Source of the DNA: Onthophagus taurus
Taxonomy: Eukaryota > Arthropoda > Insecta > Coleoptera > Scarabaeidae
Assembly: GCF_036711975.1 (NCBI RefSeq)
Contig: NW_027248940.1
Span: 1,364,001-1,428,000 of the forward strand
Direction: 5' to 3'
Length of the DNA: 64,000 bases
A model generated the notes under the pieces. That model searched no databases and was not told the DNA's origin. It was given only the letters and a program-made list of their open reading frames with translations. Made by a program: the position numbers and the translations under genes. This document shows, piece after piece, positions 1 through 64,000 of the stretch. Every line of letters begins with the position of its first letter. Position 1 is the stretch's first letter.

Positions 1-1460
1 TTTGGGAAATTTTCATACTCATATTCCAAGAACTGGATTTCATACGAATTTTTAATACTTAATCGGCGAAAATTACAAAATTTGAAAAAATTTTCGATCA
101 TTTCAAAAATTTATTTTTCAAGAACTAAAAGTGATTTTTCAAAACGGCTAGTTGTATTAAAAAGAGGATACTTTAATTAATAATTGGTGATATTTCCACA
201 AGGATCCTTCATGAAATTAATTTTATAGCGAATTTTGAAAATTGCATCATCGAAAGTTTTATCAAAACTTCAAATATTGTTTTCTCAAAAACTAAAAGTT
301 ATTTTTCAAAACGTGTTGGTTCATTGGAAAAGGACACTTTTATTAACATTTTGGGAAATTTTCATACTCATACTCCAAGAGCTGGATTTTATACGAATTT
401 TTAATACTTAATTGGAGAAAATTGTAAAATTCGAAAAAATTGTCGATCATTTCAAAAATTTATTTCTCAAGAACTAAAAGTGATTTTTCAAAACGGCTTG
501 TTGCATTTAAAAAAGGATACTTTAATTAATAATTGGTGATATTTCCACAAGAATCCTTCAAGAAATGAATTTTATAGCGAATTTTGAAAATTATCGATGA
601 AAATTGCAACATCGAAAAAGTTATCAAAACTTCAAATATTGTTTTCTCAAAAACTAAAAGTTGTGTTTCAAAACGTGTTAGTTCATTGGAAAGAGGACAC
701 TTTTATTAAGATTTTGGGAAATTTTCATACTGATGTTCCAAGAAATCGATTTTATACGAATTTTGAAAACTTATTAGGGGAAAACTGTAAAATTCGAAAA
801 AATTATCGATCATTTAAAAAATTTATTTCTCAAGAACTAAAAGTGATTTTTCAAAACGGCTTTTTGCATTAAAAAGAGGATACTTTAATTAATAATTGAT
901 GATATTTCCACAAGGATTCTTCAAGAAATCAATTTTATAGCGAATTTTGAAAATTATCGATGAAAATTGCATCATCGAAAATTTTATCAAAACTTCAAAT
1001 ATTATTTTCTCAAAAACTAAAAGTTGTTTCAAAACGTGTTGGTTCATTGGAAAGAGGACACTTTCATTAACATTTTGGGAAACTTTCATACTCATATTCC
1101 AAGAATTGAATTTTATACGAATTTTTAAAACTTAATAGGCGAAAACTGTAAAATTCGAAAAAATTGTCGATTATTTCAAAAATTTATTTCTCAAGAACTA
1201 AAAGTGATTTTTCAAAACGGATTGTTGCATTAAAAAGAGGATATTTTAATTAATAATTGGTGATATTTCCACGAGGATCCTTCATGAAATTAATTTTATA
1301 GCGAATTTTGAAAATTGCATCATCGAAAATGTCATCAAAACTTTAAATATTGTTTTCTCAAAAACTAAAAGTTGTGTTTCAAAACTTGTTGGTTCATTGG
1401 AAAGAGGACACTTTTGTTAAGATTTTGGGAAATGTTCATACTCATATTCCAAGAAATCGA

Positions 1461-3880
1461 AGAGGAAGAGAAGAAAACAATATTTATTTGGACTTATATA
1501 AAAATAATAACAAATACGAAAAGAAATACATATATAACACAAATATAAAAAAAAGAGCCCAAAAGGGCTATAGACCTTAGTCTTCCTGCCCGTGACTTTG
1601 AATTCCGTTTGATTGTATTTAGGTCTTCTCAGTTGGGCCTTATTTTTTTAAGCAGTGTGAGCCGTGTTATGGGACAGTGGGTACGGGAGAGGGGAGTGAT
1701 GATGAAATTTTTTAGGGCGTTTTTGGGGAAGTTCATAGTTTCTTTAAGGGATAAGGATTGTAGACGGGAGTTTATAGGAGGAATCTTTGTAAGGTCGTAC
1801 AGGAGTTCGTTGGAAGGGTTGAAAAGTGGGTTGTGAGGGTGTCTAATGCGAGTGATAATTCTCAGGGCTGCTCTCTCTGCTACTTCCAGATGGTACTGTG
1901 ATCCTCTCGGCGCTTCAGTCATGATTAATGAGGCATATTCGATAATAGGTCGGCATATTGAGGTGTATATGTGAGTAGCGCATTTGGTGGATATCCCTCG
2001 GCCTCTATATGAGAGTGAGCGGAAGTGTTTGGCGCGGTTTTTGACTTTCATTTTTACCTTGATGGTGTGGGTAGAGAATTTAAGGGTTCTATCCAAGGTA
2101 ATGCTGAGGTAGTTACAAGTTGGTGATGCTGTGATAGGAGAAGATTGAATTATTATTGTGGGAGGAGCAACGCGAATAGGGAGGAAGAGGATGAAGAATT
2201 GGGTTTTGGAAGGATTTATCAGGATACGCCATTTTCGGTACCATTCCTCTATGTTTTGGATGAGCGTCTGCAGCCTTAGGATTGATGATGGAATGTCTAC
2301 ATCATGTGCGACGAGAGTTGTGTCATCGGCATAAAGTAGGGCGTAAGACATCGGATCGAAGACGTCTGGGTTGTCGTTGTAGATGTCATGGCAGTAGACG
2401 TTGTACAGTGCTGGCGAGATGGGAGAGCCTTGAAGGAGACCTTGTTGAGCGGTGAAACTGTGAGAGTAGTAGTTCTTCACTTTAACCAATGAGGAGCGGT
2501 CTGAAAGAAATTCTTTTAGCAGGTTAAGAAGATAAGATGGGATTTTCAACATAGCTAGCTTGTACAGTAGACCTCTGTGCCATATGGAGTCGAATGCCTT
2601 CCGAACATCCAGGAAGACTGCGGCGGATTGTTGTTTTTGGAAACGTGCTACTTGGAAGTTTGAGACAAGCACTGCCACGGGATGAGATGTAGATCTACCT
2701 TGTTGGAATCCAAATTGGTATAACGGAATCCTCCTTGCAACAACATCGAGCAGCTAGTTCTTCAAGTGCACCTCGAAAAGCTTCCCCATTACGGGTAGCA
2801 ATGAGATAGGACGGTAGTTCGCAGGGTCGGATAGAGAAGAATCTTTCTTGGGGATGCATATGATAATAGAGGTCTTCCAATCTTGTGGGAAATGCTGGGT
2901 GGTAAGGCAATAGTTGTAAATTTTTCTTATGTGGGCGTGGATATCAAGATCCAGCTTCCTTAAGATTTCCCTTGAGATGTTGTCCTATCCAGGGGCTGTG
3001 TTGGTTCCTCTGTTAAGAAGTGTGAAGTATTCTTCTTCCTGCATGAGAGCATCCTGAAGTGTTTCGGACGAATTGAGAAAGGAGTGTTGGTACCAATTGT
3101 CTATTGTGTTTTTGTTGTGAGGGCAGAACAGGGCCTCATTGCTGAAGGAAAACACCCTCTTAAGGTATTCAGCGTGGATATTTACGATGTTTTCCGTTCT
3201 AGAGTATGAGCAGCCATCCGTAGGGTCAATAAGCTCTTGGGTTTCTGGGGACTTTTGGTACTTCGAAAGTTTGCGGACTTCTTGCCAGTAGTTTTTACCC
3301 TTGCTTCTGTTGATTTTATCACAGGCCTCAATGTATTTTTCACTTCTGAATTGCTGCACTAGCTTTTGGATATTTTTATTAAGCTCGTTGAACATTCTTT
3401 TCAGAGCAGGCTCCTCATAGGATCTAAAATCGCGGTAGAGTCGTCTCTTTTCCTTAATCAAACGGAGAATAAATGGTGGCAGAGGAAAATTGTAATCTTT
3501 CTTGATGTTGGCAGGGCTCGCTTCATCCACCAAATTAAGCAAGCGTTTATTAAAGGTTGCGATAGACTCGGGTGTAATAACAGGGTTAGATCTCACATAT
3601 TCCTTTATTCCAGCGTTCACTCTTTCCATATTACAAAGTTTATAGTTTTTGATCAGAGTAGGAGCTACTTTAGGTATTCGAGTGGTTGTATTAATGCAGA
3701 TCACAAGACCCAGATCAGGAATGACATTAACAGACGTGATGAGCGGTCTTATGTTGTTTGTGCAGAAGATTAAATCAGGCTTGGAGTTGGGATTATTTGC
3801 CATTACAAACGTCCGAGGTGTTGCGATGCGCACAAAATTTGACATAGTCACAAATTGAGTGATGTGTCTGTTTTTGAAAG
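1461..3880 (-). mobile_element. 5'-truncated Jockey-like non-LTR retrotransposon, copy 1, in satellite A
   Basis: The minus strand encodes, from high to low coordinates, the end of an endonuclease domain (about 3850-3700), a linker, and a reverse transcriptase with a YADD box (ALLYADDTTLVAHD), an FLDVRKAFDSIWH motif and a GLLQGSPISP motif, then the usual C-terminal region. The reading frame is broken near 2680-2990 (frames 1629-2678, 2695-2910, 2985-3851), so the copy is dead. The satellite is interrupted at the same point on both sides, and AAGAAATCGA occurs at both junctions (about 1451-1460 and 3881-3890), consistent with a target-site duplication. The low-coordinate 3' end is CT-rich on the minus strand. 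A close relative lies at 12087-14065. Confidence 0.9.
1629..3851 (-). pseudogene. LINE ORF2 remnant (endonuclease tail plus reverse transcriptase)
   Basis: Broken pol-like ORF of the element at 1461-3880. The reverse transcriptase core is the 349-residue frame at 1629-2678. It keeps the two catalytic aspartates of YADD and the finger/palm motifs. Upstream, 2985-3851 carries the endonuclease C-terminus (KPDLIFCTNN region) and the linker with NYWQEVRKLSKYQ. A frame change and an in-frame stop near 2985 separate the blocks. In this element class the protein nicks the target and primes cDNA synthesis from the nick; this copy cannot make an intact protein. Assignment to the Jockey superfamily is from motif style only. 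Confidence 0.85.
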
Positions 3881-6800
3881 AAATCGATTTTATACGAATT
3901 TTTAAAACTTAATCGGCGAAAATTGCAAAATTTGAAAAAATTGTCGATCATTTCAAACATTTATTTCTCAAGAACTAAAAGTGATTTTTCAAAACGGCTT
4001 GTTGCATTTAAAAAAGGATACTTTAATTAATAATTGGTGATATTTCCACAAGGATCTTTCATGAAATTAATTTTATAGCGAATTTTGAAAATTATCGATG
4101 AAAATTGTAACATCGAAAATGTTATCAAAACTTTAAATATTGTTTTCTCAAAATCTAAAAGTTGTGTTTCAAAACGTGTTGGTTCATTGGAAAGATGACA
4201 CTTTTATTAACATTTTGGGAAATTTTCATACTCATATTCCAAGAAATCGATTATATACGAATTTTTAAAACTTAATCGGCGAAAATTACAAAATTTGAAA
4301 AAATTTTCGATCATTTCAAAAATTTATTTCTCAAGAACTAAAAGTGATTTTTCAAAACGGCTTGTTGCATTAAAAAGAGCATACTTTAATTAATAATTGG
4401 TGATATTTCCACAAGGATCCTTCAAGAAATTAATTTTATAGCAAATTTTGAAAATTATCGATGAAAATTGCAATATCGAAAATTTTATCAAAACTTCAAA
4501 TATTGTTTTCTCAAAAATTAAAAGTTATTTTTCAAAACGTGTTGGTTCATTGGAAAAAGGACACTTTTATTAAGATTTTGGGAAATTTTCATATTCATAT
4601 TCCAAGAGCTGGATTTTATACGAATTTTTAAAGCTTAATCGGCAAAATTGTAAAATTCGAAAAAATTGTTGATTATTTCAAAAGTTTATATCTCAAAAAC
4701 TAAAAGCGATTTTTCAAAACGGCTTATTGCATTAAAGAGAGGACACTTTAATTAATAATTGGTGATATCTCCACAAGGATCCTTCAAGACATTAATTTTA
4801 TAGCGAATTTTGAAGATTATGGATGAAAATTGCATCATCGAAAATTTTATCAAAACTTCAAATATTGTTTTCTCAAAAACTAAAAGTTATTTTTCAAAAC
4901 GTGTTGGTTCATTGGAAAGAGGACACTTTTATTAACATTTTGGGAAATTTTCATACTCATACTCCAAGAGCTGGATTTTATACGAATTTTTAAAACTTAA
5001 TCGGCGAAAATTACAAAATTTGAAAAAATTTTCGATCATTTCAAAAATTTATTTCTCAAGAACTAAAAGTGATTTTTCAAAACGGCTTGTTGCATTAAAA
5101 AGAGCATACTTTAATTAATAATTGGTGATATTTCCACAAGGATCCTTCAAGAAATTAATTTTATAGCAAATTTTGAAAATTATCGATGAAAATTGCAATA
5201 TCGAAAATTTTATCAAAACTTCAAATATTGTTTTCTCAAAAATTAAAAGTTATTTTTCAAAACGTGTTGGTTCATTGGAAAAAGGACACTTTTATTAAGA
5301 TTTTGGGAAATTTTCATATTAATATTCCAAGAGCTGGATTTTATACGAATTTTTAAAGCTTAATCGGCAAAATTGTAAAATTCGAAAAAATTGTTGATTA
5401 TTTCAAAAGTTTATATCTCAAAAACTAAAAGCGATTTTTCAAAACGGCTTATTGCATTAAAGAGAGGACACTTTAATTAATAATTGGTGATATCTCCACA
5501 AGGATCCTTCAAGACATTAATTTTATAGCGAATTTTGAAGATTATGGATGAAAATTGCATCATCGAAAATTTTATCAAAACTTCAAATATTGTTTTCTCA
5601 AAAACTAAAAGTTATTTTTCAAAACGTGTTGGTTCATTGGAAAGAGGATACTTTTATTAACATTTTGGGAAATTTTCATACTCATACTCCAAGAGCTGGA
5701 TTTTATACGAATTTTTAAAACTTAATCGGCGAAAATTACAAAATTTGAAAAAATTTTCGATCATTTCAAAAATTTATTTCTCAAGAACTAAAAGTGATTT
5801 TTCAAAACGGCTAGTTGCATTAAAAAGAGGATACTTTAATTAATAATTGGTGATATTTCCACAAGAATCCTTCAAGAAATTAGTTTTATAGCGAATTTTG
5901 AAAATTGCATCATCGAAAATTTTATCAAAACTTCAAATATTGTTTTCTCAAAAACTAAAAGTTATTTTTCAAAACGTGTTGGTTCATTGGAAAGAGGACA
6001 CTTTTATTAACATTTTAGGAAATTTTCATACTCATACTCCAAGAGCTGGATTTTATACGAATTTTTAATACTTAATAGGAGAAAATTGCAAAATTTGAAA
6101 AAATTGTCGATATTTCAAAAATTTATTTCTCAAGAACTAAAAGTGATTTTTCAAAACGGCTTGTTGCATTAAAAAGAGGATACTTTAATTAGTAATTGGT
6201 GATATTTCCACAAGGATTCTTCAAGAAATGAATTTTACAGCGAATTTTGAAAACTATCGATGAAAATTTGCAACATCGAAAATTTTATCAAAACTTTAAA
6301 TATTGTTTTCTCAAAAACTAAAAGTTATTTTTCAAAATGTGTTGGTTCATTCGAAAGAGGATATTTTTATTAACATTTTAGAAAATTTTCATACTCATAT
6401 TCCAAGATCTGGATTTTATACGAATTTTTAAAACTTAATCGGCGAAAATTGTAAAATTCGAAAAAATTATCGATCATTTCAAAAATTTATTTCTCAAGAA
6501 CTAAAAGTGATTTTTCAAAACGGCTTGTTGCATTAAAAAGAGGATACTTTAATTAATAATTGGTGATATTTCCACAAGGATTCTTCAAGAAATGAATTTT
6601 ATAGCGAATTTTGAAAACTATCGATGAAAATTGCAACATCGAAAATGTTACCAAAACTTCAAGTATTGTTTTCTCAAAAACTAAAAGTTATTTTTCAAAA
6701 CGTGTTGGTTCATTCGAAAGAGGATATTTTTATTAACATTTTAGAAAATTTTCATACTCATATTCCAAGAAATCGGTTTTATACGAATTTTTAAAACTTA

Positions 6801-9504
6801 ATCGTCGAAAATTGCAAAATTTGAAAAAATTGTCGATCATTTCAAAAATTTATTTCTCAAGAACTAAAAGTAATTTTTCAAAACGGCTTGTTGTATTAAA
6901 AAGAGGATACTTTAATTAATAATTGGTGATATTTCCACAAGGATCCTTCAAGAAATTAATTTTATAGCGAATTTTGATAATTATCGATGAAAATTGCAAC
7001 ATCGAAAATGTCATCAAAACTTTAAATATTGTTTTCTCAAAAACTAAAAGTTGTGTTTCAAAACGTTTTGGTTCATTGGAAAGAGGACACTTTTATTAAC
7101 ATTTTGGGAAATGTTCATACTGATATTCCAAGAACTGGATTTTATACGAATTTTTAAAACTTAATAGGCGAAAACTGTAAAATTCGAAAAAATTGTCGAT
7201 CATTTCAAAAATTTATTTTTCAAGAACTAAAAGTGGATAAAAGTGGATAAAAAGAGGATACTTTAATTAATAATTGGTGATATTTCCACAAGAATCCTTC
7301 AAGAAATTAATTTTATAGCGAATTTTGAAAATTATCGATGAAAATTGCAACATCGAAAATGTCATCAAAACTTCAAATATTGTTTTCTCAAAAACTAAAA
7401 GTTGTGTTTCAAAACGTGTTAGTTCATTGGAAAGAGGACACTTTTATTAACATTTTGGGAAATGTTCATACTCATATTCCAAGAAATCGATTTTATACGA
7501 ATTTTTAAACTTAATAGGCGAAAACTAAAATTCGAAAAAATTGTCGATTATTTCAAAAATTTATTTCTCCAGAACTAAAAGTGATTTTTCAAAACGGCTT
7601 GTTGCATTAAAAAGAGGATACTTTAATTAATAAATGGTGATATTTCCAGAAGGATCCTTCAAGAAATTAATTTTATAGCGAATTTTGAAAATTATCGATG
7701 AAAATTGCAACATCGAAAAAGTTATCAAAACTTCAAGTATTGTTTTCTCAAAAACTAAAAGTTATTTTTCAAAACGTGTTGGTTCATTGGAAAGAGGACA
7801 CTTTTATTAACATTTTGGAAAATTTTCATACTCATATTCCAAGAAATCGACTTTATAGGAATTTTTAAAACTTAATAGGCGAAAACTGTAAAATTCGAAA
7901 AAATTGTCGATTATTTCAAAAATTTATTTCTCAAGAACTAAAAGTGATTTTTCAAAACGGCTTATTGCATTAAAAAGAGGATACTTTAATTAATAATTGG
8001 TGATATTTCCAGAAGGATCCTTCAAGAAATTAATTTTATAGCGAATTTTGAAAATTATTGATGAAAATTGCAACATCGAAAAAGTTTGCAAAACTTCAAA
8101 TATTGTTTTCTCAAAACCTAAAAGTTATTTTTCAAAACGTGTTGTTTCATTGGAAAGAGGACACTTTTATTAACATTTTGGAAAATTTTCATACTCATAT
8201 TCCAAGAAATCGACTTTATAGGAATTTTTAAAACTTAATAGGCGAAAACTGTAAAATTCGAAAAAATTGTCGATTATTTCAAAAATTTATTTCTCAAGAA
8301 CTAAAAGTGATTTTTCAAAACGGCTTGTTGCATTAAAAAGAGGATACTTTAATTAATAATTGGTGATATTTCCACGAGGATCCTTCAAGAAATTAATTTT
8401 ATTGCGAATTTTGAAAATTATCGATGAAAATTGCAACATCGAAAATGTCATCAAAACTTTAAATATTGTTTTCTCAAAAACTAAAGTTATTTTTCAAAAC
8501 GTGTTGGTTCATTGAAAAGAGGACACTTTTATTAAGATTTTGGGAAATTTTCATATTCATATTCCAAGAGCTGAATTTTATACGAATTTTTAATACTTAA
8601 TCGGAGAAAGTTGCAAAATGTCATCAAAACTTCAAATATTGTTTTCTCAAAAACTAAAAGTTATTTTTCAAAATGTGTTGGTTCATTGGAAAGAGGACAC
8701 TTTTATTAACATTTTGGGATATTTTCATACTCATATTCCAAGAACTGGATTTTATACGAATTTTTAAAACAATCGGCGAAAACTGTAAAATTCAAAAAAT
8801 TATCGATTATTTCAAAAATTTATTTCAAAAGAACTGAAAGTGATTTTTCAAAACGGCTTGTTGCATTAAAAAGAGGATACTTTAATTAATAATTGGTGAT
8901 ATTTCCACAACAATCCTTCAAGAAATTAGTTTTATAGCGAATTTTGAAAATTGCATCATCGAAAATTTTATCAAAACTTCAAATATTGTTTTCTCAGAAA
9001 CTAAAAGTTATTTTTCAAAACGTGTTGGTTCATTGGAAAGAGGACACTTTTATTAACATTTTGGGAAATTTTCATACTCATACTCCAAGAGCTGGATTTT
9101 ATACGAATTTTTAATATTTAATTGGAGAAAATTGCAAAATTTGAAAAAATTGTCGATCATTCCAAAAATTTATTTCTCAAGAACTAAAAGTGATTTTTCA
9201 AAACGGCTTGTTGCATTAAAAAGAGGATACTTTAATTAATAATTGGTGGAATTTTAAAAATTATCGATGAAAATTGCAACATGGAAAATCTGTCTATTCT
9301 GATCTATTCTGCAAAGTCATATTTTTAGAGAGATTAGAGAAATCTCGTTCGGTCCAATTAAAAATTTAAATTTTTTTAATCAATTAATTCCAATTAATCA
9401 CGAACATTATCGTTTCTTTTTAAAACATTCCGCGAATATTTTAATCGCTACACTGCGTTAATTTAGCAAACTAAATCAGTCTTCTTCAACCAAGTCCTAG
9501 TGAA

Positions 9505-11313
9505 ATGTATAAATTAATATTACTTAGTACCATTACATTATTCCCCCATCTAATTAATAGTGTAAGTTGTAATAAACGCTACGCAATTAAAACGGAAGGA
9601 TGCACAATACCCGATTTCGAACCGTTCAACTCCCAAGTAAATCAATATCTTCAAGAAAACGTTAATGTCTCAATATGTAATGAAGGACGCCCAGCTTTAA
9701 TCGGCTCCGATTTCGACTCGATTTTTTTAATAAATAATTCAATACAATTTTATGACGTAGTTGTAATGGATGATTTGATTTGTGGGTACACCTCATTTTG
9801 GAGAATCCCCCCAAAATTTGATGGAGATGTTGATAAAAATTTCGAATATTCATCGACGATTTATTTTTACCCGGATACACCTCGAGTTGTAATAGAAGAC
9901 GAATTTATTATGGTGGAATGTTTTTATAAAACGAAACTGATTTATACCGATTTTTTCGCTTTCGTACCAGTGAAGAGTTCGTATTCAATTCGGGGTGATA
10001 ATTTTAACGTGTTATTAATGGGGTTTGATGGAACATCGCGATTAAATTTTTACCGCCATTGGCCGAATACGAAACGAGTCCTCGATCGACTTGGAGCCGA
10101 AGAATTATTTGGATACAACAAAGTTGCAGATGCCAGTTTTGCCAATCAAATGCCACTTTTAGCTGGGGTATCAATGGAGGAATTAAATCAATTATGTTGG
10201 GGGAATTACACGAGTTATTTCGATGATTGCTCGTTTATTTGGGATGTTTTTAAAACGAATGGGTTCGTTACTGCTTACGCTGATGATACATTTGCTCACG
10301 GACTTTTCCACGGTGGAGATTGGGTGGGATTCCGAAATGAGCATAAAACCGATTATTTGTTTGATTATTTTATGGCGGAGGCTGAGTCGAAAATCGGGAA
10401 TAAAAAGTTTGGGTATTTTTACGATTGCCTCGGGGCGAGAAAAACTTACAAAGTCTTCTTAAATTACGTTGAAAAGTTCCTCGAGAGAATGAATCGGCAC
10501 AAATTAAAATTTTTCGCAAACTTTTTCGAAACGATTATGTCCCACGACAGCATTTTCAAACCAAAAATTTCAGATCCAACAATCTCCGAGTTCTTCAACA
10601 GCGAATTAATGAAGAAAACGCTTCAAGATACGATCTTAATCGTTTATAGCGACCACGGGGCGCGATTTGGCCCATTTCGCTCTTTTTCATTCCAAGGATT
10701 AATCGAAGATATGTTACCCTACATCTCCTTTTATTTCCCACCATCATTCAAGAAGCGCCACAAAAAATTTTACGAAAACTTTAAAATTAATCGACACAGA
10801 TTAACAACACCCTACAACATCCACGAAACCTTACTAAATTTACTCCATCTTAACGATAATAACATTAAATCAAAACATTACAGTTTATTTCAAGAAATCC
10901 CTGAAAATCGAACTTGCGATGACGCTAAAATTCCTCTAGAATATTGCGCGTGCGGATATAAAGATCGCACAATTTCAACGTTTGATTCGTACAAATCTGC
11001 GTTATTAATTGTATCGACCATCAATAAAATAACACCACGGGATAAATGCGAAAAATTACACTTAAACAAATTATTGCATTCGCGAATAAAAATTGTGGGT
11101 GCAAATTTGCATTATACGGTGACTTTGGAAAGTTTACCCAACAAAGGGATATTTCAGGGTACAGTGAAATTATCGAAAAAAGGTACGAAAACGATGTCTT
11201 TTGCGTTGGTGGGGCAAATTACGCGCTTAAATCGGTATGGGGAACAAAGTTTGTGTGTGAAAAATGATATTAAATTGAAATTGTATTGTTATTGTAAAAA
11301 AAATTTTAATTAA
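9505..11313 (+). CDS. DUF229 family protein (alkaline-phosphatase/sulfatase-like fold), secreted or lumenal
   Basis: An intact 602-residue single-exon ORF. The N-terminus is hydrophobic (MYKLILLSTITLFPHLINS) and looks like a signal peptide. Family landmarks appear in order: VLLMGFDGTSRLNFYRHWP (about 170-188), the GYNKVADASFANQMPLL segment, FVTAYADDTFAHGLF, an FFETIMSHDSI segment (the family usually has a LSHDS-type box), LIVYSDHGARFGPFRSF, and a Cys-rich C-terminal part (CDD...EYCACG). DUF229 proteins are abundant in insects and nematodes and share the alkaline-phosphatase superfamily core; their substrate is unknown to me. Many insect members are multi-exon, so the uninterrupted frame is notable, but no poly(A) tract or target duplication was seen. 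Start chosen: first ATG, directly before the signal peptide. Confidence 0.85.
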   Translation: MYKLILLSTITLFPHLINSVSCNKRYAIKTEGCTIPDFEPFNSQVNQYLQENVNVSICNEGRPALIGSDFDSIFLINNSIQFYDVVVMDDLICGYTSFWRIPPKFDGDVDKNFEYSSTIYFYPDTPRVVIEDEFIMVECFYKTKLIYTDFFAFVPVKSSYSIRGDNFNVLLMGFDGTSRLNFYRHWPNTKRVLDRLGAEELFGYNKVADASFANQMPLLAGVSMEELNQLCWGNYTSYFDDCSFIWDVFKTNGFVTAYADDTFAHGLFHGGDWVGFRNEHKTDYLFDYFMAEAESKIGNKKFGYFYDCLGARKTYKVFLNYVEKFLERMNRHKLKFFANFFETIMSHDSIFKPKISDPTISEFFNSELMKKTLQDTILIVYSDHGARFGPFRSFSFQGLIEDMLPYISFYFPPSFKKRHKKFYENFKINRHRLTTPYNIHETLLNLLHLNDNNIKSKHYSLFQEIPENRTCDDAKIPLEYCACGYKDRTISTFDSYKSALLIVSTINKITPRDKCEKLHLNKLLHSRIKIVGANLHYTVTLESLPNKGIFQGTVKLSKKGTKTMSFALVGQITRLNRYGEQSLCVKNDIKLKLYCYCKKNFN

Positions 11314-11580
11314 ACTTTAAAAAATTATTTATATATTGAATTAAACCTAAAAGTTCCCTCTTTAAAATGATGTATCACTCATTAGATTTTATAAAAAATT
11401 CTTGGAGATGTAACTTAAAAGTTGAGAGCTTAAAATTTGACGTTACTAATAAATTTGTGAAAATTGACGTAATAAGATATTAGAAAGATCAATTTTACAA
11501 GCTGCGGAGAAAAAGGCATCTTATCGCGAGGAAACATAGACGCGATGAATGAGAGAAACAACTTAAACAGAGACAACTTT
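11314..11580. repeat. Lone satellite-D-like monomer downstream of the DUF229 gene
   Basis: About 11335-11480 reads as one diverged monomer of the 40-47 kb satellite, in the same orientation: AAAGTTCCCTCTTTAAAATG, then ATGTATCACTCATT, ATTCTTGGAGAT, and TTTGACGTTACTAATAAATT, in the same order and spacing as in satellite D. The rest of the stretch to 11580 shows nothing recognisable. Confidence 0.75.
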
Positions 11581-12086
11581 ATTTACCACCAATAGCAGCA
11601 ATACGTTGCTTCCGCCAGTGTCACTTCTGGTTATTCTCGAGGCCCGATGAGTAAACACACTGTAAGGTTATATTGATACTGTATAAGGTTATCCAACTCC
11701 CTATGAACGGTCTTTTAGTGAGACTGTGTGGTATTCTATGAGAACGATTTGCACCATTGGTAATATCTACTCTTCTGACAACACAATTTAGTCTTCTGAC
11801 AGTAATATTAAGTCATCTGCTAACAGTATTTCGATTTTTAATAGTAGTGTGTAGTCTTCTGTAAGAATCATGTGCTTCATTTGCAATATCTTGTCTTTCA
11901 CTAGCAATACTTAGTCTTCTGCCAGCAATATCTACTCTCTTTCAGCAATATCCGGTTTTCCACCAGCAGTACTTCGTCTTCTGGTGAGACTGTGTTATGT
12001 TCTATGAGAAGGATTTGCACCATTGGTAATATCTAGTCTTCTGACAAAAGAATTTGGTTTTTCTGACAGCAAAATCAAGTCTTCTG

Positions 12087-14065
12087 ACTTCAGGCTATAT
12101 GAAGTGCCTGAGATGAAAAAGAAGTTTAATGAGTTCAACAAAAAGATACAGAAACTAATTCAGCAATACAGAACGGAAAAGTACATGGAAGCCTGTGACA
12201 AAATAAAACTGTGTAAAGGAACAAACTATTGGCACGAAATTCGAAAACTATCAAGATACCAAAAGACACCTGGAACGGAGGAGCTCATTGATCCTACCGA
12301 TGGCGGTGTGCACTCCAACCCTGAAGAGATTGTCAACATACACGCTGACTACCTAGAAGGTGTATTCACCTTTACCGAGGATGTTTCGTTTTTGTCCCCA
12401 CAATAAAAACATTATAGATAATTGGTACGAATCCGCATTTTTGACACCGTTCGAGACACCCGAAGATGCTCTCATGTTGGAAGACGAATATTTTACTCTT
12501 CTTGGACAGGGAAAAGATACCGCTCCCGGTTATGATAACATCACAAGGAAACTGCTAAGAAATGTAGATCTTAACATCCATGGCTTTATCAGAAAAATAA
12601 TTAACTTTTGCCTTACGACTCAGCATTTCCCGCGCGACTGGAAGACGTCTATTATAACTTGTATTCCCAAGAAGGATTCTTTTCTATCTGATCCAGCCAA
12701 CTATCGCCCCATCTCACTGCTCCCCGTAATTGGAAAACTCTTCGAGACGCACTTGAAGAACAAGCTCCTGGCTGCGGTATCAAAGAAAATTCCGCCTTAC
12801 CAATTTGGCTTCCAATCCGGCAAATCAACATCCCAGCCACTAACTATTCTGGTTTCCAACTTCCAGGCGGCACGTTTTATAAAACTGAAATCTGCAGCAG
12901 TTTTTCTGGACGTCCGAAAGGCCTTTGACTCCGTGTGGCACAAAGGATTGCTATTTAAACTGGATAAGCTAAAAACGCCATACTATCTTCTAACCCTGAT
13001 AAACTAATTCCTGTCGAATCGCTCCTCCATCGTGAAGTTGAAAAATCATTTCTCCCACAGCTTCTCCGCTCAGCAAGGCCTTCCTCAGGGTTCGCCTATC
13101 TCTCCCTCTCTATACAATCTTTTCTGCCACAATCTTTACAACGACAACCCAGACGCCTTTAACCTCACTGCATACGCACTACTTTATGCCGACGACACAG
13201 CATTGGTCTCGCACAGTAGGGATATCACTTCCTCGGTCCGTAAGCTGCAGACGCTCATAAACGAAACGGAAAATTGGTACCGAAAATGGCGCATCCTACT
13301 CAATCCCACAAAAACACAATTTTTTGTCCCATTCCTTTCACCCCGCTCTCCCTCTCCCACAATTACAATCCAATCAACGGCAATCTCCGTCTCACCAACC
13401 TGCAAGTATCTTGGCATAATACTTGACAGAACGCTTAAGTTTTCCACTCATGCAACCAAGGTGAAGATGAAAGTAAAGACACGCGCCAAACACTTTAAAT
13501 CTCTCTCGTTCAGCGGTCGCGGAATCTCTACCTCATGTGCCTCGCACATCTACAAGACCATATGCAGGCCCATCATAGAATATGGATCAATACTGCTAAA
13601 CAACGCACCAAGAAGAACGAAGTACCACCTGGAAGTAGCGGAAAGATCTGCACTGAGATCCATCACCCGAATTAGGAACCCCCGTAATCCCCTCTTTAAC
13701 CCTAGCAATGATCTGCTATACCAACTTACCGATATACCCCCTATCCATACCCGTCTTCAATCTTTGTCCGATAAATCCATTCTAAATTTTCCTACCAACG
13801 CCTTGCAACACACGCTTATATCGACTCCATTACTCCACCCTCGCAACAACCCACCTCTTCTCTTCCAAAAACTTCTGGCCGTCAGAGAAGACTGAAGCAA
13901 GCCGCCGATTACAAAAATCACGGGCAGAAAGACCTTGGTCGGTAGCCCTATTCTCACCCCTTAACTTTTTTATTTTTGTTTTATATACATATAGATATTT
14001 TTATTGTTATTCTTATTTTTTTTTATGTAGTGGGTACAGAATAAAATTTGTTTTTCTTCTTCTTC
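12087..14065 (+). mobile_element. 5'-truncated Jockey-like LINE, copy 2, in satellite B
   Basis: Same family as the element at 1461-3880, on the plus strand and truncated further, starting in the linker at the residues DFRLYEVPEM (compare DFRSYEEPAL in copy 1). AAGTCTTCTG, part of the satellite B consensus, lies at both junctions (12077-12086 and 14066-14075), consistent with a 10-bp target-site duplication. The 3' tail is (CTT)-rich after a short untranslated region with AATAAAA. Confidence 0.92.
12096..13895 (+). pseudogene. LINE ORF2 remnant with frameshift and stop (reverse transcriptase)
   Basis: Three frames together cover the linker (to 12406), the first part of reverse transcriptase (12360-13007, with FLDVRKAFDSVWHKGLLFK) and the rest (13032-13895, with GLPQGSPISPSLYN, ALLYADDTALV and the C-terminal region with LEVAERSALRSITRIRNPR). 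A frameshift falls near 12400 (DVSFLSPQ* versus RFCPHNKN) and a premature stop near 13006 (LIN*). The catalytic YADD is intact but the protein is broken. Confidence 0.88.
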
Positions 14066-15944
14066 AAGTCTTCTGGTAACAGTATTTCGTTTTTTAGCAG
14101 TAGTGTGTAGTTCTTTTTAAGAAAGATGTGGTTCATTTACAACATCTAGTCTTTTACTAGCAATAAGTAGTCTTCTGCCAGCAATATCTAGTCTTCTACG
14201 AACAGTAATTCGTCTTCTGGTGAAACTGTGTTGTGTTCTATGAGAAAGATTTATACCATTGACAATATCAAGTCTTCTAACAACATAATTTCGTCTTCTG
14301 ACAGTAATATTAAGTCTTCTGCTAACAGTATTTCGATTTTTAATAGTAATGCGTAGTCTTCTGTAAGAATGATGTGCTTCATTTGCAGTATCTAGTCTTT
14401 CACTAGCAATACTTAGTCTTCTGCCAGCAATATCTAGTTCTTTTCAGTAATATCTGGTTTTCTACCAACAGTATTTCGTCTTCTGGTGAGACTGTGTTAT
14501 GTTCTATGAGAAGGATTTGCACCATTGATAATATCTAGTCTTCGGACAAAAGAATTTGATTTTCTGACAGCAAAGTCAAGTCTTCTGGTAACAGTATTTC
14601 GTTTTTTAGCAGTAATGTGTAGTTTTTTTTAAGAAAGATGTTGTTCATTTATAACATCTAGTCTTTTACTAGCAATAAGTAGTCTTCTACCAGCAATATC
14701 TAGTCTTTTTCAGCAATATCTAGTCTTCTACCAACAGTAGTTCGTCTTCTGGAGAGACTGTGTTATGTTCTATAAGAAGGATTTGTACCATTGGCAATAT
14801 CTAGTCTTCTAACAACAAAATTTGGTCTTCTAACAGTAATATTAAGTCTTCTGCTAACAGTATTTCGATTTTTAATAGTAGTGTGTAGTCTTGTGTAAGA
14901 ATGACGTGCTTCATTTGCAATATCTAGTCTTTCACTAGCAATACTTAGTCTTCTGCCAGCAATATCTAGTCTTTTTCAGCAATATCTGGTCTTCTACCAA
15001 CAGTATTTCGTCTTCTGATGAGACTGTGTTATGTTCTATGACAAGGATTTGCACCATTGGTAATATCTAGTATTCTGACAATAGAATTTGGTTTTCTGAC
15101 AGCAAAGTCAAGTCTTCTGGTAACAGTATTTCGTTTTTTAGCAGTAGGGTGTAGTTTTTTTAAGAAAGATGTGATCATTTACAATATCTAGTCTTTTACT
15201 AGCAATACGTAATCTTCTACCAGCAATATTTCGTCTTCTGGTGAGACTGTCTTATGTTGTATGAGAAGGATTTGTACCATTGATAATATCTAGTCTTCTG
15301 ACGAAAGAATTTGGTTTTCTGACAGCAAAATCAAGTCTTCTGGTAACAGTATTTCGTTTTTTAGCAGTAGTGTGTAGTTTTCTTTTAAAAAAGATGTGTA
15401 TTCATTTACAATATCTAGTCCTTTACTAGCAATAAGTAGTCTTCTGCCAGCAATATCTAGTCTTTTTCAGCAATATCTAGTCTTCTACCAATAGTAGTTC
15501 TTCTGATGAAATTGTGTTGTGTTCTATGAGAAAGATTTGTACCATTGACAATATCAAGTCTTCTAACAACATAATTTCATCTTCTGACAGTAATATTAAG
15601 TCTTTTGCTAACAGTATTTCGATTTTTAATAGTAATGTGTAGTCTTCTGTAAGAATGATATGCTTCATTTGCAATATCTAGTCTTTCACTAGCAATACTT
15701 AGTCTTCCGCCAGCAATATCTAGGCTTTTTCAGCAATATCTGGTTTTCTACCAACAGTATTTCATCTTCTGGTGAGACTGTATTATGTTCTATGAGAAGG
15801 ATTTGCACCATTGGTAATATCTAGTCTTCTGACAAAAGAATTTGGTTTTCTGACAGCAAAATCAAGTCTTCTGGTAACAGTATTTCGTTTTTTAGCAGTA
15901 GTGTGTAGTTTTTTTTAAGAAAGATGTGGTTCATTTACAACATC

Positions 15945-16620
15945 TATACAGAGTTTCGTTTATTCTCTGCTTTATTTTGATAGCCAAATACTCGGCTATG
16001 ATGGAACCTGTGGTAAACGTGCTCCAATCCGTAGCTTTGAATGTAGTTAAGGCATCCCAGCACATAAGACGCCTTTTGGAATTTATAGAAAACCACCGTA
16101 AAGGTCCAGAAAACGTCACAAATGGAATTATTAGTGACGCTACTATCGTTGCAGAAAAACTTGGACTGGGAGGAGACATGAAGTCCTTGCCCCGTATTGT
16201 TGAGAGACAACTACATCAGAACAACCACCCAGCAGCAAGCCCCTCAGAATTCTGGCGGAGGTCTTTAATAATACCATACTTAGACTCGATTATTAATTCT
16301 TTTGAAGTTCACTTTTCTGAAGAAAACACCTCGTCAAATGTTGGACATGTCCCTTGAAGACCTCGTAGAAGCTGGTGAAGTCTTTTCCCAATTTTACAAT
16401 TTATCAAATATCAACAACGAAATTGAACTATGGAAAAAACTATGGCAAGATAAACCTGACTCAAAAGAATTAAGTGTTGTGCACTTTACCCTGCACGACA
16501 TATACTGTTGAACGATCTTTTAGCAGCTTGAGGACAAGAAAACCTGGCTTAGAAGCACTATGGCAGAATGTCGTCTCAATGGTCTTCCCATGATGAATGT
16601 GTATTTTTGAAGACTTTGAG
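15945..16620 (+). pseudogene. hAT-type transposase C-terminal remnant (hAT dimerisation region)
   Basis: Translations in shifting frames give a DUF4371/hAT-like block: an a-helical segment with HIRRLLEFIENHRK, then SLPRIVERQLHQNNHPAASP, SEFWRRSLIIPYLDSIINSF, and further down TVERSFSSLRTRK followed in another frame by STMAECRLNGLPMM. The ERSFS.LR.IKT and RL.GL.L signatures are the conserved C-terminal part of hAT transposases of the ZMYM/THAP12-like type. At least two frameshifts are needed between 16300 and 16560, so it is dead. It abuts satellite B. No terminal inverted repeats were identified. Confidence 0.8.
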
Positions 16621-17321
16621 GGTTTTATTAATAATCTTAAAAACACTTAATAAACACTTTGGTGTTATTTTTCAATTTTTTTGTCGTGCCCCCCTGGCCC
16701 ACTAGCTGACGACGCCCTTGCTTGGGAATACGTTTGCCTTGTTGCTATCCAGTACACTATTAATAATTTTTATACCATTTATTGTATCATCCATAACAAC
16801 AAGGATCAACAGGATTTAGTTAGTTCCACATTGGACTCTATTTTTTTTATTAAAACGTATTCTTTATTTGTACAAAATTACAAAGTACAAAAATCCTTAC
16901 AATATTTAAAATAATATCGATCGAATTTATTTACAAATAGACGTGCGTGAAAAATACTATCTTTAATAATATCGTTAGTGCCTGCAATAAAAAAATACTA
17001 CACGTTGTTTGTTCCAATAAATTCATCATCCCTAAATTCTATTGTATTAATAATATTGTTATTGTTATTAGTCCACTTTTAAATCAATTCAAAAAAATAA
17101 AATAAAATAAAAACATCAGGAAGATATTAAATTCGAAATATGGACTCGGTTATATACAACAATAAAAAAAAACATTTTTTCACAACAAAACAGCAGCCTT
17201 GTTGTCAAAATAAATACATTCAGTTAAATACTAAAACTATTACGAGTAAGATGTGTAATGAGATTGAAATAATTCATTCAATATTAGCCAATATTACAGA
17301 ATTCGAGTTAATCATTCCTAA
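16621..17321. other. AT-rich spacer; includes probable Lachesin 3' untranslated region
   Basis: No gene is supported here. The part next to the Lachesin stop (17322) is probably its 3' UTR, because an AATAAA signal lies on the minus strand at 16863-16868. The short plus-strand ORFs (16681-16914, 17140-17325) show no similarity that I recognise. Confidence 0.5.
16863..16868 (-). terminator. Candidate polyadenylation signal for Lachesin
   Basis: TTTATT on the plus strand reads AATAAA on the minus strand, about 450 bp after the Lachesin stop codon. Other AT-rich matches are possible; assigned by position only. Confidence 0.35.
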
Positions 17322-18007
17322 TTAAAACCTTAAAAATACAACCAAACATAATATTAAGATGGTCGAGGCAGACAAAGAGATCGCATTTCCAGTGTAAGAT
17401 TGCCCACAAGCAGGTGGACAAATAGGCACTATCGATTCTATACGACATTAAAAAAAAATTAAAACATCAACAACTTCGATTTAAAAACAAATTCTCTACT
17501 TACCAAATAAATCAACTTCCGCTTCGGATCTCCCCAACTTATTCGTCGCCTTACAAACGTACTTTCCATATTGTTTCTTCTCAATGGTAATGACACGAAG
17601 CGTACTATCGGTGAATTCCTCAGCTGCACCAAAAGTTGAAACACTATAATGTTGATTCGATGATAATGCAACACCGTCTTTTAACCAAATAATCGATGGG
17701 AGCGGATACGCTTCGATGTGACACTCCATATCCATGTCGTATTGCAAGGCTTGACCAACGCGAGGTCTTGGGACGGTAACGACGGGGGGAAATTCAACTT
17801 CGACGTTCATGTTGCGACGGGTTCCTTTGCCAACGAGGTTTTCGGCGACGCAATAATAAGTGCCTCGATCTTCTTTTCGGACGCGCTTAATTTTTAACAC
17901 GTTTCCTCGGTAAATTGAACCACCCGTGGGGAGGATTGCGTTGTTCTCGCGACGCCAAGAGATTTTTGGGGTTGGGTAGCCGGATGCGTAACAATTTAAT
18001 TCCACAG
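17322..18007 (-). CDS. Lac: Lachesin, exons 3 and 4 (Ig domains 2-3 and GPI-anchor signal)
   Basis: Exon 3 is 17504-18007 and exon 4 is 17322-17437, separated by a 66-bp intron (GTAAGT donor, TAG acceptor). Exon 3 encodes Ig domain 2 (LNCYASGYP ... GTYYCVAEN) and Ig domain 3 (MECHIEAYPLPSIIWLKDG ... GKYVCKATNKLG), with a Cys pair in each. Exon 4, which has no start codon of its own, encodes VPICPPACGQ followed by a hydrophobic tail (STILILCLVVFLRF), as expected for Lachesin's cleaved GPI-anchor signal. Joined phase 1 to phase 1 with exons 1-2, the CDS is 1065 bp and encodes 354 residues, about the usual Lachesin length. Lachesin is a GPI-anchored homophilic adhesion protein of neurons and of septate junctions in trachea. 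Confidence 0.93.
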
Positions 18008-18049
18008 CTGTAACAAAAAAATACATTATTAAATATATGTATAATAAAG

Positions 18050-21000
18050 TAATGCTTTTGATCGATTAATTTCTGGTTATAGTTAACGTAACGATATTTA
18101 TCGATGAAAATTCGTTAAAAAAACATTTTTGATTTATTTGGGACTCTAACTTAGAGTTAACGCTCGATTAACGTTAGATTAGCTGTTTATTTTTTTAAGT
18201 CAACGACGCCTTTTGTTAATTAAGCTAATATAACGTTATTTACCGTTGAAATTCGTTAAACAGTTATAAAAACAACTTTCCATTGTTTGTGACGTTAGAT
18301 TACAGTTAACACTCGACTAACGCCTGATTAAGCGTTGATTAGCAGCGTTAATTTGTCGGTTATAGCTAACTTGATGCTATTTATCGATGAAAATTGGTTA
18401 AAAAGTTTTATAAAAACTATCTTTAATTTTTTTGGAACCTTAACATAGAGTTAAGGCTCGATTAACGCCAGAGTAAACGTTAATCAGCATTTGAATTTGA
18501 TTTTATAATGTCCATTTTGTTTCAATACGACACAAACACTTAGATAATACTCGTTTGATTAAGTATTGGTTAATTTATCGTTTATCAAAAAACTTACATC
18601 GATTAAATCTCGGTTAAAGCTAACGTGACCGTATTTTTCTATAAAGATTTATATAAAAACCACTTTCCATTCTTTGTGGCGCTAAATTAGAGTTAACGCT
18701 CGATTAACGCCAGATTAAGCGTTGATTAACAGCGTTAATTTGTCTTTATTAAAAACTCTAAGATGCTTTTGGTCGATTAAGTGTCGGTTATAGCTAACAT
18801 GATGCTATTTATCCATGAAAATACGTTAAAAAAATTGTATAAAAAGCATCTTTATTTTTTTTGAACCTTAACATAGAGTTAACGCTCGATTAACAACTCT
18901 CGGTTACAGCTAACATGATGGAATTTTTCGTTGAAGGTTTATATAAAAACCAGTTTCCATTCTTTGTGATGCTAAATTAGAGTTAACGCTCGATTAATGC
19001 CAGATTAAGCGTTAATTAGTCTTTATTACAAACTCTACGATGCCTTTGGTCGATTATAGCTAACATGATGCTTTTTATCGATGAAAATTCGTTAAAAAAA
19101 TTATATAAAAACCATCTTTAATTTTTTTGGAACCTTAACATAGAGTTAACGCTCGATTAACGCCAAATTTAGCGTTAATTAACATTCGAATTTGATTTTA
19201 TAATGCCCATTTTGTTTCAATACGACACAAACACTCAGATAATATTCGTTTGGTTAAGTATTGATTAATTTATGCTTTATCAAAAAACTTAGATCGATTA
19301 ACTCTCGGTTAAAGCTAACGTGACGGTACTTTTCGATGAAGACTTATATAAAAACCACTTTCCATTCTTTGTGACGCTAAATTAAAGTTCGATTAACGCC
19401 TGATTAAGCATTCATTTGTATTTATTAAAAACTCTACGATACCGTTGGTCGATTAAGTGTCGGTTATAGTTAACTTGATGCTATTTACCGATGAAATTTC
19501 ATTAAAAAAATTTTATAAAAACCATCTTTAATTTTTTTGGAACCTTAACATAGAGTTAACGCTCGATTAACTCCAGATTAAGCGTTAATTAGCATTCGAA
19601 TTTGATTTTATAATGCTTATTTTGTTTCAATACGATACAAACACTTAGATAATCTCGTTTGATTAAGTATTGGTTAATTTATCCTTTATCAAAAAACTTA
19701 GATTGATTAACTCTCGGTTAAAGCTAACGTGACGGTATTTTTCGATGACGATTTACATAAAAACCACTTTCCATTCTTTGTGACGCTAAATTAGAGTTAA
19801 CACTCGATTAACGCCAAATTAAGCGTTAATTTGTATTTATTAAAAATTCTACGATGCCTTTGGTCGATTAAGTGTCAGTTATAGCTAACATGATGCTATT
19901 TATCGATGAAAATTCGTTAAAAAATTTAATAAAAATCTTTAATTATTTTGAAACCTTAACATAGAGTTAACGCTCGATTAAAGCCAGATTAAGCATTTAT
20001 TAGCATTCGAATTTGATTTTATAATACCCATTTAGTTTCAATACGATACAAACACTTAGATAATATTCGTTTGATTGAGTATTGGTTAACTTATTCTTTA
20101 TCAAAAAACTTAGATCGATTAACTCTCGGTTAAAGCTAACTTGACGATATTTGTCGATGAAGATTATTTATATAAAAACCACTTTCCATTCTTTGTGACG
20201 CTAAATAAGAGTTAACACTCGATTAACGCCAGATTAAGCGTTAATTTGTATTTATTAAAAACTCTACGATGCCTTTGGTCGATTAAGTGTCGGTTATAGT
20301 TAACACTATGCTATTTATCGATGAAAATTCGTTAAAGAGATGTATAAAAACCATCTTTAATTTTTTTGGAACCTTAACGTAGAGTTAAAGCTCGATTGAC
20401 GACAAATTAAGCGTTAATTAGCATTCGCATTTGATTTTATAACGCCCATTTTGTTTCAATACGACACGAACACTTAGATAATACTCGTTTGATTAAGTAT
20501 TGGTTAATTTATCGTTTAACAAAAATCTTACATCGATTAACTCTCGGTTAAAGCTAACATGACCGTATTTTTCGATAAAGATTTATATAAAAACCACTTT
20601 CCATTCTTTGTGACGCTAAATTAGAGTTAACACTCGATTAGCGAAAGATTAAGCGTTGATTAACAGCGTTAATTTGTCTTTATTAAAAACTCTAAGATGC
20701 TTTTGGTCGATTAAGTGTCGGTTATAGCTAACATGATGCTATTTATCCATGAAAATACGTTAAAAAAATTGTATAAAAAGCATCTTTATTTTTTTTAACC
20801 TTAACATAGAGTTAACGCTCGATTAACGCCAGATTAAGCATTTATTAGCATTCGAATTTGATTTTATAATGCACATTTTGTTTCAATACGACACAAACAC
20901 TCAGATAATACCCGTTTGATTAAGTATTGGTTAATTTAATCTTTATCAAACAAATTTGATCGATTAACTCTCGGTTAAAGCTAACATGATGGAATTTTTC

Positions 21001-22310
21001 GTTGAAGGTTTATATAAAAACCACTTTCCATTCTTTGTGATGCTAAATTAGAGTTAACACTCGATTAACGCCAGATTAAGCATTAATTTGTATTTATTAA
21101 AAACTCTACGATGCCTTTGGTCGATTAAGTGTCGGTTATAGCTATTTATCGATGAAAATTCATTAAAAAAAATTTATAAAAACCATCTTTAATTTTTTTG
21201 GAACCTTAACATAGAGTTAACGCTCGATTAACTCCAGATTAAGCGTCAATTAGCATTCGAATTTGATTTTATAATGCTTATTTTGTTTCAATACGATACA
21301 AATACTTAGATAATCTCGTTTCATTAAGTATTGGTTAATTTATTCTTTGTCAAAAAACTTAGATCGATTAACTCTCGGTTAAAGCTAACGTGACGATATT
21401 TGTCGATGACGATTTATATAAAAACCACTTTCCATTCTTTGTGACGCTAAATTAGAGTTAACACTCGATTAACGCCAGATTAAGCGTTAATTTGTATTTA
21501 TTAAAAACTTTACGATGCCTTTGGTCGATTTAGTATCGGTTATAGCTAACATGATGCTATTTATCGAGGAAAATTTGTTAAAAAAATTTATAAAAACCAT
21601 ATTTAATTTTTTTGGAACCTTAACTAGAGTTAACGCTCGATTAACGCCAGATTAAGCGTTAATTAGCATTCGAATTTGACTTTATAATGCCCATTTTGTT
21701 TCAATACGACACAAACACTTAGATAACACTCGTTTGATTAAGTATTGGTTAATTTATCCTTTATCAAAAAACTTAGATCGATTAACTCTCGGTTAAAGCT
21801 AACACGACGGAATTTTTCGATGAAAATTTATATAAAAACCACTTTCCATTCTTTGTGACGCTAAATTAGAGTTAACACTCGTTTAACGCCAAATTAAGTT
21901 AATTTGTCATTATTAAAAACTCTACGATGCCTTTGGTCGATTAAGTGTCGGTTATAGCTAATATGATAGTATTTATCGATGAGAAGTCGTTAAAAAAATT
22001 TATAAAAACCATCTGTAATTTTTTTGGTACCGTAACCTAGAGTTAACGCTTGATTAACGCCAAATTAAGCGTTAATTTGTCTTTATTAAAAACTCTACGA
22101 TGCCTTTGGTCGATTAAGTGTCGGTTATAACTAACATGATGCTGTTTATCGATGAAAATTCGTTAAAAAAATTTGTAAAAACCACCTTTAATTTTTTTGG
22201 AACCTTAACGTAGAGTTAACGCTCGATCAACGCCAAATTAAGCGTTAATTAGAGTTAACAGTTAGATTAACGTTAGATTAAGCTATCAAACCATAATTGT
22301 GGGCAAAGCT
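18050..22310. repeat. Satellite C, about 420-bp higher-order unit, in the Lachesin intron
   Basis: CAATACGACACAAACACTTA recurs near 18520, 19217, 19636, 20035, 20456, 20885, 21290 and 21702, giving a unit of about 400-430 bp. Each unit contains two related blocks that both run from a GGTTATAGCTAAC/GGTTAAAGCTAAC box through TTATCGATGAA and TAAAAACCA to GAGTTAACGCTCGATTAACG. The TTAACG/CGTTAA hexamers give many small inverted repeats. Some units are shortened (near 18.9 and 22.0 kb). No gene is seen. Confidence 0.92.
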
Positions 22311-22560
22311 TTTTTATACAACTATTATCGAATATTAAATCATTAAGAGCGTCCTGTTAATGTAATACAAGTTTCTACGCACATTAATTACTGCCATGTT
22401 AACTTTAATATAATGCTAATCGAACGTTAATCAATAGGTAACATTATTTTAACTTAATTTACTGATTAAGGAACGGAATAAACTTGAAATAAATTTTTTT
22501 TAACAATTTCAAATCGGTTCCTCGGGTATCAAATAAGCACCAGCAACATATGGCGTGATT
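22311..22560. other. Unique AT-rich sequence, nothing recognised
   Basis: Short stretch between satellite C and the minisatellite. It has scattered TTAACG-like words, probably decayed satellite C, and no coding signal. Confidence 0.4.
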
Positions 22561-22599
22561 CTAGAGTGAAATCTTGAAAATAAATGAAATCTTCAGTAG

Positions 22600-23865
22600 C
22601 TACTCCTCCAAAAACAGTATCTAGTCTTCTGCATACAGCATATATCTTTCTGCAAACAGTATCTCACCTTCTCGTTGCATTACTTAAAACTGTCAGAAGT
22701 ATCTAGTTTTTAGGAAATAGTAATTAATCTTCCAAAAACAGTACCTAGTCCTCAGGAAGCAATTAAAAATAATTGTTAAAAATAATTGTAGTCTTTTCCC
22801 AACAGCATCTATCGTTCTGCAATCAGTATTTGCAGTATTTAAACCTGTCAACGAAATTTTCTCCTCAGGAAGGAGTAACTAGTCTTCAGGAAGCAGAAAC
22901 TAGTCTTCAAAAATAGCTCCAGTCTTCTCTTAACAGCATTTATCTTTCTACAAACAGTATTTCATCTCACCTGTGCAGTATTTAAATCTGTCAAAAATAT
23001 CTAGTCTTCAGAAAGCAATATTTAGTCTTGAAAAAACAGTATCTAGTATTCTGCCAACAGCATCTATCCTTCTAAATAGTAACTCATCTTTATTTTGCAG
23101 TATTTAAACCTGTCAGAGGTATCTAGTCCTCAGGAAGTGGTAGCTAGTCTTCAGAAAGCAGAAACTAGTCTTCAAAAATAGTTCCAGTCTTCTGCCAACA
23201 ATATTTATCTTTCTGTAAACAGTATTTCATCTTTCTTTTGCAGTATTTAAAGTTATCAGAGGTATTTAGTCTTCTGCCAACACCACCTATCTTTTCTCTC
23301 TGTAAGCAGTATCTCGCCTTTCTTTTGCAATATGTATTTATCTTTCTACAAACAATATCTCATCTCACCTGTGCAGTATTTAAATCTGTCAGAGGCATAG
23401 AATCACTAGGAAGCAGTTACTAGTCTTCAGGAAACAGAAACTAGGCTTCAAAAATAGTGCTTGTCTTCTACCAACAGCATTTATCCTTCAGCAAACAGCA
23501 TCTCATCTTTCTTTTGCAGTATTTAAACATGTCAGGGATATTTAGTCTTTAAGAATCTGCTACTAGTCTTTAGGAAGCAAAAACTAGTCTAAAAAATAGT
23601 TCCAGTCTTCTGCCAACAATATTTATCTTTCTGTAAACAGTATCTCATCTGTCTTTTGCAGTATTTAAAGTTATCAGAGGTATTTAGTCTTCTGCCAACA
23701 CCACCTATCTTTTTTTTATCTCTCTGCAAGCAGTATCTCGCCTTTCTTTTGCAATATGTAATCCTGTCAAAGGTATTTAATCTTCAGGAAGCAATAATTA
23801 GTCTTCTGCAAACAGTATCTAGTTGTATATAGACTTCTCTAAGCAGTACTAGTCTTTTGCCAACA
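22600..23865. repeat. TCTTC-rich minisatellite related to satellite B
   Basis: Irregular repetition of pieces such as TAGTCTTCAGGAAGCAG, CAGTATTTAAACCTGTCA, AGTATCTCATCTTTCTTTTG and TAGTCTTCTGCCAACA. Larger segments are duplicated: the block with TCTTCTGCCAACACCACCTA near 23270 returns near 23690. The TAGTCTTCTGCCA word is shared with satellite B at 11.6-15.9 kb. The ORF at 23238-23423 is a repeat translation. Confidence 0.85.
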
Positions 23866-24092
23866 GTACGTAATGTACAATATATAAGAAATAGTCAAAA
23901 CAAACACATTATACCTTAGAACAAAATATTTGTATACCAAAAACTTGAAATATCACCACTTTAGAAATGACACATTGAATCATTGAATGAGCACTGCAGA
24001 TCATGGTTAACTTCACATCACTCAAAAACAACAAAATAAAACACTTTTTGACATTTCCCTTATTATTAAGTCAAAAAAAAGCGACAAATACA

Positions 24093-24789
24093 ATGGCTAT
24101 TTGTCGATTTTGCTTAAAATCGTCGGAAAACACTCAATTTAAGTCATTATTACTATATTCAACTTACATAGAATTAATCCTCCCTGAAATTGTAAGTAAA
24201 AAACCTTTTAGCATTAAACAATCAATAAATAAGATTCATTTTAAAGGATTTAAGCCTCACGGAAACCCCCCAAATATGCCCCGCATGCTTAAGCAACCTC
24301 GAAACCGCCTACAACTTCAAAACAAGCTGCCTCCAATCCGAGGAAAAATTAAAAACCGTTAAAAACACCCAAATAAAACACGAAATCGAAATTGGAGCCG
24401 AAACCAATACAACCGATACATTCGAAACTAATTTTGACTCGAAAAACTTTATAATCAAAGACGAAATCGATATCGGAGAATACGAAATAGTTTCGTCGGA
24501 AAATTTTTGTTCTTTGTATCAATGTAACTTGTGTGGAAACCAATTTAACAACGACACGGCTTTAAATTCGCACAAGTCGAATCATTTCGATGCAAAAAAG
24601 AGGAAATGCGAGTTTTGCGGTAAAGGATTTAACCACACCGGGCATTTTAAAACTCATTTAAAGACGCACGATAAAAACGGGAACTTAAAACCTTTCCAAT
24701 GCGAACAATGCGGGAATCGATTCCTTAAAATTCCGTATTTACGCAGGCATAAACGAATGTCTTGCCGAGGGGTTAACAAATCCGTTTAA
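24093..24789 (+). CDS. ZAD-C2H2 zinc-finger protein, two exons
   Basis: Exon 1 is 24093-24191 (ATG before CRFC; GTAAGT donor) and exon 2 is 24247-24789 (AAAG acceptor), joined in phase 0 by a 55-bp intron, giving 213 residues. The N-terminal zinc-finger-associated domain has CRFC (C4, C7) and CPAC (C44, C47), completed only when the intron is removed. A linker of about 70 acidic/polar residues follows, then three fingers: about 124-146 (YQCNLCGNQF...H...H), about 153-175 (RKCEFCGKGF...H...H) and about 184-205 (FQCEQCGNRF...H...C, a C2HC variant). ZAD-ZnF proteins are insect DNA-binding factors that dimerise through the ZAD. The gene is nested inside Lachesin intron 2 on the opposite strand. 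Reading through the intron instead would lose the second ZAD cysteine pair. Confidence 0.85.
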
Positions 24790-25565
24790 CCTTCATTCGG
24801 ACAACCGAATCCAGACTTTATGTGTCAAATTGACACATCTCCAGACAGTAACTGTTCATTTTCCTATTTGTATAGATGAAAATAAACAAATTATTTTAGT
24901 TATTTTATATTTTATTGAAAATAAAAGAGGTTTCAGTAGAATTGAATCAAATTTGCACATTTCTCACAGATTGCAAATCGATGAGCCATACAAAACGTAT
25001 TTGACACATTTGTCAGCGAATGCTGTGAAGATTAGTGCTTGAGCAAGATGGACACATGACAACGAGCTCTCTTTTTGGTCGGTGGTGCGTGTTCTAGTGA
25101 TGATGATGTTAGTGAATTTGAGTGCATTTACATGTTTGGTAGTGCTTCGATGGAATGTACTGTTTGAATAGTACACGTCCACGAAACGGAAGCAACTGCT
25201 CATCATCAGTTATAAAATCACCAGGAACATACGACATTTTCAAACGTTGAACCCATTTATCAAAAATACATGGAATGGGAGCAAGTTTGTCACGGATTTT
25301 CCGTCTTTGCTCTTTATCGTCGAATTGGAGACAGCGATCGATGTCTTTGCCTTGTCTCTGCCGCATCGCCGTGGTTGCTGCAAAAATTGAACGGCCATGT
25401 TTATCATCCCACAATTTCTCAATACTTTCCCCCTTTGAAATTCGTCATTTCAACAACCAAGAGATCAACAAGATCTCTTGTTTCCTGCTCAACAAAGTCA
25501 AAATCACAATCATCGCTGTCGTACTTGCTTCTTCAACTTCATTTAAACTTGAAATATAGTGTTCA
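24790..25565 (-). pseudogene. piggyBac-like transposase remnant
   Basis: The minus-strand frame at 25109-25414 carries part of the DDE_Tnp_1_7 (piggyBac) domain: CLQFDDKEQRRKIRDKLAPI, FDKWVQRLKMSYVPGDFITD and DEQLLPFRGRVLFKQYIPSK, where the second aspartate block is E-L-L-P-F-R-G-R. Higher coordinates (25420-25560) hold a broken N-terminal region with acidic residues; lower coordinates (24960-25050) hold a degraded C-terminal Cys-rich tail. The catalytic core past the IPSK motif is deleted. A TTAA lies exactly at 24786-24789, the tetranucleotide piggyBac elements target, followed by CCTTCATTCGG as a possible terminal repeat. Confidence 0.8.
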
Positions 25566-25569
25566 TCTT

Positions 25570-26050
25570 CTTCTTCTCCTGACGGCGTCGGATAAATCTT
25601 TTTCCTATTCCTCCATCCATATCTGCTTATCCTATATCTGCTAGAGTCTTCCCGCTCTTCTTCCCAACTTCTGCTATTCTTTTCTCCACTTCTTCCTACG
25701 TCTTCTCCTCTTTTTCTTATCCTTAATTCTTCGCTTCAAATACCTTTTTTTACTGTTGTGTTATGTTCCATTCTTATTATGTGGGCATACCAGTTTAGTT
25801 GTTTTCTCTCTATTTTGCTTCTTTATTTCTTCTTTGACTTCGTCTTCCCCACAATTTTCCGTAAAAATTCCTTCTTGTTTATCTTAGAGTGTCCATGATT
25901 CACTGGCATATGTTAATATTGGGAGTGCCATCGAGTTGTATACTTTCAATTTTATCTTTTTACTATCTTCTTTTACCCAAAAATTGTTCTGTTTAAAGTA
26001 TCTATAATAGAGAATCTATCCTTCCATCTTGTGATATTATACTGTCCAAG
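25570..26050 (-). mobile_element. LINE fragment (C-terminal region downstream of reverse transcriptase)
   Basis: Read on the minus strand, the translation includes LPILTYASESWTL, then a broken stretch with WYAHIIRME and a charged tail. This is the conserved region after the reverse transcriptase in RTE/R4-like LINEs (P.LTYG.E.W.. and W..H..RM). Several stops are present. The fragment directly abuts the piggyBac remnant and is followed by the Tc1 element, a nested arrangement. Confidence 0.65.
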
Positions 26051-26057
26051 CATCATA

Positions 26058-27275
26058 CAGTACCGCTCAGAAGTATATGATAATTTGGTTTTTCCCACAT
26101 AACTTTTCTAATACTGGACGAATCTTCAACAATTTTTCGACAATGCATAACGAGTGAATACAATTATATTATATTCCAGAGGATACAAGATATGCCAAAG
26201 TTATGAAATATTATTCTTAAGAATGAGTAAAAAGAAAGAAGTTTGAGATTTGTCGGAATCGACGCAGAAAGCCATCATATAGGGTGCTCGACAAGGATGC
26301 ACACAGATCCAGCTTACCACGCAGCTATCATCGGTATTGAAGACGTGGTTGACACTTGGTTGCTTCGTAACGAAGCAACTAAAATGATAGACCTCAAATC
26401 ACCAACCGGCTGGAGGGCAGGATGCTGTGCAGAGCGAACACACGACTCACGACGGTTAGGGGAGAATTGTGGTGTTCTGCGCAGCGTCTACATCGACGGT
26501 CATGAGGAAGCTGAAGGATGCAGGACTCATTGGTCGACGTCCGGTAAAGAAACCACTCGTTTCAGCTAAGAACAGGAAGGCACGCGTGGAGTAGGCGAAC
26601 GCGCCCCTCAACTGCACCCGGCAGCAGTAGGAGAACGTCCCTGTGGATCGACGAGAGCAAGTTCCTGCTATTCGGTACTGATGGCATATCGCATACGCCA
26701 TCCTTTGGGCACTCGCTTCGATCCTAAGTACCTGCTTCCCACGATGAAGCATGTCGGTGGTTCCGTCATGGTGTGGGGGTGCTTCAGCGCTGCTATCACA
26801 GGGTCTCTGGTTCGCATTACGGTCACCATGTCCCGCCAGAAGTACAGGGACTGTCTACAAGGTGACATGCTTCCTTGGCCACGCAAAAATATGGGTCGGT
26901 GTTGGCTGTTTCAGCAAGACAATGATCCCAAGCACACATCCAAGAATGTCCAACTGTATCGCGCAGCGTTAAGTGGCGGTAATGGTCTGGTGCAGCCAGA
27001 GCCCGGATCTCAACATCTTCAAACCACTGTGGGACACTTTTTGACACAAGTTGACGGGCATTCGGACCACTTCCGCCGACGAAAAGCACCAAAACACCTG
27101 CAGGCGAAGTGGGTGAATAACGACCAGTCCACTATCGATGGTTACCTAACCAAGTACTAGGTTGCTCTACATGGCTGATTGCCGTTCACGATTGTTATGT
27201 TGATATTGCTTGAGTTATGTTTCAAAAAAGTTATGTGGGAAAAACCAAATTATCATATACTTTTGAGCAGTACTG
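26058..27275 (+). mobile_element. Tc1-like DNA transposon, 1.2 kb, with terminal inverted repeats and TA duplication
   Basis: The left end CAGTACCGCTCAGAAGTATA and the reverse complement of the right end, CAGTACTGCTCAAAAGTATA, match over about 50 bp (both continue TGATAATTTGGTTTTTCCCA). TA flanks both ends (26056-26057 and 27276-27277), as expected for Tc1/mariner. The body carries a degraded transposase. The element is nested in LINE-derived sequence of Lachesin intron 2. Confidence 0.93.
26243..27160 (+). pseudogene. Tc1-like transposase, frameshifted
   Basis: Family pieces in order: a helix-turn-helix-like region (to about 26450), LKDAGLIGRRPVKKPLVSAK (about 26506-26570), WIDESKFLLFG (first catalytic Asp, about 26645-26675), then the frame 26681-27160 with KHVGGSVMVWGCFS and LFQQDNDPKHTSKN (second catalytic Asp). 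The third acidic residue region is scrambled (after 26970 the frame differs). At least two frame changes, so it is inactive. Confidence 0.85.
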
Positions 27276-27319
27276 TATAACGATACTTCTTCTATCTTTT
27301 GTTCCTTAATAAATATGTA

Positions 27320-28290
27320 CTTAGTGTAGATTGACTTTTCAAAAACGTTTGATGCGATCCATCACGATCTTCTCCTCCAGAAGGTTGGAGAAGCTGGACT
27401 AATGTGTCTTGTTTCATCGTATTTATCAAAAAGGGCCAATTATGTATCTTATAATGGCTTTGCTTCGGTGGAGTTTATTGCACGATCTGGTGTTCCACAG
27501 GGCTCTAACTTTATTGCTCTAACTGTTTGTAATATTTATTAACGACTTATTAAACATCATTATTTAAATCTTGTATATTGGCCTATGCTGATGATCGTAA
27601 GATATTTCGCCCTATGACCTCGGATGATGATGTGTTTCGATGCATCGTAATCAGGTCAGGATTAATGTGTAAAAGTGTAATGCTATCACTTTTACACGTA
27701 GAACTACTCCTGTCCCTTGATCCTACTGTATAGGTGGAATCTCCCTGCTTAAGTTGACTTCTGCCAGAGATCTGAAAATAACTTTTGATAGCAGAGTATC
27801 GTTTATACCACACATAGAGGATGTTGGCTTTCTGTGCTGCGAGGATGCTTGGCTTTGCGCTCCGTACTTTACGTTTATTCACGGATTCTGCAGTATACAT
27901 ATCGTTTTTCGGGCGCTTGTTTTACCGCGTTATATCTCGCATCCGCTTCTGTTGGAGAGAATTCAAAAAAGGTATTTAAAGTACCTTTCCTATCGCGTGG
28001 ATGGAGCTCGTGTTCCTCATCGTTTTGTTTTTCTCTTCGTTTTGTTTTCGCTTGACACTCGAAGAGATTATCTTGACGTTAAATTTATTATAAAGCTGGT
28101 GAGTGGTGAGACGGATTATAACTGGCTACTCTCTTGCATTAACTTCAGTGTACCCAGCCACGCTACCCGATACACCTTATCTTCTATTTGAAGAATAGTA
28201 GAACGACCGTGCAGACTAGCGCTCTCCTACAGAGAATGTGCAGGCTTGTAAACCTGAGAGACGATTACAATGTTTTCGCTTAGTGTTTAA
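27320..28290 (+). mobile_element. LINE reverse transcriptase fragment (Jockey/I-type), decayed
   Basis: Plus-strand translations give TFDAIHHDLLLQKV, then SGVPQGSNF and FINDLLN, the order of RT motifs 3-5, followed by ARDLKITFDSRVSFIPHIED (27760-27820) and a C-terminal part with RIQKRYLKYLSYR. Stops and frameshifts throughout. Flanked on the left by the Tc1 element. Confidence 0.75.
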
Positions 28291-28570
28291 TTGATTCTTG
28301 TGTTAATGTAAGTTTGTATTTCTGTATAGTATTGGGCAATAAAGATATACATATATCTTTATATATTTATCTTATTATTATTATTATCATTGCCTCTCCT
28401 AATTCTTCCATAATTATCTCTTCAGTTGCTATGTCTGTAGTGTCTTCCCTTATCTCATCTTCTCTTCCCTATTCTATTGTTTGTGTCCGTGTTCCATCCT
28501 TGAACTTTTCTGCATAAAAATCTCCCATATGTCCAGAATTTCCCTTGTAAGTGTCTTTATTTAAGCGTCA
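28291..28570. other. Probable minus-strand LINE scrap
   Basis: Minus-strand frames contain charged helical stretches (for example ILDIWEIFMQKSSRMEHG) resembling the linker of a LINE ORF2. Plus-strand TTATTATTATTATCATT at 28372-28390 may be the simple-repeat tail of the preceding LINE. Too decayed to classify. Confidence 0.35.
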
Positions 28571-29645
28571 CATTTGATGTCAAACTAACGTTTGAAGGCC
28601 ACGTTAGCTGTTGCTAAGCTTGGTGCATGCTTGGCTTCGTTATGAGAGTCACACAAAATTTTACAAACATTTATGCTATAAGAAGATTGTAGTTTGCGTA
28701 TGTGCTAATATCAAATATATTACCAGAATTGAAAGAATTCAAAAGAAATTCCTCAAGTTTCTATGTTTTAAAAGCAACATCGCGTATATTGATTACATAT
28801 CAGGCTGTGCCTCCATCAACTTCTTATCACTCCGTCAGCATTGTTCATGTGGTGATACTTTAACATTCCACAAAATCATTAATGGTAGTATTGATTCTCT
28901 TAGCCTTCTTGAGGTCGTTAATTTTCGTGTTCCTCTCCGGTGTGTTTGGCTCAATTATTTTCTCTTCGTACGAATGTCTTCCAGAACTCCCCCATGTTGA
29001 GAATAGCGCACACATGCGACTATTTACATCATGGCGCGGGGGTTGATGTCTTTGGGACTCGCTACGCGTGTTTAAAAGGCAGGAACACATTTAAGCAGCG
29101 TGTCACCACGTATCGCTACGCAACTCGACGTCACGGTCATCAAACAGCCAATTCTCCATATAAACTTGTACATCTCGAACACATTTAGCTGACGTGTTGT
29201 GTCGCCACGCAACGTAGCGCTGCTCGATGAGTTGAATCACAGTGAAGAGCTTTGTATAGGGTGGCGTATATCTAGTTAGATCAAATATATTGTGACGTTA
29301 CATGTGATGACGTTTCAGAACCAATAGCTTTCGCGCTATTTCAATTTTTAGTAAAATTTGAAAGAAGTTACGTGATGTAAATACATAAAAGAACATTATA
29401 TCTACTGTCATAGTATTGGCGTGAGTCCTGAGTTGAGTACTGTCATATGAATTTCGTTTCCCTCCAAATACAAAAAAATACCAGCGTGGCGTGGCGTCGC
29501 ATCACGCAAATATGTACAGTCGATGATTTTAAGCGACACGCAACGTAACGCTGCATTGTGTTTAATCAGATAAATGTGTTCCTGCCTTAAGCATTTATTA
29601 ATCGCGGCATGTAATGCTGATCATAATAATTACTACTAGTTTATA
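28571..29645 (+). mobile_element. LINE C-terminal fragment, interrupted by a MITE
   Basis: Plus-strand frames include VTFDVKLTFEGH, RIERIQKKFLKFLCF, YISGCASINFLSLRQH and LLEVVNFRVPLR, which is the usual post-RT region of Jockey/R1-type LINEs and is similar in order to the neighbouring fragment at 27.3-28.3 kb. The MITE at 29078-29586 splits its last part (GVDVFGTRYACLK before, LLIAACNADHNN after). Inactive. Confidence 0.7.
29078..29586. mobile_element. MITE, 509 bp, with 16-bp perfect terminal inverted repeats
   Basis: The left end reads GGCAGGAACACATTTA; the right end at 29571-29586 is its exact reverse complement. The subterminal regions are CG-rich for this window (TCACCACGTATCGCTACGCA at the left, CACGCAACGTAACGCTGC at the right). 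No coding capacity. Superfamily not certain; a Harbinger-type element would give a 3-bp duplication, which I could not define cleanly. Confidence 0.8.
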
Positions 29646-30124
29646 CAGGGTGGAGCAGAATGCAGTCCCTAGTTTCAAAAACTCACTGTAGGGCGCCCAG
29701 ACCAAATAGAGGGGCGGTTCAGGTGCCGTTAGGTAAGGGGAACAATACCGTTATCAGTATCCACCATGCCGTGGTCAAGGTAAGCAAGGGAGCTTTGTTG
29801 TGGAGACGTTCTTTTAAAAACGGGGAAAATGTTGCGGCGACGCAGAGGCCTTCTGGAGTTCCTAAAAAACACGTTGCGCGATAACATGCTGCTGCGCTTC
29901 GAATATCGTCCAGAACTGTAAGACGAATCTTACACTCAGCCCTTCACCTACACCCCTACAAGATGATGACTGCACGAGAATTGAGCCCACAAGACTTTGT
30001 GAAACGTAGAGACGCTTGCAAAGCAATCCTAACTACTGCACCCCCCGGCATTATTGTGTGGACTGAAGGTGGCGATTGGTGAAATTGTCCCTTCAAATCA
30101 AGGACTGCATTCTGCCCCTCCCTG
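29646..30124. mobile_element. Tc1/mariner-type non-autonomous element, 479 bp, TA duplication
   Basis: The left end CAGGGTGGAGCAGAATGCAG and the reverse complement of the right end CAGGGAGGGGCAGAATGCAG match over about 30 bp, and TA lies on both sides (29644-29645, 30125-30126). Internal frames (29660-29884) contain a basic helix-turn-helix-like piece (RRSFKNGENVAATQRPSGVP) that may be a leftover of a transposase DNA-binding domain. Confidence 0.85.
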
Positions 30125-30126
30125 TA

Positions 30127-31065
30127 TAAGTAAATTCTATATATTTTGAGTATTTTCTTTATTGGCATTTTTTAGTGCTCAACTGTGTGTATTAAATAAA
30201 TAAGTATGTATTTCTTCCATGACTCTTTCTTCTTCTTGATTGCCTGTCGGTCCTCTGCATTCCACCAGTGTTTTCTTTGTCTGATTATTATAGTTTCTCA
30301 TTCCACACACCTCCATAGCTTTAATTCGCATTATCTCTTTAAAAATTCCTCACCATTTCTTTCAGTGTTAAGCCAAATTTAAAGCCAGATTTATTTATAT
30401 TTGTCTGACGTGTCGTGTTGTGACGCGACGTTCTTTCGATATTAAATTTAATTACATTTAACATTATCAGCATCGCTCTCAAGCTCTTTAACCAGGCCGT
30501 GAAATTCGCCTTTAGCCTCTCTCTTTCTGTTCACTGGATGAACCCAATATCTTCTCTCTTTTTAGAAGAGTTACCAGTACCATAAAATGAATATCTTCTT
30601 CATAATCTGAATCAGAAGATTCATGGGAAAACATTATAGACCCACGTATGAACTCTTTGAGTGCTACGATTGTATTGATTCAAAATATCGACAGAGTGCG
30701 TCAGAACACAACATATAAATACATACATACACTAACCATTATGTCAGAGCGCATCACGACACAACACGTCAGACAACTATAAATCTGGCGTTAAATTCTC
30801 TGTTTGTTCTAGTTTTTGAAATTCGTTGCTTGTTTTTTCTTGGTATTTTAGTCTTTCTTCCTCCTGCCTTAGTTTATGGACGTTTATTTTCATGTACATA
30901 GTTTTTTATCTCTTCTCTTTCGATTTCTATATTTATTATTTTATTCTATATGTATAATGGTTGGTTCCCATTTCTGCTTATGTCTTTACTCCTCAACTCT
31001 GTTTTGGAAATTCCAGGTATGTAATGTAACTTAGCACTCATACTCTTAGCATTCCTTTCTTCCGC
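30127..31065 (-). mobile_element. Minus-strand LINE-like fragments interrupted by a MITE
   Basis: CT-rich plus-strand sequence whose minus-strand translation is rich in Glu/Lys helices typical of LINE ORF linkers, but with many stops. The MITE at 30384-30790 splits it. Coding identity is weak; assigned mainly by resemblance to the neighbouring minus-strand LINE scraps. Confidence 0.4.
30384..30790. mobile_element. MITE, 407 bp, TTAAA flanks
   Basis: The left end GCCAGATTTATTTATATTTG and the reverse complement of the right end CGCCAGATTTATAGTTGTCT both continue into TCTGACGTGT(C/T)GTGT(T/C)GTGA(C/T)GCG, an inverted repeat of about 50 bp with a small gap. TTAAA is present on both sides (30379-30383, 30791-30795) as a probable target duplication. 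No coding capacity. Confidence 0.82.
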
Positions 31066-31069
31066 TACA

Positions 31070-31645
31070 AGCGTATCTTTATCTTGCCTCCTCTGACATT
31101 TATTTATTTACGATTTATTGCCACAGATAAAAATACAAAATTACATAAGATACACTTAACTTAAACAGTAAGCAGTATCAGCAAATGGATCATTTTATCG
31201 CACAAGCGATCTCTGCCAAATGACCCAACAAAAACAAAAATAATATTTACTGAATACGGCAAGCAGTGATAATTAGATATCATTAACATCACCAAATACG
31301 ATTAAGCAAGAAAAAGAAAAACAAAGAGAAAAATAAAGAAAAGACACGAAAAGAGAGATAGAGAGCGGCTAAAAGAAACCAAAAGAATCTGCCGGATATC
31401 AGTTGCCAACAAGTGAAAGCAGTTGAAGAGAGGAGAAAAGAGAAAGACAAAGAACAAAGAATCAGGAAACAGCCAATTGAAGGGCAAGCAAGTGGCTTTT
31501 TAAAACATGTCTAAAATTAGTAATTCTAGAAATATTACGAATTTCAGAAGGCAGTCCATTCCACAGCGCAATCGACTGTACTGTAAATGATCTATGATAA
31601 ATTCCAGTGCTATGAACGGGAAACATCATGTAGTGTATCCAATCA
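31070..31645 (-). mobile_element. LINE 3' end (RT C-terminus and tail)
   Basis: The minus strand at 31500-31620 translates to FPVHSTGIYHRSFTVQSIAL then WNGLPSEIRN and FRHVLKSHL, the LWN.LP..IR....FK..L signature that ends many Jockey/CR1/R1-type LINE proteins. The stretch 31280-31490 is AG-rich and repetitive on the plus strand and may be its 3' untranslated tail. Confidence 0.75.
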
Positions 31646-31942
31646 ATAAGTCGTTTATTTGAAAAAATTCCTGCATTTTTTGCTCATTTCTGTTCATCAC
31701 TGCCTCTTCCTGATCCCCATATTCTCCTATACTACCTCTCCCCTTGTGTTTATCATTACCTATTCTCGCATGAGAGTCTCTTATGTCGGTTTTTTGCAGA
31801 CTTAAGTATTTTCACCCTTTAATTGTGCTTTAATTTCACTAATACCATTGTTTATGACACAAATTACAAGTCGGTAATAAAGTGCACAGTACGTCAAAAT
31901 GCGCGGCGCATGCGCGGTGCAGTGATGTATCAATTTGACACA
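31646..31942 (-). mobile_element. LINE endonuclease-like scrap
   Basis: A minus-strand frame reads DSHARIGNDKHKGRGSIGEY and further charged residues, resembling the GDFNA..G....... IG..G segment of LINE endonucleases. It lies directly against the TTAA of the next element. Confidence 0.4.
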
Positions 31943-31946
31943 TTAA

Positions 31947-34150
31947 CACTTTGCCGTCCGCACGTTTCGCAAAAATTTATTCGCTCGGCGCCGGCAGAAT
32001 ATTCAGATTACTTATCCGTGCAAAAAGTCAAGTTCTCTCACTTTAGAGATCGATATCTTCGCAACCGATCGATGAAAAAAATTGCGACAAAGTTTGTTGT
32101 AATCACTGAACATTCCTACGTAACCTATATTAATTTGAAAATTTTCGGATCCGCGGTTTTCTTTTTATCGCGAGTTAAATGAAAAAAGTACCCGATTTTT
32201 GAGTGTGCCGGCAACTTTGTCAACTTTGCGATTTCTTTTCTCGAAAACTATTTGACGAAAAAATTTGAAATTTGAACTGGTAGTAAACCGATGTGTTCTT
32301 AATGTGGTGCATATCTTATTTTTTCGATATTCCATATAGTTTCTCGGAAAATCGCGGTTTAGTAGGATGCGGTTATTTCGGAAACGACCTGGCGGATTTC
32401 AACGCGGTTTTTACCAAAATATGTCAAATCATGTCGGTTGTCGAATTCCGTTATCAGTTTTTCAAAATTAGGGCTCCCTAATTTTTTAAGGGCGATTTAA
32501 TGCAATTACAAATTAAAGAGAAACAGAAATATGCCATCGGGATTCCGGCCAATCGGAACAGAGTTGAAGAGATATTGCTGGCGTGCGCTTCGGACGGGCC
32601 GTGGAGAATCATTTAAAATTTTAGATAAAATTATTTTATTTCAAATTCAATAAGTATGTTTCATTTTTGTATATAAGACATGAATAATGCATATAAATTT
32701 AAACAAAATACCGTATATAACATATATATATATCAAGAATATTAATAATTATTATTATTATTTTATTTTTATTATGTTATATTAATCTTATTGCTAGTTC
32801 TCCTGATTTTCAATCCTGTCTAGCTATTTTCACGAAATTTCGAATAAATGTAAATAAATGTAAAATTTGTATGTTTTATATAATAATAATAATAATGTAC
32901 TTTTATTGAAACCACAAAATAAATACAACAAAACAATAGTAAGAATAACAATAAACTAATACGTAAACCACACAACAAATAAATACGTATTTTGGCATAT
33001 ATGTTTCTTGATTTATATTTTCTTTGGTACCTACTTAGTATTTCTCTTTTTGATGATATGAAGCAAAACGATCCCCGAGATGTAACGCAACTCCACAAGA
33101 CTTGCACATTAAATTCGTTGTCCTTCTTTTTTTGTTTTTGGAACAAACACGGCATCTTCTTCGTTTACGAAGTTTAATTTTTCTGGAAATCCTCTAGTTG
33201 TCGCATCGTTCCACAGACTCGAATTTTCTTTGTAAGTAAATTCTCCGCAAGTTCTACACAATTGTAGTAATTGTCCATGTATAAGTGATATATTATGTTA
33301 AAAACAAAATAAAAATTTTTGAAGAAAATAGTACCAAGCTATTTTGTTTAAATTTATATGCATTATTCATGTCTTGTATACAAAAATGAAACATACTTAT
33401 TGAATTTGAAATAAAATAATTTTATCTAAAATTTTAAATATTAATCGCCACGGCCCGTCCGAAGCGCACGCCAGCAACATCTCTTCAACTCTGTTCCGAT
33501 TGGCCGGAACCCCACCCCTCCCCGCATGGCTTACTTCTGTTTCTCTTTAATTTGTAATTCCATTAAATCATCCTTAACAAAATAGGGGGCCCTGATTTTG
33601 AAAAACTGATAACGGAATTCGACAACCGACATGATTTGACATATTTTGGTTAAAACCGCGTTGAAATCCGCCAGGTCGTTTCCGAAATAACCGCATCCTA
33701 CTAAACCGCGATTTTCCACGAAACTATATGGAATATTGAAAAAATAAAATATGCCCCACATTAAGAACACATCGGTTTACCACCAGTTCAAATTTCAAAT
33801 TGTTTCGTTAAATAGTTTTCGAGAAAAAAAATCGCAAAGTTGACAAAGTTGCCGGCACACTCAAAAATCGGGTACTTTTTTCATTTAACTCGCGATAAAA
33901 AGAAAACCGCGGATCCGAAAATTTTCAAATTAACATATGTTACGTAGAAATGTTCAGTGATTACAACAAACTTTGTCGCAATTTTTTTCATCGATCGGTT
34001 GCGAAGATATCGATCTCTAAAGTGAGGGGCCTTGACTTTTTGCAAGGATAGTAGATCCATACGTAAGCGGGCGACACCAATGTGGTGACGCCGGCCGTTG
34101 AGCGATATTTTTCGCGCGACACCACTGTGGTGTCGCCGGACGGCATAGTG
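31947..34150. mobile_element. Fold-back piggyBac-like element with about 0.75-kb inverted arms
   Basis: TTAA flanks both ends (31943-31946, 34151-34154). The ends are CACTTTGCCGTCC at the left and, reversed, CACTATGCCGTCC at the right. The left arm (31947 to about 32712) and the right arm (about 33338-34150) are reverse complements over most of their length: for example CGGTTATTTCGGAAACGACC near 32370 is matched, inverted, near 33685. The loop of about 620 bp encodes a piggyBac C-terminal fragment on the minus strand. The ORFs at 32293-32481 and 33531-33770 are the two arms read in opposite directions, not separate genes. The right end also carries two copies of a GCGACACCA.TGTGGTG block. Confidence 0.9.
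32985..33345 (-). pseudogene. piggyBac transposase C-terminal remnant in the fold-back loop
   Basis: On the minus strand (about 33290 to 33020) are DNYYNCVELAENLLTKK and RVCGTMRQL, the end of the piggyBac catalytic domain containing its last conserved Asp, then in shifted frame a Cys-rich tail with CRVCSKNKK, MCKSCGVALHLGDRF and YHQ, matching the C-terminal cross-brace zinc domain. Frameshifts near 33175 break it. The rest of the transposase is deleted. Confidence 0.82.
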
Positions 34151-34583
34151 TTAAGACCGAATTAAGGATTTTCTTTATCCACCCTACTAGATAAGATTAA
34201 TTGGAAAAACAGAAATAGGAAATCATAATAGAGCAAAATTCATTCACTAACAATAAGTCAAAATATCTATGTTGTCGAGTTAGGGAGTTTTGGTCAATAC
34301 AGTTATTTTTAGTGTTAAGTGGTTGGTAATAATTAATCATACACTTTTGACTGCTTTTGACAATTAAGAAGAAAAGGTGGTTAAAAAGTAGTTAACAGTT
34401 TTTATCAATTAATTATTATTAAAAGAAGTTTATGCTTTATTTTAAATAAACTTTCTTTTGCCCCACAATTTGTTTGTTTAACAATCTAGATTAAAAGTAA
34501 ACTTAAAAATTGTGTCAATTTGACCCAAAGTCCAGATAAAGATTAAATCCTTGAAATATAAAAAGATTTACTTAAATACTTAC

Positions 34584-35107
34584 ATTGTCCTTCAGAAACA
34601 ATCACAGATCGAGTTGAGTTATCGCTAATAACCGGGGGCCTCCTCACCGATAACGAAACAGGCGCTGAAATCTTGTTATTAACAGATATAATAACTTGGC
34701 ACTGGTAAACAGCAGCATCAGTTTCTTGGATATCTTTAATTTGTAACGTATAGGTTGAGCTTCCTTGATCATGCCTGAGAGAAAATCGTGAATCATGAAC
34801 GATTAGGGTCGCCCCCGTTGAAATTGGAACGCCTTGACCCCCTCCGTTTTGATCTAATTTCATCCAAACCACCGGGTATTCATGCACGTATTGTACTGAA
34901 CATTGCATTTGAGCCGTACCCCCTATATCCACGATTACTTCTTGGGATATATATGATATCGTAGGAGATCTTTGTGACCATACTGTATAAAATAAAATTA
35001 AACAAAATTAAATCTTGATTAATGTTGATTTAAACGATAAGTTGAATTAGATTAAACTCACCTGGTGAAGATAAGATTAAAATCGTCGATAAAACCAGAT
35101 TAAACAT
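34584..35107 (-). CDS. Lac: Lachesin, exons 1 and 2 (signal peptide and Ig domain 1)
   Basis: Exon 1 (35062-35107) encodes the signal peptide MFNLVLSTILILSSP and ends in a GTGAGT donor. Exon 2 (34584-34982) follows a TACAG acceptor after a 79-bp intron and encodes the mature N-terminus (PTISYISQE) and Ig domain 1 with AQMQCSVQYVHEYPVVWMK and DAAVYQCQV, then the linker RRPPVISDNST. Its donor is GTAAGTA at 34577-34583. The split codon at the exon 2/3 junction gives SEGQS-VELNC, which continues the Lachesin sequence naturally across a 16.6-kb intron. Start chosen because the ATG directly precedes a signal peptide. Med31 starts 266 bp away on the opposite strand, so the two genes share a divergent promoter region (35108-35372). 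Confidence 0.92.
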
Positions 35108-35372
35108 GTTTTTGTTTGGGTTGTGATAAAATTGATGACAGCCACGCCTTTTAGACGTTATGTTTGATTGTTTGGAAATAAAAATCCCTAGATTTAATTC
35201 AACTAATTTTAAATTATTCACTTTTTATTATCTTCTTTTTAGTAATAAACCGCTTCGTTCGGAGAACGCTTCATTTAAATAACTTTAAAATGACTCATTA
35301 ATTAATAACAATGAAACGGGTCGAAAAATCTAGGGAATTTTTCGTTTGGCATAAATGACATTTGTATAAAAA
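35108..35372. promoter_or_regulatory. Divergent promoter region between Lachesin and Med31
   Basis: 265 bp separate the two start codons, which point away from each other. No clear TATA box; a bidirectional promoter is inferred from arrangement only. Confidence 0.4.
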
Positions 35373-35935
35373 ATGGCAGGTAAAGGTAAATCTGTGTTTA
35401 TCCATGAACTTTTTCCAATTTTTCCATTGAATTAGGCTGGAATTACATTGCAGGTGTCCCCGAAACCGACGACCAACAACGTTTACGCTTCCAAATCGAA
35501 TTAGAATTCGTACAATGCTTAGGGAACCCGAATTATTTAAATTGTAAGTCAACCTAACCTCAAAATACAAAACGATTTTCATTAAAAAAATCTTTTCTTT
35601 GCGTAGTTTTAGCCCAACGCGGTTATTTCAAAGACTCAACCTTCGTTAATTACCTAAAATATTTATTGTATTGGAAAGAACCGGATTACGCCAAATACTT
35701 AAAGTATCCAATGTGTTTATATTTTTTGGATTTATTACAATACGAGCACTTCCGAAGAGAATTAGTTAACTCGCAATGCACCAAATTCATCGACGACCAA
35801 CAAATCTTACTTTGGCAGCATTACACGCGGCGTAGAAGCCGATTATTACAAACTCCCAACGCTAACGGTGCTAATAATGAATCAAACGTACAAAATTCCC
35901 AAACAAACGGACATTTAAACCAAAAAATAACCTAA
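35373..35935 (+). CDS. MED31: Mediator complex subunit 31 (Med31/Soh1)
   Basis: Three exons: 35373-35379 (ATGGCAG only, donor GTAAAG), 35454-35543 (acceptor TTGCAG, donor GTAAGT) and 35607-35935 (acceptor CGTAG). The joined frame is 426 bp and gives 141 residues. The Med31 core is unmistakable: RLRFQIELEFVQCLGNPNYL, then NFLAQRGYFKDSTFVNYLKY, YWKEPDYAKYLKYPMCLYFL and DLLQYEHFRRELVN, with the FIDDQQILLWQHYTRRR helix, followed by a short Asn/Gln-rich tail. Med31 belongs to the Mediator middle module and acts in the nucleus in RNA polymerase II initiation. The 7-bp first exon was chosen because it restores a Met-Ala-Gly start and phase; an alternative acceptor (ATTAG at 35435) is possible. The last codons lie inside the first repeat of the array that follows. 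Confidence 0.93.
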
Positions 35936-38112
35936 TTATTGATATTTTTAAAGTAAATAAGAATTAAAATTTTTTTTTTTACGTTTAAGAGTGAGGTTAT
36001 GTTTGTTTGGGGCGAAAGATTGAGGTTATGTTTGGAATTAAATTAAAAACGTTTTTTTTTAAATGATTTTTATATTTTAATAAATAAATGATATATACAA
36101 AGGAATAAATAAGAAAGGTGTGTTTATTAATAAAATATAACCTAATTATTGATATTTTTAAATTAAATACAATAAAATAAGAATTAAAATGTTTTTGACG
36201 TTTAAGGGTGAGGTTATGTTTGGGATTAAATTAAAAACGTTTTTTTTAAATAATTTTTATATTTTAATAAATAGCTGATATACACAAAGGAATATACAAG
36301 AAAGGTGTATTTAATAATAAAAAATAACCTAATTATTGATATTTTTAAATTAAATAAGAATTACCTAAATTTTTTTTTACTTTTAAGAGTGAGGTCATGT
36401 TTGGGATTAAATTAAAAACTTTTTTTTTTAAATGATTTTTATATTTTAATAAATAAATGATATGTACAAAGGAATAAATAAGAAAGGTGTGTTTAATAAT
36501 AAAAAATACCCTAATTATTGATATTTTTAAATCAAATAAGAATTAAATTTTTTTTTCAGTTTAAGAGTGAGGTTATGTTTGGGATTAAATTAAAAACGTT
36601 TTTTTTTGAAATGATTTTTATATTTTAATAATTAAATGGTATATACAAAGCAATAAACAAGAAAGGTGTCTTTAATAATAAAAAATAACCTAATTATTGA
36701 TATTTTTAAATTGAATAACAATTAAATTTTTTTTTTACGTTTAAGAGTGAGGTTATGTTTGGGATTAAATTAAAAACGTTTTTTTCGAAATGATTTTTAT
36801 ATTTTAATAAATAAATGATATGTACAAAGGAATAAATAAGAAAGGTGTCTTTAATAATAAAAAATAACCTAATTATTGATATTTTTAAATTGAATAACAA
36901 TTAAATTTTTTTTTACGTTTAAGAGTGAGGTTATGTTTGGGATTAAATTAAAAACGTTTTTTTCGAAATGATTTTTATATTTTAATAAATAAATGATATG
37001 TACAAAGGAATAAATAAGAAAGGTGTGTTTAATAATAAAAAATAACTTAATTATTGATATTTTTAAATTAAATAAGAATTAAATTTTTTATTGACGTTTA
37101 AGAGTGAGGTTATGTTTGGGATTAAATTAAAAACGTTTTTTGATATGATTTTTATATTTTAATAAATAAATGATATGTACAAAGGAATAAATAAGAAAGG
37201 TGTGTTTAATAATAAAAAATAATTTAATTATTGATATTTTTAAATTAAATAAAAATTAAATTTTTTATTTGACGTTTAAGAGTGCGGTTATGTTTGGGAT
37301 TAAATTAAAAACGTTTTTTTTTAAATGATTTTTATATTTTAATAAATAAATGATATGTACAAAGGAATAAATAAGAAAGGTGTGTTTAATAATAAAAAAT
37401 AACCTAATTATTGATATTTTTAAATTAAATAAGAATTAATTTTTTTATTTGACGTTTAAGAGTGAGGTTATGTTTGGGATTAAATTAAAAACGTTTTTTT
37501 TTGAAATGATTTTTATATTTTAATAATTAAATGGTATATACAAAGCAATAAACAAGAAAGGTGTCTTTAATAATAAAAAATAACCTAATTATTGATATTT
37601 TTAAATTGAATAACAATTAAATTTTTTTTTTACGTTTAAGAGTGAGGTTATGTTTGGGATTAAATTAAAAACGTTTTTTTCGAAATGATTTTTATATTTT
37701 AATAAATAAATGATATGTACAAAGGAATAAATAAGAAAGGTGTCTTTAATAATAAAAAATAACCTAATTATTGATATTTTTAAATTGAATAACAATTAAA
37801 TTTTTTTTTTACGTTTAAGAGTGAGGTTATGTTTGGGATTAAATTAAAAACGTTTTTTTGAAATGATTTTTATATTTTAATAAATAAATGATATATACAA
37901 AAGAATAAATAAGAAAGGTGTGTTTAATAGTAAGAAATAACCTAATTATTGATATTTTTAAATTAAATAAGAATTAATTTTTTTATTTGACGTTTAAGAG
38001 TGAGGTTATGTTTGGGATTAAATTAAAAACGTTTTTTTTTTAATGATTTTTATATTTTAATAAATAAATGATATATACAAAAGAATAAATAAGAAAGGTG
38101 TTTTTAATAATC
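35922..38112. repeat. Satellite G: about 180-bp array between two convergent stop codons
   Basis: TTTAAGAGTGAGGTTATGTT recurs about every 175-180 bp (with one 215-bp step at the start) from 35985 to 37995, about 12 units. Each unit runs from AAAATAACCTAATTATTGAT through the TTTAAGAGTGAGG box, TTTTATATTTTAATAAATAA, and AAGAAAGGTGTGTTTAATAA. The first unit starts in the last codons of Med31 and the last unit ends at the stop codon of the minus-strand gene at 38104. A block of five units (about 36600-36900) is repeated almost identically 895 bp later (about 37495-37795). Confidence 0.95.
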
Positions 38113-38544
38113 GTAATCATCTCGGTCGAAATCGAGTCCTTCGTAATCGGAGTAATCAACCCCCGGTGGAACGAAAGCGCCGTTTAAAGCCTCAGAAATG
38201 GGTTCCCCTAATCCGATTCGAGTTGCTACACCGTAAATTAATCTCATTGCTACTAATCTATAAAGAAATTGAGTTTTAAGAAATTATTTTATTTATTTAA
38301 ATAAATTATAAATTCAAATTTGTTACCAACCCAAAACAAAAAAAATTTAATTTGTTTATTATATTTATTAATTAATTTATTTATTATTATCTTACCTTAC
38401 AAAATTAATAGCATTAGTTTCCCTTTTCTTCAAAATATTACTTAACCGTAACTTTTTTTTATTAATTTTGCGAGATTCGCACGAAAAAAGTGAGGTTAGA
38501 ATCACGAAAATCACCAGGATGAAAACGACTCGTTTACAAATCAT
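38104..38544 (-). CDS. Small secreted/membrane-anchored protein, 100 residues, two exons, unknown function
   Basis: Exon 1 is 38396-38544 and exon 2 is 38104-38257; the intron is 138 bp (GTAAGA donor, TATAG acceptor) and the joined CDS is 303 bp. The start MICKRVVFILVIFVILTSLF is a strong signal peptide or anchor, followed by SCES and a basic stretch (RKINKKKLRLSN). Exon 2 encodes LVAMRLIYGVATRIGLGEPI, then NGAFVPPGVDYSDYEGLDFD and an acidic Asp/Tyr-rich end (RDDYDY). The basic region after the signal and the acidic Tyr/Asp tail resemble a processed or secreted peptide precursor, but I do not recognise the family with confidence. It is divergent from SLX1 (481 bp between starts) and convergent with Med31. 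Confidence 0.75.
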
Positions 38545-39025
38545 TTTTTTAACTTAACTTTATTAAATTAATAAATAATTAGTTGTTTACGGTGCGAGTT
38601 TTAAACATTAAATGATCCCCACTGAAATCCCGGCTTAAATTTAACTGTATTTTACCCTGACTTGAATGAATAAGTTCGCATAAACGGATAACTGTACAAG
38701 TTAAAAGTAGGTTAATAAGAAAAGTTATTTATTTCTAATTACAATTAAGTATTTGTGTGTAAAAAATAATAAAAATTGATTAAAATTCTTCGTAAAATTT
38801 AATTTATTTAAATTAAAAATTTTTTTTGAGGTTATGTCAAATTTTTTTTTTGAGGTTATATTAATAATTTAACTCAATAATTAGAAAACAACTCCTTTTT
38901 AGTATAATAAAATTTCATTTTCGCGCCTTAAATCTGTTTTAGGTACCCGAAGAAAGTTAACTTTCACCTTAAAATCCAAAATTTATAAAAAAATAACCTC
39001 ACTTTTTAAAGGCGAGAATTCCTAA
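38545..39025. promoter_or_regulatory. Divergent intergenic region between the small secreted-protein gene and SLX1
   Basis: AT-rich, with two short GAGGTTA repeats (38827 and 38852). No further gene seen. Expected to hold the promoters of both flanking genes by position. Confidence 0.35.
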
Positions 39026-39907
39026 ATGGATGAAAACAAAGAGATTGTTGAAGATTTTTATGGAGTTTATCTTTTATATTGTAAAAACCCTAAATATTTA
39101 GGTAAAACGTACATTGGATACACCGTAGATCCTAATCGGAGGATTAAACAGCATAATAAAGGGAAAAAATACGGAGGGGCTTATAAAACGAGTAAAAAAG
39201 GACCTTGGACGATGGTTATGATTATACACGGATTTCCTAATGATATCGCCGCTTTACGGGTAATTTTATTAATTTTAAAAGATTTAATCATTAATTTTAT
39301 TTAATTAAAAACAGTTTGAATGGGCTTGGCAGCACCCCACATCTTCTCAAAGACTAAATCACATCCAAAAACAAAAAAGGAATGAGAAACAATATGATTA
39401 TCGATTGAGGGTTTTATCTGAAATGTTAACAGTGGGGCCATGGAATCGATTACCTCTAACAATACGATGGTTGGATGAGACGTTATTTCGCGATTTAGCA
39501 GTAATTTAATCTCAATTTTAATTAATTTAATCATTAAACTAAATTTTTAGGGTTTAAAAATCCCCCCAATACATATGCCAATTTGTATTGGTGGAGTTAT
39601 CAGCAAAAAAGTCGCAAAGCAAGCTGAAAATGACTCGAATGAATTAATTTCGTGCGTTATTTGTGACAAAAAAATCGAAGGGAAAGCTTTAAGATGTTTG
39701 AGAAAAAGTTGTGATTTAATTAGTCATGTAATTTGCTTGTCGCGGTTTTTTTTGAGATTAGGGGAGTATGTTCCGATTGAGGGTGAGTGTCCTCGGTGTG
39801 ATAAAAAGTTTTTGTGGAACGATTTGGTTCGAAAATCGAATGGGTGTTATGAAAATTTAGAAATTACTTTGAATGGGGATGATTTTTATAGTTCTGAGTC
39901 GGAATAA
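39026..39907 (+). CDS. SLX1: Structure-specific endonuclease subunit SLX1 (GIY-YIG)
   Basis: Three exons, all phase 0: 39026-39259 (donor GTAATT), 39315-39500 (acceptor ACAG, donor GTAATT) and 39551-39907 (acceptor TTTAG); 258 residues. The GIY-YIG nuclease domain is at about 10-90: [26 protein letters not shown], the conserved Arg in [19 protein letters not shown] and, across intron 1, RFEWAWQHP with the catalytic Glu. The C-terminal RING/PHD-like zinc region (about 163-220) has [20 protein letters not shown] and [13 protein letters not shown]1 pairs with SLX4 to cut Holliday junctions and 5' flaps in the nucleus. The length agrees with the family. The intron-retained frames would break the nuclease before its catalytic Glu. 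Confidence 0.95.
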
Positions 39908-40060
39908 GATTGTTGAAGCAATCAAACCGTGATTTATAAGCGGATTTAATAAAATTCCTAATCTTGTAAAGGACAATTTGAGTTTTAGTAACATCACCTA
40001 ATTGCTTTTTTAATCATTTGGTTTTAGAAATTTTGAAAATTTCCTATACTTAAACTTATT
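39908..40060. other. SLX1 3' flank before satellite D
   Basis: 153 bp of unique sequence with AATAAA at 39948-39953, a plausible SLX1 polyadenylation signal. Confidence 0.4.
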
Positions 40061-43000
40061 TCTTGGTATAAAGAATAGGTTTATGTCTCAGATTAAAGAT
40101 AAAATCTTCCTCTTTAAGATGATGTATCCCTTATTTGGTTTTATATAACATTCTTGGATATATCATTAAAAATTGGAAGTTTAAATTTTGACGTTTCTAA
40201 TAGTTATATAAATTAGCCTAATCTTAAAAAAATCATTCTAAACTAATTTCTTGGTGTAAAGAAGTGATTTATGTCTCAGATTAAAGATAAAATCTTCCTC
40301 TTTAAGGTGATGTATCCCTCATTTGGTTTCATATAACATTCTTGGAGATATCATTAAAAATTGGAAGCTTTAATTTTGACATTTCTAATAAATTCATCTA
40401 AATTAAGGTAAACTTAAAAAAATCGTTTTAAACTTATTTCTTGATATAAAGAAGTGATTTATGTTTCAGATTAAAGATAAAATCTTCCTCTTTAAGATGA
40501 TGTACTATACCTCATTTGGTTTTATATAACATTCTTAGAGATATCATTAAAAATTTCAAGCTTACATTTTGACGTTTCTAATAAATTTGTGAAAATTGAC
40601 ATAAATTTAAAAAATCATTCTAAACTTATTTCTTGGTGTAAAGAAGTGATTTATGTCTCAGATTAAAGATAAAATCTTCCTCTTTAAGATGATGTATCCC
40701 TCATTTGGTTTTATATAACATTCTTGGAGATATCATTAAAAATTGGAAGCTTAAAATTGACGTTTCTAATAAATTTATATAAATTACCGCAAACTTAAAA
40801 AAATCATTCTAAACTTATTTCTTGGTATAAAGAAGTGATTTATGCCTCAGATTAAAGATAAAATCTTCACCTTTAAGATGATGTATCCCTCATTTGGTTT
40901 TATATAACATTCTTGGAGATATCATTAAAAATTGGAAGCTCAAATTTTGACGTTTCTAATAAATTTATGTAAATTAACGTAAATTAAAAAAAACCATTCT
41001 AATCTTATTTCTTGGTGTAAAGAAGTGATTTATGTCTCAGATTAAAGATAAAATCTTCCTCTTTAAGATGATATATCCCTCATTTGGCTTTATATAACAT
41101 TCTTGGCTATTTTATCATTAAAAATTGCAAGCTGAAATTTTGATGTTTCTAATAAATTTGTGAAAATTGACGTAGGCTTAAAAAAATCATTCTAAACTTA
41201 TTTCTTGGTATAAAGAAGTGATTTATGCCTCAGATTAAAGATAAAATCTTCCCCTTTAAGATGATGTATCCCTCATTTGGTTTTATATAACATTCTTGGA
41301 GATATCATTAAAAATTGCAAGCTGAAATTTTGATGTTTCTAATAAATTTGTGAAAATTGACGTAAACTTAAAAAAATCATTCTAAACTTATTTCTTAGTA
41401 TAAAGTAGTGATTTATGTTTCAGATTAAAGATAAAATCTTCCTCTTTAAGGTGATGTATCCCTCATTTGGTTTCATATAACATTCTTGGAGATATCATTA
41501 AAAATTGGAAGCTTAAATTTTGACGTTTCTAATAAATTCATCTAAATTAAGGTAAATTTAAAAAAGTCATTCTAAACTTATTTCTTGATATAAAGAAGTG
41601 GTTTATGTCTCATATTAAAGATAAAATCTTCCTCTTTAAGATGATGTATCCCTCATTTGGTTTTATATAACATTCTTGGAGATATCATTAAAAATTGGAA
41701 GCTTAAATTTTGACGTTTCTAATAAATTTATGTAAATTAAGGTAAACTTAAAAAAATCATTCTAAACTTATTTCTTGGTATAAAAAAGTAGTTTATGCCT
41801 CAGATTCAAGATAAAATCTTCCTCTTTAAGATGATGTATCCCTCATTTGGTTTTATATAACATTCTTGGAGATATCATAAAAAATTGGAAGCTTAAATTT
41901 TGACGTTTCTAATAAATTTGTGAAAATTGACGTAAACTTAAAAAAATCATTCTGAACTTATTTCTTGGTATAAAGAAGTGATTTATGCCTCAAATTAAAG
42001 ATAAAATCTTCTTCTTTAAGATGATGTATCCCTCATTTGCTTTTATATAACATTCTTGGAGATATCATTAAAAATTGGAAGCTTAAATTTTGACGTTTCT
42101 AATAAATTCATCTAAATTAAGTAAACTTAAAAAAATCATTTTATACTTATTTCTTGGTATAAAAAAGTAATTTATGCCTCAGATTAAAGATAAAATCTTC
42201 CTCTTTAAAATGATGTATCCCTCATTTGGTTTTATATAATATTCTTGGAGATATCATTAAAAATTGGAAGCTTAAATTTTGACGTTTCTTATAAATTTAT
42301 GTAAATTAACGTAAATTTAAAAAAATGATTCTAAACTTATTTCTTGGTATAAAGAAGTGATTTATGACTCAGATTAAAGATAAAATCTTCCTCTTTAAGA
42401 TGAAGTAATCATCATTTGGTTTTATATAACATTCTTGGAGATATCATTAAAAATTGGAAGCTTAAAGTTTGACGTTTCTAATAAATTTATGTAAATTAAC
42501 GTAAATTTAAAAAAATCATTCTAAACTAATTTCTTGGTGTAAAGAAGTGATTTATGTTTCAGATTAAAGATAAAATCTTCCCCTTTAAGATGATGTATCC
42601 CTCATTTGGTTTTATATAACATTCTTGGAGATATCATTAAAAATTGGAAGCTTAAAATTTGACGTTTCTAATAAATTTATATAAATTAACCTAATCTTAA
42701 AAAAATCATTCTAAACTAATTTCTTGGTGTAAAGAAGTGATTTATGTCTCAGATTAAAGATAAAATCTTCCTCTTTAAGATGATGTATCCCTCATTTGGT
42801 TTTATAAATCATTCTTGGAGATATCATTAAAAATTGGAAGCTTAAATTTTGACGTTTCTAAGAAATTTATGTAAATTAACATAAATTTAAAAAAACTATT
42901 CTAAACTTATTTCTTGGTGTAAAGAAGTGATTTATGTCTCAGATTAAAGATAAAATCTTCCTCTTTAAGATGATGTATCCCTCATTTGGTTTTATATAAC

Positions 43001-46000
43001 ATTCTTGGAGATATCATTAAAAATTGGAAGCTTAAATTTTGACGTTTCTAATAAATTTATGTAAATTAACGTAAACTTAAAAAAATCATTCTAAACTTAT
43101 TTCTTGGTATAAAGAAGTGGTTTATGCCTCAGATTAAAGATAAAATCTTCCTCTTTAAGATGATGTATCTCTCATTTGGTTTTATATAACATTCTTGGAG
43201 ATAACATTAAAAATTGGAAGCTTAAATTTTGACGTTTCTAATAAATTTGTGAAAATTGACGTAAACTTAAAAAAATCATTCTAAACTTATTTCTTGGTAT
43301 AAATAAGTGATTTGTGCCTCAGATTAAAGATAAAATCTTCCTCTTTAAGATGATGTATCCCTCATTTGGTTTTACATAACATTCTTGGAGATATCATTAA
43401 AAATTGGAAGCTTAAATTTTGACGTTTCTAATAAATTTATATAAATTAACCTAATCTTAAAAAAATCATTCTAAACGAATTTCTTGGTGTAAAGAAGTGA
43501 TTTATGTCTCAGATTAAAGACAAAATCTTCCTCTTTAAGATGATGTATCCCTTATTTGGTTTTATATAACATTCTTGGAGATATCATTAAAAATTGGAAG
43601 CTTAAATTTTGACTTTTCTAATAAATTCATCTAAATTAAGGTAAACTTAAAAAATCATTCTAAACTTATTTCTTGGTATAAAGAAGTGATTTATGCCTCA
43701 AATTAAACATAAAATCTTCCTCTTTAAGATGATGTATCCCTCATTTGGTTTTATATAACATTCTTGGAGATATCATTAAAAAATGAAAGCTTAAATTTGA
43801 CGTTTCTAAGAAATTTTTGTTAATTACCGCAAACTTAAAAAAATCATTCTAAATTTATTTCTTGGTATAAATAAGTGATTTGTGCCTCAGATTAAAGATA
43901 AAATCTTCCTCTTTAAGATGATGTATCCCTCATTTGGTTTTATATAACATTCTTCGAGATATCATTAAAAATTGGAAGCTTAAATTTTGACGTTTCTAAT
44001 AAATTTATATAAATTAACCTAATCTTAAAAAAATCATTCTAAACTAATTTCTTGGTGTAAAGAAGTGATTTATGTCTCAAATTAAAGATAAAATCTTCCT
44101 CTTTAAGATGATGTATCCCTCATTTGGTTTTATATAACATTCTTGGAGATTGCATTAAAAATTGCAAGCTTAAATTTTGACATTTCTAATAAATTTATAT
44201 AAATTAACGTAAATTTAAAAAAATCATTCTAAATTTATTTCTTGGTATAAAGAAGTGATTTATGCCTCAGATTAAAGATAAAATCTTCCACTTTAAGATG
44301 ATGTATCCCTCATTTGGTTTTATATAACATTCTTGGAGATATCATTAAAAATTGGAAGCTTACGTTTTGACATTTCTAATAAATTTATGTAAATTATCGC
44401 AAACTTAAAAAAATCATTCTAAACTTATTTCTCGGTGTAAAGAAGTGATTTATGCCTCAGATTAAAGATAAAATCTTCCTCTTTAAGATGATGTATCCCT
44501 CATTTGGTTTTATATAATATTCTTGTATATCATTAAAAATTGGAAGCTTAAATTTTGACGTTTCTAATAAATTCATCTAAATTAAGGTAAACTTAAAAAA
44601 ATCATTCCAAACTTATTTCTTGGTGTAAAGAAGTGATTTATGTCTCAGATTAAAGATAAAATCTTCCTCTTTAAGATGATGTATCCCTTATTTGGTTTTA
44701 TATAACATTCTTGGAGATATCATTAAAAATTGGAAGCTTAAATTTTGACGTTTCTAATAAATTTATCTAAATTAACGTAAACTGAAAAAAAAATCATTCT
44801 AAACTTATTTCTTTGTATAAAGAAGTGATTTATGCCTCAGATTAAAGATAAAATCTTCATCTTTAAGACGATGTATCCCTCAATTGGGTTTATATAACAT
44901 TCTTGGAGATATCAGTAAAAATTGCAAGCTTAAATTTTGACGTTTCTAATAAATTTATAAATATAAATTAACGTAAATTTAAAAAATCATTCTAAATTTA
45001 TTTCTTGGTATAAAAAAGTGATTTATGTCTCAGATTAAAGATAAAATCTTGCTCTTTAAGATGATATATCCCTCATTTGGTTTTATATAACATTCTTGGA
45101 GATATCATTAAAAATTGGAAGTTTAAATTTTGACGTTTCTAATAAATTTATATAAATTACCGCAAACATAAAAAAATCATTCTAAACTTATTTCTTAGTA
45201 TCAAGAAGTGATTTATGTCTCAAATTAAAGATAAAATCTTCCTCTTTAAGATGATATATCCCTCATTTGGTTTTATATAACATTCTTGGAGATATCATTA
45301 AAAATTGCAAGCTGAAATTTTGACGTTTCTAATAAATTTGTGAAAATTGACGTAAATTTAAAAAAATCATTCTAAACTTATTTCTTGGTGTAAAGAAGTG
45401 ATTTATGCCTCAAATTAAACATAAAATCTTCCTTTTTAAGATGATGTATCCCTCATTTGGTTTCATATAACATTCTTGGAGATATCATTAAAAATTGGAA
45501 GCTTAAATTTTGACGTTTCTAATTAATTTCGGAAAATAGACGTAAACTTAAAAAAATTATTCTTAACTTATTTCTTAATATAAAGATGTGATTTATGCCT
45601 CAGATTAAACATAAAATCTTCCTCGTTAAGATGATGTATCCCTCATTTGGTTTTATATAACATTCTTGGAGATATCATTAAAAATTGCAAGCTGAAATTT
45701 TGACGTTTCTAATAAATTTGTGAAAATTGACGTAGACTTAAAAAAATCATTCTAAACTTATTTCTCGGTGTAAAGAAGTGATTTATGCCTCAGATTGAAG
45801 AAAAAAATCTTCCTCTTTAAGATGATGTATCCCTCAATTGGTTTTATACAACATTCTTGGAGATATCATTAAAAATTGGAAGTTTAAAATTTGACGTTTC
45901 TAATAAATTTATGTAAATTATCGCAAACTTAAAAAAATCATTCTAAACTTATTTCTTGGTATAAAGAAGTGATTTATGCCTCAGATTCAAGATAAAATCT

Positions 46001-46960
46001 TTCTCTTTAAGATGATGTATCCCTCATTTGGTTTTATATACCATTCTTCGAGATATCATTAAAAATTGCAAGCTGAAATTTTGACGTTTCTAATAAATTT
46101 ATGTAAATTAACGTAAACTTAAAAAAATCATTCTAAACTTATTTCTTGGTATAAAGAAGTGATTTATGTCTCAGATTAAATATAAAATCTTCCTCTTTAA
46201 GATGATGTATCCCTTATTTGGTTTTATATAACATTCTTGGAGATATCATTAAAAATTGGAAGCTTAAATTTTGACGTTTCTAATAAATTCATCTAAATTA
46301 AGGTAAACTTAAAAAATCATTCTAAACTTATTTCTTGGTATAAAGAAGTGATTTATGTCTCAAATTAAAGACAAAATCTTCCTCTTTAAGATGATGTATC
46401 TCTCATTTGGTTTTATATAATATTCTTGGAGATATCATTAAAAATTGGAAGCTTAAATTTTGACGTTTTTAAAAAATTTATGTATGTAAATTAAGGTAAA
46501 TTTAAAAAAATCATTCCAAACTTATTTCTTGGTGTAAAGAAGTGATTTATGTCTCAGATTAAAGACAAAATCTTCCTCTTTAAGATGATGTACTATACCT
46601 CATTTGGTTTTATATAACATTCTTGGAGATATCATTAAAAATTGCAAGCTTAAATTTTGACGTTTCTAATAAATTCATCTAAATTACCGCAAATTTTAAA
46701 AAATCGTTCTAGACTTACTTCTTAGCATAAAGATAAAATCTTTCTCTTTAAGATGGTGTATCCCTCATTTAGTTTTATATAACATTCTTGGAGATATCAT
46801 CGTATCTTAAATTTTGACGTTTCTAATAAATTATGAAATTAACTTAAACAAATCATTTTGAACTTATTTTTTGTTATAAATAAGTGGTTTATATCTTAGC
46901 TTAAAGCTAAAAGTTCCCTCTTTTTAGAGATATCATTTAAAAATTGGAAGTAATCAATAA
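40060..46960. repeat. Satellite D: about 188-bp monomer, about 36 copies
   Basis: The core CAGATTAAAGATAAAATCTT followed by CCTCTTTAAGATGATGTATC recurs about every 185-190 bp across 6.9 kb, with GGTTTTATATAACATTCTTG, GAGATATCATTAAAAATTGG and TTTTGACGTTTCTAATAAAT at fixed spacing. Copies are mostly more than 90% alike by eye and decay at the right end (46700-46960). The core AATCTTCCTCTTTAAGATG can fold as a small hairpin (ATCTT/AAGAT). No ORF of note. It lies between the convergent genes SLX1 and SNAP29. Confidence 0.97.
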
Positions 46961-47165
46961 ATAACAAGTAATAGATACCTTTATTACACCTTCTTAAGCA
47001 CATTTATATTTATATTACACTTAAATATAGATTCTCACAAAATTACATTTATACAATCAATATTTATTTCATTTTTTATAAAGCAATACTAAAAAAATAT
47101 TAAAAAAAAATTACTTTTATCTTTGAGTGTTTCAAAATGGAATTATTACTGTAATAATTAAACAT
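46961..47165. other. SNAP29 3' flank
   Basis: AT-rich unique sequence after satellite D; nothing else recognised. Confidence 0.35.
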
Positions 47166-47885
47166 TTACTTCTTCAATATTCTATTCATATCCTTATTTT
47201 GCATTTGAATCGTAACATCAGCTTTATCAGTTTTCGTTGCAATTGTATCAATCAACTCATTTTGATTATCAATTTCAAAGGATAAATTAGTCGCCAATCC
47301 TTTTAATCTTGATAAAGAAGTGGACATTTCTTGTAAGTTTGCATCCAACTTAGCGCTAATATTTTTACTCCCCGATGCTTGAGTTTGACCCCCACCTTCC
47401 GTTTGATGAAGCCTTGTACTTGGGTGATTCTCATATCGATCATAATTCCCCAAAGTCTCCTTCAACGGTGAATCTACATCCTTGGATTCACCTCGTTGTA
47501 GATTTGGGGAGGATTCACTTTTTCCTGACATAAAATTCTTTAAACTACTAAAAACGGATTTGATCCCGTTTATATGTTTTTGGGAAAACCTCAAAGTCGC
47601 ATTGATTTCATCTAAACGCTTATCGGTACGTTCTAATTGCTCCCGTTGTCTTGCTAATTCTTCTGCTGTTGCAATCCCAATCTGCTCGGAATCCCTTAAT
47701 ATCCCTATACTACGTTCGGTGCTTGTTATAGTTCGATTCTCTATATCGCGACGATTCTCTTGGAGTTTCTTCAATTCGTCGTCGAATGAACCTTGGGGGT
47801 GTCGAGAATTTTTTAGGAAGGTTTCGTCGTCGATTTCGTCGTCTTCTTCGAAAGGATTTGTTGATTTTGAATTGTAACGAGACAT
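47166..47885 (-). CDS. SNAP29: SNAP29-type Qbc-SNARE
   Basis: Intact single-exon ORF of 239 residues. The N-terminus has the Asn-Pro-Phe motif (STNPFEEDDEIDDETFL) that in SNAP29 binds EH-domain proteins. The Qb SNARE motif is at about 48-105 (SIGILRDSEQIGIATAEELA, then REQLERTDKRLDEI with the zero-layer Gln). The linker lacks the Cys cluster used for palmitoylation in SNAP25, as expected for SNAP29. The Qc SNARE motif is at about 183-238 (DANLQEMSTSLSRLKGLATN, FEIDNQNELID with its zero-layer Gln, and KADVTIQMQNKDMNRIL). SNAP29 acts with syntaxin-17 and VAMP7/8 in autophagosome-lysosome fusion and in other membrane traffic. The length is slightly short for the family but both SNARE motifs are complete. 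Confidence 0.94.
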   Translation of the reverse strand: MSRYNSKSTNPFEEDDEIDDETFLKNSRHPQGSFDDELKKLQENRRDIENRTITSTERSIGILRDSEQIGIATAEELARQREQLERTDKRLDEINATLRFSQKHINGIKSVFSSLKNFMSGKSESSPNLQRGESKDVDSPLKETLGNYDRYENHPSTRLHQTEGGGQTQASGSKNISAKLDANLQEMSTSLSRLKGLATNLSFEIDNQNELIDTIATKTDKADVTIQMQNKDMNRILKK

Positions 47886-48240
47886 TTTTCTAATTTAATT
47901 TGTTTTAAATCGCTTTTAAACCGTAATTATAACAAGGAACAAAGATTAACAATGAATTAGATTTTGAGGTTATTAGAAACGTCAAAAGTTTGTGGCGACA
48001 TCTTTTGAGAGGAATAATTTTGGTTAAAATATAATTAATTTTATAACAAATATTTATTAAATTAATTTATTAAATCGATTTATAATCAACAAAATCATCG
48101 AATCAATTATTATTTGATGATTTTATGAATAAATATTAAAAAAAAATTTGATTCACAGCGACATCTATTGAGTTAATTAAAATAATTATTATTAATTGTT
48201 AATAATAATTAATTAATTAAATCTAATCTAAAACAAACAG

Positions 48241-48840
48241 TTAAAACTTAATATTCGTTATTTCTAAAGCAATTTCATTTAACCTCAATAACAAAAAATT
48301 AACCTCTTCAAATTGGGCATCAAGCGTAGATTTACAAAAATTTTTATTCATTATTTGATTAAGAGGTAAATCTTTAACTTCACTTTGTGATAATTCATAA
48401 TAATCCTCAAAACAATCATAGTCCTTTAAAGTTTCTTGCAAACTACAATTATGAGACTCTTCCAAATCATATTTTTCAAGATGATCACTTTTTCCCCAAA
48501 TAAAATTCTTTAAACCACTAAAAACCGATTTAATCATCTTAATAGGGGCTCGATGGGTTGCTGCAGTTGGTTTTATTTCCTCCAAACGTTTATCAATTTG
48601 TGCTAATTGTTCTTGTTCTCTTGCTATTTCTTCCAAAGTATTTATTCCCATCTCATTGGACTCCCTTATTAAGTCAATGGTACGTCTCATGGTTGCTTCA
48701 ATTCGATTTTGGACGTGATGGCGAGTTTCTTCAAGAAGTTTAATTTTATACTCATTAGAATCTTGCAAATCGGAGTTAAATAGATCAACATCTTCGAAAC
48801 TTTCCTCGAAAGAATATTTCCATTTTAATTTAGGTGACAT
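48241..48840 (-). CDS. Truncated SNAP29 paralogue (tandem duplicate)
   Basis: 199-residue ORF 355 bp upstream of SNAP29 on the same strand. It keeps the Qb motif (IDLIRESNEMGINTLEEIAR and EQEQLAQIDKRLEEI, zero-layer Gln present) and the following KSVFSGLKNF.WGKSD block shared with SNAP29. It lacks the Asn-Pro-Phe motif (N-terminus reads MSPKLKWKYSFEES). The second SNARE helix stops early: DAQFEEVNFLLLRLNEIALE is followed by ITNIKF and a stop just before the position of the zero-layer Gln. The open frame suggests either recent decay or selection for a Qb-only protein. It could act as a competitor or be non-functional; the sequence alone does not decide. Confidence 0.8.
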   Translation of the reverse strand: MSPKLKWKYSFEESFEDVDLFNSDLQDSNEYKIKLLEETRHHVQNRIEATMRRTIDLIRESNEMGINTLEEIAREQEQLAQIDKRLEEIKPTAATHRAPIKMIKSVFSGLKNFIWGKSDHLEKYDLEESHNCSLQETLKDYDCFEDYYELSQSEVKDLPLNQIMNKNFCKSTLDAQFEEVNFLLLRLNEIALEITNIKF

Positions 48841-49740
48841 ATTTTTAAACGTTTTTATTTCTTAATAATACTGGATGTAATAAAAATTTTAATTGTAATA
48901 AAAAAATTGATTTTTGAGGTTAAATTATTTTAATTTTATATTTTTCGGTTGGCATTTCTGATTGTCACTGTCACTAAACGTCATCTAACATAACCTCTTT
49001 TATTGTTTATCTTGTTTATTATTGTGTTTATTATTACAAATCATTTATAAATCAAGATTATTTTTATGAGGCTCCCAAAGAAATGGTTTCAATATTAATG
49101 TTAAATTTTTGTTAATTGTGCCGAATACTAGCTATATCCAAGGTTCTATGTTTTTATTTATACAGTGTATTTCACTTAAGAAGCAATATACAAAAATATA
49201 AAATAAAATTAAAAAATATTAAAATATAAAGCGAAATATTAAGGGTTATAATTTTATTATTGTTAGGTTATCCAACTTGACTCGGTTACCATGGTGATTA
49301 AGATCCAAATATTGCAGTTGCTTGTCAAAATTGAAATTGAATTTAAGTTTATTTAAGGAAAAAGTCTTATTTAATTGGTTTAAAAGGCTGTGTTTAATTC
49401 AAAATTGGTTTATCTAGGGTATGTTATAAACAAGGTAAGTGGATTAAATCAAAAAAAGATATTTTTAATTAGGTTAGAATTGATAAAAAAATCGGAATAA
49501 AATTTTATTATTTTAAGGTTATCCAACTTGACTCGGTTACCATGGTGATTAAAATCCAAATATTGCAGTTGCTTGTCAAAATTGACGTTGAATTTAAGTT
49601 TTTTTTAATGAAAAACACATAATTAATTGGATTTAAAGGTTGTACTTGATTCAAAATGGGGAAATGGATGAAATTATAAGTAAGGTAAGTGGACTAAATA
49701 AAAAAAAATAATTTTTAGATCAATTAAAATGTACAAGAAG
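48841..49740. repeat. AT-rich intergenic region with a 240-bp tandem duplication
   Basis: GGTTATCCAACTTGACTCGG followed by TTACCATGGTGATTAA and CCAAATATTGCAGTTGCTTG occurs at about 49265 and again at about 49507, two diverged copies of a block of about 240 bp. The rest (48841-49260) holds no gene that I can support. Confidence 0.7.
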
Positions 49741-49749
49741 TTAGGATTA

Positions 49750-50770
49750 AATAACAATTAGAACTAGAACTAACACTAGACCTATATAGAACTAGAAAGT
49801 TTTAGGTTTAGCCGGGCGTCTTAGACAAGTCGTTAAAAAAACTTTCAGTTGTCAGTATCAACTTTAATTTTATTATTATATTCGTAATTTTCATAAAATA
49901 ACCTTTAAAGTGAGTCCAAACTTGACGCATTTATCTCAAAAAACCAAAAAGTTCGAACTTCCAAGTTTTAATTTTGACATATTTGTCAAGTTCATAAAAA
50001 ATCCTTTAAAATGAGTCCAAACTCGACATATCTAACTTTAATATTAATGGAAATACAATCACTTCCGGTTTGAAACGTCAACGTCAATTTTGACATATTT
50101 GTCATCTTCATTAAAAAACCTTTAAAATGAATCCAAACATGACGCACTTATCTCAAAAATCAAAAAAGTTAGAATAAAAAACATTAAACCCGAAATTAGC
50201 AACAATGCAGATAGTAATTTAATTTTTAAATATTAATACCAACCTTAATTTTTTATTTTTTTATTATGTTTTTGTGACAAATATTAAGACATTTTATAAA
50301 AATTATGAATATGTCAAAATGACATTGACATTTCAAACCGGAAGTTGCTTATATCTCGATTAATATTGGAATTAAACGTATCATGTTTGGGCTCAGTTTA
50401 AAAGATTTTTGACGACAATTACAAATATGTCAAAATTGACGTTTGTTACCGAAAGATGACCATAACTTCATTAATATTGAAGATAAATATATCGTGTTTG
50501 TACTTATTTTAAAGGATTTTTAATGAAGATTACAAATATGTCAAAATTGAGGTTGACATTTTAAATCTGAAGTTAGTTATCATATAATAGACAAATGAAC
50601 AACTTCATGGTGTTTTTTCATGATGTATTCTTTATTAAAAAAAACATTAAAATGAGTCCGAACATGATGTTGTTAGATATCACTATGTTGTATATTTTTA
50701 TTGCACTAAAACTAGAACTAACACTAGACCTAGAACTAGAAAGGTTCTAGAATTTTTCTAGTTCTAGGTC
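49750..50770. repeat. Inverted repeat: arms about 49900-50160 and 50285-50660
   Basis: The left arm contains CACTTCCGGTTTGAAACGTC and ATTTTGACATATTTGTCA; the right arm contains the reverse complement (GACATTTCAAACCGGAAGTTG, preceded by GAATATGTCAAAATGAC). The blocks AAATGAGTCCAAAC and its inverse GTTTGGGCTCAGTTT also pair. The symmetric centre is near 50220. Both outer flanks carry ACTAGAACTAACACTAGACC (about 49757 and 50705). Probably a decayed non-autonomous element. Confidence 0.7.
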
Positions 50771-50782
50771 TAGTGTTAATTG
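50703..50782. repeat. Hairpin 1 with CTAGAACTAG words
   Basis: ACTAGAACTAACACTAGACC TAGAACTAGAA is followed within about 15 bases by its inverted copy (TTCTAGTTCTAGGTCTAGTG TTAA). Stem about 32 bp, short loop with GGTTCTAGAATTT. Confidence 0.8.
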
Positions 50783-50818
50783 TTACTAAGCGTTAAATTG
50801 TTGTCTATTTTTACTGAA

Positions 50819-50925
50819 ATAGAACTAACATTAGACCTAGAACTAGAATCATTCGGGTTTAGCCGCACGTCTTTCAAGACTGCTAAACCCGAATGATTCT
50901 AGTTTTAGGTCATGTGTTAGTTCTA
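50819..50925. repeat. Hairpin 2, about 43-bp stem and 19-base loop
   Basis: The left stem starts AGAACTAACATTAGACCTAG and ends CATTCGGGTTTAGC (50821-50862). The right stem starts GCTAAACCCGAATGATTCTA and ends GTGTTAGTTCT (50882-50924). Few mismatches. Confidence 0.88.
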
Positions 50926-50942
50926 ATGATAGTGCTAGAGCA

Positions 50943-51056
50943 AAACTAGAACTAACACTAGACCTAGAACTAGAAACATTCGGGTTTAGCCGTACCTCTC
51001 TAAAGACTGCTAAACCCGATTGATTCTAGTTCTATATCTAGTGTTAGCTATAGTTT
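50943..51056. repeat. Hairpin 3, about 47-bp stem and 18-base loop
   Basis: Same architecture and sequence family as hairpin 2: AACTAGAACTAACACTAGAC ... CGGGTTTAGC (50944-50990) pairs with GCTAAACCCGATTGATTCTA ... GTGTTAGCTATAGTT (51009-51055). Confidence 0.88.
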
Positions 51057-51600
51057 TAAATCTTTATTTCTTGAGTTTAATAACACTTGTTTAGTGTTTA
51101 AATAATTATTAATACAAATATTATTATTATACATTAGTCAACGTCAGTTTGTTGGAGTTGGATAACCTTATAACTAATACTCGACGGACCTTGGCTATAT
51201 CTTCTCTTTCTAGGTAGTAGGATATATCAATTCCATTCCAGATATCCCATTTCCCTAATTCTAAGAATACAAAGTCTCTTATAGCGAGATTTACCTTTAA
51301 ACCGCCGAGGTTCTTTAAAATAATTAACATATTGATTATCTAAAACTGTTTACAAACATCATGTGCCCTAAATTTTGATATCAATCATTATTTACAAGTA
51401 TTGGATCAAATCTCTGAAAATCACTGCCAAATATAATTATTTTTATTGAGTTATTTCCTTTTTAGATAACGGTTTTATCGCTTATCATTAATACAATTTG
51501 GGGATTTTTTAGTAATCTTTTACATTGAAGTGGTGAATCACTCTTTTTCATCTCCTTACCAGTTATTTTGTGTAAATATATACAGATTCTACAAATTGTG
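51057..51600. other. AT-rich spacer, no supported gene
   Basis: A 67-codon minus-strand ORF (51127-51330) lies here. I see no domain in it, and its end overlaps a GGTTATCCAACT-type repeat also found near 49265, so coding is not supported. Confidence 0.4.
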
Positions 51601-52500
51601 TTCAAAAATGTTCTTTACTTATTTCTAAAACATATTTAATAAGCGATTATATCCTATCGATCAGTTATACCAACCTAGATTAGTTGCAAAATGAATACTT
51701 GTAAAATTGAGTTTTTAACATAAAAATTGGAGATGTCTCAAGAATGAAAAGAGATGGGACAAAGTGATTAATGTAAAAAATGTTATTTATTAATGTCAAA
51801 AATGTATTTCATAATCGATTATCCCATAGATCAGTTATACCAACCTAAATTAGGTGAAAAATGAATCTTTGTAAAATTGAGTTTTTGACATAAAAATTGG
51901 AAATGTCTCAAGAATGAAAAGAGATGGGACAAAGTGATTAATATAAGAAATGTTCTTTATTAATGTCAAAAATGTATTTCATAATCGATTATATCCCATC
52001 GATCAGTTATACCAACCTAAATTAGTTGAAAAATTGCCTTTTTTGACATAAAAATTGGAGTTGTCTTAAGAATGAAAGGAGATGGGACAAAGTGATTAAT
52101 ATAAAAAATGTTGTTTATTAATGTCAAAATGTATTTCATAATCGATTATATCCCATAGATTAGTTATACCAACCTAAATTAGTAGAAAAATAAATATTTG
52201 AAAAATTGTATTTTTTTGACATAAAAATTGGAGTTGTCTTAAGAACGAAAAGAGATGGGACAAAGTGATTCAGATAAAAAATGTTCTTTATTGATCTCAA
52301 AAACATGTTTTATAAACGATTATATCCCATCGATCAGTTATACCAACCTAGATTAGTTGCAAAATGAATACTTGTAAAATTGAGTTTTTGACATAAAAAT
52401 TGGAGATGTCTCAAGAATGAAAAGAGATGGGACAAAATGATTAATATAAAAAATGTTCTTTATTTATGTCAAAAATGTATTTTATAAACGATTATATCCC
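51600..52500. repeat. Satellite F: about 170-bp unit, about five copies
   Basis: GAGATGGGACAAAGTGATTA recurs at about 51750, 51920, 52080, 52255 and 52425, with CGATTATATCCCATCGATCA and TATACCAACCTAAATTAGTT at fixed spacing. The array ends within 15 bp of the donor site of the orphan exon at 52516. Confidence 0.92.
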
Positions 52501-52515
52501 GTCGATATTGCTTAC

Positions 52516-52606
52516 GGTTACAGTCTTCGCTTTTATTGAAAAATTGAGGAATCGCCAAAACGCTCGAAAAGGAGCCCAGAATCATTAAAAAAATTGTCAC
52601 CTTCAT
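52516..52606 (-). pseudogene. Orphan first exon (signal peptide) of a paralogue of the gene at 56126
   Basis: On the minus strand this 91-bp segment reads MKVTIFLMILGSFSSVLAIP, then QFFNKSEDCN and ends in C|GTAAGC. Exon 1 of the plus-strand gene at 56126 reads MKLTILIVMCSFSIILANPQ, LPTISENQDCN and C|GTAAGT: same length class, same signal peptide, same terminal Asp-Cys-Asn and same phase-1 donor. No matching exons 2-3 are visible at lower coordinates; satellite F follows the donor within about 15 bp. Either later exons lie far away or the gene was cut by the satellite; I favour loss. Confidence 0.75.
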
Positions 52607-52654
52607 TTTGGATTGTTCATGAATTCATTAAGAATTAATTTTTTTGTTGAGGCA

Positions 52655-52680
52655 TTTATAGGATTTTTTTGGGTGTGTCT
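52655..52680 (-). promoter_or_regulatory. TATA-type promoter of the orphan exon
   Basis: On the minus strand AGACACACCCAAAAAAATCC is followed by TATAAA, about 50 bp upstream of the ATG. The same pair (GGACACACCCAAAAAAAATC then ATATAAAA) lies the same distance upstream of the gene at 56126, so the promoter is duplicated with the exon. Confidence 0.75.
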
Positions 52681-52859
52681 TTTTCGTTATGAATTGATAA
52701 AGTATAAAAATAATTCTTTAATCTTAACATGTTGTGCATCAATCAGAGATTATTGAACACTTGAACTTGAACTTTGATTTTTTATCAGTAAATCGAGATT
52801 AAAGACACATTTTTCTTTTGAATCATTTTAAGATAATCATTTATTATTTTATTAATCAC

Positions 52860-54545
52860 TCTCTACACTTAACCTAAAATTAATAAAAATTTTAGATTAT
52901 TTAAATTATCGCTTTGAACGGATTATTAAGAGTTAGGAAACGATTTATATCTTAAATTAAAGCTGAAATTTTCCTCTTTAAGATGGTGTGTAATATTAAA
53001 TATCATTGATTATAAAAATGATGAGTAAAAAATTAAAACCTAAAATGCCAAATTTTAACTTAGCTTCAAATTAATAAAAATTTAAGATTTTTTAAATCAT
53101 CGCCTTGAGCGGATTATTAAGAGTTAGGAAACGATTTATATCTTAAATAAAAGCTGAAATCTTGCTCTTTAAGATGGTGTGTAATATTAAATATCATTGA
53201 TTATAAAAATGTTGAGTAAAGAATTCAAAACTAAAATGCCAATTTTTAAATGAACTTGAAATTAATCAAAATTTAAGATTTTTAAAATCATTGCCTTGAC
53301 CGGATTATTAAGAGTTAGGAAACGATTTATATCTTAAATTAAAGCTGAAATCTTCCTCTTTAAGATGGCGTGTAATATTAAATATGATCGATTATAAAAA
53401 TGATAAGTAAAAAATTAAAAACTAAAATTCCAATTTTTAAATTAACCTAAAATTAATATAAATTGAAGATTTTTCAAATCATCGTCTTGACCGGATTTTT
53501 AGGAGTTATGAAACGATTTATATCTTAAATTAAAGCTGAAATCTTCCTCTTTAAGATGGTGCGTAATATTAAATATCATTGATTATAAAAATGATGAATA
53601 AAAAATTAAAATCTAAAATGCCAAATTTTAACTTAGCTTAAAATCAATAAAAATTTAAGATTTTTTAAATCATTGCCTTGAGCGGATTATTAAGAGTTAG
53701 GAAACGATTTATATCTTAAATAAAAGCTGAAATCTTGCTCTTTAAGATGGTGTGTAATATTAAATATCATTGATTATAAAAATGTTGAGTAAATAATTAA
53801 AAACTAAAATGCCAATTTTTAACTTAACCTGAAATTAATAAAAATGTTAGATATTTTAAATCATCGCCTTGACCGGATTGTTAAGAGTTAGGAAACGATT
53901 TATATCTTAAATAATAGCTGAAATCTTCCTCTTTAAGATGGTGTGTAATATTAAATATCATTGATTATAAAAATGTTGAGTAAAAAATTAAAAACTAAAA
54001 TGCTAATTTTTAACTTGACATAAAATTAATAAAAATTGAAGATTTTTTAAATTATCACCTTGACCGGATTATTAAGAGTTACGAAACGATTTATATCTTA
54101 AATTAAAGCTGAAATCTTCCTCTATAAGATGGTGTGTAATATTAAATGTCATTGATTATAAAAATGTTGAGTAAAAAATTAAAAACTAAAATTCCAATTT
54201 TTAAATTAACCTAAAATTAATATAAATTGAAGATTTTTCAAATCATGGTCTTGACCGGATTATTAAGAGTTAGGAAACGATTTATATCTTAAATAAAAGC
54301 TGAAATCTTCCTCTTTAAGATGGTGTGTAATATGAAGTATCATTGAGTATAAAAATGTTGAGTAAAACATTAAAAACTAAAATGCCAATTTTTAACTTAA
54401 CCTGAAATTAATAAAAATGTTAGATATTTTAAATCATCGCCTTGACCGGATTATTAAGAGTTAGGAAACGATTTATATCTTAAATTAAAGCTGAAATCTT
54501 CCTCTTTAAGATGGTGTGTAATATGAATTATCATCGATTATAAAA
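52860..54545 (+). repeat. Satellite E, about 192-bp unit, forward orientation, about nine copies
   Basis: AAGAGTTAGGAAACGATTTA recurs at about 52929, 53111, 53304, 53495, 53690, 53884, 54075, 54265 and 54457, with TGAAATCTTCCTCTTTAAGA and TGGTGTGTAATATTAAATAT following. The CTTCCTCTTTAAGATG core and the preceding GATTTATATCTTAAATTAAA are shared with satellite D, so D and E are one superfamily. Confidence 0.95.
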
Positions 54546-54547
54546 AT

Positions 54548-54868
54548 GTTAATAATAATCTTTATTATGCTAATAATCCGAAGGCATACATTCGTCAATA
54601 TAAAATTTACAAGCAAGGCGAAAAATATAATAAAATATAATATATAAAATATTACACGTAACATTTACATAAAAGCAAATACACAGTCATAACAATCCAT
54701 GTCAGAACAGTAGTGACAGGGAAAGAAAGTTAATCTGTTCGTATACTAAACACATTCAAAGGCCTGTATATCATTCGACAATTCTTCAATAGAGTAACAT
54801 GCTTTACGCAATAAAACATCCTTAATCCTAGTTAGAAAAACTTTAAATGTTAAATTCCTGTAACTACT
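54548..54868 (-). mobile_element. LINE 3' end with ATT-type tail
   Basis: The minus strand encodes the last 40 or so residues of a non-LTR protein (FKVFLTRIKDVLLRKACYSI, then EELSNDIQAFECV and stop), a 3' UTR, and a tail TAATAAAGATTATTATTAAC at the satellite junction. CYSIEE...F resembles the ends of CR1/L2-like LINEs. Heavily 5' truncated. Confidence 0.65.
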
Positions 54869-54923
54869 AGGGCCCTTACAGACGGACGTTTATGCCCGCG
54901 TTGATGTTTGCACATCCAAAAAC

Positions 54924-55400
54924 GTGCATACAAAAACGTATGCTAGGTCAGCGTACAGACGTTCTGATTTCCTAAAGCCCTATGGGCAGAAAGATCTTAA
55001 TCATGACAAAAAAATTTTTAATTACCGATTGGCACGGGCACGAGGTAAAATTGAAAATACATTTGGCATATTAGCAGCACGATTTCAAATCTTTTACACT
55101 CCTATCCGGTTACGCTTAGAATCAATAGACAAAGTGGTACTGGCTTGCTGTGTACTTCATAATTTTTTAAAACGAAGCTGCCCTAACATATATACACCAC
55201 CTGATTCTGATTTCGAAAAAGTAAGTTTGCAATCAGGTCTGAGAGCTAATCCAAGTCACCTTGCTCACCTGCAACGTAGCCATGGTGGGAACTTTGGCAG
55301 TGAAGCAGAGCAAGTGCGACAATTATTTATGCAGTATTTTAATGAAGAAGGAGCTGTATCGTGGCAACCTTCTTATTTTCCCTACGAAAACCTCCTCTAA
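54924..55400 (+). pseudogene. HARBI1-like nuclease, C-terminal fragment
   Basis: The frame carries YRLARARGKIENTFGILAAR, FQIFYTPIRLRLESIDKVVL and ACCVLHNFLK, the conserved end of the DDE_Tnp_4 domain (R.R..IE..FG.L..RF and A...LHNF) including the catalytic Glu of IENTFG. Both catalytic Asp residues, which lie earlier in the protein, are absent, and the sequence upstream is terminal repeat. The ATG at 54924 lies in the terminal repeat and is not a true start. Confidence 0.87.
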
Positions 55401-55614
55401 GACTATTTATTTTAGTAATAACTGAAGCTTTGGTCGCGTTTGGCTGAACAATCTGCAGCTTCTTGATCAGCATTTTGTAGGCGTCGCTTTTTTTTTTATT
55501 CAAATATGCTTTGGTTTTTATATGCCATAGACAGGGCAGTTCCCTGTACATTTCAATGAATTCACGCAGGAAGTCACGAGAGAGTGTTCTACAATCAGAC
55601 ATTCTACAAAACAA
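55339..55614 (-). pseudogene. Harbinger-associated MADF-domain protein, N-terminal fragment
   Basis: On the minus strand: SRDFLREFIEMYRELPCLWH, KTKAYLNKKKSDAYKMLIKK and VITKINSLRGGFRRE, a typical MADF DNA-binding domain (E.Y..LPCLW, Y.NK..K..AY, KI..LR..F..E). Harbinger elements encode such a partner protein that helps the nuclease enter the nucleus and bind DNA ends. It ends by running into the nuclease gene, so it is truncated. Confidence 0.82.
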
Positions 55615-55856
55615 TAAATTTGCGAATCAAATTTCATAAACACGGAACTTACCTGGGCACTGAACGCTACTGATGAACGTCGCATAATTTACATCTACAC
55701 GTTGAGACTTGAGAGCGAATCCCGACAGCCGGCAGAAGTTTTGTGCGTCGTTCTTTTTGAGTGTGCACTCAAACAGGTGACGTTCTTCTGCATACACATT
55801 AACGTTTTTGTGTGTACGTTTTTGAATGTGCATACATTAACGCGTCTGTAGAGGCC

Positions 55857-56040
55857 TTTAATCTTGTCATCTTAAAGGAGATGACGTTAACCAAATATTT
55901 ATACTTAATTCAGATTTTCTTTAGATTAGTTAATCACAAACAAATACTTGTAATTAATAACTTACAAAGCTATCTCAACAAATAATCGATAATTTAGTAC
56001 TTATGATCAATGCACAACAATCTGTTATTGTTATTAAGAT
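55857..56040. other. Spacer between Harbinger and the secreted-protein promoter
   Basis: AT-rich. GTCATCTTAAAGGAGATGAC at 55867 is an imperfect palindrome resembling the satellite D/E core. Confidence 0.4.
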
Positions 56041-56051
56041 AAAATATTTTA

Positions 56052-56081
56052 TGGACACACCCAAAAAAAATCATATAAAAA
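56052..56081 (+). promoter_or_regulatory. TATA-type promoter of the two-domain secreted-protein gene
   Basis: GGACACACCCAAAAAAAATC followed by ATATAAAA about 50 bp before the ATG at 56126. It matches the promoter of the orphan exon (52655-52680, minus strand). Confidence 0.75.
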
Positions 56082-56125
56082 CCCCAAAATCAACTCAACA
56101 CCCAATCATTTAACAAACAATCAAA

Positions 56126-56954
56126 ATGAAGCTAACAATTTTAATCGTTATGTGCAGCTTTTCCATCATTTTGGCCAACCCACAACTTCCAACAATAAGT
56201 GAAAATCAAGATTGCAACCGTAAGTACTTAATTAACTTTTAATTAAATTAAACTTAACACTTTGATTTTAGCCACAATGCTATTAGTTATAATGCGCAAT
56301 AAATACAACCCTGGTATTTTCTTAACCGGCCCAAATTGTACTTACGCAAGCAGAAAAATTAAATATTCCATTGATGGTGAAGTAAATTACGATGATAGTG
56401 GAAATTATCCTCTGTTGGGAGGCTTCCCAATACCCGAAACGATTTCTTGCGATGCTATTATTAAAGCTTCCGTTGTAGCTTTCGATGAGGATGGTGTGCA
56501 AATCGGGGAATCCGATATAGCAAATATTCCACCATGTAAGAATATATTTATTTAAGTTTAATTAAATATCTAATTTATTTTTTTTTGGGGGTTCTCAACT
56601 TAAAGGTGAAAAATGTATAGGTAAAAAAGACAATGTTTTAAATGAATTTTTAATTAACTTTTTATTAACATTTTAGGTATTATGCATACACGTTATGATA
56701 GCGATAATATGAACATAATTGTTTCAATAACGACTCCCCCAACATCGGATTGTACCGCAAATAATTTCAAAATAAAATGTGTTATTGATGAAACGATTAC
56801 TTACACAGATATAAATAATGATGATTTAGGGGGAACTGTTAAATTAAATGAGCCATTAACTTGCAAAGCTGAATTATCAATTCTAGCTTACGGTAAAAAC
56901 GGAAAAGAACTTTGGGAAACCGATTCAACAACTTTAAGAGTAAACGGATGTTAA
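56126..56954 (+). CDS. Secreted protein with two tandem copies of an unrecognised domain
   Basis: Exons 56126-56219 (donor GTAAGT), 56272-56535 (TTTTAG acceptor, donor GTAAGA) and 56677-56954 (TTTTAG acceptor); 636 bp, 211 residues. Exon 1 is a signal peptide (MKLTILIVMCSFSIILANPQ) plus a short linker ending Asp-Cys-Asn. Exons 2 and 3 each encode one domain of about 88-92 residues with the same layout: CTYASRKIKYSIDGEVNY against CTANNFKIKCVIDETITYTD, then LLGGFPIPETISCDAIIKAS against LGGTVKLNEPLTCKAELSIL, and closing AFDEDGVQIGESD against AYGKNGKELWETD. Both introns are phase 1, so an exon duplication is the likely origin. Paired cysteines suggest disulphides in an extracellular protein, perhaps a beta-sandwich; the function is unknown to me. 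Confidence 0.8.
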
Positions 56955-57029
56955 AATTAATTGTTCAAATACAAATTTTGTTATATAACTTATTAATTAC
57001 TAACTTTAATAAACGATGTAAAATAAGTT

Positions 57030-60000
57030 TTTACTTAATATTTTTATAATCAATTATATTTAATATTACACACCATCTTAAAGAGGGAGGTTTCAGCTAT
57101 AATTTAAGATATAAATCGTTTCCTAATTCCTAAAAATCCGGTCAAGGCGTTGATTTAAAAAAACTTAAATTTCTCTCAATATCAGGTTAAGTGAAAAATT
57201 GGCATTTTAGTTTTTAATTTTTTACTCAACATTTTAATAATCAATGATATTTAATATTACACAGCATCTTAAAGAGGAAGATGTCAGCTTTATTTTGAGA
57301 TATAAATCGTTTCCTAACTCTTAATAATTCAGTTAAGGCGATGATTTAAAAAATCTTAAATTTTTATTAATTTTAGATTAAGTTAAAAATTGGCATTTTA
57401 GTTTTTAATTTTTTATTCAACATTTGTATAATCAATGATATTTAATATCACACACTATCTTAAAGAGGAAGATTTCAGCTTTAATTTAAGATATAAATCG
57501 TTTCCTAACTCCTCAAAATCCGGTCAAGGCGATGATTTAAAATATCTAACATTTTTATTAATTTCAGGTTATGTTAAAAATTGGCCTTTAAGTTTTTAAT
57601 GTTTTACTCAACATTTTTATACTCAATGATACTTCATATTACACACCATCTTAAAGAGGAAGATTTCAGCTTTAATTTAAGATATAAATCGTTTCCTAAC
57701 TCTTCAAAATCCGGTCAAGGCGATGATTTAAAATATCTAACATTTTTATTAATTTCAGGTTATGTTAAAAATTGGCATTTTAGTTTTTAATGTTTTATTC
57801 AACATTTTTATAATCAATGATATTTAATATCACACACCATCTTAAAGAGGAAGATTTCAGCTTTAATTTAAGATATAAATCGTTTCCTAACTCCTCAAAA
57901 TCCGGTCAAGGCGATGATTTAAAATATCTAACATTTTTATTAATTTCAGGTTATGTTAAAAATTGGCATTTTAGTTTTTAATTTTTTATTCAACATTTGT
58001 ATAATCAATGATATTTAATATCACACACTATCTTAAAGAGGAAGATTTCAGCTTTAATTTAAGATATAAATCGTTTCCTAACTCCTCAAAATCCGGTCAA
58101 GGCGATGATTTAAAATATCTAACATTTTTATTAATTTCAGGTTATGTTAAAAATTGGCCTTTAAGTTTTTAATGTTTTACTCAACATTTTTATACTCAAT
58201 GATACTTCATATTACACACCATCTTAAAGAGGAAGATTTCAGCTTTAATTTAAGATATAAATCGTTTCCTAACTCTTCAAAATCCGGTCAAGGCGATGAT
58301 TTAAAATATCTAACATTTTTATTAATTTCAGGTTATGTTAAAAATTGGCATTTTAGTTTTTAATGTTTTATTCAACATTTTTATAATCAATGATATTTAA
58401 TATCACACACCATCTTAAAGAGGAAGATTTCAGCTTTAATTTAAGATATAAATCGTTTCCTAACTCCTCAAAATCCGGTCAAGGCGATGATTTAAAATAT
58501 CTAACATTTTTATTAATTTCAGGTTATGTTAAAAATTGGCATTTTAGTTTTTAATGTTTTACTCAACATTTTTATAATCAATGATATTTCATATTACACA
58601 CCATCTTAAAGAGGAAGATTTCAGCTTTAATTTAAGATATAAATCATTTCCTAACTCCTAAAAATCCGGTCAAGGCGATGATTTAAAAAATCTAAAATTT
58701 TAAGTTAAGTTAAAAATGGGCATTTTAGTTTTTAATGTTTTACTCAACATTTTTATAATCAATGATATTTCATATTACACACCAGGAAGATTTCAGCTTT
58801 ATTTTGAGATATAAATCGTTTCCTAACTCTTAATAATCCGGTCAAGGCGATGATTTAAAAAATTTTAGATTTTTATTAATTTTAGATTATGTTAAAAATT
58901 AACATTTTAGTTTTTAATTATTTACTCAAAATTTTTATAATCAATGATATTTAATATTACACACCGTCTTAAAGAGGGAGATTTCAGCTTTAATTTAAGA
59001 TATAAATCGTTTCCTAATTCCTAAAAATCCGGTCAAGGCGTTGATTTAAAAAAACTTAAATTACTCTCAATATCACGTTAAGTTAAAAATTGGCATTTTA
59101 GTTTTTAATGTTTTACTCAACATTTGTATAATCAATGATATTTAATATCACACACCATCTTAAAGAGGAAGATTTCAGCTTTAATTTAAGATATAAATCG
59201 TTTCTTAACTCTTAATAATCCGGTTAAGGCGATGATTTAAAAAATCTTAGATTTTTATTAATTTTAAATTAAGTTAAAAATTGGCATTTTAGTTTTTAAT
59301 TTTTTACTCAACATTTGTATGATCAATGATATTTAATATCACAGACCATCTTAAAGAGGAAGATTTCAGCTTTAATTTGAGATATAAATCGTTTCCTAAC
59401 TCCTAAAAATCCGGTCAAGGCGATGATTTAAATAATCTTAAATTTTAAGTTAAGTTAAAAATTGGCCTTTTAGTTTTTTATGTTTTACTCAACATTTTTA
59501 TAATCAATTATATTTCATATTACGCACCATCTTAAAGAGGAAGATTTCAGCTTTAATTTAAGATATAAATCGTTTCTTAACTCTTAATAATCCGGTTAAG
59601 GCGATGATTTAAAAAATCTTAGATTTTTATTAATTTTAAATTAAGTTAAAAATTGGCATTTTAGTTTTTAATTTTTTACTCAACATTTGTATGATCAATG
59701 ATATTTAATATCACAGACCATCTTAAAGAGGAAGATTTCAGCTTTAATTTGAGATATAAATCGTTTCCTAACTCCTAAAAATCCGGTCAAGGCGATGATT
59801 TAAATAATCTTAAATTTTAAGTTAATTTAAAAATTGGCCTTTTAGTTTTTTATGTTTTACTCAACATTTTTATAATCAATGATATTTAATATCACACACC
59901 ATCTTAAAGAGGAAGATTTCAGGTTTAATTTAAGATATAAATCGTTTCCTAACTCTTAATAATCCGGTCAAGGCGATAATTTAAAAAATCTTAAATTTTT

Positions 60001-60070
60001 GTCAATTTTAAGTTAATTTAAAAATTGGCTTTCTAGTTTTTAAATTTTTGCTTAACATTTTTATAATCAA
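57030..60070 (-). repeat. Satellite E, about 190-bp unit, reverse orientation, about 16 copies
   Basis: CACACCATCTTAAAGAGGAA, AGATATAAATCGTTTCCTAA and CCGGTCAAGGCGATGATTTA recur about every 190 bp; these are reverse complements of the 52.86-54.54 kb array. A segment of 573 bp (three monomers) is duplicated almost exactly (57581 region and 58154 region), and a 371-bp segment near 59190 returns near 59560. The array starts 75 bp after the stop of the secreted-protein gene. Confidence 0.96.
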
Positions 60071-60109
60071 CAATATTTAATGTTATTGTCAATATTTATG
60101 TTTATTTTT

Positions 60110-60285
60110 AAATATGAATTTTTTCATATTTAAAATTGAAAGTAACTTTTTTTTGAATTTTTCTATTATGAGAATTGATTACCTCGCTGTGGTGACATGT
60201 TGAATTTTCTTTTACAAGAAATGCTGGTTTAAGGTTGTTGATGTTAACAGCTACTTCCTTGTTATTTTTGAAAATTGCAAAATTG
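60110..60285 (-). repeat. Inverted copy of the Gypsy pol 3' end (left arm)
   Basis: The minus strand reads FKNNKEVAVNINNLKPAFL, the typical end of Gypsy pol, and downstream non-coding sequence. It is the reverse complement of 63385-63515, for example AGGAAGTAGCTGTTAACATC at 63391 against GATGTTAACAGCTACTTCCT at 60239. Confidence 0.9.
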
Positions 60286-60289
60286 AAAT

Positions 60290-61172
60290 TACCACCATTT
60301 TGGCCTTCTAATCCCGACATTTGGTTTCGGCAAGTTGAAGCACAGTTTACTTTAACTAGAATTAGCAGTGAAAAAACAAAATTTAACGTTCTTTTGGCAA
60401 ATTTACCCACTGAGATCATCTCCACCGTGGTAGACCTCATACAGAACCCTCCAAACACGAATCCATATTCTTCACTCAAAAAATTGTTAATCGACAGGTT
60501 ATCATTGAGTGAAGAAAAACGTAACGATGTTCTATTAGGTTCGCAAATGGGAGATCAAAAACCGTCAGATTTTTATCTAGCGATGTTGACCACGGTTGGT
60601 GGTTCTCAGGTGGTTAGTCCAAATTTATTATTAAAATTGTGGCAAAGGAGACTACCTTGTGTTGTTTCGGTTGTACTCCTCGCTTCTGGCAAAGAGGACG
60701 TTGTGGACATTCTTTCCATTGCCGACAAGGTGTGGGAATCAATGAATTTGACGTCGACCTCAACACACCTCTCGGAAGTTCAAAAACATCGCACCACAAA
60801 AACACCACCACAACAACAACAACAGGACAAAAAATTTAGAAAATCAAATAAATTCTTTGACTACCCAATTTCAAAACACACCGAAATACGTCGAAGAATT
60901 GCAATTATAATTGTTTTCACAATTCTCGAGATAGACATCGTTCTTCGTCACGTCACTCGCGCAATAGATCTATTTCTACGAGTTATTCGACTATTTGTTG
61001 GTATCACTGTAAATTTGGAGACAACGCGGTTAAATGTGGAGGAACATATTGCAAATTTTATAATTTCTTCACCGACAAAAACAAAAATTTTCCATCGACA
61101 ACATAAAGGTTTCAAAAGAAAAACAAAACTTTTCCAAATTCAAAATTTTGACAATAACCTCAATTTACGGTA
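60290..61172 (+). pseudogene. Gypsy gag-like ORF, broken
   Basis: The first about 200 residues match insect Gypsy gag in style: LPPFWPSNPDIWFRQVEAQF, FNVLLANLPTEI and LSLSEEKRNDVLL are hallmarks of this group (an A..W......F...R....T....).  A frameshift near 60880 follows a Gln-rich stretch; the correct frame later gives a HCKFGDNAVKC segment that in this group lies just before the protease. The ORF's first residues (60235-60285) come from the inverted 3'-end copy, so the true start is lost. Confidence 0.78.
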
Positions 61173-61194
61173 AATTCTGTCAGTTCGCGACTTT

Positions 61195-62190
61195 TCATTT
61201 TTGACAATCAAAATAACCTAAATTTTTTAATTGACACTGGAGCTGACATTTCAGTTCTACCTCATAAATTATATCCGAAATACCAACTCAAACCTTTCTG
61301 CCGCTAATGGTACTACAATTAGTACATACGGTAAAAAAATGCTTACAATTTCATTAAATCTAAGAAGGAATTTCCCATTCGTATTTACTGCAGCTAATCT
61401 TAGTAAACCAATCATTGGTGCGGATTCCTTCATGCATTTGGTATCTTGGTGGATATAAAAAAGAAGCGATTGGTAGATTCGAAAACCAATTTGTTTTCAA
61501 TCGGTTCAATTGTCAAAAATACTATTCCAACTCCAAAAATTTTTTTTTTTGAAACCAAATATACAACACTTTTAAAAAAATTTTGGACATAACACTCGAC
61601 ACAGAATTGTTACCAACTCACACTTACCGTTTTGTTAAGCTCTTGTAATATCAATATACAACCAGCAAAATGTGTTTTTGGAGTTACAGATTTAAATTTC
61701 CTAAGTCATCAAATTTCTGCTGAAGGCATTCATCTAAGGTTAATGCCATAACTGAATTTTCAAAACCAACCACACTAAAACAATTACAGCGATTCTTAGG
61801 AATGATAAATTTTTATCACAGATTTTTACCAAACATTTTAGCTCCTTTACATCATTTATCAAAAACACTTTATTCACAAAAACTTAAATCAATCACTTCT
61901 TGGACACACCATCACGACATTTCTTTCACTACAGCCAAAGAACTTTTATCAAAATCCGTCACTCTTGCACACCCATCACCACAAGCATCTCTTTCACTGA
62001 CGATAGACGCCTCAAGTAAAGGTATAAGAGCAGTTTTATCACAGACTATAGACAATAAAACACAACCTTTAGCATTTTTTTCTCAAAAATTATCTTCAAG
62101 CCAAATACAATTTACACTAGTATCAAATTCTTTAAACATTTTTTACATAGACATCAATTTGTGGTTTACACTGACCACAAACCTCTAATC
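61195..62190 (+). pseudogene. Gypsy protease, deleted reverse transcriptase and RNase H remnants
   Basis: The protease active-site segment FLIDTGADISVLP lies near 61215-61255, followed by IIGADSFMHL. The polymerase core, including its YxDD box, is absent: after about 61560 the sequence passes to the end of the domain (QPAKCVFGVTDLNFL, near 61650) and then to the thumb/RNase H start (FLGMINFYHRFLPNI, TLAHPSPQASLSLTIDASSK). Several stops and frame changes. No function possible. Confidence 0.8.
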
Positions 62191-62479
62191 AACACAAAAA
62201 AGTCCACGTCAGACACGATATCTTAGTTACATCACACAATTAACATCAGATATCAGGTACATTACAGGAGAATCAAACATTGTAGCCAGAACAAATATTG
62301 ATTTTCTAAATTCACACTATCCTGACACACAAACCTTTTTAAGCATTTACTAAACAAACAATACTCAAAGACACAAACTACTAAATATAACCTATAGCAA
62401 CAAACAACATCACATTCAGATGTAAAGCTTTGGTGCGACATTTCAACAAACAATCCTCGAACATACATGCAACAAAAAT

Positions 62480-63298
62480 TTAGTAAAACAATTTTCAACA
62501 AATTTCACAACTTAACACATCCTGGTATTCGCCTTACACACACATCATGAAAACACGATTCTTTTGGCCTCACACATTCAGTTATGGACAAAAACCTGTT
62601 TGCGATGTCAACAAACAAAAGTTCAAAAGTAAACAAAATCACCTATTAGTAAAATTCCGATACCAAAATTAAGATTCGATCATATCCACATTGATTTGGT
62701 CGGTCCTCTCACTCCGTCCCTTGGCTACACATATGTGCTCACCGTAATAGATCGTTTCACGCGTTGGCCAGAAGCTTTTCCTCTCAAAGATATTGGTTCT
62801 TCTTCTATTGCGGATACTTTGTTTCGGCATTATTTCAGCCGATTTGGCATTCCTAGCACTATAACCCATGATCAGGGACGACAATTCGAATCAAAACTCT
62901 TTTCAAAATTTCACACCCTTCTTGGAACACGTCAAATTCATACATCCACCTTCCATCCCCAAAGCAACAGAATTTTAGAAAGGTTTCACCGTTCTTTAAA
63001 AACAGCCATAACTGCCAGAGGTAACACTACGAGGTGGAACAATGATCTTCCCTTGGTTCTCCTAGGCCTCAGATCATCTCTTAAGAAAGACCTAGGTTGT
63101 TCATCTGCTGAACTTGTATACGGTCAACCACTTAGGCTTCCAGGAGAATTTTTTGTTAATATTCAACACCCTTTGGAATCTGATCCATTGCTATCTAGTT
63201 TACGAGAAACATTCTCTTGTTTGAAACCAGTAAACACAGTTTTTCATTCTAACCAAAAACCATTTATTCATTTCAAAATTTATTTTTGTCAAAATTAA
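62480..63298 (+). pseudogene. Gypsy integrase (zinc region broken, core open)
   Basis: A decayed HHCC region (LTHPGIRLTHTS near 62510) precedes a 200-residue open frame starting at 62696. The core keeps the three acidic positions: Asp before LVGPLTPSLG, Asp in THDQGRQFES, and Glu in ILERFHRSLK after FHPQSN. The frame ends early by frameshift before the chromodomain-like end. Confidence 0.83.
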
Positions 63299-63384
63299 TG
63301 TGATTCAACCCTCTTTAACACCAAGATATGAAGGCCCGTTTAAAGTGATAAAAACATTTCCGAAATATTTTATAATTTTCAAAA

Positions 63385-63520
63385 ATAACAAGGAAGTAGC
63401 TGTTAACATCATAACCTTAAACCAGCATTTCTATTAAAAGAAAATTCAAGCGAGGTAATCAATTCTCATAATATAAAAATTCAAAAAAAAGTTACTTTCA
63501 ATTTTTAAATATGAATTTTT
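63385..63520 (+). repeat. Gypsy pol 3' end (right arm of the inverted pair)
   Basis: Right partner of 60110-60285. It has gained a frame change: after FKNNKEVAVNI the right copy is damaged while the left copy still reads NLKPAFL. Confidence 0.88.
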
Positions 63521-63575
63521 TTTTTTTAACCACCATATTCCTCTTTTTATTAATCTTTATAGGAGGGGAAGTGGC

Positions 63576-64000
63576 TGTAGCATGCTGTGCACACGACATG
63601 TACAAACAAAACCACGTTTCCATATAAAATTATTATTATTTATAAAATTATTATCATTCAAATAATAATCAATCGTTCGTTCACATGATTAGTCCTTCAA
63701 ATTATAATCATTCATTTAATGTGCACGGTTCATTTTATCATTTATTAAAATATTATTAATATTATTAAAATTATCTTATTATATTGTGGACATTTATATA
63801 TCCACAGTTATATTCAATTATATTTATAATTATGTAATAATTAATAATATAAAATTTTTCAAATTCAAATTTTGACGTTTCATTTAGCGCCACCTATGAA
63901 TCAACTATTTAAAATCCCAATTAAAATATTACAATAAATTTTAATTAATTTTCCCACAACTTGTTAATTAACCAACAAAACCCATCGTTTTTAACGTTTA
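63576..64000. other. Possible 3' LTR and flank
   Basis: Starts after the purine run AGGAGGGGAAG with TGGCTGTAGCATGC. With only one copy in the window the LTR cannot be confirmed or bounded. The remaining sequence is AT-rich with TTATTATTATT runs and no gene. Confidence 0.35.

Follow-up and report, generated by a model that had tools for sequence, protein, structure and literature searches.

A satellite DNA family in the usual sense comprises many copies in long arrays, often at several loci or in heterochromatin; satellites are, moreover, often too old to reveal the source of their first unit. Closer to the locus described here are the low-copy satellite DNAs of Tribolium castaneum, where 35 of 41 families have annotated genes within 5 kb, monomer lengths include 172 and 359-361 bp, and families are listed chromosome by chromosome, either as arrays of at least five repeats or as scattered ones (Grzan et al. 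2023, PMC10218199). Satellite-like repeats beside or inside euchromatic genes are also documented as ‘TCAST-like’ elements, which derive from a major pericentromeric satellite and are proposed to have spread by transposition or a rolling-circle route (Brajkovic et al. 2012, PMC3411249). For the birth of arrays, the cited portions of two reviews set out a ‘seed’ model, in which tandem duplication yields at least two monomers and non-reciprocal exchange then lengthens the array; the sources they name are transposable elements, rDNA intergenic spacers, micro- or minisatellites and older satellites (PMC12692304, PMC5615363).

The array analysed here lies in a window of 64,000 nucleotides (C15:1364001-1428000 of the host assembly, which holds 290.8 Mb in 33 contigs), where it separates the gene for Mediator subunit 31 (Med31) from a small gene that converges on it. 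It is like the Tribolium low-copy satellites in being a short array near genes, and like the TCAST-like elements in being a satellite-like repeat beside genes; unlike the former, it was found at one locus and its source sequence can still be recognised at both edges, and unlike the latter, no copies of its unit were found elsewhere. It resembles the seed model in its course—duplication, then exchange—and differs from the sources named in those portions in that its own appears to be an ordinary spacer between protein genes. With 12 copies, one locus and 2.2 kb, it falls short of a satellite family in the usual sense; it is a locus-specific tandem (minisatellite- or satellite-like) array, with several copies in the same orientation at one place within the limits of our searches, and so one more instance of a process already known rather than a novel type of system. 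Among publications judged by their titles we found none on an array of a whole convergent-gene spacer, and we do not claim that none exists.

Aligned unit by unit, the array resolves into 12 complete head-to-tail units in a single orientation, which fill positions 35922-38111 of the window. From the first unit to the last, these measure 210, 187, 182, 179, 179, 178, 177, 180, 181, 179, 178 and 180 bp (range 177-210 bp), with a consensus of 179 bp; pairwise identity over common columns averages 94.2% (89.7-100%), and the base composition is A 41.6, T 41.6, G 13.1 and C 3.8%. Tandem Repeats Finder (TRF) by itself reports 11.6 copies starting at 36016, probably because unit 1 (35922-36131, plus strand), which adjoins Med31 and contains its coding end, carries a private insertion of 29 bp. 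Chance can be excluded as the source of the likeness between units, all of which match a query unit at E 5e-52 or better in whole-genome searches. A sequence-only reading of this stretch had proposed an approximately 12-fold amplification between two convergent genes, with a unit running from stop codon to stop codon; the alignment bears this out, and more cleanly than had been claimed, in that all 12 units are full ones and each spans both stop codons and the 157-bp spacer between them.

On the left of the array, the last exon of Med31 (35607-35935, plus strand; exon start placed by eye) ends with its stop codon at 35933-35935. The Pfam Med31 family (PF05669) matches the frame 35558-35935 at E=1.8e-26, and a genome search with the protein (E<=0.001) returned two matches, both exons at this locus; against prokaryote contigs there was one weak match, to a record from Paracoccus, with 47% identity over query residues 65-98 of 104. 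On the right, the convergent gene was spliced by eye from GT/AG borders and the fit of the reading frame, giving a product of 100 amino acids from two exons: exon 1 (38396-38544, minus strand) starts MICKRVVFILVIFVILTSLFSC..., which looks signal-peptide-like by eye, without a prediction program, and exon 2 (38104-38257, minus strand) ends ...VDYSDYEGLDFDRDDYDY-stop, with the stop codon at 38104-38106. In the host genome, its only matches at E<=0.001 are its own two exons; the protein matches no Pfam family at E<=1, and exon 2 has no match among viral contigs. Two NCBIfam matches at E=0.1, far below their cut-offs, we regard as chance.

Both genes reach into the array. Unit 1 opens with the final 14 coding nt of Med31 (codons K-I-T-stop plus 2 nt, since position 35922, where the unit starts, is the middle base of a CAA codon), and unit 12 (37932-38111, plus strand) closes with 8 nt from the coding end of the minus-strand gene, whose stop codon lies just inside the unit's final base at 38111. 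When the units are aligned to both flanking ends, as the sequence-only reading had suggested, the majority unit sequence equals both: the Med31 end matches at 14/14 positions in 7 of the 12 units and at 12-13/14 in the other 5, the minus-gene end at 8/8 in 10 units and 7/8 in 2, with reference units 1 and 12 counting themselves. Subtracting 14 and 8 nt from the 179-bp unit therefore gives an ancestral stop-to-stop spacer of 157 bp, whereas the present one measures 2168 bp.

We consider it very probable that the array arose by local tandem duplication of this whole convergent spacer, followed by exchange among the copies, restricted to the locus. The ancestor would have held Med31 and the small secreted-type gene facing each other in a single-copy state, their stop codons some 157 bp apart; a tandem duplication, its ends 14 nt and 8 nt inside the two coding ends, would have joined ...TTTAATAAT bluntly to AAAAAATAACC..., and unequal exchange or conversion among units would then, in that order of events, have carried the expansion to 12 with partial homogenisation. 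Neither gene is broken, because the outermost unit on its side still provides its proper end. With a spacer of 157 bp and a duplication of some 180 bp that covers it, coding ends are necessarily included; any tandem duplication spanning a short convergent spacer should leave both genes whole, and a special mechanism tied to stop codons would seem superfluous. The essentials of the earlier proposal, namely local amplification of the spacer, both gene ends within the unit and a whole-number copy count, are thus supported by the unit alignment and the genome searches.

The join itself can be read to the base. Inside the array, ...TTTAATAAT is joined to AAAAAATAACC..., with small variants, and the sequences outside are GACATTTAAACC on the left and CGTAATCATCTC on the right; at the breakpoints, there are 0 bp of microhomology and 0 bp inserted. 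Within 12 bp to either side of the breakpoints, 9 of 24 positions match, a level equalled or bettered by 23% of 20,000 random pairs drawn from the same two areas, 53% of which show 0 bp of microhomology. Joining through short A/T homology, as had been put forward from the letters, is therefore not supported, although later mutation could mask one or two bases of homology at the junction. Comparison of the two 20-bp flanks turned up no common word of 4 bp or longer, and hence no sign of a target-site duplication.

Growth after the first duplication has also left its mark, in the form of an exact repeat of 356 bp, two units long, whose copies (36559-36914 and 37454-37809, plus strand) lie 895 bp, or five units, apart. 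At this five-unit spacing mean identity is 95.8%, against 92.6-94.6% at other spacings; taken together, these two observations point to internal unequal exchange or conversion, the kind of homogenisation looked for in satellites. Divergence is greatest in unit 2 (36132-36318, plus strand), close to one edge, which has a 10-bp insertion and 9 private substitutions where the other units have 0-4. Saying this, unit 12 at the opposite edge has 3 and is not strikingly divergent, so that the pattern of edge divergence is one-sided, which counts against the explanation we favour. As a case of array birth the locus is a clean one: both ends of the source segment remain legible in the flanking genes, no microhomology is apparent at the primary junction, both overlapped gene ends are whole, and a two-unit block has been moved by later exchange. 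It offers a small, clear example of how satellite-like DNA may begin from ordinary single-copy sequence.

A length of about 180 bp is a common (nucleosomal) one for satellites, according to the part of PMC8122249 cited here, and, given the many arrays nearby, there are other ways to arrive at such an array. One would be the entry into the spacer of a pre-existing dispersed satellite or a repeat borne by a transposable element, with the gene ends overwritten or captured; a unit consensus equal to the gene ends would also be expected if these had been captured into a repeat, and the region is indeed full of dispersed tandem families (the 190-, 363- and 170-bp arrays described below). We nevertheless regard such an entry as very unlikely. 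One unit query (whole-genome DNA search, E<=0.001) gave 12 matches and a second (E<=10) the identical 12, all at this locus, in a search that skips very common words, so that AT-rich fragments elsewhere could escape it. Older copies of the unit dispersed in the genome, named in advance as the finding that would speak against local birth, were thus looked for with two queries and none turned up within those limits, within which we reject a dispersed origin. A transposon-borne array is likewise at odds with the lack of dispersed copies and of any target-site duplication in the 20-bp flanks, and replacement would have had to strike both gene ends simultaneously. Between 35000 and 39000, no RNA family matches at gathering scores.

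Local duplication of the spacer also leaves room for a different account of upkeep, with which it is compatible: that selection keeps the copies as putative poly(A)/termination modules, serving as a multi-site terminator or a buffer between converging transcripts. On the plus strand, AATAAA occurs in all 12 units (2-5 each, 42 in total), whereas the minus strand has 5 in the whole array, so that the suggestion that each unit carries AATAAA signals is true in part, and the units are not symmetric 3′ ends. In the consensus, read on the Med31 strand, there are AATAAA motifs from positions 127, 131 and 152 onward and a TGTGTTT from 167, just upstream of the other gene's stop codon as in a compact convergent pair. 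Treated as circular, the consensus has four AATAAA against 1.33 expected (P=0.035) and one TGTGTTT against 0.03 (P=0.029; 3000 dinucleotide shuffles), with none on the minus strand for AATAAA against 1.23 expected; these P values refer to a single ancestral sequence, with no correction for the six strand and motif tests made, which makes the enrichments weak. The GU-rich TGTGTT, however, is present in just 6 of the 12 units and so has not been kept in all copies, and unit 1 alone supplies Med31 with an AATAAA, the first of which lies 144 nt past the stop codon. The minus strand lacks such a module. Its gene meets ATTAAA at 43 and 60 nt and a first AATAAA at 117 nt. Column diversity is, furthermore, fairly even (0.042-0.069 across the six stretches measured along the unit), with no sign that the signals are conserved beyond the rest of it. 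Maintenance by selection accordingly strikes us as a very unlikely account, and we infer that expansion was neutral. The stronger proposition, that spacer and directional poly(A) module were multiplied together and kept as a putative repeated termination buffer, with 3′-end control as the array's first role, would be highly unlikely.

Least probable of all is that repeat assembly produced the copy number or the identical 356-bp tracts, for, suggestive as such tracts are, most unit pairs differ by about 4-10% and 8 of the 12 units carry private substitutions, so that most units are separate copies, and an artefact would not create the array itself.

The array has many neighbours. In the window, 27,426 of the 64,000 bases lie in arrays of at least 400 bp; the corresponding figures are 11,352 of 50,000 in a block of the same contig (C15:500001), 1,236, 2,712 and 0 in further blocks of 50,000 (C3:4000001, C7:9000001 and C11:15000001, respectively) and 0 in two additional 20-kb blocks; on this small sample the host is array-rich, unevenly so. 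Three of the four other window arrays that were searched proved to be dispersed. The 190-bp array at 40051-46733 has matches on at least six contigs, including a large block near C5:7.80-7.82 Mb; the 363-bp array at 3878-9255 on at least nine, mostly at 90-94% identity (40 scored of 2119 candidate places at first look); and the 170-bp array at 51604-52506 on at least seven. The arrays at 52867-54550 and 57029-60085 also have units of about 190 bp, and look like the array at 40051-46733 in period and in parts of the TRF consensus; the 363-bp satellite-like family is found at 1-1455 as well as at 3878-9255. Between 12080 and 13900, adjoining a 21-bp-based repeat array at 14067-15946, we see by eye a degraded reverse-transcriptase-like (LINE-type) sequence. 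Five exact TTAGG repeats gave only 3 overlapping matches, at one internal place (C3:12.2 Mb), with 11 for the reversed control; the assembly may lack the telomere repeat usual in insects.

Coding ends at array borders were surveyed for 18 of the 20 arrays of at least 400 bp, excluding two cut by the edges of the C15 block (1-1092 and 49211-50000 of that block) and including the cut array at window 1-1455; borders were read off TRF rows, a few of them joined manually, except for the array at 35922, where the unit alignment supplied them. An open frame of at least 50 amino acids ending toward the array within 80 bp was found at both borders in 4 of the 18 (those starting at window positions 14067, 35922, 51604 and 57029), and, among these four, a Pfam-supported gene, Med31, came to light only at 35922. 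At E<=0.01, Pfam gave no match for the two longer frames next to 57029 or for one of those next to 14067; the other frames at 14067, those at 51604 and the short one at 57029 may still be genes.

The fourth searched array, with a unit of 415 bp, is confined to its locus: all 11 matches at E<=1e-40 fall at window 18265-22252, and no frame of at least 50 amino acids ends toward it at its TRF borders. It is flanked by minus-strand immunoglobulin-domain-like exons at 17496-18065 (by eye) and 34543-35007 (by Pfam), and possibly lies in introns of one gene; satellite pieces are enriched near immunoglobulin-domain-like genes in Tribolium, according to the part of PMC3411249 cited here. In a comparison of seven flank frames with Pfam, one matched, to AP3D1; it lies next to a 173-bp array near C15:505.7 kb. 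This array, of 27.5 copies at C15:505685-510425, begins about 30 bp past the AP3D1-matching open frame and perhaps sits in an intron of that gene.
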